Assembly (NCBI GenBank): GCA_021158245.1
Contig: JAGGVB010000174.1
Coordinates: 1-37,651, forward strand
From: a bacterium
Lineage (GTDB): Bacteria > Zhuqueibacterota > QNDG01
DNA length: 37,651 bases
Direction: 5' to 3'
Part shown: positions 1 to 37,651 of the stretch, one piece after another
Position numbering within the stretch: the first letter of the stretch is position 1
Layout: every line of letters starts with the position of its first letter
Notes under the pieces: generated by a model
Seen by the model: only the letters and a program-made list of their open reading frames with translations
What the model was told of the DNA's origin: nothing
Databases searched by the model: none
Position numbers and translations under genes: made by a program

Positions 1-1339
1 CCCCAAAAACCGAAGCTTTTGCATACCACTTTAAAGCATCCTCTTTTCTTCCTGTATTTGAAAGAGAAATCCCGTAATGAAAATATACTCCTGGCTGACG
101 CGTATATTTAACTGCTTCTGCAAGCTGGTGTACAGCTTCATCCTTTTTGCCTTTTAGGAACAGTATCCATCCCAGAATATCCCTGTACCCTCCTTCTGTT
201 ATCTGCATTCTTTCCTGCCACTCTGTCTTGTCAATTTCAGGAGGCACTGCAGTTGTTTTAACTTTTTCAATCAAATCAATTGCTTTTGTAATGTATGCCT
301 GTGCCCGTGAAAGCTGAATTCTGTTTTCAGAAAATGCCCCTGCTATTCCGGCAAGAGTTCTTGCAGCGGAAGGCTCAGCTGCACTCTTGAATAGTTCATC
401 GCCGACCTCTTTCATTTTAACAGTATCATTAACTTCTATTGCAGCAGTTGCAATACCGGATAATGCTGCATTTTTCATTGGAGAAGCAGGAAATGCCTTT
501 ATAAATTCCTCAAATTTCCCCATACGCTCAATACTATCCTTTGTTTTCATTGCGTCTTCAAACTGAAGTCTTGCTGCAGCCGAGCCTTTGGGATTTTCCT
601 CAGCCAATTCTTTTTCAATTTCCGAAGCTTTCTTACCCATTCCGATCAGTTTATATGCTTTTAAAGCAAACTTTTTCACTTCCACTGCATTCCCGGTTTT
701 TCCGATTTTCTCTATATCGGTTTCAATCTCCTTACGGACAGTTTCTTTATTCTTACCGCTTTTTAATAAAACTGCATACAATAAAAGCCTGGCTTTATTA
801 TTATCGGGGAAAAGGCCAATCTCTTTTTGAAAATCTTTTTCTGCCTGGTTGATGTTCTCCTTTCTTAAACTACCTCCGCCTGCAAATGAGAGTGCCCTCT
901 CCATGAATGCCCCTTCTACAGGCACACCTGCACTGTCGCACAAAACAGCATCCTGATATATACCGTCCTGATTAAGCAACACGGTTTTCCTGATATCTCC
1001 CGCAGCAGATAAAATTTCATATCCCCAGAATACCATTTTTACTGTAGTGTCAGTTATTGTAAATTCTGTTTTCCATTTATTACCATCAAAGTGCATCAAA
1101 ATCTTTTCAGGATTCAAAAGAGAGCCGCTATATAAAATTAAATTGATATCCTTTATCTCACCTGGAGATAAATACTTTTCTGTTTCGTCAATATTTAAAG
1201 AAACTTTTAATGGTTCCCCGTACTTAATTTGAAAATGTCCGTCTTTTATCTGAGCAAAAATTTGTGTTCCTGTCAATACCATTCCTGTTGTAACAAACAG
1301 AATAGATATTAAAAGCCTATTAAAAAATGCCTTATTCAT
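1..1339 (-). CDS. Secreted TPR-type repeat protein, 3' end cut by window edge
   Basis: An open frame of 446 codons reads leftward out of the window without a stop, so the C-terminus is missing. It starts at ATG 1339 with GGGAGG seven bases upstream. The N-terminus (MNKAFFNRLLISILFV...) is a signal peptide ending near an AQI motif. A beta-rich domain follows (about residues 35-130), then long amphipathic helical repeats with TPR character (about 150-446), including a clear repeat near the truncated end (LGWILFLKGKKDEAVHQLAE). This layout is common in FCB proteins that end in a thioredoxin-like (TlpA/redoxin) domain, but that part lies outside the window, so the function is open. It sits 30 bases downstream of the Ppx-like gene and is probably co-transcribed with it. 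I am confident of the ORF and export, and low on function. Confidence 0.75.
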   Translation of the reverse strand, partial: MNKAFFNRLLISILFVTTGMVLTGTQIFAQIKDGHFQIKYGEPLKVSLNIDETEKYLSPGEIKDINLILYSGSLLNPEKILMHFDGNKWKTEFTITDTTVKMVFWGYEILSAAGDIRKTVLLNQDGIYQDAVLCDSAGVPVEGAFMERALSFAGGGSLRKENINQAEKDFQKEIGLFPDNNKARLLLYAVLLKSGKNKETVRKEIETDIEKIGKTGNAVEVKKFALKAYKLIGMGKKASEIEKELAEENPKGSAAARLQFEDAMKTKDSIERMGKFEEFIKAFPASPMKNAALSGIATAAIEVNDTVKMKEVGDELFKSAAEPSAARTLAGIAGAFSENRIQLSRAQAYITKAIDLIEKVKTTAVPPEIDKTEWQERMQITEGGYRDILGWILFLKGKKDEAVHQLAEAVKYTRQPGVYFHYGISLSNTGRKEDALKWYAKASVFG

Positions 1340-1369
1340 CAGTAACCTCCCTGTTTAAACAAATTTTTT

Positions 1370-2296
1370 TTAATAAGTAAAGCCTGAAATTTCACGTAAG
1401 ACAATACCAAACCTCAGGCCCCTGTCACTGATAATAAATCTGTCAATATTCAGATAATCCATTATGCAGTTCAGGATTACTGTTCCGGCAACAATTACAT
1501 CCGCCCTGTCAGGATATACTCTAAGAAGTTTTCTTCTTTCATTTAAATCCATTCTTGATAGTATCTTCTGCCACTTTTCTATTTGTATGCGATTAAGCAC
1601 AGTTCCGGTTACTAAACGCCCGTCATACTTTTCGAGTTCAAGAAATAGTGCAGCGAGAGTTGTTGCAGTTCCTCCCATACAAATAACTGTTTCGGGATTG
1701 TTATACTCCGGCTTATCCAGCCCGGATAATTTATCAAATATATATTTTCTCAATTTCCGCATACTTCCGGGTGCAGGGGGGTCATTTTTAAGAAACATCT
1801 CTGTAGAACTTACAGCTCCCAAATCAATACTCATGAAATTTGTAATTGATCCATCTTCGCCATTTACAAATTCCGTACTTCCTCCTCCGACATCAATAGT
1901 CAGGACTTTTTGCCCGAGCTTATGCCCCCATGTAGCTCCAAGAAATCCGTAAAATGCTTCCTGCTCTTCATTAAGTATTTCAAATGGGATTCCTGTGCTG
2001 CCAGAGATACGACGGCTAACCTCTTCTCTATTTAATGCTTTTCTAAAAATATGGGTACCTACAGCTTTTATTTGTTCAATTCCGGAACTCTCTATCTCCT
2101 TTTTCCATCCATTTATAATGTTAATAACAATATCGACACCTTCCTTTAATAATTCCCCTCTGCTGCTGAGATATTTGCCAAGTCCTATACTTTTAACCTT
2201 CTGCTTCTTCTCGGAAACAGTCCCATCTTTTAATTTTTCGGCAATAAGGTAAAGAACGGAATTTGTACCAATATCTATTATACAAATACGGTTCAC
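1370..2296 (-). CDS. Ppx/GppA-family phosphatase (exopolyphosphatase-like)
   Basis: This 308-residue protein is an ASKHA-fold Ppx/GppA phosphatase that would hydrolyse polyphosphate or pppGpp in the cytoplasm. The phosphate-1 loop DIGTNS is at residues 8-13 and the phosphate-2 loop DVGGGSTE at 135-142. The acidic stretch NEEQEA (109-114) sits where the family's catalytic glutamate lies. The length matches the short two-domain form without the C-terminal HD-like domain of E. coli PPX. The start is GTG at 2296 with GGGGG upstream; it overlaps the preceding gene's stop by 4 bases (GTGA), implying translational coupling. The family is secure, but sequence alone does not separate polyphosphate from pppGpp as substrate. 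Confidence 0.9.
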   Translation of the reverse strand: MNRICIIDIGTNSVLYLIAEKLKDGTVSEKKQKVKSIGLGKYLSSRGELLKEGVDIVINIINGWKKEIESSGIEQIKAVGTHIFRKALNREEVSRRISGSTGIPFEILNEEQEAFYGFLGATWGHKLGQKVLTIDVGGGSTEFVNGEDGSITNFMSIDLGAVSSTEMFLKNDPPAPGSMRKLRKYIFDKLSGLDKPEYNNPETVICMGGTATTLAALFLELEKYDGRLVTGTVLNRIQIEKWQKILSRMDLNERRKLLRVYPDRADVIVAGTVILNCIMDYLNIDRFIISDRGLRFGIVLREISGFTY

Positions 2297-2973
2297 TGTT
2301 GATTACCCCCGGTTTTATCATATTGAACCGCTTTAAACCATTTGCTTTTACTTATAGTAACATTATCTCCAAAACCCGTAACATTCAGCAGCAGGTTAAA
2401 AAACCAGTTTGTTGCCTTTTTTCCCGGAGGCTTTGCAGATTTAATTTTTTTAATATCAAATTCTTCAGCTCTTCCTTCAAGCCATTTTTTTATCTCCTCG
2501 TAATTCTCCAAAGATATCTTTTTTAGCAGTACACGTACAATAATTCTATATTCCTCTCCTGAGGATAATGATTTTGTATCAGCTATATTAAAATTTTTAA
2601 GAGTGGAACAATTGGTTATGACCTCATCGGAAGTAAAATATTTAGCTTCCGAATTATACTCTTTTATTTCAAATGACTTTTGCCATGAATCGTAACTGAT
2701 TTTTATTCTTCTGACCTTCTCTTTCTCGATACTATCCGGCCAGTATCTGTTTTTCTTCCACAACTGTACTTTGTATTCGAGAGTTGCAGTCAATCCACTC
2801 CTTAGGCCGGCCAGCAATTGTTTATTTATTATATTATCCGAATAAAAATCAAACAATAATGTACTGCTTTCAAATCTGATATTTTCAAATCTGCATCTTA
2901 TATGCCTGGTGCCGCCGAAGGCATTTAAAAATATAAAAGAAAAAATAATTAAGCAGATTACAGTCTTTTTCAT
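2293..2973 (-). CDS. DUF4390-like exported protein
   Basis: A 226-residue protein with an N-terminal signal peptide (residues 1-20, KKTVICLIIFSFIFLNAFGG). It continues with a beta-rich domain containing LLFDFYSDNIINKQL, GLRSGLTATLEYKVQLW and a C-terminal WLEGRAEEFDIKK segment, the arrangement of the DUF4390 family of periplasmic proteins of unknown role. No catalytic motif is visible. It heads a short minus-strand operon with the Ppx-like phosphatase (4-base overlap) and the TPR protein. No good ribosome-binding site is visible before ATG 2973, so translation initiation may be weak. Family assignment is from remembered sequence pattern and is moderate. Confidence 0.6.
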   Translation of the reverse strand: MKKTVICLIIFSFIFLNAFGGTRHIRCRFENIRFESSTLLFDFYSDNIINKQLLAGLRSGLTATLEYKVQLWKKNRYWPDSIEKEKVRRIKISYDSWQKSFEIKEYNSEAKYFTSDEVITNCSTLKNFNIADTKSLSSGEEYRIIVRVLLKKISLENYEEIKKWLEGRAEEFDIKKIKSAKPPGKKATNWFFNLLLNVTGFGDNVTISKSKWFKAVQYDKTGGNQQ

Positions 2974-2988
2974 TATAAATCACTCATG

Positions 2989-3021
2989 AAAAAGGCTGAT
3001 CCTTGCAGAAAAGAATCAGCC
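2989..3021 (-). terminator. Rho-independent terminator after the T9SS cargo gene
   Basis: GGCTGAT (2994-3000) pairs with ATCAGCC (3015-3021); the stem continues past one mismatch with CTT/AAG. On the minus strand the stem is followed by five T residues (complement of 2989-2993). It lies 25 bases after the stop of the gene at 3047-4240 and separates it from the DUF4390 operon. Confidence 0.75.
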
Positions 3022-3046
3022 ATATCCATTCATTCCAACAATTTGA

Positions 3047-4240
3047 TTATTTTAAAAGAACCATTTTTTTAGTATCAACATAAGGCGCTTTACCATTGAC
3101 AGGTACTGCCCTGAATTTGTAAAAATATACACCCGCAGAAAGCTTATCGCCATTTATGTTTTCAGCATTCCAGATTATCTGATGGGAGCCTTCTCTCTCA
3201 ACACCTCTTGCAATTCTTGTGACCTCTTCCCCTCTATTGGAGTATATCACAATATCAACCCTTGCCGGAGCTGTAAGAAAATACCTGATAGTTGTTTCAG
3301 GGTTAAACGGATTTGGAAAATTCTGATCAAGCCTGAAATCCTCAGGTAATGAGTTGCTGCTGCCGCAGTCAGGGTCACAGATGCCTGTCATTTTATTTGA
3401 TGTGTCAAGTCTTACAACAAGGCTGGCATCTGTAAAGTTATCATTTGTTTCCCCTGAATGAGATACAACCTCCAGTACCGGCCCTATTTTGGGTGTAAAC
3501 CACTCATACGAGATAAAATTTTCCGACACCTCTGCAAGGTTGGCGCCTACTGTTAGATGAAAACTTCTGTGTATCTTCAACCTTACGCACTGAAAGCTTC
3601 CCGAAGGTATTGTCAGAGTTCCCGAGCCGTCAACCTCAACATACGAAGAATCAGTTACAAAAAGATCTACATCAACATTTACACCTGGTGCTAATGTTAC
3701 TCTGATCTGCTTCATATATGCAGCTTTACGAGTCCACAATTTCCCCGTGCTGAGAGGGAATGAATAACGTATCTCGTCAGAATCATAAACTATTGAACCT
3801 GCATAAATCGGATTCGCAGTACCCATGCCGATTGAATAAATATTATTGTTATTTAAATACTCAAAACTGTTCAATGAAAAAAGATCTTTTACACCATTAT
3901 TCAAAAGATAGGGAATGGCAGAAAGGGAAAGAAACTGTTTGCTCTTAACAACCCACTGCGCCCTGGAAAAATCATCAATATAATAAAGAGTATCCTGTGG
4001 AGGAATCTGATATAGCTGCTGAAATTTTACAGCCTGCAAATCCTGCGTAAAATTCCAGGTTTGTCCATCCCCGGGATTCCCAATATTTACTGTAATGCTG
4101 CCTGTTGTATCTGCACAATATACAGATTCCGTACCGACTGCAGGATATTCGCTTATATTAATTGTAACCTGAGAATAGACAGGTACAATAACTGCTATAA
4201 TTAAAGCAGTTAGAATAATATTTATCTTTCTGAATCTCAT
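3047..4240 (-). CDS. Secreted protein with Por/T9SS C-terminal sorting domain
   Basis: A 397-residue exported protein. Residues 1-23 form a signal peptide. The central region (about 25-295) is beta-rich, secretory in character and not recognised. The last ~100 residues carry the type IX secretion C-terminal sorting signature: FRLDQNFPNPFNPETTIRY followed by a FlgD-like Ig fold (VDIVIYSNRGEEVTRI, LSAGVYFYKFRA) and a basic KMVLLK end. The Cys pair in ICDPDCGSS lies just before this domain. The protein should be carried to the cell surface or released by a T9SS, with the sorting domain removed. It is a single-gene unit with promoter (4270-4298) and terminator (2989-3021) of its own; GGAGG precedes ATG 4240 by nine bases. 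This is the main taxonomic marker in the window. Confidence 0.85.
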   Translation of the reverse strand: MRFRKINIILTALIIAVIVPVYSQVTINISEYPAVGTESVYCADTTGSITVNIGNPGDGQTWNFTQDLQAVKFQQLYQIPPQDTLYYIDDFSRAQWVVKSKQFLSLSAIPYLLNNGVKDLFSLNSFEYLNNNNIYSIGMGTANPIYAGSIVYDSDEIRYSFPLSTGKLWTRKAAYMKQIRVTLAPGVNVDVDLFVTDSSYVEVDGSGTLTIPSGSFQCVRLKIHRSFHLTVGANLAEVSENFISYEWFTPKIGPVLEVVSHSGETNDNFTDASLVVRLDTSNKMTGICDPDCGSSNSLPEDFRLDQNFPNPFNPETTIRYFLTAPARVDIVIYSNRGEEVTRIARGVEREGSHQIIWNAENINGDKLSAGVYFYKFRAVPVNGKAPYVDTKKMVLLK

Positions 4241-4269
4241 TATTATGCGCCTCCATCTTTATTATAAAT

Positions 4270-4298
4270 ATTTTAACAACCATATCGGTAAAAGTCAA
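4270..4298 (-). promoter_or_regulatory. Sigma-70-type promoter for the T9SS cargo gene
   Basis: Read on the minus strand, TTGACT (4293-4298) and TAAAAT (4270-4275) are separated by 17 bases. Predicted start is near 4263, giving a leader of about 23 bases before ATG 4240. Confidence 0.55.
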
Positions 4299-4308
4299 GA
4301 AAAATAAA

Positions 4309-5670
4309 TCATTCCGCAGTTAATGTCATAATTGTTGATATAAATTTATCACACACAGATTCTGCCTCTTCCTCTGTTGCTGCTTCAGCCATCACTCTTA
4401 TTATCGGTTCGGTATTAGATTTTCTTACCTGTACCCAGTAATTTTCTTCTTCAATTTTAATGCCGTCAACAAGATTCATCCTTGAACCGGCAAATCTCTC
4501 TTTCAATTTATTAAGGATATGATCAGGGTCATTCTGTCCTGTTTCTATCTTCTTTTTAATAATTTTATACTTCGGCACCTTGTTAAACATCTGGGAAACA
4601 GATTCATTCTTATCAGCCAATGCCTGAAGCATAACTGCTGCTGCAAGAGGGGCATCTCTTCCGAGATGAATATCCGGCAAAATGAGCCCCCCGTTCCCTT
4701 CTCCTCCTGCAACCGCATCAACTTCCATCATCTTTTTTACAACGTGGATTTCACCTACTTTTGTGCGATAAAGCTCAACGCCTGCTTCTCTTGCCACTTG
4801 CTCAATTGCACGCGTAGTTGAAATGTTTACAACAACCGGGCCTTTACGTTTACTCAGAATATACCTGGAAGCTAAAACTACTGTATACTCTTCTCCGATG
4901 GGATTACCGCGCTCATCAATTACCGCACATCTGTCAACATCAGGATCAACAGCAAAACCAACATCAGCCTTGTTATCTTTTACTTTTTGACAGAGATCGC
5001 CAAGATTCTCCGGTACCGGCTCAGGAGTATGTGCGAACCTTCCGGTCGTTTCAACATTAAGAGGATAAACCTTACATCCGAGAGCATCTAAAAGCAGGGG
5101 AATAATTGTTCCGCCAGCTCCGTTTACACAATCACAGGCAACTTTAAATCTGCGGCTCCTTATCTTTTCCACATCAATAAAATCAAGATTCAGGATTGCA
5201 TTAACGTGATCCTCCGTAGCTTTATTATAAGAAGAAACTGTACCAATACTGTCCCATCCTGAGTATCGGATTTCCTGATTATCAATTAAAAATTTGACTC
5301 TCGCGCCCTCTTCTTCGTCAAGAAAAATGCCATTTTTGCTTAAAAGTTTAAGAGCATTCCATTCAACCGGATTATGGCTTGCAGTAATTATTATTCCTCC
5401 TACTGCATCGGAATTTTTTACTGCAATCTCAACAGTAGGAGTTGAACAAATCCCAAGGTCAACAGGACTGCATCCAACTGCCATTAGGCCGGAAAAAACA
5501 GCGTGCTTTACCATCTCACCTGTTACCCTTGAATCACGCCCTACCATTACTCTGCCGCATCCGTAAAACATACCGGCTGCCGCACTGAATTTAACCATTA
5601 AATCAGGAGAAAGCCCCTCGCCCACAATTCCTCTGATGCCGGAAATACTGATCATAACAGGTTTTCCCAC
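4309..5670 (-). CDS. Phosphohexomutase, GlmM/ManB type
   Basis: This 453-residue cytoplasmic enzyme is an alpha-D-phosphohexomutase that isomerises a sugar 6-phosphate and 1-phosphate, most likely glucosamine or mannose phosphate for cell-wall or nucleotide-sugar synthesis. The phosphoserine loop TASHNP has its Ser at residue 98. The Mg2+ loop DPDVDR gives Asp242, 244 and 246. The sugar-binding loop GEGNGG is at 323-328 and the C-terminal phosphate-binding motif reads KSNTEPIIRV. All four domains are present at normal length. The start is GTG at 5670 with AGGAG eight bases upstream; a nearer ATG at 5675 is out of frame. GlmM and phosphomannomutase cannot be separated here by motif alone; the opening GIRGIVGEGL favours the GlmM-like archaeal/FCB branch. 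Confidence 0.88.
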   Translation of the reverse strand: MGKPVMISISGIRGIVGEGLSPDLMVKFSAAAGMFYGCGRVMVGRDSRVTGEMVKHAVFSGLMAVGCSPVDLGICSTPTVEIAVKNSDAVGGIIITASHNPVEWNALKLLSKNGIFLDEEEGARVKFLIDNQEIRYSGWDSIGTVSSYNKATEDHVNAILNLDFIDVEKIRSRRFKVACDCVNGAGGTIIPLLLDALGCKVYPLNVETTGRFAHTPEPVPENLGDLCQKVKDNKADVGFAVDPDVDRCAVIDERGNPIGEEYTVVLASRYILSKRKGPVVVNISTTRAIEQVAREAGVELYRTKVGEIHVVKKMMEVDAVAGGEGNGGLILPDIHLGRDAPLAAAVMLQALADKNESVSQMFNKVPKYKIIKKKIETGQNDPDHILNKLKERFAGSRMNLVDGIKIEEENYWVQVRKSNTEPIIRVMAEAATEEEAESVCDKFISTIMTLTAE

Positions 5671-5726
5671 GTCATTTTCTCCTTTCTATTCTAATTTTAT
5701 GCTTTCAATTCTCCATTTAAACTATA

Positions 5727-5748
5727 GGCTCTAATATGAGTTAGAGCC
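5727..5748. other. Perfect 8-bp hairpin in the leader of the phosphohexomutase gene
   Basis: GGCTCTAA (5727-5734) and TTAGAGCC (5741-5748) form a perfect stem with a six-base loop. No T-run follows on either strand, so it is not a standard terminator. It lies about 57 bases upstream of the GTG start of the mutase. Confidence 0.5.
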
Positions 5749-5820
5749 CAGTCTTTATACATCCTTTCACGGCAATATACACCTTTATATACATTCCACG
5801 CTAAATAGATATCTACATAC

Positions 5821-5849
5821 TATATTCGAATTGCAGAACCTTGTATCAA
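5821..5849 (-). promoter_or_regulatory. Possible sigma-70-type promoter for the phosphohexomutase
   Basis: On the minus strand TTGATA (5844-5849) is followed after 17 bases by AATATA (5821-5826). The -35 overlaps the last codons of the S23-family gene. The match to the -10 is poor, so this is tentative. Confidence 0.3.
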
Positions 5850-6205
5850 CTCTTTGCAGACCTTACAAGTCCGGTCAGCATTCTCCCAACTTCCATTGCA
5901 GCAAGAAGTATTTCATCATTATCTTTTATATATCCCAGATCCTGAGACAGTATGAGATAATATTTTATTTCTTCAATACCTTCCTGGCTGGCTTTATAAT
6001 AGTATTCTTTCTCTCTTGGATCCCGCCTCATAAAACCTGCACCTATTTTCACAGGTACAGTTTCAGCTGCACTTCTCATTTTTGAAGCTAATTCATTTCT
6101 TTCATCTTTTGGGAACTTTTTCGTCAGCTCATATATCTCCAGGACAAGTTTATGAGCCTTCTGCCAAACATTTAATTGTCTGAAATCTGTAAGTTTTTCT
6201 GACAC
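5846..6205 (-). CDS. Four-helix-bundle protein of the S23/23S rRNA intervening-sequence family
   Basis: A 119-residue, all-helical protein with the family features: LNVWQKAHKLVLEIY near the N-terminus, FPKDERNELASKMRSAAETV in the middle and QEGIEEIKYYLILSQDLGYI in the last third. Members assemble as pentameric four-helix bundles; some are encoded inside 23S rRNA intervening sequences, but most are free-standing genes of unknown role, as here. No rRNA is visible around it. The start is GTG at 6205 preceded by GGAGGAGG. It lies 22 bases after the TonB receptor and is likely the last gene of that operon. Confidence 0.85.
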   Translation of the reverse strand: MSEKLTDFRQLNVWQKAHKLVLEIYELTKKFPKDERNELASKMRSAAETVPVKIGAGFMRRDPREKEYYYKASQEGIEEIKYYLILSQDLGYIKDNDEILLAAMEVGRMLTGLVRSAKS

Positions 6206-6227
6206 TTATTTCCTCCTCCACTTTTCC

Positions 6228-8492
6228 TCACAATAACCCGCGAAATGTAAAAACATAACTCCTTACCGGTTCCAAATACCTTTGACGCAAAGTATAATGA
6301 TAATTACGTAAATTTTTTACATCAAAATTCAATTGAAATTTATAAAATTTATATCCGAATCGCAAATCAATTACGTAAATAGGAACTCTCTCATCAGAAT
6401 TATAAATATTGACAACTTCTTCTATTCTGCTTGCATATCTGTAATCCATGCCCATGCTGACTTTTTTAATATTCAGATCAAATCCTGCAGTAAACCTGTT
6501 ACGGGATCTGTAGTTTAAAATCTTGCCTGTTGCAAGATCTTCAGGATCCAGATATGTGTAGCCTATCGTACCTGTAACAACTCTGCCAAATCCCGTCATT
6601 TTAACAAGAAGCTCTACACCTCTGTTTCTCGCTCTTCCAATATTTACAAACTGGAATGCCTGTTCATCAGGATTCATTACAACATCAATCATATTTTTAT
6701 ACTGCATCCAGAAAAAAGAAAGGTCCACTATAAATGCAGGTTCTGCATTCTGTAAAAACCACTTTATCGGATTAGGGAAAAACCCTGGTTTTATTGAATT
6801 TCTTCGGGGAAGCACAATTGTCTGTCTTATTCCTGTTTCAAAATTCCAGGAGCGTTCAGCCTTATTCAGATCCGGATTCCCCACAACTCTGAAACCTGAT
6901 GCTGAAGTAGTTGCAAAAACCTCTGCAATAGAAGGTGCGCGGAATCCATGCCCTGCAGAAGCTCTTAAAGATGTAAATTGCCACGGCTTAAAAATTAGCC
7001 CGGTACGAGGGCTTATCTGCTGGTCAGTGGATATAGCATCAATAACATGATAATCATATCGTGTTCCAAGGATTGCCCTTATTTTTTTTGATATTGCAAT
7101 TTCATCTTCAGCGTAAACAGCAGCATCCCATACATACCGGTTGCCGTATATTAAAGATCTGGTCTTATAATAAGTGCCTTCCGCGCCTATTGTCAGAGAT
7201 TGGATACCATTTACGTAATCAGCCTGGACTTCTGTTCCCATCCTGTCTGTAACAGCATAATCCCTGTTATCATAAAAATAGTTACGCCAGTCACATCTGT
7301 ACCAATGAGCCTTTGCAGTTAGAGCCCATTTTCTGGAAATCAGATGCCTGTATGTGGCAAATACACTTTCTTTTAAATATTTCACTCTGTTACCAAGCTC
7401 TTTTTCCGGTACTTCGAGCGGGCTGTTCTGACTTTTCCATTGCAGAAAATCGCCATGATTGTTGTTTGCCCATTGTGCAGATAACTCAAGTTGCCCCCGT
7501 TGCCCTACAGGTGTCTTTGCCTTGAAAAGAGCATTGAATTTAACAAAATCCCCGTTTTCCTGATACCCTGTTGACTGTTTTGTACCTACGGACAAGAGCA
7601 ATCCCAGTTTTCCTACATGCCTTGTATGTGTAATATTAAGCCCTTTGTATTCCAGAGCGCTTCGTAAATTTATCTTTTCTCCCCTTTTTATCTGCCCTGG
7701 CAGAAACCTTTTAGTCCATCTCCACTCCTGATATGCCGGTTCGTCATATATACCCCAGAATGTTTTGTATCTTGTTTCAGGCTGAACAGAGGGTTCTTTT
7801 GTAATGATATTAACAACACCTGCCATTGCATTTGATCCATACAGGGCTGATCCTGCCCCTTTCATGATCTCAACCCTCTTCACCTCATCAACAGGGATTA
7901 AATCCCAGTTTATACTCCCTGCATCTCCGCTTATCATCGGATGCCCGTCAACAAGCAAAAGTACCCTGCTTCCTGCTGACCAGTTAAAACCTGTAGAGCC
8001 TCTGATATCCAACTGTCCGTCAATAATTCTTACACCGGAACTCGTTGAAAGTACTTCATCAATAGATATCGGGTTTCTCTTTATGATGTCGCTTCTTCTC
8101 ACAACTTCAATGGAAACAGGTGAATTCTCAACATATTTTTTACTCTTTGTTGCAGTTACAATTAAAGGTTCCTGTGGAATGGCTGCCTGCCTTAATTTAA
8201 AAACCATATCTTTCTGGCCCGCTTTCCACAACCTTGTTTGATGCTTATACCCTATCATGGATGCTTCTATAACAGCATTTCTCATAGAGACATGTATCCT
8301 GAATTCCCCTTTTACATCAGTAGATGCCCCCAAAACCGTGTTCTTGACAATTACGTTAACACCTACAAGTGGTTCGCCTGTTTTTGAATCAACAACCTTT
8401 CCTGAAATGGCTGCTTCGGTCTGCAGAGCTGAATGTACAGTTGCTGCAAAAATAAGCATGTTGAATATAATAAGTATCTTGCGGTAGTTCAT
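6228..8492 (-). CDS. TonB-dependent outer-membrane receptor with carboxypeptidase-regulatory-like domain
   Basis: This 754-residue receptor begins with a signal peptide (residues 1-21). A CarboxypepD_reg-like Ig domain follows (about 28-105; SGKVVDSKTGEPLVGVNVIV), then the TonB plug (about 115-235; DEVLSTSSGVRI, VLLLVDGHPM, EVKRVEIMKGAGSALYGSNA, AGVVNIITK) and a 22-strand beta-barrel region to the C-terminus. It imports a nutrient across the outer membrane using TonB energy. The plug resembles BtuB/colicin-receptor types, but the substrate is not shown, and no cobalamin riboswitch was recognised upstream. Its ATG overlaps the stop of the upstream lipoprotein gene by one base (TAATG), suggesting that the lipoprotein works with it. 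Confidence 0.9.
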   Translation of the reverse strand: MNYRKILIIFNMLIFAATVHSALQTEAAISGKVVDSKTGEPLVGVNVIVKNTVLGASTDVKGEFRIHVSMRNAVIEASMIGYKHQTRLWKAGQKDMVFKLRQAAIPQEPLIVTATKSKKYVENSPVSIEVVRRSDIIKRNPISIDEVLSTSSGVRIIDGQLDIRGSTGFNWSAGSRVLLLVDGHPMISGDAGSINWDLIPVDEVKRVEIMKGAGSALYGSNAMAGVVNIITKEPSVQPETRYKTFWGIYDEPAYQEWRWTKRFLPGQIKRGEKINLRSALEYKGLNITHTRHVGKLGLLLSVGTKQSTGYQENGDFVKFNALFKAKTPVGQRGQLELSAQWANNNHGDFLQWKSQNSPLEVPEKELGNRVKYLKESVFATYRHLISRKWALTAKAHWYRCDWRNYFYDNRDYAVTDRMGTEVQADYVNGIQSLTIGAEGTYYKTRSLIYGNRYVWDAAVYAEDEIAISKKIRAILGTRYDYHVIDAISTDQQISPRTGLIFKPWQFTSLRASAGHGFRAPSIAEVFATTSASGFRVVGNPDLNKAERSWNFETGIRQTIVLPRRNSIKPGFFPNPIKWFLQNAEPAFIVDLSFFWMQYKNMIDVVMNPDEQAFQFVNIGRARNRGVELLVKMTGFGRVVTGTIGYTYLDPEDLATGKILNYRSRNRFTAGFDLNIKKVSMGMDYRYASRIEEVVNIYNSDERVPIYVIDLRFGYKFYKFQLNFDVKNLRNYHYTLRQRYLEPVRSYVFTFRGLL

Positions 8493-9028
8493 TATCTCAC
8501 ATCCCTTTTATAAAAAGGTGTATCCGAATCAACATTTTTAAAATCAGCAGTTATATCAATACTACTTATAACACTGCCCTTTGATACATATACAGGCGAT
8601 GGGATATTACTGGTTCCATTTTCATAATACGCTCCTAACTCTCTTACCCCGAATAGGTACAAAGGGATATCAGGGAACCAAACCACAACTATCCACTCGT
8701 AAAAGCCCTCATCAAGCGAAATAAAATAGTCATAACTATCCGAGTATTTCGGTATTGTATCACTGAAAGCTATAAGATTGTTTATAACAAAACCAAGCAG
8801 GGAGTCCTGATCCTGAATGCCCTCAGGATATTTGGCAAGCACTGCCACTCTTACCTCTTTTGTAGAATCGGGCCACACTCCTTTAAAATCAATATGGCCT
8901 CTTATTCCTGTGGCACCCCCTCCTGATACAACAGGAGAGAGGCCATGTCCGGAATAGCATGTCATTAAAAATAATGATACAACCAATAATGGAAACGAGA
9001 TAAATAAAATTCTTATTCTTCTATTCAT
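8492..9028 (-). CDS. Putative lipoprotein, partner of the TonB receptor
   Basis: A 178-residue protein with a hydrophobic N-terminal segment ending LFLMTC, which resembles a lipobox although Thr at -1 is atypical; Cys24 would be the lipidated residue. The remainder is beta-rich (GIRGHIDFKGVWPDSTKEV, YEWIVVVWFPD) and resembles small Ig-like or carbohydrate-binding folds, but I do not recognise a family. It sits between a membrane protein and the TonB receptor with one-base stop/start overlaps on both sides, so it is tightly co-translated. By position it may be a surface ligand-binding accessory to the receptor; this is inference. Confidence 0.6.
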   Translation of the reverse strand: MNRRIRILFISFPLLVVSLFLMTCYSGHGLSPVVSGGGATGIRGHIDFKGVWPDSTKEVRVAVLAKYPEGIQDQDSLLGFVINNLIAFSDTIPKYSDSYDYFISLDEGFYEWIVVVWFPDIPLYLFGVRELGAYYENGTSNIPSPVYVSKGSVISSIDITADFKNVDSDTPFYKRDVR

Positions 9029-9528
9029 TACTGCTTCTTTTCTTCTTTTTGTTTTTTATTAAATACAGCACCGCCGATAACTCCTCCAAGCATACCGAAT
9101 ACCGAATAAATAACAAGTTTTACTACCAGCTGGAATAAAATAAGCATAGGCCCGATAAAGGATTCCCCTCTCAGAGTATCAAGCATATCTTTTATTTCAG
9201 GTGAGATATCCTGCCTTGATTTCAAGACTGATTCCAAAAATGCCATTCCAGGTTTAAAACCAATTGCCAGGAAAAAATAATTTATTAAGGTGGCAAAGAG
9301 AGCTCCGAATACCCCGGCAATAAGACCTAAAAGAAGAGCATCTCCCTGAGTCATTTCAGAATCTTTCGGCAGGTCTTTTTTGTAAAGATAGACTGCAAGA
9401 AAACCACCACCTAAAACCCACATGCAGCACAGACAATTTCCAGCACTGATAATCGGGAAAGTTGATAAAACAGCGATAACAGCTCCGCCAATCAGAGCGG
9501 GAATAAGTTTACTTTGATTTTGATCCAT
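9028..9528 (-). CDS. Small membrane protein of unknown function
   Basis: A 166-residue protein with four predicted transmembrane segments (around residues 9-26, 32-49, 67-92 and 128-157) and a charged, lysine-rich C-terminus (KKQKEEKKQ). A Cys-containing motif NCLCCMW lies between the first two segments. The glycine-rich last segment (GMLGGVIGGAVF) resembles DUF4199/DUF5518-type proteins, but I cannot name the family with confidence. It overlaps the preceding DUF2085 gene by 20 bases and the lipoprotein gene by one. Confidence 0.6.
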   Translation of the reverse strand: MDQNQSKLIPALIGGAVIAVLSTFPIISAGNCLCCMWVLGGGFLAVYLYKKDLPKDSEMTQGDALLLGLIAGVFGALFATLINYFFLAIGFKPGMAFLESVLKSRQDISPEIKDMLDTLRGESFIGPMLILFQLVVKLVIYSVFGMLGGVIGGAVFNKKQKEEKKQ

Positions 9529-10018
9529 AAGTCACCCCTTTTTTTTTATTTAAATCAAAAATGGCATTAATAAAAAGATTTGCAGCAATAAACCCTGGCA
9601 ATAGTCCTGTCAATAATCTCATTAGATTAGATGAATTAAAAATGTTAAGATGGGAAAAAATAAATTCCGTCAAAAGAATCGCACCTCCGATTATAAGAAG
9701 TTCTCTCAGCCTTGTATTGATTTTTCTTCTTAACAACGGATAAAAAATTATACCTGCAAAAAATCCTGAATAAATCCCCGTGCACCTGGAACAAACGGCC
9801 AATTGGACATCATTTATTATAAATGATCTTTCTTCCTGCTGATGACATATATGAGAGAAAAATATAAAAACAACAGCTCCGGCCTTTTTACTTATCAAAC
9901 TACTTTGAGAAGCAACAGGCGGAACAAAAATTGAAATCCACCATATAAACGTTAAAAACAGAACTACTGTATATATTATTTTTTCTGATCTTATTATTTT
10001 ATACCGCCCTGTTTTCAA
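9509..10018 (-). CDS. DUF2085 membrane protein
   Basis: A 169-residue inner-membrane protein with four or five hydrophobic segments. The DUF2085 signature is clear: HICHQQEERSF followed about 20 residues later by CSRCTGIYSGFF. The His and three Cys residues in these motifs suggest metal binding, but the family's biochemical role is unknown. The start is TTG at 10018, since no in-frame ATG exists upstream within the ORF. It is the first gene of the operon that runs through the membrane protein, lipoprotein, TonB receptor and S23 protein. A promoter lies just upstream (10046-10074). Confidence 0.8.
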   Translation of the reverse strand: MKTGRYKIIRSEKIIYTVVLFLTFIWWISIFVPPVASQSSLISKKAGAVVFIFFSHICHQQEERSFIINDVQLAVCSRCTGIYSGFFAGIIFYPLLRRKINTRLRELLIIGGAILLTEFIFSHLNIFNSSNLMRLLTGLLPGFIAANLFINAIFDLNKKKGVTYGSKSK

Positions 10019-10045
10019 ATGAGATACAAAGAATTTCTTACAATT

Positions 10046-10074
10046 AATATGAAAACTTTCAAGTCAAAAGTCAA
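10046..10074 (-). promoter_or_regulatory. Sigma-70-type promoter for the DUF2085-TonB operon
   Basis: On the minus strand TTGACT (10069-10074) is separated by 17 bases from CATATT (10046-10051). A second TTGACT lies seven bases downstream of the first (10062-10067). Predicted start is near 10040, about 22 bases before the TTG start codon. Confidence 0.45.
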
Positions 10075-10287
10075 TATTTTTTTCTTATATCTTTTTATTG
10101 CACAAAATCCTAAAACGCGGTCATGTTAAAATAATACTTTATTAAATAGAAAAAGTTATTTACCTTATAGTAGATTTATACTTAAAACAAGAACAATAAA
10201 TTTTATTTTTCGTATAATTAAAAAGGGATTTTAAAAAAGCTGAAAAAGCAATTCTATGAGCTGGCAATATTTTGGGCCTATAAGCAT

Positions 10288-10303
10288 TGGCACACATATT
10301 GCA
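10288..10303 (+). promoter_or_regulatory. Sigma-54-type promoter upstream of the PAP2 gene
   Basis: TGGCAC, five bases, then TTGCA: an exact match to the -24/-12 consensus, with the invariant GG (10289-10290) and GC (10301-10302) ten bases apart. Transcription would start near 10314, 38 bases before the ATG. The rest of the 10019-10351 gap is AT-rich; apart from this and the minus promoter I see nothing in it. Confidence 0.65.
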
Positions 10304-10351
10304 GTATTCTCTGTAGATTACTTGTTGAATACGAAAGGAATTTAAATCAAG

Positions 10352-10882
10352 ATGGTTAAAACTTTTATCTTAAAATTAAGTGAATTAGATCATTATCTGT
10401 GTATCCACATTGCCGGGTGGAACGGCAGAAAATTCCTTGATAGAATCATGTATGCGCTCTCTCATCTTGGATACGGATATCTTTACCCCGCTATAATCGG
10501 CTGCACTGCAATGTTTGACCGCAGTAACTCAGGGCCTCTTTTACAGAGCGGTTTTCTTGCATTTTTAATTGAAACCGTTAGCCAGACAATTTTAAAAATC
10601 AAGGCAAGAAGGCAGCGGCCGTTTTTAGTACTGCCTCAAATTAAATCTATAATGAAGGCTCCTGATATGTTCAGCTTCCCTTCCGGACATGCTGCCGGTG
10701 CATTTGTGATGGCAACAATCTTTTATCACTTTTATCCCTCTTTATCAATCCCCCTTTACGGGACAGCATCTGCAATTGGGTTCTCAAGAGTTTACAATGG
10801 GGTTCACTATCCAAGTGATGTGCTTGCAGGGTCTTTTCTCGGTTTTATTTCTGCACGTCTCGGAGTGATGATAGCACTTTAA
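10352..10882 (+). CDS. PAP2-family membrane phosphatase
   Basis: A 176-residue integral membrane phosphatase of the PAP2/undecaprenyl-pyrophosphatase superfamily. The three-part active site is complete: KARRQRP at 84-90, PSGH at 110-113 with the general-acid His113, and SRVYNGVHYPSD at 145-156 with nucleophilic His152. Such enzymes dephosphorylate lipid pyrophosphates such as undecaprenyl-PP, phosphatidylglycerophosphate or phosphatidic acid at the membrane surface; the substrate is not shown here. It is a single plus-strand gene between two minus operons, with a sigma-54-type promoter and a shared bidirectional terminator downstream. Confidence 0.88.
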   Translation: MVKTFILKLSELDHYLCIHIAGWNGRKFLDRIMYALSHLGYGYLYPAIIGCTAMFDRSNSGPLLQSGFLAFLIETVSQTILKIKARRQRPFLVLPQIKSIMKAPDMFSFPSGHAAGAFVMATIFYHFYPSLSIPLYGTASAIGFSRVYNGVHYPSDVLAGSFLGFISARLGVMIAL

Positions 10883-10911
10883 AAAGATTGTTTCCGGTTA
10901 TTTTATAATTT

Positions 10912-10943
10912 AAAAAGCCCCCTTTATTTAAGGAGGCTTTTTT
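10912..10943. terminator. Bidirectional terminator between PAP2 and hydrogenase operon
   Basis: AAAAAGCCCCCT (10912-10923) pairs with AGGAGGCTTTTT (10931-10942) with one C/A mismatch and a seven-base loop. A-runs on one side and T-runs on the other make it work on both strands, ending the plus PAP2 gene and the minus 16-gene hydrogenase run. Confidence 0.8.
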
Positions 10944-10953
10944 CCAAATATTT

Positions 10954-11568
10954 TTATCCCCAAATATCTTTCAGCATAACTTCATGCCTGCATTTGGGGC
11001 AAAGTACTTTCATTATATCTGTTCTTCTTATCTCTGCATCTTCAAATCTCTCTGCAGGAGATGTTTCAATACCTGCAGGGACCAATACGAGATTAGGATT
11101 TCCATAGGCAAGAGTACCGAGCTTTTTGGAAGTCCATTCCAAATGATCTTTTGTTGTAATGATACTGTGACATACTTCACAAATTACAAGTTCTTTTTCA
11201 ATACTTTCACATGCAAGCTTTCTATCAAAAAGTGCAAGATCAAACTTGCTTGTAAGCTGAATACCTTTACCAGTAATACAATTCTGCTCACAGTTCCCGC
11301 AAAAAATGCAGGAATCATACCTCAGTTCAATTTTCCTTAATGGATTTTTAATTGTAACCGGTTCTTCAGGATCAATGACATGAATAGCATTACCGGGGCA
11401 CACTTCCGCACATGCTCCGCAACCCACACAATACTCATCAAAATATTCCGGTTTTCCTCTGAACCCTTCAAAAGGTATGTGCTGTTCTTTTGGAAATTTT
11501 GTCGTATAAGGCTTTGAAAAAAGTGATCTCAATGCCTCACGAAGTTCTCTTAACTTAGGATACTTCAT
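10954..11568 (-). CDS. NuoI/MbhN-like 2[4Fe-4S] ferredoxin subunit with C-terminal CxxC pairs
   Basis: A 204-residue iron-sulfur subunit, last gene of the membrane hydrogenase operon. Two [4Fe-4S] motifs are at Cys47/50/53/57 and Cys87/90/93/97, as in NuoI, EchF and MbhN, which carry electrons to or from the small subunit. The C-terminal half adds two CxxC pairs (130/133 in CEVCHSII and 190/193 in CPKCRHEV) that look like a zinc-ribbon or rubredoxin-like site, seen in some formate-hydrogenlyase-type subunits such as HycF/HyfH. ATG 11568 has GGGA upstream. In this complex it is a candidate ferredoxin docking point, independent of the NAD(P)H module at the operon's start. Confidence 0.85.
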   Translation of the reverse strand: MKYPKLRELREALRSLFSKPYTTKFPKEQHIPFEGFRGKPEYFDEYCVGCGACAEVCPGNAIHVIDPEEPVTIKNPLRKIELRYDSCIFCGNCEQNCITGKGIQLTSKFDLALFDRKLACESIEKELVICEVCHSIITTKDHLEWTSKKLGTLAYGNPNLVLVPAGIETSPAERFEDAEIRRTDIMKVLCPKCRHEVMLKDIWG

Positions 11569-11580
11569 ATTATTCCCATA

Positions 11581-11925
11581 TTACAGTCTCGGATTATCGC
11601 CTCGATCTTCGGCGTATTGATCAACAACACTCTTTTCCCACAATTTAACTCCAAAAATGTGCGCTCCTCTCGCAATAGCATGAGCACCAACCGGAGATGT
11701 TAAAAGTACGAATGGGATACCTATTAATGCTTTTACTCCGAGTCCTGTAAATCCCTTCATAATAAATATTCCAAAAAGTATTCCGCATGTACCAAAAGTC
11801 ACACATTTAGTCGCAGCCTGAAGCCTGTTATATACATCAGGTAATCTTAATAGACCTAGACAGCCCAGAGCATCAAATGCAACCCCCATACCTATTATGA
11901 TTTTTCCTACAATTTCATTCCACAT
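11581..11925 (-). CDS. mrpG: Na+/H+ antiporter subunit MrpG-like
   Basis: A small membrane protein with three transmembrane helices and the MrpG/MnhG core GCLGLLRLPDVYNRLQAATK. I place the start at ATG 11925 (MWNEIVGKI), which matches the usual MrpG N-terminus and follows a GGATGAG sequence; an in-frame ATG at 11937 and a longer ORF to 11982 overlap MrpF and look non-native. MrpG belongs to the small-subunit set (E, F, G) needed for assembly and ion conduction in Mrp antiporters and in Mbh-type hydrogenases (MbhC). Confidence 0.85.
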   Translation of the reverse strand: MWNEIVGKIIIGMGVAFDALGCLGLLRLPDVYNRLQAATKCVTFGTCGILFGIFIMKGFTGLGVKALIGIPFVLLTSPVGAHAIARGAHIFGVKLWEKSVVDQYAEDRGDNPRL

Positions 11926-11929
11926 AGCA

Positions 11930-12184
11930 TTACTCATCCAATGTTTTATGTGCAAGATACTTTGCAAGCGCAAGAGTTCCAAGGAAACTCAAAAATATCC
12001 ATGCAAGAGCAACATCAATAATAAAATCTCTTTTTGATATAACCGCCCACAATGCCGTCATTCCAACTGCAAGTGTTCCGATAATGTCAATTGCAACCAT
12101 CCTGTCAGGTATGGTACGTCCCACAGCAGCTCTTACCAGACATGCAAAACAACAACCTACCAGAATTAAAAAGAAAGTATTCAT
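11930..12184 (-). CDS. mrpF: Na+/H+ antiporter subunit MrpF-like
   Basis: An 84-residue membrane protein with three helices. It has the MrpF/MnhF pattern: a short hydrophobic start, AAVGRTIPDRMVAIDIIG (with the RxxPDR-like loop and the membrane Asp) and a C-terminal ALAKYL. It corresponds to MbhB of archaeal membrane-bound hydrogenases and is part of the Na+ pathway of Mrp complexes. The stop is within a few bases of the mrpG start; the gap to mrpE is seven bases. Confidence 0.88.
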   Translation of the reverse strand: MNTFFLILVGCCFACLVRAAVGRTIPDRMVAIDIIGTLAVGMTALWAVISKRDFIIDVALAWIFLSFLGTLALAKYLAHKTLDE

Positions 12185-12191
12185 AGCTCTC

Positions 12192-12677
12192 TCAATTAAA
12201 TATCTTTAATAGAATCTTCTCAAATTTCCCAGCTATCTTTTCGCTGGCCCTCTTAATATCAGTGTGCTTAACATTAATGCAATGGATGTACAGAATGTCT
12301 CCTTTGATATCCACTGTCAATGTACCGGGTGTAAGCGTAATGGAATTAGATAGAATCGCTTTCCCCATATCAGATTTCAATTTTGTTTTCACTCTTACAA
12401 TTCCGGGATTGATAGGCATACGAGGATGGAGAACCCTGTACGCAACATCAAAATTTGCCTTTGCCATTTCCCATACAAATACAGGGAGATATACTGCTAC
12501 CCAGAACCATCTTTCAGGATTTAAAACTTTATTTGTATCTCTGATAAAATTTTCGCCGAAAATAATCCCTGACAATATCGCAATAACAATACCGATTAAA
12601 ATATGCTGCCAGTCCAAAGACCATGAAAGTCCAATCCAAAGCAAGAATGAAAAGAGTATGAGCAGGATTTTTCTCAC
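12192..12677 (-). CDS. mrpE: Na+/H+ antiporter subunit MrpE-like
   Basis: A 161-residue MrpE/MnhE protein with two N-terminal membrane helices and a cytoplasmic domain. The family pattern is plain: PVFVWEMAKANFDVAYRVL, then INPGIVRVKTKLKSDMGKAI and LSNSITLTPGTLTVDI. It corresponds to MbhA. The start is GTG at 12677 with GGAGG five bases upstream, placed two bases after the mrpD stop. Confidence 0.9.
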   Translation of the reverse strand: MRKILLILFSFLLWIGLSWSLDWQHILIGIVIAILSGIIFGENFIRDTNKVLNPERWFWVAVYLPVFVWEMAKANFDVAYRVLHPRMPINPGIVRVKTKLKSDMGKAILSNSITLTPGTLTVDIKGDILYIHCINVKHTDIKRASEKIAGKFEKILLKIFN

Positions 12678-12678
12678 C

Positions 12679-14178
12679 TCATCCTCCCAGAACCATTTGT
12701 ACGTAGTTTAGACCACCGGCAATAATATTTGCTGCCGGACTCAAAATCATTGTCTTTAATCCGGGTATTAAAAGCAAACCCATAGTTATACTTAAAATAG
12801 CAAGAATAACCATAGGAATACTCATCATAACAGGAACTTCTTTTATATCTTGAAAAATTTTATTTAACTTACCCTGAAAAACCATTTTATTAAATTTCAT
12901 AAAATACACTATTGTAATAATACTTACCAGAACAAAAACCAACGCCAGAATAAAATGCTTGCTCTGAACAGCAGCAATTACAATTAAAAGTTTACTCCAG
13001 AATCCTGCAAATGGAGGTATCCCACTAATTGATAAAGAACCAATAAGGGATGTTCCTGATGTCAGCGGCATTACATCACCAAGCCCGCCCATTTTTTCCA
13101 TATCACGTGTTCCTGTTCTATATACAATTGCGCCAGAATCTAAAAATAAAAGTGACTTAAAAGCAGCATGATTCATCATGTGAAAGAGTGCTGCAAAATA
13201 TCCCAAAGATGTCCCAAGTCCAAGAGCAAAAATAACGCACCCTATTTGACTTATTGATGAATACGCAAGCATACGCTTTACATCTTTTTGTCCAACTGCG
13301 AGAATGCCCCCCACAACCATTGAGAGTGTTCCGAAAACAAGAAGCATTAGAGACAAAAATTTAAATTGAGATATACCAAATACATTAAAAAATATTCTTA
13401 TTAATGCATAAACCCCAAGCACTTTTATAACAACACCTGAAAGCATTGCAGAAATCGGTGCAGGTGCGGAAGGGTGCGCATCAGGCAGCCATGCGTGAAA
13501 CGGAATCAGAGCAGCTTTTAAAGAGAATCCCACAAAGAAAAGAATTGCAGTAAACATCAGAGCTGAATTCATACCTGTATTTGAGATCATTTTTGAAGCA
13601 TCTGCCATGTTCAGGGTACCTGTAACTCTGTAAAGTATTGCAATTGCAAAAAGTATAAATGCTGAAGCAGTACCGCCCAGCACCTGATATTTAAATGATG
13701 CTTCCAACTCTTCAGCACCCACTCCGAATGCAACAAGCGAATAAGAAGCAATTGCACTAATCTCAAGAAAAACAAACATATTAAAAAAATCGCCGGCAAG
13801 TACAACACCGTTCAATCCTGCAATCATAAGTAAAAACAATATGTAATATTTAACTTTATCTGTGTAGTGGCGCATATAATCAACTGAATATATTGTCACC
13901 ATAAGGCCTACAAAATTTATAATCAGCAGCATAAACAGCGATAACCCGTCAGCTACCATTGAGATACCAATGGGAATATGATTTACAGGCTGCCACCCTC
14001 CTGCATAAAATACAATTGTATGATTAAAAGAACCTAACATCCAGAATGTCATAATCGTTAATATCAAAGTTGCCAGATTACCGATTATGTCTGGTATGTT
14101 GCGCCACAGCTTTGCCAAAAAAGGCAGTAAAAAGGCAAAGCCTAACGGGATTACAATAAATAAAGGTAATATGTTCAT
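12679..14178 (-). CDS. mrpD: MrpD/NuoN-like antiporter-type proton/Na+ channel subunit
   Basis: A 499-residue, 14-helix subunit of the NuoL/M/N-MrpA/D superfamily. It retains the ion-path residues: Glu139 in TM5 (VFLEISAIASYS), Lys221 in TM7 (LKAALIPFHAWLPDAH) and Lys252 in TM8 (VVIKVLGVY). It corresponds to MbhH/MrpD and is the most likely true antiport channel of the complex. ATG 14178 overlaps the mrpC stop by four bases. It differs from its 601-residue paralog in the same operon, which lacks the TM5 glutamate. Confidence 0.9.
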   Translation of the reverse strand: MNILPLFIVIPLGFAFLLPFLAKLWRNIPDIIGNLATLILTIMTFWMLGSFNHTIVFYAGGWQPVNHIPIGISMVADGLSLFMLLIINFVGLMVTIYSVDYMRHYTDKVKYYILFLLMIAGLNGVVLAGDFFNMFVFLEISAIASYSLVAFGVGAEELEASFKYQVLGGTASAFILFAIAILYRVTGTLNMADASKMISNTGMNSALMFTAILFFVGFSLKAALIPFHAWLPDAHPSAPAPISAMLSGVVIKVLGVYALIRIFFNVFGISQFKFLSLMLLVFGTLSMVVGGILAVGQKDVKRMLAYSSISQIGCVIFALGLGTSLGYFAALFHMMNHAAFKSLLFLDSGAIVYRTGTRDMEKMGGLGDVMPLTSGTSLIGSLSISGIPPFAGFWSKLLIVIAAVQSKHFILALVFVLVSIITIVYFMKFNKMVFQGKLNKIFQDIKEVPVMMSIPMVILAILSITMGLLLIPGLKTMILSPAANIIAGGLNYVQMVLGG

Positions 14179-14513
14179 CCGCGTAGTTTCCTGATTTTAC
14201 GAACATCAAAAGTATCATATTTTTCAAAAATTCTTACTGCAAAAGAAACAAGAAGTGCCGTAGTTCCCAGGCCGATAACTATTGCTGTTAATACAAGGGC
14301 CTGTGGAAGAGGATCAACATATAAAGCATGCTGATTCCCTATATCTACAATAGGCGGCACTCCTCCGGTTCTATATCCTATAAGAGCAAGAAACAGATTA
14401 ATTGCATACTCCATAATCATAAGGCTGATAATAATTTTTATCAGATTTCTCTTAACAATTACTCCGTAAAGTCCAATGGCAAAGAGTACAACAGCCAGTA
14501 CGAACTCTATCAT
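14175..14513 (-). CDS. mrpC: MrpC/NuoK-like subunit
   Basis: A 112-residue, three-helix protein of the MrpC/NuoK family (MbhG). It contains IIISLMIMEYAINLFL with the conserved membrane Glu, a loop with DPLPQALVLTAIVIG and a final helix (ATALLV-like region TTALLVSFAVRIFE). It overlaps both neighbours by four bases, so mrpB, mrpC and mrpD are translationally coupled. Confidence 0.9.
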   Translation of the reverse strand: MIEFVLAVVLFAIGLYGVIVKRNLIKIIISLMIMEYAINLFLALIGYRTGGVPPIVDIGNQHALYVDPLPQALVLTAIVIGLGTTALLVSFAVRIFEKYDTFDVRKIRKLRG

Positions 14514-14956
14514 AATTTCTCTCCTACTCTAACAATTGCAAAATTGATAAAAATTGCAAATAAAGCAGCAGCCACTTCAATACCTATTGCAAGATTACAA
14601 AGCGGAATTATTCCGCCGCTGAAAAGAGCTCCTGCATGCACGCCCGGATTTGTTTTTGAAAAAATATTCAGAAAAAAATAAGTGCCCTGAATTAACCCCA
14701 AAATAGCAATAAATAGAAAAGCAAATATACCGCCGCTCTCAATTAAGGATGCTCTTTCTTTGTAAATCAGGCTCTTTGCTCTTTCCGAACCGTACGCCAG
14801 AATTAACAGCACAAAACACCCTGCTATAAGTACGCCCCCTGCAAATCCACCGCCTGGTGTCAAATGGCCGTGAGAAATGACATAGAAACCCAGTACAAAT
14901 ATAGACGGCGCCATAATCTGACTGATCTTTTTTACTATCAAAGTCATGCCCTGCAT
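14510..14956 (-). CDS. mrpB: MrpB/MnhB-like subunit
   Basis: A 148-residue protein with four membrane helices and the MnhB-domain motif YVISHGHLTPGGGFAGGVLI (residues about 21-40), diagnostic of MrpB/MbhF. In Mrp complexes MrpB lines the path next to MrpA and is required for Na+/H+ exchange. It sits three bases after the MbhD/E-like gene. Confidence 0.92.
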   Translation of the reverse strand: MQGMTLIVKKISQIMAPSIFVLGFYVISHGHLTPGGGFAGGVLIAGCFVLLILAYGSERAKSLIYKERASLIESGGIFAFLFIAILGLIQGTYFFLNIFSKTNPGVHAGALFSGGIIPLCNLAIGIEVAAALFAIFINFAIVRVGEKL

Positions 14957-14959
14957 CGC

Positions 14960-15487
14960 CTACACCCTCCCATTCTTTCTTAACACAGCTACAACTCCGG
15001 CGACTGATGTAAAAAGAACTGTTGCCTCTCCGAGTGTATCATAACCGCGAAAATCAAGAATAACTGCTGCAACCAGATTAACTGCTCCGGTTGCATTGAC
15101 ACCATAGTTTATATAATAATCCGCCATTCTTAAAACAGGGCTGCCAAAAGCAGAGATATCTCCGAATGCTTTAATGCTTGCAAAAACAAAAGCTGCAACA
15201 CAAACAAAACCGCATATCCACAAAACAACTTTTCTAACTTTAATGCTCTCAATGGTATCCTTTCGTGTTGTCTTTAATACAGCAGCAATAAGGATTATCA
15301 AAGTCAGAGTTTCAATTATTATCTGGACAATTGCAAGATCAGGTGCCTGCAGAATAAGAAAAATAATAGTCAATGCAAATCCTATGATACCAAGAGAAAT
15401 AACACCTGAAAGAATATCCTTTGTTTCAAGCGCAATAATTGCCCCGCATATCATCAATCCAATAAGGGGGATGAGGGCAGAAATCAT
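14960..15487 (-). CDS. MbhD-MbhE-like subunit (detached MrpA C-terminal part)
   Basis: A 175-residue membrane protein joining two small domains. Residues 1-75 resemble DUF4040/MbhD (GVISLGIIGFALTIIFLILQ, APDLAIVQIIIETLTLIILI). Residues 80-175 resemble MbhE/the last helices of MrpA (GAVNLVAAVILDFRGYDTLG, EATVLFTSVAGVVAVLRK). In Bacillus-type MrpA these are fused to the large antiporter domain; here they are a separate gene, as in the archaeal Mbh/Mrp arrangement. It overlaps the NuoL-like gene by four bases and has GGGAGGT before its ATG. Confidence 0.82.
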   Translation of the reverse strand: MISALIPLIGLMICGAIIALETKDILSGVISLGIIGFALTIIFLILQAPDLAIVQIIIETLTLIILIAAVLKTTRKDTIESIKVRKVVLWICGFVCVAAFVFASIKAFGDISAFGSPVLRMADYYINYGVNATGAVNLVAAVILDFRGYDTLGEATVLFTSVAGVVAVLRKNGRV

Positions 15488-17289
15488 CCGCTACCTCCCA
15501 TTAAAACAAGTATCAATACTGCCAAACCGAGACATAGCCATACCATATACAGGCTTAAAACTCCTGTATGTACTGGTATTAACAATTGAGCAGTTCTGTT
15601 AAGTAAATTGTTACACTGTTCATAAACATCAAACCACAATGCAACTGCTTTATCATAAAACCACTTTATTCCGGATAAATTTCTGATTGTATTATAAAAC
15701 CCTGTCCCTGTTACTCTGTCCTCTTCTTTAAGCTGCTCACCGCCTGTGAAAGGAGCTGCTTCACGTACTTTTATTGTACCAAATAAATAAATAATAACTC
15801 CTACTCCCAATCCGGCTATAATGGAAATTGTAGCCATACCCGGTTTCCACAAACCAATAAAAGAAGTATTTCCTGCAACAGGCAAAACTAAAAGTTTCAA
15901 TGGAACAGAAAATGCAAAAATTCCAAATATTACACAAAGAACCGCAAGAGTCAAAATCGGGCCGATAATCAATAGGCCGGATTCTTTAATATTCTTTTTC
16001 TCAATATCTTTGGAAGGTTTCCCAAGAAATATAGCATGTGTTAATTTCATAAAACTTGCCAGTGTAAGGCTGCTTCCAAATAAAGCCGCAATCAACCAAA
16101 TTATCCACAATTTATCACCCTGCTGGCCCAACTCAATTAGTCCCTGATATACAAGCCATTTGGAAGCAAAACCATTAAATGGAGGAATACCTGAAATTGC
16201 AAAAGCAGCCACAAGAAAAGAGATATAAGTTAAGGGCATAAATTTAGATAACCCGCCCATTTTATCAAGATCTGTTGTTCCTGTTTTTTTCTCAACGGAC
16301 CCGCCTGCCATAAACAGGCAGGATTTATAAATTACATGATTCAACAGATGGAAAAGGCCGCCAGCCAGGCCCAGAACAGTCCCTGTCCCGATACCAAGTA
16401 TCATATATCCGACCTGACTTACAGCATGGTATCCAAGCAGGCGTTTTAAATCATGCTGAATCAGTGCCATAAATACTGCAGCCAGTATAGTAATACTTCC
16501 CAAAGCCATTAAAACAACATTCATTGCAAAATTCATTTTGAATATAGAAGTTACAGCCCTTGCAAGAAGATATATACCTAGCAGCTTATCGAGAGAAGCA
16601 GGTAAAAACGCTGCCACCGGTGTAGGAGCTTCTTTTGCTGTATCCGGAACCCAGGTATGGAATGGTATGGCTCCTGCTTTTGCAAGTATACCGCAGAGCA
16701 ATAAAATGAAAGCAGCGTAAGATGCAAAACCTGCTATTGGTATATTTATTTCATTTATTGAAAAGCTCCCTGTAATTCTGTAAATAACTGCAATAGCGAG
16801 AATCATAAGTACATCTGTACCGCCTATTATAACAATGGATTTATTTGCAATTGGTGCAGCTTTTTCTCCTCCGGTTAATATTAAGGTATACAGCATAACA
16901 CCGAGGAAGCCCCAGAAGACAATCATTAGTATTAAATTATTTGAGAACACTGCTCCGGTTGTTGCGCCTATTGTTAAAAGAAAAGAGCCGTAATACATGG
17001 AACGGCTTTTATTTTGCCGCATAAATGAAACTGAATATATAGCAATAAGAAGCCCGAAAAATCCTGCAACAAGCACAATAAAGGATGCAAGATTATCCAT
17101 GGAGAACAAAATCCGGTCATTATAACTGAATATTAAAGGCTTCTTTAAAAATAACCAAAACAGATATCCGAATGTGGCAGCAGAAACCAATACTGTGATT
17201 GACTCCTGTACATATTTCACTTTTTTAGGTACAATGAAACACAGCAGGCCCGCTATAAACGGAAAAATTATGGGCAAAAGAAGATTCAT
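15484..17289 (-). CDS. NuoL/MrpA-like large membrane subunit lacking the TM5 glutamate
   Basis: A 601-residue antiporter-type subunit with about 15 helices. Lys204 in ILAKAGAIPFHTWVPD (TM7) and Lys235 in LDKLLGIY (TM8) are kept, as is DLKRLLGYHAVSQVGYM. The TM5 site, normally FWE or similar, reads IVFWGFLGVMLY, with Gly127 in place of the conserved Glu. The C-terminus has a soluble stretch (REAAPFTGGEQL, YDKAVALWFDVYEQ) and a last helix, like HyfB/HycC-type subunits. The start is ATG 17289, sharing one base with the upstream stop (TGATG); a GTG three bases earlier is possible. Role: membrane arm of the hydrogenase complex, perhaps structural or with altered ion coupling. Confidence 0.88.
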   Translation of the reverse strand: MNLLLPIIFPFIAGLLCFIVPKKVKYVQESITVLVSAATFGYLFWLFLKKPLIFSYNDRILFSMDNLASFIVLVAGFFGLLIAIYSVSFMRQNKSRSMYYGSFLLTIGATTGAVFSNNLILMIVFWGFLGVMLYTLILTGGEKAAPIANKSIVIIGGTDVLMILAIAVIYRITGSFSINEINIPIAGFASYAAFILLLCGILAKAGAIPFHTWVPDTAKEAPTPVAAFLPASLDKLLGIYLLARAVTSIFKMNFAMNVVLMALGSITILAAVFMALIQHDLKRLLGYHAVSQVGYMILGIGTGTVLGLAGGLFHLLNHVIYKSCLFMAGGSVEKKTGTTDLDKMGGLSKFMPLTYISFLVAAFAISGIPPFNGFASKWLVYQGLIELGQQGDKLWIIWLIAALFGSSLTLASFMKLTHAIFLGKPSKDIEKKNIKESGLLIIGPILTLAVLCVIFGIFAFSVPLKLLVLPVAGNTSFIGLWKPGMATISIIAGLGVGVIIYLFGTIKVREAAPFTGGEQLKEEDRVTGTGFYNTIRNLSGIKWFYDKAVALWFDVYEQCNNLLNRTAQLLIPVHTGVLSLYMVWLCLGLAVLILVLMGGSG

Positions 17290-18473
17290 CACACACCCAT
17301 CTCTCTTATGATTTTTTCTGTTTTCTGATGAGACAACTTCATAAGATCCTGTTCGTTCAGAACATCTTCTGAACTGGTTTCTTTATTTACAACAACGACT
17401 CTTTCAGTGCAGCAGTAACACGGATCCACAGCAGCAAGGATGAGTGCTGCATCAGCAACTGTTTCTCCAATGCAGGCAATTTCATTTGAAAAAATATTTG
17501 TGTAACTCGGTGCCCTGACTTTGTATCTTGCTGGAAAATTTGATCCGTCACTCTTACAGTAATGATAAACTTCCCCCCGGGGAGCCTCTGCTCTGCCGAT
17601 TCCTTCCCCGGCAGGCAGCTCTTTAATTTTAAGATCAATAATTCCTGGTTTCATCTTGTTAAGGCACTGTTCAATTATTTTTACAGATTCATACATTTCT
17701 AGGATACGCACAACAGCTTTTGCAAATACATCTCCCTCTTCCATCACTACAATATCCCAGTCCAGCCAGTCATATGCAAAATATGGGTCATCTTTTCGAA
17801 CATCAATGGCCAGGCCGGAAGGACGGGCTGTGGGCCCTACAACACAGTACTCTATGGCCTTCTCTTTTGTCAGAACTCCAACACCCTTCATCCTTGCATG
17901 AATTACAGGATCATCCATTACAGCACCTTTGAATATATCAAGAGCAGGTTTTAATTTATCAAGGCCTTTTAATACCCACGGTATATCGTCATCGTTAATA
18001 TCGCGCCTTACACCGCCTACTTTAAACATAGCATAACTCTGCCGGTTGCCTGTAATCTTATCAAATATATCACACACAATTTCACGATATTTCCACGCCC
18101 ACATCCATACAGTATTGTAGCCAATAAAATGCCCTGCGAGTCCGAGCCAGAGCAAATGGGAATGTATTCTCTCAAGTTCGCATATAACTGTTCTGATGTA
18201 CTGTGCCCTTTCGGGAGCTTCAATGCATCCGAGATCCTCCATTGCATTAATTGATGCAGCAGGATGACTGGTAGAGCAAATACCGCAAATTCTTTCAACC
18301 AGGAATACAACCTGATCCCACGATTTTGATTCGGCAAGTTTCTCAATACCGCGGTGATTATACCCTATCTCAATATCCAGTTTAACAACACGTTCGCCCT
18401 CAACGTGAAGTTTAAAAAATTCCGGCTCTTCCTGTAACGGATGATATGGGCCAATAGGAATTATTTCGCTCAT
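17289..18473 (-). CDS. Group 4 [NiFe] hydrogenase large subunit (NuoD/MbhL-like)
   Basis: A 394-residue catalytic subunit. Both Ni ligand pairs are present: RICGICSTSH (Cys63, Cys66) and DPCYCCTER (Cys352, Cys355), so it should bind the NiFe(CN)2CO centre, unlike NuoD or Ehr-type relatives that lost these cysteines. The length and the Arg that ends the second motif fit group 4 enzymes (Mbh, HycE, Ech). A 36-residue tail follows Arg358; in HycE-type proteins such a tail is removed by an endopeptidase after nickel insertion. The upstream NuoC-like gene overlaps by four bases. It reduces protons to H2, or the reverse, at the membrane. Confidence 0.92.
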   Translation of the reverse strand: MSEIIPIGPYHPLQEEPEFFKLHVEGERVVKLDIEIGYNHRGIEKLAESKSWDQVVFLVERICGICSTSHPAASINAMEDLGCIEAPERAQYIRTVICELERIHSHLLWLGLAGHFIGYNTVWMWAWKYREIVCDIFDKITGNRQSYAMFKVGGVRRDINDDDIPWVLKGLDKLKPALDIFKGAVMDDPVIHARMKGVGVLTKEKAIEYCVVGPTARPSGLAIDVRKDDPYFAYDWLDWDIVVMEEGDVFAKAVVRILEMYESVKIIEQCLNKMKPGIIDLKIKELPAGEGIGRAEAPRGEVYHYCKSDGSNFPARYKVRAPSYTNIFSNEIACIGETVADAALILAAVDPCYCCTERVVVVNKETSSEDVLNEQDLMKLSHQKTEKIIREMGV

Positions 18474-18907
18474 TTATCCCTCCTGAGAGGATAGCTGCCT
18501 TCAGGCCAGTCGTCTGGCAGAAGAAGATGTTTCATATCAGGGTGACCTTTAAAATTGACTCCTAAAAGTTCTGCAATTTCCCGCTCAATCCATTCAGCTC
18601 CTTTGATTATTGCAGCAATGGATGCAACCTCAGGATCAGGTTTTTCCGTTTTGATTCTAAGAGAAAGCACCTGTGGAAGCTGGAAAAAATCAAAATGATA
18701 TAGAATTTCTATTACACCATAAGGAGTATCAACACCTGATGCAATTATAAATCTGCCTTTCAGCTCTTTGAATATATATCTGGTAAACTCTTCAATATCT
18801 TCATTATCAATATCAATATATATACGGCGGCTGTTGTGTTCTGCCCATTTTTTTATCTTCTTGCCAAAATTCTTTTGAATGTCAGATTTTATTTCTTCCC
18901 AGGTCAT
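18470..18907 (-). CDS. NuoC/MbhK-like 30-kDa subunit
   Basis: A 145-residue soluble subunit of the complex I 30-kDa family. The diagnostic C-terminal block reads WIEREIAELLGVNFKGHPDM, then KHLLLPDDWPEGSYPLRRDK. Its role is structural, holding the large and small hydrogenase subunits together. ATG 18907 lies 14 bases after the NuoB-like gene. The gene overlaps the large-subunit start by four bases (ATGA). Confidence 0.92.
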   Translation of the reverse strand: MTWEEIKSDIQKNFGKKIKKWAEHNSRRIYIDIDNEDIEEFTRYIFKELKGRFIIASGVDTPYGVIEILYHFDFFQLPQVLSLRIKTEKPDPEVASIAAIIKGAEWIEREIAELLGVNFKGHPDMKHLLLPDDWPEGSYPLRRDK

Positions 18908-18921
18908 CTATTCCTCGATTA

Positions 18922-19347
18922 TTAAGCCTTTTGTTTAACAAGAGCCAGAAGCTTTGCCACACCTGCTATAATACCTTCCGGTTTCGGAGGGCATCCCGGA
19001 ATATAGATATCTACCGGTAAAACCTCGTCAACTGTTTTGGGCATAACATAACTGCCGGAAAAAACACCATGATCAAGGGCGCATGTACCAATTGCAATTA
19101 CAACGCATGGCTTTGGAACCTGCTCATAAACTTCTTTTGCCCTCTGCATTGATTTCATTGTCATATTTCCGGTTACCAAAAGGGCATCTGCATGCCTCGG
19201 ACTCCCCACGAGGACAATACCAAACCGTTCAAGGTCAAACCGGGGAGTCAGGCAGTCAAGTATCTCAATATCACAGTTATTACAGCTTCCTGTTGACAGG
19301 TGGTACACCCATAAGGATTTTGTAAGTGCTTTTAATTTAATTCCCAT
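18922..19347 (-). CDS. Group 4 [NiFe] hydrogenase small subunit (NuoB/MbhJ-like)
   Basis: A 141-residue small subunit carrying a single proximal [4Fe-4S] cluster. Ligands are Cys22 and Cys25 (GSCNNCDIE), Cys89 (IGTCALD) and Cys119 (IPGCPPKP), the full set for MbhJ, EchC and NuoB. It transfers electrons between the NuoI-like/ferredoxin chain and the Ni site in the large subunit. It starts four bases after the NuoH-like gene. Confidence 0.92.
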   Translation of the reverse strand: MGIKLKALTKSLWVYHLSTGSCNNCDIEILDCLTPRFDLERFGIVLVGSPRHADALLVTGNMTMKSMQRAKEVYEQVPKPCVVIAIGTCALDHGVFSGSYVMPKTVDEVLPVDIYIPGCPPKPEGIIAGVAKLLALVKQKA

Positions 19348-19351
19348 AGAT

Positions 19352-20278
19352 TTAAAACCCCATTAAAGCAAGAATAACAGCAACTATTCCTAAAAATGTA
19401 ACAGGACCCCAGAAAAACTTCACAGCCTGATCTATACGCACCCTGGGATTTGTGTTACGTATAAGTATGGCAATTACAAGAAAAAACAGATATTTTAATA
19501 TGGACCACAATATGGACCAGCCGTGGAAGCTTACTCCTCCCCAAAAGATGAGGACAAAAAACATCGGGAGAGTAAAAAACATCATCATTTTTGTGAGTTT
19601 TATTATTGCGAGAGGTGTGCCTGAATACTCAACTTCAAGTCCGCCCATAATTTCTGTTTCAGCTTCAGGAATATCAAAGGGTACAAGAGTAAGTTTTGCC
19701 TGAATAGTCAGGATTACAATTATTAGGGCTATTATACCTGATGCTGATCCTGCAATCATTCCATGAGTCTGCTGAAAAGCAATCAACTGGTTAAGTTTAA
19801 TTGCGCCGCCGGCTTTAATTACAGGTACAGCAACTGCAAGTAGAAAGGGAAGTTCATCAGCAAGCATTAGTTTCATTTCTCTGCTTGCACCGAGAGATGC
19901 AATCGGATTTTTTGATGCAAACCCTCCGATAATAAAGGAAATCGAAGGGATCATTAGAAAATACAGAACTACAATAAGATCACCGATAAAACCTCTGTCC
20001 TGCCACAGCAATGAATTCCATACAATTGTTGAAACAAGAGTAACCGCAGCAAGCCCGAATACAGGAGCTGTAAGAAAAGTTGCTCTGGAGCATGCTCTTG
20101 GTATTACTGTCTCTTTACCGAGAAGTTTAACAATATCAAAAAGAGGCTGCATAAACGGGGGGCCTACTCTCCATTGAACTCTCGCTGTCACTTTTCTGTC
20201 CAGCCAGCTTGCCAGGATACCGACAAAAGCAGTAAAAATAAATCCTGGAAAAATCAGATAATTAAACACTTGTTCCAT
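19352..20278 (-). CDS. NuoH/MbhM-like membrane anchor subunit
   Basis: A 308-residue protein with eight predicted helices. Family motifs are ASWLDRKVTARVQWRVGPPF, QPLFDIVKLLGKE, ELPFLLAVAVP and PFDIPEAETEIMGGLEVEYS; the acidic loop at the quinone/proton-path position is retained. In group 4 hydrogenases this subunit anchors the catalytic arm and links it to the antiporter subunits. It starts two bases after the four-cluster ferredoxin gene. Confidence 0.92.
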   Translation of the reverse strand: MEQVFNYLIFPGFIFTAFVGILASWLDRKVTARVQWRVGPPFMQPLFDIVKLLGKETVIPRACSRATFLTAPVFGLAAVTLVSTIVWNSLLWQDRGFIGDLIVVLYFLMIPSISFIIGGFASKNPIASLGASREMKLMLADELPFLLAVAVPVIKAGGAIKLNQLIAFQQTHGMIAGSASGIIALIIVILTIQAKLTLVPFDIPEAETEIMGGLEVEYSGTPLAIIKLTKMMMFFTLPMFFVLIFWGGVSFHGWSILWSILKYLFFLVIAILIRNTNPRVRIDQAVKFFWGPVTFLGIVAVILALMGF

Positions 20279-20279
20279 A

Positions 20280-20768
20280 TCAGATATATTCTTCCTTTTT
20301 CCAAGGGATTGAGTGTACTATCAAATTTTCCGATACTTCAAACCAGTACTTGTCCTTATCCGGTTTAAAATCTCCGTATTGAACTGCTCCTTTCGGGCAT
20401 TCTCCAACACATACCGGCACCTCTTTATCTTTGAGCCGTCCTTCGCACAGATCACATCTTGATACAAAGTATGTTATGAGTTCGGGCAATATCGTACCGA
20501 AAGGACATGCATAGCTGCACGTATTGCATGCCACGCAAAGAAGGTTGTAACGTTTAACAATATTGTTTTCCTGCTTTTCAAGAGCATCTGCAGGGCAGGC
20601 TGTTACGCAGGGGGCTTCATCACAATGACGGCACGCTATTGCAAATTCCGCAATTTCTCTCAAATAGCGTATTCCATCATTATCAGGGTGGTAAAAATAG
20701 CTGCACCCTACAGTACACTCCTTGCATTTTCTGCACGATTCAAGATCTATGAACAATCTTTTTCTCAT
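20280..20768 (-). CDS. Four-cluster HycB/HydN-like electron-transfer protein
   Basis: A 162-residue protein with 16 cysteines in four groups (12/15/18/22, 46/49/54/58, 78/81/84/88 and 105/108/120/124), enough for four [4Fe-4S] clusters. This is the HycB/HydN/DmsB-like pattern. Such subunits link a dehydrogenase module to the hydrogenase; in formate hydrogenlyases they bridge formate dehydrogenase and the membrane complex. Here the neighbour in that position is the HydB/HydG NAD(P)H module, so it likely bridges that module to the NuoB/NuoI-like chain. I choose ATG 20768 because GGGA lies six bases upstream; ATG 20774 or TTG 20780 are possible. Confidence 0.9.
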   Translation of the reverse strand: MRKRLFIDLESCRKCKECTVGCSYFYHPDNDGIRYLREIAEFAIACRHCDEAPCVTACPADALEKQENNIVKRYNLLCVACNTCSYACPFGTILPELITYFVSRCDLCEGRLKDKEVPVCVGECPKGAVQYGDFKPDKDKYWFEVSENLIVHSIPWKKEEYI

Positions 20769-20770
20769 AC

Positions 20771-21589
20771 TCATTCCCAAATATCCGGCAGGCCCTTCAG
20801 CTGATCATACGTAAAAACAGGGCCGTCCTTGCAAATAAAGTAGTGATCAATAAGGCAGTGCCTGCACTGGCCTATACCGCAGTACATCTTGCGTTCCATA
20901 GAAAGGACTATGTCTTTTGGGCTGACTTTCAGTTCCAAAAGTTTCTTGGTCCCGAACTTCATCATTATCGGCGGGCCGATTACAACGGCTGTCACATTAT
21001 CTCTGTCAAATTTTATATCATCAAGAAGTGTTGTAACAACTCCTTCATGCCCCTTCCATGATTTATCCGCTTTATCTACGGTTACGCGGAGGTCTATATC
21101 TTTTTTAAATTTATCGATCTGATATTTATAAACTATATCATCCGGTGTTCTGGCACCGTAACACATTGTAATTTTGGGGAACTTCTTCTTTTCATTCAAA
21201 AGGCTGTACAATAAGGCCCGTGCAGGAGGGAAACCCACACCTCCGGCTATTAAAATGATCTCCCGCCCATACATTGATTCCAGAGGAAAACCATTCCCAT
21301 AGGGGCCCCTTAACCCAAGAGAATCGCCTTCGTTTGCCTTATGCAGCCTTGAAGTCATATATCCTACATTATTGATTGTAAACTCAATTGTCTGGTTTTT
21401 ATGACTCGGAGAAGACATTGCAAAAGGCCCTTCACCCACACCGGGAAGGGTTAATTCTGCAAACTGGCCGCATTTGAAAGAAAAAGGGGCTTCGGTACGT
21501 AGAATAAAAGTTTTAATACCCGGGGTTTCAGGTATTATTTTCTCAATAACTGCTTTTTGCGGTTTGTATGGATTTTCTGCTTTACTCAT
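20771..21589 (-). CDS. HydG-like FAD/NAD(P)H-oxidoreductase subunit (membrane complex copy)
   Basis: A 272-residue flavoprotein of the sulfhydrogenase gamma/ferredoxin-NADP reductase family. The FAD domain (about 10-105) has GPFAMSS at the flavin-binding position. The nucleotide domain has AGGVGFPPARALL and IGPPIM. A C-terminal [2Fe-2S] site uses Cys237, 242, 245 and 253 (MYCGIGQCRHC). It would oxidise or reduce NAD(P)H and pass electrons to the beta-like subunit encoded just upstream. It is a paralog of the gene at 25579-26442 in the 3b operon, showing that one hydrogenase acquired or shares the other's diaphorase module. NADH versus NADPH preference cannot be read. Confidence 0.88.
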   Translation of the reverse strand: MSKAENPYKPQKAVIEKIIPETPGIKTFILRTEAPFSFKCGQFAELTLPGVGEGPFAMSSPSHKNQTIEFTINNVGYMTSRLHKANEGDSLGLRGPYGNGFPLESMYGREIILIAGGVGFPPARALLYSLLNEKKKFPKITMCYGARTPDDIVYKYQIDKFKKDIDLRVTVDKADKSWKGHEGVVTTLLDDIKFDRDNVTAVVIGPPIMMKFGTKKLLELKVSPKDIVLSMERKMYCGIGQCRHCLIDHYFICKDGPVFTYDQLKGLPDIWE

Positions 21590-21600
21590 AAAAGTTTCCT

Positions 21601-22608
21601 CTATCTCGCCGCAAGGTCTTTTAAAACAACACGCATATCAATTTTCCCCTGACATGCCTCAATACAGCGTCCGCATCCGGTGCAGCCCAATTGGCCGTAA
21701 TTTTCTTCAAGATACTTAAACTTGCAAAAATACCTGTTGCGAAAACGTTCAAAAAGCCTGGGCCTCGGAGTGCCCCCTCCAGCAGTAACAGCATAACCAG
21801 TGTACTGACATGAATCCCACCCTCTCAATTTAACAAATTCTTTTCTGCTTGCATCTTCAAGCATGTAACAGTGGCATGTAGGGCACACATTATTACAAGC
21901 ACCACATTCGACACAAGTCTCCACATGTTTTTTATATACTTCGGATTCCCAGCTTTTTGAAACAATATCCGTATAAGACCCGTTAAAATCAAAATCACGA
22001 TTATTTTTCAGTACTTTAACTCTGGTCTGTTTCCGCATTTTTTCTACAGCCTCGTTTTCCTCCTTCACAACTTCTTTCAGAGCTTTGTCAAACCCTTCCA
22101 ACAATTCTTTTCCTCTGAGGCTGCCAATTTCGACAACATAACCTTCCCACACTTTTGAAATATTAAGGTCAAACCCTCTTGTGGGGAAAGGGTCACCGCC
22201 AACCATAGAACAAAAGCATGTGCTTAAAGGTTTATTACAGTCTGCACTTACAATAATGCTCTCTTCTCTTCTGCTTTGATAAAGAGGATCTGCGAAATCT
22301 CCTCCGAAAGCCTGATCCAGAATTGGCAGCGCAGCAAGATCACATGCCTTAACCCCCAAAAACAGCCATGGCTTATTTTTGTTGTTGTTTTTCTTAATTA
22401 TATTTTCAACAGGAGGTAATAAATAATTTTTCAAAGGCTGCACAGTCCGCACTTCATCAACTATAATAGAATTTATACTGCTGTTGTCAACCTCATGGAA
22501 ATAAAGTCCTCCTTCTTCACGTCTCGGCGCAATAATGAAGAACTTTTCAAGCCAGACATTTAAAATAGATGCCCAGTATTCTCTGCTTATGTAGTATCGT
22601 TCTGCCAT
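21601..22608 (-). CDS. HydB/AsrA-like iron-sulfur subunit (membrane complex copy)
   Basis: A 335-residue electron-transfer subunit of the sulfhydrogenase beta/AsrA family. C-terminal 2[4Fe-4S] motifs read CVECGACNNVCPTC and CTGCGRCIEAC. An N-terminal cysteine set (VKACDLAAL, SADCNKPLSTCFC) matches the third cluster site of the family. The open frame continues 28 codons upstream to a TTG at 22692, but that stretch (VSLFINVQC...) is unlike relatives, and ATG 22608 (MAERYYISREYW) aligns with the usual start. It is the first gene of the 16-gene operon, with a promoter about 280 bases upstream. It couples the flavin subunit to the rest of the complex. Confidence 0.86.
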   Translation of the reverse strand: MAERYYISREYWASILNVWLEKFFIIAPRREEGGLYFHEVDNSSINSIIVDEVRTVQPLKNYLLPPVENIIKKNNNKNKPWLFLGVKACDLAALPILDQAFGGDFADPLYQSRREESIIVSADCNKPLSTCFCSMVGGDPFPTRGFDLNISKVWEGYVVEIGSLRGKELLEGFDKALKEVVKEENEAVEKMRKQTRVKVLKNNRDFDFNGSYTDIVSKSWESEVYKKHVETCVECGACNNVCPTCHCYMLEDASRKEFVKLRGWDSCQYTGYAVTAGGGTPRPRLFERFRNRYFCKFKYLEENYGQLGCTGCGRCIEACQGKIDMRVVLKDLAAR

Positions 22609-22881
22609 AAAAAGATTACCATGTCTTTGTTGAAACAAACCGAATAAATCACTAACTGAATAACATTGAACATTAATAAAAAGACTAACCAAATAAAAAT
22701 TCAGAAGAATTCCCGGATTAAAATCTGTTTCAAATCTTTTACTGCATGAATGATAATGACTTTTTAAAATACAATACGTAAAAATAAGATGAAACCAGCC
22801 AAATTTTAAATCTTCAGCCCCAGTAGGAATCGTAATGGAAAGAATAATAGGATCAGGATTAACACAATTATCAGCTGTACT
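22609..22881 (-). other. Long 5' leader of the membrane hydrogenase operon
   Basis: From the predicted start near 22882 to the chosen ATG 22608 there are about 270 untranslated bases. The final 84 are in frame with the coding sequence without a stop. I found no strong hairpin-plus-T-run attenuator or known riboswitch in it. Confidence 0.35.
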
Positions 22882-22888
22882 TTAATTT

Positions 22889-22917
22889 AAGATAAGTTTT
22901 ATTAATTATCATGTCAA
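22889..22917 (-). promoter_or_regulatory. Sigma-70-type promoter of the membrane hydrogenase operon
   Basis: On the minus strand TTGACA (22912-22917) and TATCTT (22889-22894) are exactly 17 bases apart. The same architecture and flanking bases (CTTGACA ... ACTTATC) occur in the promoter of the 3b operon at 27578-27606. Confidence 0.6.
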
Positions 22918-22933
22918 GTATTTTTTATTATTA

Positions 22934-22992
22934 ACAAAAAAATATTCCGCCATAGAATATTTTACGCTACTTTTTACGATTTATTCGTAAAA
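22934..22992 (-). terminator. Double hairpin terminator of the 3b hydrogenase operon
   Basis: Just after the protease stop, TTTTACGA (22972-22979) and TCGTAAAA (22985-22992) form a perfect 8-bp stem. A second 9-bp stem, AAAATATTC (22939-22947) with GAATATTTT (22955-22963), is followed on the minus strand by a run of T residues. Both are AT-rich, so termination may be partial and allow readthrough into the membrane operon. Confidence 0.55.
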
Positions 22993-22994
22993 TA

Positions 22995-23504
22995 TCACTC
23001 TGAATCGATAATTTTTATATTTTGGGAAATAAATTTAATTATAGAATCTGCACTTTCTGCACATACGGAGCTGATACTGCCCATAAATTTTAGAGTCTCG
23101 GGTTGAATTCCGATAAAATACGGATCCATTCCACGTTTTGCTATAATATTCATCAAAACTGTAATCGGTACTTTATGTGTTGAAAATGTCGGAACAAACT
23201 TATCTATATCAGAAGCTGAAAACAACTCTGTTTCTCCCGGAAGGCCGCCCAGATCAGCAGCATCAATAAATATAATCGCTTTAATTTCTTTGTTTTCAAT
23301 AAAATCAAAGACAAGGCTCTCAACGCTTTTTTCCTCTTCAGTGAAAACTCTTTCAGGAGAAAACTGTTTGAGAGCCTCTGCTGCTTTAATACCTATCCCG
23401 TCATCACTTCTGTCTCTGTTTCCAAGCCCGACAATAACAACAGATTCCTTGTGATGATTATTAAAAATATCTGCAATTGCTGATTTTATTACATTATCTT
23501 TCAA
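22995..23504 (-). CDS. [NiFe] hydrogenase maturation endopeptidase, HyaD/HycI family
   Basis: A 169-residue protease that trims the C-terminus of the hydrogenase large subunit after nickel insertion. Family motifs: VGLGNRDRSDDGIG (nickel-sensing Asp in RSDD), FIDAADLGGLPGE, STHKVPITVL and FIGIQPETL; the STHK and GIQP pair favours the HycI branch. The start appears to be TTG at 23504, overlapping the hydA stop by 11 bases. It belongs to the 3b operon by overlap. It is the only protease in the window and lies between the two hydrogenase sets, so it may process both the HydA tail (6 residues) and the group 4 tail (36 residues). Confidence 0.88.
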   Translation of the reverse strand: MKDNVIKSAIADIFNNHHKESVVIVGLGNRDRSDDGIGIKAAEALKQFSPERVFTEEEKSVESLVFDFIENKEIKAIIFIDAADLGGLPGETELFSASDIDKFVPTFSTHKVPITVLMNIIAKRGMDPYFIGIQPETLKFMGSISSVCAESADSIIKFISQNIKIIDSE

Positions 23505-24780
23505 TTTTCACCAAATGTGTTGAACAACTTATACAAGGGTCGTATGCCCTTGCAATAACTTCACACTGAAAACGAATTTTATCATCATCAGCATCCTGTT
23601 TAACAAGTGCCTCTACTGCATTTCTCATATACTTTTCAACATCTTCAAGATTTTGTCCCGTAGGAATTACAAAATTTGCCTTATCAATAAGTCCGTCTTT
23701 CATTTTATAATGGTGATAAAGAGTTCCCCTTGGTGCTTCTACTGCACCCACTCCTTCACCATCTAATTGTGAAGGCAGTACAATCTCAGGGTCATCTTCA
23801 ATCTTCAACATTTTGTCAACAATTCCCGGAATTAATTCAAGAGCCCACACAAGCTCAATTGCCTGAGCAAGGTTATTAAAAACAGGATTTTTGAGCCATC
23901 TCGGATTGTAATATTTTTTAAATAGAACGCCTGCTTTTCCCTGAAGCCTCTCGCCCAGATTAACCATACGCGCCAAAGCGCCTACACTGTAAGGCTTTCC
24001 ATTATACAGGCAATGCTTTGCAGCAGAGTGTGCACAGAACTGTTCATTAGTAAGTGATTTATATTCTGCAACATCAACAACACTGCCGTCAGAAATAATA
24101 ATCCGATCTCCTACAATCCCGTATGTTCCGTCACCAGGCTCACAACACATATAAGTTGTCTCTTCCTCAAAAAAATCAGGTATCTCCAGCCCGCCGATCA
24201 GATCTGACCCTATCTCGGCAAATGCAAGCTGCTTTTTAGCCTCGCTCTTTATTCCGAGAAGAGTCTTTTTATCCGGGAACTTTCCAAAACCCCCTACAGT
24301 AGGATTCTCACCATGGATCATACGGCCGCCTGTTACCTGCATTATGTGATTTCCATATTTTTTCAGGCTCAAAGCTCCAAGCACCTCGTCTCCGTATTTC
24401 TCTGCCATTGCTATTGCACTCGGGTAACCCAAAAAGTCCGGCAGGGCAAGTACAAAAACATGGAGGGAATTACTCTCAATTAATTCTCCGAGATGCATCA
24501 GACTGCGTAATAGCTGTACTTTTTCAGGCACTGCAATCCCAAGGGCTTTTTCCAAACCTCTTAACGCTGCATATCTGTGAGAAATAGTACAAATAGCACA
24601 TATCCGGCACGCAATACTCACATCTTCAGCAGGAGTCTTGCCCTCAACCAGTGTCTCAATAAGACGTGTGCCTTCAAATATATCAAAATGAACATCTTTT
24701 ATTTTATTACCGTCCATCCTTATCGAAATCCCGCCTTCTCCTTCTACCCTGGCTAACGGTTCTACAATAATCTCTCTCAT
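23494..24780 (-). CDS. hydA: Group 3b-type [NiFe] hydrogenase large (alpha) subunit
   Basis: A 428-residue catalytic subunit. The N-terminal Ni-binding motif is RICAICTISH (Cys61, Cys64) and the C-terminal one DPCISCSTH (Cys416, Cys419), followed by a short LVKIER tail that the protease encoded next would cut after His422. The conserved RVEGEGG is at 11-17. Gene order beta-gamma-delta-alpha identifies the sulfhydrogenase/NAD(P)-linked group 3b; such enzymes interconvert H2 and NADPH and can reduce sulfur or polysulfide in vitro. ATG 24780 is two bases after hydD. Confidence 0.92.
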   Translation of the reverse strand: MREIIVEPLARVEGEGGISIRMDGNKIKDVHFDIFEGTRLIETLVEGKTPAEDVSIACRICAICTISHRYAALRGLEKALGIAVPEKVQLLRSLMHLGELIESNSLHVFVLALPDFLGYPSAIAMAEKYGDEVLGALSLKKYGNHIMQVTGGRMIHGENPTVGGFGKFPDKKTLLGIKSEAKKQLAFAEIGSDLIGGLEIPDFFEEETTYMCCEPGDGTYGIVGDRIIISDGSVVDVAEYKSLTNEQFCAHSAAKHCLYNGKPYSVGALARMVNLGERLQGKAGVLFKKYYNPRWLKNPVFNNLAQAIELVWALELIPGIVDKMLKIEDDPEIVLPSQLDGEGVGAVEAPRGTLYHHYKMKDGLIDKANFVIPTGQNLEDVEKYMRNAVEALVKQDADDDKIRFQCEVIARAYDPCISCSTHLVKIER

Positions 24781-24781
24781 C

Positions 24782-25561
24782 TTAGAGAACTCCTAATATT
24801 TTCTTTAAAGGTTTCATCATTGCGCTTCCACCATGAATACGGAAACGCCGTTTTATCTCTTCTATTGAGAAATCTTTTTCTTTAAGCAGATTAAACTCAG
24901 AACTCACATTTGCATCCTTCATAGGCCCCCAGCATCCTATACAAGGCAAATTATGTGAAGGGCACGCAGCCCCGCACCCCGCTGCAGTAAGCGGGCCGAG
25001 GCACAATATCCCCTTTAGAAGCAGGCAATCGTTCTCTTTCCACCTGCATGTTGCACAAACAGGATAATCCGGAAACACAGGCATATCATCCTGGAGAAAA
25101 TGCGCATAAATATAAAAAAACTGCGTTGCATCAATAGGGCAGCCCGGAATATAAAAATCAACATCAACAAATACATCAATGGGTTTGGATTCTATCGGAG
25201 TCCTGTTCTCAAAAAAACCGTCTCCGTAAACCTTCTTAAACCGTTCATCCCATCCTTTTGCGCCGAGCTCCATAGCCTGAATACCGCCGTAACATGCACA
25301 ATTTCCCATTGCAACCAGAAATTTGGTGCGTTCTCTTATCTCTTTAACGTGCTTTGCCTGTTCCTGACTGGAGATAGAACCTTCAATAAGTGCAATATCC
25401 AATTCCGTATCATCATTATCACTCTTTGCAAGTGAAAATGATTTAATATTTGCAGTCTGGAAAAATTCCAGCAATTTTTCTTCACTATGAATAATTACAA
25501 GCTGGTCACCATTACACCCTGTAAATCCGTACAGACCAACATTTTTCTTTTCCTGACTCAA
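24782..25561 (-). CDS. hydD: Group 3b-type [NiFe] hydrogenase small (delta) subunit with Asp at a proximal-cluster position
   Basis: A 259-residue small subunit. The start is TTG 25561 with AGGAG seven bases upstream; a longer ORF begins at TTG 25576 but would put that site inside the coding region. The proximal-cluster motif, normally CxxC, reads GCNGDQL, so Cys16 is kept and the second position is Asp19. The other proximal ligands are present (GNCACYGG and IPGCPID). The medial/distal cluster cysteines are also present (VCATCRW, CLGPLTAAGC, ACPSHNLPCIGC). It relays electrons from the beta subunit to the NiFe site. Confidence 0.9.
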   Translation of the reverse strand: MSQEKKNVGLYGFTGCNGDQLVIIHSEEKLLEFFQTANIKSFSLAKSDNDDTELDIALIEGSISSQEQAKHVKEIRERTKFLVAMGNCACYGGIQAMELGAKGWDERFKKVYGDGFFENRTPIESKPIDVFVDVDFYIPGCPIDATQFFYIYAHFLQDDMPVFPDYPVCATCRWKENDCLLLKGILCLGPLTAAGCGAACPSHNLPCIGCWGPMKDANVSSEFNLLKEKDFSIEEIKRRFRIHGGSAMMKPLKKILGVL

Positions 25562-25578
25562 TTTTTTTCTCCTCAAAT

Positions 25579-26442
25579 TTATATGAGACCCTTCATATGA
25601 ATTACGTCCCAGTACGAAAAGACCGGGCCCTCAAGGCAGGTATATATATAACCTCCGATACTGCAGTGCCCGCATTTACCGACACCGCATTTCATTCTCC
25701 GCTCAAGAGTCATAAGTATCTGATGTTTTGGTACATTTAATTTTAATATCTCGGCAACAACAAATTTATACATAATCGGAGGCCCGCACACTGCAAAACT
25801 GGTATTATTGGGATCTATATCAGTTAGATTTGCAAAAAGCCTGGTAATAAGACCTGTCTCATACGGCCAGGCTCCTGTATCATCCTGATCCACTGTCAGA
25901 TGGCAGATCAGATCGTCACGGGTCATCATGTTGAAAAATTCTTCTTTAAATAACATATCATCAGGACGTTTTGCACCGTGAAGAAGGTAAATTTTTCCAA
26001 ATTGATCCCTGTTGTCCAGGGCATAAAGAAGAAGAGATCTTAATGGAACTGCGCCAAGTCCTCCCATTACAATTACAAGGTCCCTTCCTTTCATGTCCTC
26101 AATAGGGAATCCGTTGCCATAAGGGCCTCTCACACCCATAATATGATTTTCTTTCATCTTGAAAATATGATTTGTAACATTGCCAACTCTGCGTATACCA
26201 AATTCAATAAGCCCCGGCCTTGACGGAGTGGAAGATATACTGAAAGGAGCCTCACCTATGCCATTCAGAGAAACCATCATGAACTGGCCAGGCAGGTAAT
26301 TAAGGTTTATAGCTTTTGAGACATCTACCGCCCTTACCTGGAAAAAATTAACATCTTCAGTTAAGGGATATCTTCTAATCAAACGCATAGGTTCCGGAGT
26401 GTACGGATTTCTCGGCTCTGATGCACATGCACAATTTGTCAT
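25579..26442 (-). CDS. hydG: Sulfhydrogenase gamma subunit, FAD/NAD(P)H oxidoreductase
   Basis: A 287-residue flavoprotein of the group 3b hydrogenase. The FAD domain has APFSISSTPS, the nucleotide domain MGGLGAVPLRSLL and CGPPIM, and the C-terminal [2Fe-2S] site uses Cys252, 257, 260 and 269 (MKCGVGKCGHC). It exchanges hydride with NAD(P)H and electrons with HydB. ATG 26442 overlaps the hydB stop by four bases and has GGAGG seven bases upstream. It is paralogous to the subunit at 20771-21589. Confidence 0.9.
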   Translation of the reverse strand: MTNCACASEPRNPYTPEPMRLIRRYPLTEDVNFFQVRAVDVSKAINLNYLPGQFMMVSLNGIGEAPFSISSTPSRPGLIEFGIRRVGNVTNHIFKMKENHIMGVRGPYGNGFPIEDMKGRDLVIVMGGLGAVPLRSLLLYALDNRDQFGKIYLLHGAKRPDDMLFKEEFFNMMTRDDLICHLTVDQDDTGAWPYETGLITRLFANLTDIDPNNTSFAVCGPPIMYKFVVAEILKLNVPKHQILMTLERRMKCGVGKCGHCSIGGYIYTCLEGPVFSYWDVIHMKGLI

Positions 26443-27464
26443 ACTTCCACCTCCTCGCCTTTAAGCCGCATACCGACAGTTCTGATATCAATACCTACCG
26501 GGCATGTGTCAATACAGCGGCCGCATCCGACACATGCAGGCTCATCATATGCGCCGATAAAGGCCTGAAGTTTATGAATAAATCTCAATTTAAGACGTTC
26601 TGATCTTGCCTCCCTGAAGTTGTGCCCTTCAGCTACCATTGAGAATTCACGAAACATACATGAATCCCACTGCCTTATTCTCCTGCCGTCAACAGTGTTC
26701 ATTTCAACTTCATCTCTCACATTATAGCAGGAACATGTCGGGCAGACTATTGTACAGGCACCGCATGAAAGACACTTTTCACCAAGTTCCTCCCACATGG
26801 GATGGTCGTAACTCAGCTCCACAATTCCAGGCATTCCTGTAAAATCCATATTTAACTTAAATTTGGATTCTCTCTCTTTTCTCCACTGAATGTACTTCTC
26901 AAGGTCTTCATGAGTCACTACTTCTCCTATCATTCTCGGACAGCCGCGTACCATATCATCACCGAGACTGGAACCAACCCATACAAGATAAAAATCACCC
27001 AATTCTGTAAAAAAAAGATCAAACCCTTTTTCCACGTTGCTCGTGTTAGTTGTCTTACAGAAACAAAGATCATCGGGAACACACGAATATCCGATAATCG
27101 CAGTGTTGCGCCTTCGCTCCATGTAGTATGGATCTTCAAAATTAATGGAATGAAATCTGTCCATAATCATAAGAGCATGGATATCGCATGGATGCAATCC
27201 GAATAATACTCTTTTAGGAATGTCTGACAGCTCTTCTTTCATACCTTCCTTTGAAAAACTGTACATGGGAAATTCGGGCGGGACAAATAACTTTTTAAAG
27301 GGAATTTTTGTTCTAAGAGCCTTTGTCTCAATATCAGAAAATGAATCAATTTTTGAAAGAGAATAGTGCTCTCCGTTTTTCACAGGGCCCCAAAGTTCTC
27401 CGAATAACTCAATAGTCTTTAAGAACTTATTAAGGTCCTTCTTTTTAAGTTTAACAGCTCTCAT
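26439..27464 (-). CDS. hydB: Sulfhydrogenase beta subunit, iron-sulfur protein
   Basis: A 341-residue electron-transfer subunit, first gene of the 3b operon. Two C-terminal [4Fe-4S] sites are at Cys231/234/237/241 and Cys311/314/317/321. A further cysteine set (Cys93 in HPCD, Cys128, Cys134, Cys136) matches the third site of HydB/AsrA proteins. It links HydG to HydD. The ORF can begin at TTG 27467, but ATG 27464 with GGAGG just upstream is preferred. Two candidate promoters lie 5' (27578-27606 and 27740-27768). Confidence 0.9.
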   Translation of the reverse strand: MRAVKLKKKDLNKFLKTIELFGELWGPVKNGEHYSLSKIDSFSDIETKALRTKIPFKKLFVPPEFPMYSFSKEGMKEELSDIPKRVLFGLHPCDIHALMIMDRFHSINFEDPYYMERRRNTAIIGYSCVPDDLCFCKTTNTSNVEKGFDLFFTELGDFYLVWVGSSLGDDMVRGCPRMIGEVVTHEDLEKYIQWRKERESKFKLNMDFTGMPGIVELSYDHPMWEELGEKCLSCGACTIVCPTCSCYNVRDEVEMNTVDGRRIRQWDSCMFREFSMVAEGHNFREARSERLKLRFIHKLQAFIGAYDEPACVGCGRCIDTCPVGIDIRTVGMRLKGEEVEV

Positions 27465-27577
27465 CAATCCTCCGAAGTTACAAATAAAAACTGCAATTTT
27501 AGTTACTATTTATTATTTCTTTACTGCAATCATCATTATTTTACACTGCTGCTTTTCACTCTAAAACACTTATTATA

Positions 27578-27606
27578 ATGATAAGTATTTCTTATGAAAT
27601 TGTCAA
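27578..27606 (-). promoter_or_regulatory. Proximal sigma-70-type promoter of the 3b hydrogenase operon
   Basis: On the minus strand TTGACA (27601-27606), 17 bases, TATCAT (27578-27583). Predicted start is near 27571, about 107 bases before hydB. A near-copy drives the other hydrogenase operon. Confidence 0.6.
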
Positions 27607-27739
27607 GAAAATTACAAAAACGGGCTGCATCAAATCCTCCTATATAGAATTATCTAACAGAATCCTGACTGGAAAATTATCATAATATTTTTACAATCCT
27701 GACAGTTTTTACCTGTCTTCTACCTGAACAAAGGTCTTA

Positions 27740-27768
27740 ATTATAAGCATTGTTAATTATAATATCAA
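27740..27768 (-). promoter_or_regulatory. Distal sigma-70-type promoter of the 3b hydrogenase operon
   Basis: On the minus strand TTGATA (27763-27768), 17 bases, TATAAT (27740-27745), a strong consensus match. The -35 overlaps an imperfect dyad, plus-strand TTGTTAATTATAATATCAA (27750-27768), which could be a repressor site. Confidence 0.55.
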
Positions 27769-27900
27769 GTAAAATTTTATCTATCACGCTTTTTTTCTGC
27801 ATAATTGAATATTTATTCAACATGCTGATTTGTTCGCCAGTTTTATTCAATGCTGCTTGAAATTATTTAATCAGGGTCCAGGGAATTAAACACCCATGTG

Positions 27901-27929
27901 TATAAATAGATAATAATTATCCATTTATA
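27901..27929. repeat. 29-bp near-perfect palindrome, candidate regulator site
   Basis: TATAAATAGATAAT (27901-27914) and ATTATCCATTTATA (27916-27929) are inverted copies with one mismatch and a one-base centre. It lies 108 bases upstream of the sigma-54-type -24 element of the histidine kinase gene, a typical enhancer distance, and about 135 bases upstream of the distal hydrogenase promoter. Confidence 0.55.
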
Positions 27930-28036
27930 ATTAGAAATTACCCGTATGATTAATCCTATTGATTTCCATAGAAATATTTGCAGCATACAAGTCATTGACA
28001 ATAAACAACATATAAATACAAATTAAAAAAATATCC

Positions 28037-28052
28037 TGGCAATATATTTGCT
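28037..28052 (+). promoter_or_regulatory. Sigma-54-type promoter of the signalling operon
   Basis: TGGCAA, five bases, TTGCT; the invariant GG (28038-28039) and GC (28050-28051) are ten bases apart. Predicted start is near 28063, 28 bases before the kinase ATG. The rest of the 27465-28090 gap holds the two minus promoters and the palindrome and otherwise only AT-rich sequence. Confidence 0.6.
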
Positions 28053-28090
28053 GTTAACTATTTTGATAAAAATATTTTTGGCGACAAATT

Positions 28091-30568
28091 ATGACTAAAA
28101 AAAATGCATTGATTATTTCAAGCGACGGCATTGCTGCTTTAGAGTTTAAAAACGTTCTGATAAAAAACGGCTATAAAATATTAAAAATAGCCCAAACAGG
28201 AGAAGAGGGCCTTGAATTATCAGATAAACTAAATCCTGATTTTATTATTATTGATACTCATCTGAAAGGCAGGATAGATGCCATAACAGCCATAAATCAA
28301 ATCTCTGCAAAGCACACCATACCGTTAGTAATTACTACATCAGAAAATGAACTAAATGCTGCCAAAGCAATAAATAAAAGAACCTCAACAAATATATTGA
28401 TTAAACCTGTACAAAAAGATATTCTCATCTACACAATAGAAAACTCAATTCTGCAGGTAAAACTTTACAAAAATGATAAAAAATATTATAATCTGTTTAA
28501 CAGCGTTGCAGATCCTATCTTAATATTCAGAAAAGACAACTATAAAATTCTCGACTGCAACAAAGCATTTTTAAAAAGATACGGATACACAAAATCCCAA
28601 TTAATTAAAATGACCCCGTTTAATCTTCACCCTGAAGAAGAATTGGAAATTGTTAAACAGCGAATCAATATGGCTAATCGTGAATATGAATTTGAGTATC
28701 ATCATATCACAAAAACCGGAGACATCCTTGATGTTTCCATAACAAGTGATGAAATACTTTATGACGGGAAAGAAGCCTTTATCAGCATAATTCACAACAT
28801 AACAACACGGATAAAAAATGAAAACAAAATAAAAAAGCAGGCATTCGAAGCAGAACTTATCTTTAATATCGGGAAAAAATTAAGCCGAAAACTTGATTGT
28901 GAACTGCTTTTAAAAGAAACTGTGGATTCAATAAAAAATCAATTTAATTATTACGGAGTTCTGCTTCTTCTATTCGACAAAAAAAGAGAAAACCTTGTTC
29001 TAAAAGCCATATCAGGGGAACACTCCAAAGTCTTCCCTGCAAAAATGAAGATAAATATAAATGAGGGATTAATCGGAAAAGCAGCAAGAACCGGTGTGCC
29101 AATACTATGCAGGGATGTTTCAAAAAATAAAGATTATATTAACACATCAAACGAGAAAACAAAATCAGAACTTTCCGTACCGATAATCAGCAATAAGAAA
29201 ATAATCGGTGTTATTGATATTCAAAGCAATAAATTAAATGCTTTTTCCGAAGAAGACGAAAAAGTAATTGAAACAATAAGCTCACAGGTAGCCATTGCAT
29301 TAGATAATGCAAAACTTTATAACACCATTAATAAAAAACTGGCTGAACAGAAAAAAACTGCAGCTATTTTAAGGAAAACCCAGCAGGAAACGGACAGAAT
29401 CTTTAATACTGCAATTGACGGTATTATTGTTATTGACAGACAATTTAAGATATACAAAATAAACGACTCACTATTAAAACAACTTAACATATCAAGAGAG
29501 AAAGCAATCGGAGCAAAATGTCATGCGCTGATCCGATCTTCGATATGCAATACTCTAAAATGCCCTATCTACCAGATTAGTGATAAAAATGTTCAATACA
29601 CTCAAACAGGCGTTATTGTTCATGCCCCTGATAAAGAGCTTAAATGCACTATCTCGTCATCTGCCTTTTACTCTGCAGAAGGCCGATTAAACGGCATTGT
29701 CTCCTCTTTTCACGATATTACGGAATACATGGAAATGCAGACTAAACTAATACAGGCAGAAAAGCTCCAATCCATAGGCCAGCTTGCATCAGGCATTGCG
29801 CATGAGATTAATACACCCATCCAATATGTTGGTGATAATGTGAGATTTTTTAAAGATTCTTATAAAAATTTTGCAAAAATAATTGAGCAGACTGAAAATC
29901 TCTGCGAATCAATAAAATCGGGTGGTGATATTGTCCAAGCTGCTGAAAAACTGCATCAGATTAAAGACGAAGCAGGGCTTGATTTTTTAATAAATGAAAT
30001 ACCAACAGCAATTGATCAGACACTTGACGGAGTTGCGAGAATATCAAAAATAGTTTCTGCAATGAAAGACTTTTCTCATCCCGGAGAAACAGAAAAATCA
30101 TTAAATGATATAAACAGAGCAATAGAGACAACTGTTACAATAGCACGAAACAGATGGAAATATGTTGCAGATATTGATTTACAATTAGACGAATGGCTTC
30201 CTCCTGTTCCATGCTATATTGACGAATTCAACCAGGTAATATTAAATTTAATCGTAAATGCAGCAGATGCTATTGCAGATAAAATCGGCAGCTCGGAAGA
30301 AAAAAAAGGTAAAATTACAATTAAAACTAAACCCGCCGGCAATTATATTGAAATTTCCATTAAGGACACAGGAACAGGTATTCCTGAAAAAGTAAAAGAT
30401 AAGGTCTTTGATCCGTTTTTTACGACAAAAGAGGTGGGAAAGGGAACAGGCCAGGGCCTGGCAATAAGCTACTCTGTTATTGTGGAGAAACATAAAGGGA
30501 GTATAGGTTTTGTATCTGTACCAGGGGAAGGCACTGAATTTAAAATTAAACTCCCTATTGATTCATAG
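28091..30568 (+). CDS. Cytoplasmic sensor histidine kinase, REC-PAS-GAF-PAS-HisKA-HATPase
   Basis: An 825-residue kinase without membrane segments. In order: a receiver-like domain (about 5-120; Asp55, Lys105), PAS (130-245), GAF (255-410), a second PAS (432-548), the dimerisation/phosphoacceptor helix with His571 (QLASGIAHEINTPIQYV) and an ATPase domain (NLIVNAADAI N-box, DTGTGIP, GQGLAISYSVI). The second PAS holds three closely spaced cysteines (477, 486, 491; KCHALIRSSICNTLKCPIY), which could bind a metal or cluster or form disulfides for redox sensing. It is transcribed divergently from the 3b hydrogenase and heads an operon with two receiver proteins. The signal is unknown; redox or H2 status is inferred from context. 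Confidence 0.88.
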   Translation: MTKKNALIISSDGIAALEFKNVLIKNGYKILKIAQTGEEGLELSDKLNPDFIIIDTHLKGRIDAITAINQISAKHTIPLVITTSENELNAAKAINKRTSTNILIKPVQKDILIYTIENSILQVKLYKNDKKYYNLFNSVADPILIFRKDNYKILDCNKAFLKRYGYTKSQLIKMTPFNLHPEEELEIVKQRINMANREYEFEYHHITKTGDILDVSITSDEILYDGKEAFISIIHNITTRIKNENKIKKQAFEAELIFNIGKKLSRKLDCELLLKETVDSIKNQFNYYGVLLLLFDKKRENLVLKAISGEHSKVFPAKMKININEGLIGKAARTGVPILCRDVSKNKDYINTSNEKTKSELSVPIISNKKIIGVIDIQSNKLNAFSEEDEKVIETISSQVAIALDNAKLYNTINKKLAEQKKTAAILRKTQQETDRIFNTAIDGIIVIDRQFKIYKINDSLLKQLNISREKAIGAKCHALIRSSICNTLKCPIYQISDKNVQYTQTGVIVHAPDKELKCTISSSAFYSAEGRLNGIVSSFHDITEYMEMQTKLIQAEKLQSIGQLASGIAHEINTPIQYVGDNVRFFKDSYKNFAKIIEQTENLCESIKSGGDIVQAAEKLHQIKDEAGLDFLINEIPTAIDQTLDGVARISKIVSAMKDFSHPGETEKSLNDINRAIETTVTIARNRWKYVADIDLQLDEWLPPVPCYIDEFNQVILNLIVNAADAIADKIGSSEEKKGKITIKTKPAGNYIEISIKDTGTGIPEKVKDKVFDPFFTTKEVGKGTGQGLAISYSVIVEKHKGSIGFVSVPGEGTEFKIKLPIDS

Positions 30569-30595
30569 TAACTTTTTATCAGTATGGGGAAAAAC

Positions 30596-31798
30596 ATGAA
30601 AAACATACTGCTCGTTGATGACGAACCCAATGTACTCTCAGGACTGAAAAGGATGTTGTACCCAATGCACAGTATCTGGAATGTACAGACCGCTGAGAGC
30701 GGCAAACTTGCCCTTGAAAAGATGATCAGTATACCCTTTGACGTTTTAATTACTGATATGCGTATGCCTGAAATGAACGGCCTTGAATTATTAACTCAGG
30801 TAAAGGAGAGATATCCCGATATAATAAGAATTGTTCTATCCGGCCATTCAGACAGAGAAATTATATTAAAATCAGTTAATATTGTACACCAATACCTGTC
30901 AAAACCATGCAGCGCTGATACAATAAAAACAACAATTGAACGAGTTCTTGCAATAAAGAATCTGCTTCAATCATCAAAGATACGTACAGTTGTTTCCTCT
31001 TTACAGCAGCTTCCGAGCCTTCCCGAGCTGTACACTAATATCATGGCTGAAATTCAAAAAGACGAGCCTTCAATAAATGTTGTAGCAGAAATAATAAGTG
31101 AAGATATAAGTATGTCTGCAAAAGTACTGCAGCTTGTAAATTCCGCTTTCTTCAGCCTGCCGCGGCATATTTCATCTATCCAGAATGCTGTGAATCTTCT
31201 CGGGTTAGAAACAATAAGTTCTCTCGTACTGTCAATCAAGATATTTTCTCAGTTTGACAATAAGAGCTTTGACTTTTTCCCAATACACAGGTTATGGTCA
31301 CACAGCCTCCGCGTTGCAAATTTCTCAAAATATATCTCTTCTAAAATTTTAGAAAATCCGATTATAAGCGATTATACCTTTATATCAGGAATGATGCACG
31401 ACATAGGCAGGTTATTATTAGTGACGAATTTCCCCGAAGAGTATAAAAAAATCATTCAGCCTGCAGAAAAAAACTTTGATTTAATTTGCAGTATTGAGCA
31501 GAAGGAGCTTGGTGTTACTCATTCAGGCGTAGGAGCCTATCTTCTTGGTATATGGGGATTTCCCTATCCGGTAATTGAAGCGGTGGCATTCCATCACACA
31601 CCTCTTCAAAGTAAAGACAGCTCATTATCTCCGCTTTCGTTTGTATATATCACAGATTTACTTGACAATATGAATCAATACAAGACAGAATTTAAACCCA
31701 ATGCAGAATACCTTAAAATGATAAATCTTAAAAGTAATCTAACAAATTTTAAAAATGAATATAAAAATTTTCTACTTCGAAAGGATGACAGACAATGA
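30596..31798 (+). CDS. Response regulator with REC and HDOD domains
   Basis: A 400-residue protein. The receiver (1-120) has LLVDDE, phosphoacceptor Asp54 (ITDMRMPEMNG) and YLSKPC. An HDOD domain follows (about 135-340; SLPELYTNIMAEI, ISMSAKVLQLVNSAFF, GMMHDIGRLLLV, AVAFHH), a signal-output domain related to HD phosphohydrolases and common in chemosensory and adhesion pathways. I choose ATG 30596, which has GGGGA seven bases upstream, over ATG 30584. It lies 27 bases after the kinase and overlaps the next gene by four bases, so it is a likely phosphotransfer partner. Confidence 0.85.
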   Translation: MKNILLVDDEPNVLSGLKRMLYPMHSIWNVQTAESGKLALEKMISIPFDVLITDMRMPEMNGLELLTQVKERYPDIIRIVLSGHSDREIILKSVNIVHQYLSKPCSADTIKTTIERVLAIKNLLQSSKIRTVVSSLQQLPSLPELYTNIMAEIQKDEPSINVVAEIISEDISMSAKVLQLVNSAFFSLPRHISSIQNAVNLLGLETISSLVLSIKIFSQFDNKSFDFFPIHRLWSHSLRVANFSKYISSKILENPIISDYTFISGMMHDIGRLLLVTNFPEEYKKIIQPAEKNFDLICSIEQKELGVTHSGVGAYLLGIWGFPYPVIEAVAFHHTPLQSKDSSLSPLSFVYITDLLDNMNQYKTEFKPNAEYLKMINLKSNLTNFKNEYKNFLLRKDDRQ

Positions 31799-32946
31799 AC
31801 AACAGCATTCTGTTTGTAGACGATGATCCAAATATACTCTCAGCGTTCAAACGAACCCTGCACAATAAGTTCGTCATTGATACGGCTGAAAACGGGGAAC
31901 AGGGACTTGAAAAATTGATGACAAATAATAGTTTCGCTGCAGTTGTCGCAGATATGCGTATGCCCAAAATGGATGGAGTAACTTTTTTACAACACGTAAG
32001 AAAATTCAATAAAAATATAATTAGAATAATGCTTACAGGCAATGCTGACATCCAAACCGCAATTGACGCGGTAAATGACGGCCGCGTTTTCAGGTTTTTA
32101 ACAAAACCCTGTCCTCAGCAAATATTGGTAACCACTCTTGAATCAGCATTAGAACAATACCGCCTTATCAACGCAGAACAGGAGCTTTTAAAAAAAACAT
32201 TAACAGGTGCAGTAAAGGTGCTTGTTGAAATCCTCAGCATGGTAAATCCTGCAGCATTCAGCCGTGCCAGCAGAATAAGAAAAATATCCGGACATATCGT
32301 AAAACAGATGGGTCTTCACAATATATGGTTATATGAAGTTTCTGCAATGCTTTCCCAAATTGGGTGCGTAAGCCTTCCTTCGTCCTTATTAAACAAAGTC
32401 TATTCACAAATCGAACTTACTGCTGAAGAGAAAAGATTGTACTCATCTCATCCTATTATTGGTTACAACCTTCTGTCCAAAATTCCCAGATTGGAAGCAA
32501 TAGCATCAATCATTAAAAATCAGGATATACCATTCTCCCAATTCCCTGTAACTTCTGATACCGGAAAAGAGGACACAGAAACAACAGGAGCACAAATTTT
32601 AAAAGCTGCCACAGATTTCGATTTTAAATTAATTTCCGGAATTTCCAAAAAAGATGCTGTTGAAGAATTAAAGTGTGATATTAATATTTATAATCCGAAA
32701 ATTGTGGAAGCGCTTGAATCATATCACTCTATACAGGAATTAAATCAAAAGAAAATCGTCAGAGTTAAAGATTTGATTTACGGTATGGTTGCTTTACATG
32801 ATATAAAAGCCAATAATGGAATTTTACTTGCTGCTAAGGGCCAGGAAATAACATATCCGGTAATAGCTAAACTTCAAAATTTTGCGAGACATGTAGGTAT
32901 TGAAGAACCTTTTGAGGTATTAATGCCTGAAAAAAATCATCATTAA
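31795..32946 (+). CDS. Response regulator with degenerate HD-GYP-like domain
   Basis: A 383-residue protein. The receiver (1-120) has FVDDDP, Asp53 (VADMRMPKMDG) and FLTKPC. The output region (about 140-250) aligns in pattern with HD-GYP c-di-GMP phosphodiesterases, but the metal-binding HD of HDIGK is replaced (MLSQIGCVSLP) and the later HHE/GYP block reads IIKNQDIPFSQF. SSHPIIGYNLL is retained. It is therefore probably non-catalytic, acting by binding. A C-terminal 80 residues (VRVKDLIYGMVALHDIKANN) form a small beta domain seen in related regulators. ATG 31795 overlaps the previous gene by four bases. Confidence 0.8.
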   Translation: MNNSILFVDDDPNILSAFKRTLHNKFVIDTAENGEQGLEKLMTNNSFAAVVADMRMPKMDGVTFLQHVRKFNKNIIRIMLTGNADIQTAIDAVNDGRVFRFLTKPCPQQILVTTLESALEQYRLINAEQELLKKTLTGAVKVLVEILSMVNPAAFSRASRIRKISGHIVKQMGLHNIWLYEVSAMLSQIGCVSLPSSLLNKVYSQIELTAEEKRLYSSHPIIGYNLLSKIPRLEAIASIIKNQDIPFSQFPVTSDTGKEDTETTGAQILKAATDFDFKLISGISKKDAVEELKCDINIYNPKIVEALESYHSIQELNQKKIVRVKDLIYGMVALHDIKANNGILLAAKGQEITYPVIAKLQNFARHVGIEEPFEVLMPEKNHH

Positions 32947-32953
32947 ATATTTA

Positions 32954-32973
32954 GGGTCTACCGAAAAACTAAT
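32954..32973 (+). repeat. Left terminal inverted repeat of the IS
   Basis: GGGTCTACCGAAAAACTAAT, exactly the reverse complement of 34515-34534. Confidence 0.92.
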
Positions 32974-33040
32974 TTATTTGATATGCAGATAAACCCCCGT
33001 TCTTGAAATCTGGTAAATTGTGATTATTACAGATTACTCA

Positions 33041-34389
33041 TTAGATTCTTCTCGCTGCTGTGACCAAGTTACGGCTCAACAGCCCCATATTTATCCATGA
33101 GAGCTCAGTATCAGGCCTCTTGGCACGCACTTGCTTGAGGAGATTATGTTCCTTGGTAACTCCAAATGCACCCTCAATCCGGTTACGTTCTCTTTGTTTC
33201 TTCCTCCGCCATCTTTTATTGTTATTGGCCGCTTTTCCTGTTTTCGGACGCCCCAGAGGCTTCATACTCGTTTTGATTTCGACTCCATCTACATCTTTAC
33301 GTTGTTTTAAATACATTCGATTTTCACGTGTCCCGTATATCTGATCACCTGATGCCCAAAATGGATCTTTATCAAATCGTGTACTGAACTTTTCCACACT
33401 TTCCTGAAATTTGGTTCCTTCATGAAAATTCTCATAATCATGATGATCAAGAAACAGGAAACCATCAACATAACTCAGATTGCCCTTCATACCAAACTCT
33501 ACGGTCTTGCCCGATTTACCTCTGACTATGGGACGGACATAAGGCTTTGATAAGCTAACTATCCGACCTTCAATACTATGTGTTCTGTCAGCATACATCT
33601 TTTTTTGCTGTGCGTAGATATGTTCGACAGTCTCAAAACCTTCCAGAATCTTCCCTGAAACCATATGCCCTTTTACTTCCACTTCTGCGATAAGTTCTGT
33701 CAGTTGGGACATATTCCGCCTCAGATATTGAAGAAGAGATTTGTTCATTCGCCGGATCTCTTTTTTTGTCTTGCGCTTCTTCTTCTGAAATGAACGGTAT
33801 TCTTTTTTCGCTTTTCGACAATAAGTTCTAATCTTGCAACCGACAATCCTGCTCAGTTTACGAATTTGAGTAACACAAAATTCTCTGGATTTATTTAGAA
33901 GGCCGCTGTCATAGGGATATGTAATGTTGCTTTCAAATACTGTGGCATCTACATGGAATCCTTTGGGTTTTATGAGCTTATCCCGGACAAGAGATTCTAT
34001 CATATACGCCTCAAACTCATCAAATTCTTTTTCGCCAAGCCGTTTTCGGGCATTGCTCAAACTCGTATGGTGAAAGGGAGGACGACTTCTGAAATCTTCC
34101 AAACCGATGAAGTATTGAAGATAGGGATTTTGGTAATCTGCAGGGTGATTTCTTCATCACTCATACAAAGAATGTGCTTCAATATCAAAGCACCAAGCAG
34201 CTTACGAGCGGTTATGCCGGGTCTGCCTGTATGACTGAAAGTCTGTGAATATGTTTTCTCAAATCCTTGCCAATTGATTAATTCGGCAAGAATTATCCAG
34301 CGGTTCGTTAAATCAAGATGATCTTTAAAAGGCATAAATGAGCTTAACAATTCTAATTGATTGACATTCGTGATTGAAAGTGCGTACAT
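33041..34389 (-). pseudogene. DDE transposase of the IS, split by a -1 frame change
   Basis: The N-terminal part (34389 to about 34130) has the DUF772/InsH N-terminal pattern (SHTGRPGITARKLLGALILK). The C-terminal part (from about 34130 to 33041) has the DDE core: Asp52 in FHVDATVFE, Asp253 in SGDQIYGTRENR and Glu310 in RNRIEGAFG (numbered from the TTG at 34102). Between ATT-ACC and CAA-AAT-CCC the frame shifts by -1; joined, it gives the family's NPYLQYFIGL motif. There is no A-rich slippery heptamer there, so a single-base deletion is more likely than programmed frameshifting. Otherwise the coding sequence is intact, suggesting a recent event or a sequencing error. Confidence 0.85.
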
Positions 34390-34514
34390 TCAGCCACCAT
34401 AAGTTTTGGGTTAAAGTGCAAGCATTTTTGCTGCTTTTTTCATTTTCTCGTGCACTTTGGTGTTTAAATATACACATTTTTCCCAACTTAATCAACTGTT
34501 TTTATTCATTTTAG

Positions 34515-34534
34515 ATTAGTTTTTCGGTAGACCC
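34515..34534 (-). repeat. Right terminal inverted repeat of the IS
   Basis: ATTAGTTTTTCGGTAGACCC on the plus strand, perfect inverted copy of 32954-32973. Confidence 0.92.
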
Positions 34535-34599
34535 TACATAACAACACAAAAAATACTATATGAATAAAATTCGTCAAGTGGATAATAATTTCCTTGATA

Positions 34600-34616
34600 C
34601 AGGGAAACATTCCCTG
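34600..34616. repeat. 17-bp perfect dyad upstream of the chemosensory operon
   Basis: CAGGGAA-ACA-TTCCCTG, seven-base perfect arms. It lies about 140 bases upstream of a sigma-54-like element and outside the IS. It could be an operator or enhancer site, or a short hairpin. Confidence 0.5.
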
Positions 34617-34755
34617 CTAATACTTAAATACAAATTCTTATTCAAATCTTTTACCCATGATTTTAAATTATTTTCAAATAGCCATTTCTTTATAGTACAA
34701 TATGTTATGTCACTATATTTTTTTTAATAATGCTTGTACACAACAGGCGGTAATC

Positions 34756-34771
34756 CGGCATAATAGTTGCC
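34756..34771 (+). promoter_or_regulatory. Sigma-54-like promoter of the chemosensory operon
   Basis: CGGCAT, five bases, TTGCC, with GG and GC ten bases apart but C for T at the first position. Predicted start is near 34782. A weak sigma-70 alternative, TTGAAA-N16-TATGCT, lies at 34805-34832. Apart from these and the dyad I see nothing in 34535-34922. Confidence 0.4.
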
Positions 34772-34922
34772 TGTACAATTTCTGTAGGTTGAACTATGGA
34801 CTTTTTGAAAAACAAATATTCGATTATATGCTCTTTCTTATTTTCATACTGAACCTTTTATAGTTTCTGACAGAGCTAAAAATTACATTCAAATTCAGGG
34901 TTATAGTTTTTTTTAGATTAAA

Positions 34923-36746
34923 TTGAAGAATGCAGCAGCAAAAATGAATAATTTAAATGATAAAATTACTAAACTTTATGAAACCATAGATATTCTTAAT
35001 CAAATACAACAGATTCTGGAATCCCTCCACAGTACAACTGAATCAGAATTTCTTGATATAGGTATGAAACTCCAAGTTTTTTCAAAAGAGGCCAAAGCTG
35101 CCTCCAATTTAACCATGAAATCTGCCGAGTCGCTTTCCGGTGATACTATTAGAGAAGTAATTAATGACCTGAACGAAATTCTTGACCGTATCGGACACTA
35201 TCTGCAGTTCAGCAATGGTGAAGCCGTACAGAATACTAAACTACTTTCTGCCGTTCTGAGTATCATAACACAGCTTGATTCAAATCTAAATGCATTTAAA
35301 AAAATAATTAAACAATTCAAATTTATCGGTATTTCAGTCCGGATTGAAGCTGCTCGTCTAAATCAGGACAGCCACTCATTTGAAAAACTTGTCAATGATG
35401 TAAACAAATTGGCTATAGATATCAATGATAAATGGGGAAATATGCAGCGACAAACTAACATAATATATCAGACTGGTGATAAACAGCTCATATTCATTGA
35501 TCATCTTAAAGAAAAGCAGTTTCAACAAGCAGAGAATATACTCGGTTCTTTACAAAACGATCTAAACTTTTTAGAAAAAGAGCAGGCAAATTCATTACAG
35601 CTAACAAAGCACCTCTCTGATAATGCAGCTATTATCCCACAAAAAATCGGAGAAGTAGTCGCATCCCTTCAATTTCATGATATTATCCGGCAAGTAATAG
35701 AACATGTGCAGAAAACCCTGATCGAACAGAACGGTCTGCTTGAAACCGCAGCCCGCTTTATGCAAGAGGGTGGAGATAGTGCGTTTAATGTATGGAATGA
35801 GGAGACTGGTACTGTTCTGATAGAGACCTGCTTGCTGCAGAAGATGCATCTTGAAGATTCAGAAAAAAAAATATTGAATGCCATTGACCGAATTGTTGCA
35901 AACCTCAGAAGCATCAGTATTGGAATTAACGAGATGCGCAATGATGTCCAGGCAGTTATCCGTACAGCTGATGAGGGCAGCTCTACCATGTTAGGCACAG
36001 TTAAACAGGGCATTATGAATATTTCAGAATCATTGAACGGTACTATTGAAACCAGCGTTAATTTGAAAAAAGTAATACAAAAAATTCTTATTGGTGTTTC
36101 AGAACTGACTGATTTTATTACAGACATCGAAGAGATTGGTACAGAAGTTGAACTGCTGGCACAAAACGGGCTAATTAATGCTGCTCACCTTGGTGATGAG
36201 GGGGCAGCATTAAGTACACTTGCAGATTCTATTCAGAAGCTGTCATTATTAACTAAAAAAAATGTTTTTGAAATTTCAAGTAAGCTTAACCACATTCAGA
36301 AATTAACCGATTCAGTAACAGTGCATCCTACTTCTGAGAAAGAGCAGAAAAATGCAGAATTTATAGTAGATGAAACTCAGTATACTCTAAACAAGGCAGT
36401 CCGTGGTTTAGAGCAGATTAATTCTATTTCTGTTGATAATATGGAAAAAGTGGAAAATGTCTCTACAAGTCTGAAAATAGGAATTGAAACCCTTATTGAT
36501 AATATTGAGGTTAATAATAAATTTAAAGACGGGTTTTGCAAAGTTTTAGACCTCTTAAAAATGGTTTTTAATAATTTTGAAATACTGGGTATAAAAGGGG
36601 AAGATGCTAATGTATTAGATATTGAGCACCTTAAGAAGAACTATACTATGCAGAGTGAACATGATATTCATAACAGCTATATGAATGGCAATACTGATAC
36701 TCAGACAATACTCTTTGAAGACAATGATAATGTTGAATTATTTTAA
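34923..36746 (+). CDS. Soluble chemoreceptor-like coiled-coil protein with two MCP-like modules
   Basis: A 607-residue, almost wholly helical protein with no signal peptide or membrane segment. Two stretches resemble the conserved tip of methyl-accepting proteins: IGISVRIEAARLNQ to VNKLAIDI (about 135-166) and LLAQNGLINAAHLGDEGAAL to IQKLS (about 411-441). Between them lies ASLQFHDIIRQVIEHVQ (247-263), a motif of chemotaxis accessory proteins. It may organise CheA without a sensor domain. The start is TTG 34923 or ATG 34944; no strong ribosome-binding site favours either. It is followed by STAS, CheY and CheA genes, which supports a chemosensory role. Confidence 0.75.
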   Translation: MKNAAAKMNNLNDKITKLYETIDILNQIQQILESLHSTTESEFLDIGMKLQVFSKEAKAASNLTMKSAESLSGDTIREVINDLNEILDRIGHYLQFSNGEAVQNTKLLSAVLSIITQLDSNLNAFKKIIKQFKFIGISVRIEAARLNQDSHSFEKLVNDVNKLAIDINDKWGNMQRQTNIIYQTGDKQLIFIDHLKEKQFQQAENILGSLQNDLNFLEKEQANSLQLTKHLSDNAAIIPQKIGEVVASLQFHDIIRQVIEHVQKTLIEQNGLLETAARFMQEGGDSAFNVWNEETGTVLIETCLLQKMHLEDSEKKILNAIDRIVANLRSISIGINEMRNDVQAVIRTADEGSSTMLGTVKQGIMNISESLNGTIETSVNLKKVIQKILIGVSELTDFITDIEEIGTEVELLAQNGLINAAHLGDEGAALSTLADSIQKLSLLTKKNVFEISSKLNHIQKLTDSVTVHPTSEKEQKNAEFIVDETQYTLNKAVRGLEQINSISVDNMEKVENVSTSLKIGIETLIDNIEVNNKFKDGFCKVLDLLKMVFNNFEILGIKGEDANVLDIEHLKKNYTMQSEHDIHNSYMNGNTDTQTILFEDNDNVELF

Positions 36747-36803
36747 CAGAATTGAGGTTTATTAATTAAAATAAGTTGTATTTCAACTGTTCTGGGAGGA
36801 TTT

Positions 36804-37139
36804 ATGGAAAAATTTAAGTCTGTTAATAAGAATAAAATTATCACAGTTGAGGGGGATCTGCTTATTAGCAGCGCAGCCGCTTTTAAAAAATCATTATCAA
36901 AAATGGGGAAAGATCAATCCTATGTCATTGATATTAGAGCGGTTGAAGATATTGATATTGCAGGGATGCAGCTGCTATGTGCAGCACATCTTTCATCCGG
37001 GGGGGAAAAAATTACCCTTACCCAGCCCCTTTCTGATACTCTGAAGAAGAAAATTGAGTCCGCCGGATTCCTCAATTGTATAGGCTGCAGCAATAACATT
37101 GAGAAAAGCTGTTTATGGAAAGGAGTATCTGAAAAGTGA
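36804..37139 (+). CDS. STAS-domain protein with Ile at the usual phospho-Ser site
   Basis: A 111-residue single-domain STAS protein (anti-anti-sigma/MlaB-like fold). The helix-capping motif, normally D-S-x-G, reads EDIDIAGMQLLCAAH, so the usual phosphorylated serine is Ile and control by a serine kinase is unlikely. Such proteins occur in chemosensory operons as scaffolds or partners. GGGAGG precedes ATG 36804 by five bases, and the gene overlaps cheY by four bases. A CysxxCys-like tail (NCIGCSNNIEKSC) is of unknown use. Confidence 0.75.
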   Translation: MEKFKSVNKNKIITVEGDLLISSAAAFKKSLSKMGKDQSYVIDIRAVEDIDIAGMQLLCAAHLSSGGEKITLTQPLSDTLKKKIESAGFLNCIGCSNNIEKSCLWKGVSEK

Positions 37140-37501
37140 GTAAGAAGATTATGACAGTTGATGATTCTGCAAGTATAAGGCAGATGGTAAAATTTACTCT
37201 GGAAGATGCCGGTTATGGTGTAATGGAGGCTTGTGATGGTGAAGATGCACTTCAGGCATTGACTGGTTCAGGTGTACATATGATGCTTGTTGACCTGAAT
37301 ATGCCCAAACTGGATGGCATAAGTTTAATAAAAAAAGTGCGCTCTATGCCAGAATTTAAATTCATTCCAATTATCATGCTTACAACCGAATCACAAGCTG
37401 ATAAAAAACAGGCAGGTAAAGAGGCTGGCGCAACAGGATGGATTGTAAAACCATTTAAACCAGAACAACTTTTAAAAGTAGTAAAGAAGGTACTAGGATG
37501 A
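37136..37501 (+). CDS. cheY: CheY-type single-domain response regulator
   Basis: A 121-residue receiver. Acidic pocket Asp9/Asp10, phosphoacceptor Asp53 (LVDLNMPKLDG), Thr83/Thr84 (IIMLTTES) and Lys105 (WIVKPFKP) are all present. It is the likely phosphoacceptor of the CheA encoded next. The start is GTG 37136, overlapping the STAS stop by four bases; the stop overlaps the cheA ATG by four bases. No output domain. Confidence 0.9.
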   Translation: MSKKIMTVDDSASIRQMVKFTLEDAGYGVMEACDGEDALQALTGSGVHMMLVDLNMPKLDGISLIKKVRSMPEFKFIPIIMLTTESQADKKQAGKEAGATGWIVKPFKPEQLLKVVKKVLG

Positions 37502-37651
37502 GCACAAATGCATTAGAAAGAGGACGTGCTGCTTTTCTTGAAGAGGCCACGGATCTTCTTGAAGATTTGGAATCTTCATTGCTTGAACTTGAGGAAAATC
37601 CTTATGATACAGAACTGATCGGACGAATTTTCCGTGCAATACATACTATTA
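37498..37651 (+). CDS. cheA: CheA histidine kinase, N-terminal Hpt fragment (cut by window edge)
   Basis: Fifty-one codons from ATG 37498 encode the start of a histidine phosphotransfer domain: AAFLEEATDLLEDLESSLLE and then IFRAIHTI, the CheA P1 motif whose His is phosphorylated. The rest of the gene lies beyond the window. The CheA assignment rests on this motif and the cheY neighbour. Confidence 0.85.
   Translation, partial: MSTNALERGRAAFLEEATDLLEDLESSLLELEENPYDTELIGRIFRAIHTI

Follow-up and report, generated by a model that had tools for sequence, protein, structure and literature searches.

A run of 16 genes on the minus strand (10954-22608) of the window, as we call the whole 37,651-nucleotide stretch of DNA analysed, brings together homologues of the diaphorase subunits HydB and HydG, the core of a group 4 [NiFe] hydrogenase and a complete set of Mrp antiporter subunits, and the linkage of the diaphorase genes to the hydrogenase core is conserved in nearly all of the related loci that we compared. 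Judged from gene content and conserved residues, the 16 genes probably encode a single membrane complex that would act as an NAD(P)H:proton oxidoreductase in either direction and couple this reaction to the movement of ions. Energy-converting hydrogenases are usually regarded as ferredoxin, formate or CO enzymes, and what we would rate as new is a widespread energy-converting hydrogenase that appears to be wired to NAD(P)H, the kind itself being already known.

Gene content of the operon

The open reading frame listing, Pfam matches and translations bear out the gene content and order described in the first-pass annotation, namely, HydB-HydG-Fd4-NuoH-SSU-NuoC-LSU-MrpA-MbhDE-MrpBCDEFG-NuoI, where SSU and LSU are the small and large hydrogenase subunits (Table 1). 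Neighboring genes overlap, as several pairs do, or lie at most 14 bp apart, the widest gap being that from the small subunit gene to nuoC. The start of HydB2 was set at the ATG at 22608; a longer reading frame reaching 22692 begins with TTG, and its extra N-terminal portion is missing from almost all relatives in the alignment. The MrpG-like gene is drawn from a TTG codon, and its true start probably lies near 11937.

Table 1. Genes of the 16-gene operon and the adjacent group 3b hydrogenase locus
Feature	Coordinates	Strand	Evidence
Group 3b hydrogenase HydB-HydG-HydD-HydA and HycI protease	22995..27467	-	Pfam; tree places HydG1 in the 3b clade
HydB2, HydB/AsrA-like iron-sulfur diaphorase subunit	21601..22608	-	Pfam Fer4_22; PDB 9nez_B, E=7e-44; 15 Cys invariant in 64 sequences
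HydG2, HydG/AsrB-like FAD, NAD(P)H and [2Fe-2S] subunit	20771..21589	-	NAD_binding_1 and DHODB_Fe-S_bind; 9nez_C, E=4e-46; AsrB model, 231.8 bits (below cut-off); four [2Fe-2S] Cys invariant in 78 sequences
HycB/CooF-like ferredoxin, motifs for four [4Fe-4S] clusters	20280..20780	-	Fer4 families; PDB matches include 7z0s_B (HycB of formate hydrogenlyase)
NuoH/MbhM-like membrane anchor	19352..20278	-	Pfam NADHdh, 3.7e-62
Hydrogenase small subunit, NuoB/MbhJ-like, one cluster	18922..19347	-	Oxidored_q6; 4 Cys invariant in 85 sequences
NuoC/MbhK-like subunit	18470..18907	-	Complex1_30kDa
Large (catalytic) subunit, group 4 [NiFe] hydrogenase	17289..18473	-	Complex1_49kDa and NiFeSe_Hases; best PDB match 6cfw_L (MbhL), 1e-85; L1 and L2 Cys in 96/96 aligned sequences
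MrpA/NuoL-like antiporter subunit, N-terminal part of MrpA, 602 aa	15484..17292	-	Proton_antipo_M; TM5 Glu replaced by Gly128, new Asp160
MbhD/MbhE-like, C-terminal part of MrpA, 175 aa	14960..15487	-	Pfam MbhD, MbhE
MrpB-like	14510..14956	-	Pfam MnhB
MrpC-like	14175..14513	-	Oxidored_q2
MrpD-like antiporter subunit, complete Glu/Lys set	12679..14178	-	Proton_antipo_M, 9e-71; E139, K221, K252 and K396 in 69/69 sequences
MrpE-like	12192..12677	-	MNHE
MrpF-like	11930..12184	-	MrpF_PhaF
MrpG-like, drawn from TTG start	11581..11982	-	PhaG_MnhG_YufB
NuoI/HycF-like ferredoxin, two [4Fe-4S] clusters and C-terminal Cys quartet	10954..11568	-	Fer4_7; 12/12 motif Cys conserved throughout 65 sequences; quartet resembles that of E. 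coli HycF

The large subunit carries its four Ni-binding residues (Cys63, 66, 352 and 355) in the L1 (ERICGIC) and L2 (DPCYCCTER) motifs, which, together with the complex I-like large and small subunits and the NuoH-like anchor, places the enzyme in group 4 of the [NiFe] hydrogenases, and the presence of Mrp subunit genes beside the core places it with the Mrp-linked MBH type. The provisional label group 4g that we use for the operon comes from literature on Omnitrophota relatives (PMC8542988). Features of other classes are found in the same operon. It has the HydB and HydG homologues typical of group 3b, but the catalytic HydA/HydD of that group are not among the 16 genes, and complex I-like subunits are found instead. 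It has the HycB-like ferredoxin and the HycF-like protein with a cysteine quartet that mark formate hydrogenlyase; no formate dehydrogenase subunit accompanies them, and Pfam detected no molybdopterin protein within the window.

The Mrp set is complete, with MrpA divided into two proteins. The MrpD-like subunit keeps all of its Glu and Lys residues, and in the MrpA-like subunit the position of the TM5 glutamate is occupied by Gly in 58 of 61 sequences (Glu in 3) and Asp160 is present in 59 of the 61. Because this glutamate has been lost, pumping may differ from that in Mrp or complex I.

Conserved linkage and a distinct diaphorase lineage

We searched for the large subunit in 147 genomes picked by kinship and, with a profile, in GTDB r220 contigs and annotated the neighborhoods of the matches. 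The gene order of the window was found again at ~70 loci, which puts the arrangement far beyond chance. The first-pass annotation had proposed co-occurrence as the key test of its reading, which relatives never having HydB/HydG next to the Mrp-linked hydrogenase would contradict. The relatives do not show that pattern. We examined the 75 loci whose large subunit shares at least 52% identity with that of the window and whose upstream DNA exceeds 4.3 kb, a sample that was picked by similarity to this large subunit and is silent on more distant group 4 enzymes. HydB or HydG was present at 74 of them, at no more than 6 kb in 73. At one locus (L075), HydG lies farther upstream, beyond inserted genes that include one for a 668-aa protein; L119 is the sole locus with neither gene, and an apparent absence at L039, which does carry HydG, was an artifact of open reading frame choice. 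At least five Mrp genes adjoin the core at 57 of the 64 loci with room for them, and thus HydB/HydG are linked to the hydrogenase core more tightly than Mrp is (74/75 versus 57/64). Besides the phylum of the window itself, at least eight named phyla contain such loci (Omnitrophota, with 30 of the named relatives, Bacteroidota, Elusimicrobiota, Nitrospirota, Planctomycetota, Spirochaetota, Hydrogenedentota and Auribacterota), as read from the record titles of metagenome bins, some of which may be misassigned. Linkage of this sort is evidence of co-inheritance, not of physical assembly.

In a PDB search, the best solved relatives of HydG2 and HydB2 were the gamma and beta subunits, respectively, of Pyrococcus furiosus sulfhydrogenase I, a known NADPH diaphorase. 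With NCBIfam models, HydG2 scored higher against AsrB than against the sulfhydrogenase gamma models, whereas the top score of HydB2 was with sulfhydrogenase 2 beta, above AsrA. Both proteins fell below all of the NCBIfam equivalog cut-offs, and we therefore propose that they form what looks like a subfamily of their own. In a maximum-likelihood tree, a branch with 100/100 support parts the group 4-linked HydGs, HydG2 among them, from those of 3b, Hyf-like and two other loci, although one very long, aberrant row (L058) distorts the root as drawn. The description of the module as sulfhydrogenase type thus holds at the level of the superfamily but not beyond it, HydG2 being nearer the AsrB model and in a separate clade. 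A recent copying of HydB2/HydG2 from the adjacent 3b diaphorase is ruled out by the tree, in which HydG1 falls in the 3b clade, and by the 38% identity of HydG1 and HydG2. Across 74 loci, the pairwise distances of HydG2 correlate with large-subunit distances (Mantel r = 0.84; maximum of 999 permutations, 0.14) as closely as small-subunit distances do (r = 0.82). This fits co-inheritance of HydG2 with the large subunit, and it partly reflects shared species history.

The AsrB score of HydG2, the highest it reached with any model, and the annotation of relatives as asrA/asrB (PMC6349859) raise the question of whether HydB/HydG might serve as AsrA/AsrB in sulfite or sulfur reduction, apart from the hydrogenase. 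We consider this extremely improbable, given that HydB2 fits sulfhydrogenase beta better than AsrA and that AsrC, the catalytic subunit of AsrABC, had no match in the genome of the window and a match in only 1 of 194 genomes searched (0 above the family cut-off).

Proposed electron path and direction

The ferredoxin-like proteins suggest where the diaphorase would be attached. In the HycB-like ferredoxin, the cysteines of the inner two clusters are invariant and those of the outer two are kept in 66 to 79% of the relatives. Beyond its two clusters, the NuoI-like protein has an equally invariant quartet, C130xxC133...C190PKC193, on which the first-pass annotation was silent. Its counterpart in Escherichia coli HycF, CxxC-x34-CPxC, lies in an extension touching HycB and has its metal site near FdhF (PMC9474812); MbhN of MBH is just 139 aa long. 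Because both the HycF-type quartet and a HycB-like ferredoxin are present, we infer that HydB/HydG would take the position that FdhF has in formate hydrogenlyase and pass electrons on to these two connectors, in agreement with the earlier suggestion that the diaphorase takes the dehydrogenase position of formate hydrogenlyase-type enzymes.

These connectors also bear on a different possibility, that the enzyme is a ferredoxin-dependent Mbh-type hydrogenase and HydB/HydG a distinct, soluble NAD(P)H oxidoreductase whose only tie to it is cotranscription. The nearest solved large subunit is that of P. furiosus MBH, a ferredoxin user, and the available part of a study of Omnitrophota and Cloacimonadota assumes ferredoxin to be the donor for group 4g Mrp-linked hydrogenases (PMC8542988). 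We nevertheless regard this as unlikely, in that the HycB-like connector and the HycF-type quartet are traits seen where a dehydrogenase is bound to the enzyme, HydB/HydG are linked to the core more tightly than Mrp is, and the group 4g-linked HydG is a lineage of its own.

In the single complex that we favor, NAD(P)H, probably as NADH rather than NADPH, would be oxidized at the FAD of HydG, and the electrons would pass via the [2Fe-2S] cluster of that subunit to HydB. From there, the four-cluster HycB-like ferredoxin would relay them to the HycF/NuoI-like ferredoxin, which would hand them to the small subunit and thereby to the [NiFe] site for the formation or splitting of H2. NuoH would join this redox arm to the Mrp module, which would move H+ and probably Na+. 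By our own calculation from standard potentials, NADH in cells is at about -280 mV, and the H+/H2 couple is at -414 mV at 1 bar and about -296 mV at 10 Pa. Since NADH is too weak a reductant to yield H2 when H2 is high, the complex would probably serve to reoxidize NAD(P)H to H2 under NADH excess, driven by an influx of ions that could push the reaction. The reverse reaction, with ion export, may be possible at high H2.

The first-pass annotation had also raised confurcation, in which H2 is made from NAD(P)H and reduced ferredoxin together. This would be thermodynamically attractive, NuoI could still take ferredoxin, and the genome has an RnfC gene, which makes a link between the pools of ferredoxin and NADH probable. 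However, the operon has no second, bifurcating flavoprotein resembling NfnB or NuoF, which leaves confurcation anatomically unsupported, and HydG resembles the sulfhydrogenase gamma and AsrB subunits, which are not known to bifurcate. We therefore think confurcation quite unlikely.

A Rex-like gene adjoins HydB at 19 of 66 loci in several phyla, sharing its strand in several groups but divergent in Bacteroidota, and both of the flanking proteins that we checked were identified as Rex by NCBIfam. Rex is a repressor that senses NADH/NAD+. Because it typically represses until NADH builds up, its position favors NADH oxidation as the physiological direction. No Rex gene stands beside the operon of the window, whose genome has two Rex-type genes elsewhere, and the DNA upstream of the operon contained only weak, two-mismatch candidates for a Rex operator (for example, at 27600-27617) amid many chance matches.

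The 3b neighbor and known systems

Upstream of the operon, on the same strand, lies a complete group 3b set, which the first-pass annotation left out of this finding and which is probably not part of the group 4 complex; its HycI protease may serve both enzymes. The 3b and group 4 operons, with their different diaphorases, are back to back in the genome of the window and in two relatives. One could imagine an ion-driven transhydrogenase in which H2 cycles between the 3b enzyme, which is not coupled to ions, and the group 4 enzyme, which would be, one using NADPH and the other NADH, but we think such a pairing very unlikely.

Three known enzymes each match part of the operon. P. furiosus MBH uses ferredoxin, has one MrpD-like antiporter subunit and lacks a diaphorase and a HycB-like ferredoxin. 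It has in common with the window a core of NuoH, small subunit, NuoC, large subunit and NuoI with Mrp-type subunits (6cfw). E. coli formate hydrogenlyase (7z0s) has the group 4 core, the HycB-like and HycF-like connectors and the HycF quartet, but it has FdhF where the window has HydB/HydG, and it lacks the Mrp B-G set. The group 3b sulfhydrogenase (9nez) has the HydB and HydG diaphorase subunits but is soluble, has other hydrogenase subunits and has a HydG from across the 100/100 branch.

If the proposed complex is real, many uncultured anaerobes (Omnitrophota, Bacteroidales, Elusimicrobiota and others) would have a means of ion-coupled exchange between NADH and H2, with a bearing on H2 production from NADH by syntrophs. 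It would also bear on the origin of the NADH module of complex I, to which the operon would offer an independent parallel built with an unrelated diaphorase. Models that give these hydrogenases ferredoxin as the donor would merit reexamination; the group 4g enzymes of Omnitrophota and Cloacimonadota are, like that of the window, Mrp-linked, and the available part of their description assumes ferredoxin and makes no mention of a HydB/HydG diaphorase (PMC8542988).

The first-pass annotation knew of no described complex with this composition, which is nearly right, the exception being a relative reported from Saganbacteria in 2019. That region, RX5A, was described as having a group 4 hydrogenase, Mrp, cooF, asrA, asrB and an unclassified molybdopterin oxidoreductase and as “enigmatic,” with the donor unknown, and the closest relatives were given as Zixibacteria and Omnitrophica (PMC6349859). 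It is the only published account of the combination that we found; subscription literature and supplements were outside the search, and an earlier description is possible. The account concerns this single relative and includes no comparative survey. RX5A and the window have in common the group 4 core, the Mrp-like subunits, cooF and asrA/asrB, whereas the molybdopterin oxidoreductase of RX5A is absent from the window. Among the loci that we annotated, L045 has a comparable, molybdopterin-like insertion, which follows HydG and precedes the ferredoxin.

Features with coordinates in the window and at a related locus
Feature	Locus	Position	Strand	Remark
Complete group 3b hydrogenase and maturation protease	window	22995-27467	-	same strand as the group 4 operon, directly upstream
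MrpA-like subunit	window	15484-17292	-	
HydB, HydG, four-cluster ferredoxin, small and large subunits	L058	7870-12500		

A candidate selenocysteine in a Hyf-like hydrogenase

Loci L061-L067 (genomes G012, G014, G022, G026, G037, G050 and G064) encode a group 4 hydrogenase of Hyf-like type together with HydB-HydG, and several of them carry a molybdopterin oxidoreductase gene upstream. A large-subunit search of 147 genomes placed this type in ~14 of them, and seven loci were inspected. In all seven, the second Ni-binding cysteine of the L1 motif is replaced by an in-frame TGA (AERICGI-TGA-GTVHSTGYC), with a short hairpin on its 3' side; locus L060 has Cys at this position. A tRNA-Sec scoring at least 60 bits was present in 8 of the 13 checked genomes with this Hyf-like enzyme. 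Judged from sequence, the L1 TGA is a candidate selenocysteine codon. The NiFeSe enzymes known so far carry selenocysteine in L2, whereas the candidate residue sits in L1.

Neighbouring hydrogenases and a possible sensor

The tandem of group 3b and group 4 hydrogenases recurs in genomes G007 and G002, where an ORF of ~210 aa, Rex-like in G007, lies ahead of the 3b genes. At three other loci (L038, L104 and L115), the place of the 3b enzyme near the group 4 operon is taken by an [FeFe] hydrogenase that has a NuoF-like subunit, so the operon may repeatedly be accompanied by another NAD(P)H-linked hydrogenase. Separately, the operon at L055 is preceded by a histidine kinase that contains an [FeFe]-hydrogenase domain, confirmed by Pfam at this locus only, and is accompanied by response regulators; proteins of ~680 aa ahead of the operon at L050, L052 and L053 are putative kinases of this kind. 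The kinase is a possible H2 or redox sensor.

Variant complexes

The L058 cluster, whose large subunit shows 45% identity, is apparently a minimal version of the group 4 operon, neighbourhood annotation having recognised no membrane or Mrp genes within the tabulated interval. The TM5 glutamate is absent from the MrpA-like subunit of the window and from most relatives (Gly in 58 of 61, Glu in 3), and Asp160 is conserved. The window's genome encodes another Mrp-linked complex (G000:C186, L206), preceded by a Rex-type gene, in which a NuoD-like subunit lacks Ni ligands and NuoI is fused to a GltD/NfnB-like flavoprotein; a further contig (G000:C134, L207) begins within a similar cluster.

Follow-up and report, generated by a model that had tools for sequence, protein, structure and literature searches.

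Aspartate at a proximal-cluster ligand position in the small subunit of a bacterial group 3b-type [NiFe] hydrogenase

Aspartate ligation of the proximal cluster in [NiFe] hydrogenases has so far been represented by one solved group 3a enzyme and by group 1h. In the F420-reducing hydrogenase of Methanothermobacter marburgensis (group 3a; PDB 3zfs, 4ci0, and 4omf), FrhG has Asp60 in place of one of its conserved proximal Cys (PMC3591093, which forms an eLife 2013/2014 pair with PMC3930138), and clear cryo-EM density showed three Cys and Asp60 as the ligands of the proximal [4Fe-4S] cluster (PMC3930138). The other solved FrhG chains shown, from M. barkeri (6qgr) and Methanothermococcus (9r51), differ from that of M. 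marburgensis and read CTGC. The group 1h actinobacterial-type hydrogenase of Ralstonia eutropha also has a proximal [4Fe-4S] cluster with three Cys and one Asp (PMC8498564; PMC7174314). In addition, all three clusters of Huc, the group 2a enzyme of Mycobacterium smegmatis, are [3Fe-4S] (PMC10017518). The delta subunit (HydD) of Pyrococcus furiosus SHI (PDB 9e15 and 9nez) has four proximal Cys. For a group 3b enzyme with a proximal aspartate, no prior description was found in the literature, which is weak evidence since most subscription papers lay outside the search.

The hydD gene studied here lies in a bacterial contig of 37,651 nucleotides (JAGGVB010000174.1), referred to as the window. Translation of hydD most likely begins with the TTG at position 25561, six bases after an AGGAGA ribosome-binding site; a longer mechanical reading frame has its own TTG start within this site. 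The predicted protein matched the NCBIfam model NF040836 (sulfhyd_HydD) with an E value of 2.7e-56, under the equivalog cut-off, and P. furiosus SHI delta with an E value of 1e-48. The two HydD proteins belong to the same family, share about 36-38% identity and are part of the same hydBGDA set of subunits. A cofactor-free AlphaFold model of HydD, used for fold only, had a moderate pLDDT of 76, with values of 91-98 around the core of the N-terminal domain, and the predicted fold matched 9nez_A with a TM score of 0.79. The features of the locus are listed in the table.

Table. Positions of the hydrogenase genes and of the proximal-cluster motif in the window
Feature	Coordinates	Strand	Evidence or detail
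hydB, iron-sulfur subunit	26439..27467	minus	NCBIfam ShyB E 1.1e-86; HydB E 7.5e-84
hydG, FAD/NAD(P)-binding diaphorase-like subunit	25579..26442	minus	NCBIfam PRK08345 E 5e-90; HydG E 2.4e-70
hydD, small (delta) subunit, group 3b-type [NiFe] hydrogenase	24782..25561	minus	259 aa, TTG start at 25561
Cys16-Asn-Gly-Asp19 motif, two proximal-cluster ligand positions, second = Asp	25505..25516	minus	codons TGT AAT GGT GAC
hydA, large subunit	23494..24780	minus	NCBIfam sulfhyd_HydA E 1.7e-104
hydrogenase maturation endopeptidase (HycI/HyaD type)	22995..23504	minus	TIGR00072 81 bits vs 47-bit cut-off

The hydB-hydG-hydD-hydA genes and the maturation protease gene form a single cluster on the minus strand (22995-27467), and the same hydB-hydG-hydD-hydA order was found at nearly all homologous loci long enough to tell, whether the HydD motif carried Cys, Asp, or Glu. 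Both NiFe-binding CxxC pairs of HydA are intact (Cys61, Cys64, Cys416, and Cys419), and across 248 HydA homologues only truncated rows and one odd row depart from these four cysteines. The top NCBIfam models were HydD/ShyD (E 1e-56) and HydA/ShyA (E 1e-104 to 1e-97), all under their equivalog cut-offs, and the best sequence and fold matches of HydD were group 3 subunits. Judged by these matches, the enzyme is group 3b-type at the family level and not an SHI orthologue, and the earlier placement of the protein as a 3b small subunit stands; it is a HydD/sulfhydrogenase delta-type subunit in a hydBGDA operon. HydG is a diaphorase-like homologue, and the hydrogenase is probably NAD(P)-linked.

The motif stretch of HydD reads GFTGCNGDQL, with Cys16 encoded at 25514-25516 and Asp19 (GAC) at 25505-25507. 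In an alignment with P. furiosus SHI delta, in which the motif is ungapped, Asp19 fell on the second Cys of CYGC (SCYGCQL); Asp19 therefore occupies the ligand position. Because the next Cys of HydD is residue 88, and no further Cys was read between residues 16 and 88, no neighbouring cysteine is an obvious stand-in at the position of Asp19. The preliminary description, which had reported the aspartate from the codons, allowed for another Cys at the ligand position or for a sequencing error; the alignment speaks against the former, and the latter is excluded by the presence of CNGD, within the full stretch GFTGCNGDQL, in five separate assemblies from the same order (62-91% identity). CAGD or CSGE was also found in dozens of further homologues. 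The replacement of Cys by Asp in the proximal motif of HydD is thus genuine. HydD has Cys at the other three proximal ligand positions, with Cys88 and Cys141 being Cys in 141/141 non-redundant alignment rows, and the medial and distal cluster cysteines are invariant in the alignments. Two candidate compensating cysteines were rejected: Cys26 (LNCED), which many relatives have, is Ser in the source HydD and is also present in Cys types, and the distribution of Cys90 (GNCACYGG) does not track that of Asp.

To evaluate how the residue is distributed, 84,980 species genomes were scanned with two peptide patterns that omit the Asp position and were seeded with Asp and Glu types. The scan returned 80 loci, of which the motif-bearing ones had mainly Asp, a few Glu, and a few Cys, in proportions skewed toward Asp and Glu by the seeding. 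The loci came from bacteria (KSB1, WOR-3, Cloacimonadota, Aminicenantes, Acidobacteriota, Planctomycetota, Calditrichota, and Bacillota) and archaea (Thermoplasmata, Thorarchaeota, Lokiarchaeota, Bathyarchaeota, and Hadesarchaea). Sampled phyla were also searched with profiles, which gave the best-scoring loci per phylum and not frequencies. Among these loci, the common bacterial 3b motif FASCDGCQL, a Cys form, was found in the Planctomycetota sample and the rest of the source phylum, Thermoplasmatota and Thermoproteota mostly had Cys, and Asgard archaea were mixed. As to whether the aspartate is usual in bacterial 3b enzymes, which the preliminary description left undecided, the sequences surveyed indicate that it is the normal residue of a large clade related to SHI, whereas the most common bacterial 3b enzymes (FASCDGCQL) lack it.

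In the 244 homologues that cover the motif, its two ligand positions were Cys-Cys in 128, Cys-Asp in 105, Cys-Glu in nine, and Asp-Cys in two, with no other combination. Restriction of the second position to Cys, Asp, and Glu is the pattern expected of an iron ligand. Drift after loss of a ligand would predict Ser, Ala, Asn, or Gly. A change from Cys to Asp takes two base changes and one from Cys to Glu takes three, and no intermediate residue was present at the second position in the 244 homologues. These data leave little room for a proximal cluster that has been lost or become non-functional by drift in a decaying enzyme; such decay would account for the one missing canonical ligand and nothing more, and, set against conservation in two domains, an intact operon, intact remaining ligands, and the exclusive use of Cys, Asp, and Glu, it is barely credible. 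As separate observations, CNGD has a mirror image in two genomes on the Bacillota side: loci L124 and L129, which were sampled together with the Bacillota genome of L079, place Asp first and keep Cys second (FTSDAGCQL and FTSDGGCQL). Glu at the position of Asp19 (CSGEQ or CWGEQ) was seen at eight loci that occupy at least three places in the tree, and six loci have tandem Cys ahead of the motif (TCCxGCQ or ACCEGCQ), recalling the extra cysteines near proximal clusters.

The known aspartate-ligated enzymes were then compared with HydD. The motif letters of the FrhG and Huc PDB chains were read out with short made-up baits, and the letters quoted are those of the PDB chains; a short PDB probe with the source HydD's own motif gave no match. 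Chain 3zfs_B (M. marburgensis FrhG) reads G56-C57-T58-G59-D60, and full-length alignments agreed on the offset, so that the Asp60 of its CxxD corresponds to the position of Asp19. FrhG and the source enzyme also have in common that they belong to group 3, are cytoplasmic, and come from an anaerobic host, although the FrhG enzyme is of group 3a, uses F420 as partner, and has FrhB in place of HydB/HydG. The likeness to group 1h is one of ligand set, and that enzyme belongs to another group with a different small subunit and oxygen-respiring hosts. FrhG Asp60, rather than group 1h, is the closest structural precedent for HydD Asp19, and it was missed by the preliminary description, whose group 1h parallel is itself correct (PMC8498564; PMC7174314).

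The observed features are the residue itself, its alignment to the ligand position, the restriction to Cys, Asp, and Glu, the intact other ligands and operon, repeated evolution, and the positional match to FrhG Asp60. From these we infer ligation by Asp19 in HydD, the cluster type, and a redox effect with the direction of its shift. The probable explanation is a [4Fe-4S] cluster with three Cys and one Asp that tunes electron transfer in a hydrogenase that is anaerobic and probably linked to NAD(P). The cluster would most likely be bound by Cys16, Cys88, Cys141, and the carboxylate of Asp19, and the carboxylate would most likely shift the midpoint potential and the pH dependence or proton coupling of the first electron relay beside the NiFe site. 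A relay shifted in this way could alter the catalytic bias or match the relay to its partners, and the carboxylate would not serve as an oxygen-tolerance device.

The main rival reading is that the cluster in the CxxD site is of the [3Fe-4S] type, or switches between [3Fe-4S] and [4Fe-4S], with Asp unbound or weakly bound and the first relay of high potential or responsive to iron. Ferredoxins with CxxD, such as that of P. furiosus (Asp14), undergo this interconversion. Huc chains (PDB 7utd and 8dqv) resemble HydD in lacking the second Cys of the proximal CxxC, and the residue homologous to Asp19 is Asn and not an acid; as Huc contains [3Fe-4S] clusters only (PMC10017518), loss of the fourth Cys can yield a three-iron cluster, which counts against the four-iron explanation. 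However, a free iron corner would predict Asn, Ser, Ala, or Gly among the 244 homologues, which had Cys, Asp, and Glu alone, and FrhG holds a ligated [4Fe-4S] cluster with the same CxxD (PMC3930138). Furthermore, a cluster of higher potential beside the NiFe site would poorly suit an anaerobe whose chemistry runs at the NAD(P) or ferredoxin level. A three-iron or interconverting cluster is accordingly considered unlikely.

The preliminary description also pointed to a link with oxygen. On a second rival reading, the Asp protects the enzyme in the way proposed for the group 1h actinobacterial-type hydrogenase, which has the same three-Cys, one-Asp set and is O2-insensitive (PMC8498564; PMC7174314). 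The source genome (95% complete) and five Asp-bearing genomes of its order were searched for heme-copper oxidase (PF00115) and cytochrome bd subunit I (PF01654), and neither was present. In the wider sample, PF00115 was found in 2/40 Asp-type, 3/4 Glu-type, and 19/36 Cys-type genomes; the sample is small and lineage-confounded and nitric oxide reductases are matched by PF00115 as well, so that these counts prove no rule. A few carriers of Asp or Glu do have oxidases (two and three genomes: G065 and G068; G014, G022, and G026), as oxygen protection would allow. In contrast, 38 of the 40 Asp-type genomes were without PF00115, the oxidase-rich genomes were those of typical Cys-type 3b enzymes, and the host of FrhG is a strict anaerobe. 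Oxygen protection thus appears very improbable, and an aspartate at the proximal site should not be taken as a sign of oxygen tolerance. The source enzyme likewise does not fit the O2-insensitive group 1h type, its best matches being group 3 subunits and its host genome showing neither oxidase.

The evolution of the ligand site was traced on a tree of 140 non-redundant rows from which the motif columns were left out; the tree was a quick build, with many inner branches open. At least seven changes between acid and Cys and at least ten changes overall were counted, with the direction of change left open, and a single clade of all acid rows was rejected (p-AU 5.1e-47). Asp therefore does not mark one clade and has instead changed repeatedly with Cys and Glu. 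A set of 61 rows (SH-aLRT 99) combined the Cys-bearing P. furiosus HydD with nearly all acid forms, and at two loci (L195 and L251) Asp was gained separately within a well-supported FDFAxCEGC group. Acid-bearing forms span bacteria and archaea and lack a single origin. Gly preceded the first Cys in 53/55 acid rows versus 14/84 Cys rows, a difference carried by only four independent well-supported contrasts, and those columns of HydA in which acid types differ from Cys types track the deep split. We tentatively propose, as a serious possibility that falls a little short of probable, that in SHI-related 3b enzymes the identity of the fourth proximal ligand works as an evolutionary switch. It would have moved between Cys, Asp, and Glu (in rare cases with the Asp in place of the first Cys) seven times or more in bacteria and archaea, mostly anaerobes, and would set the cluster potential and catalytic bias. 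No earlier description of Glu ligation of a proximal cluster was found in the searchable literature.

Asp19 of HydD is real, functional-looking, and common to a broad group, and it represents a known kind of proximal ligation rather than a new one. Asp at the proximal site is a standing feature of many SHI-like enzymes of uncultured anaerobes, including Asgard archaea. The useful part is that one operon occurs naturally with Cys, Asp, or Glu at this site and has a solved Cys relative, P. furiosus SHI, which makes the effect of a carboxylate by the NiFe site testable via a one-residue swap.

The surroundings of the hydrogenase cluster were also annotated. Directly downstream on the minus strand (11581-22692), a second HydB/HydG-like pair (21601-22692 and 20771-21589) is accompanied by a HycB-like Fe-S protein (20280-20780) and by a group 4 Mbh-type [NiFe] hydrogenase whose membrane subunits resemble Mrp antiporters. 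This downstream set may form an energy-converting hydrogenase that has an NAD(P)H input module of its own, and two other loci (L025 and L026) have an identical arrangement after hydBGDA. On the other side, a divergent plus-strand region adjoining the hydrogenase cluster (28091-37501) encodes a large PAS/GAF sensor kinase and HDOD/HD, response-regulator, and chemotaxis-like proteins.
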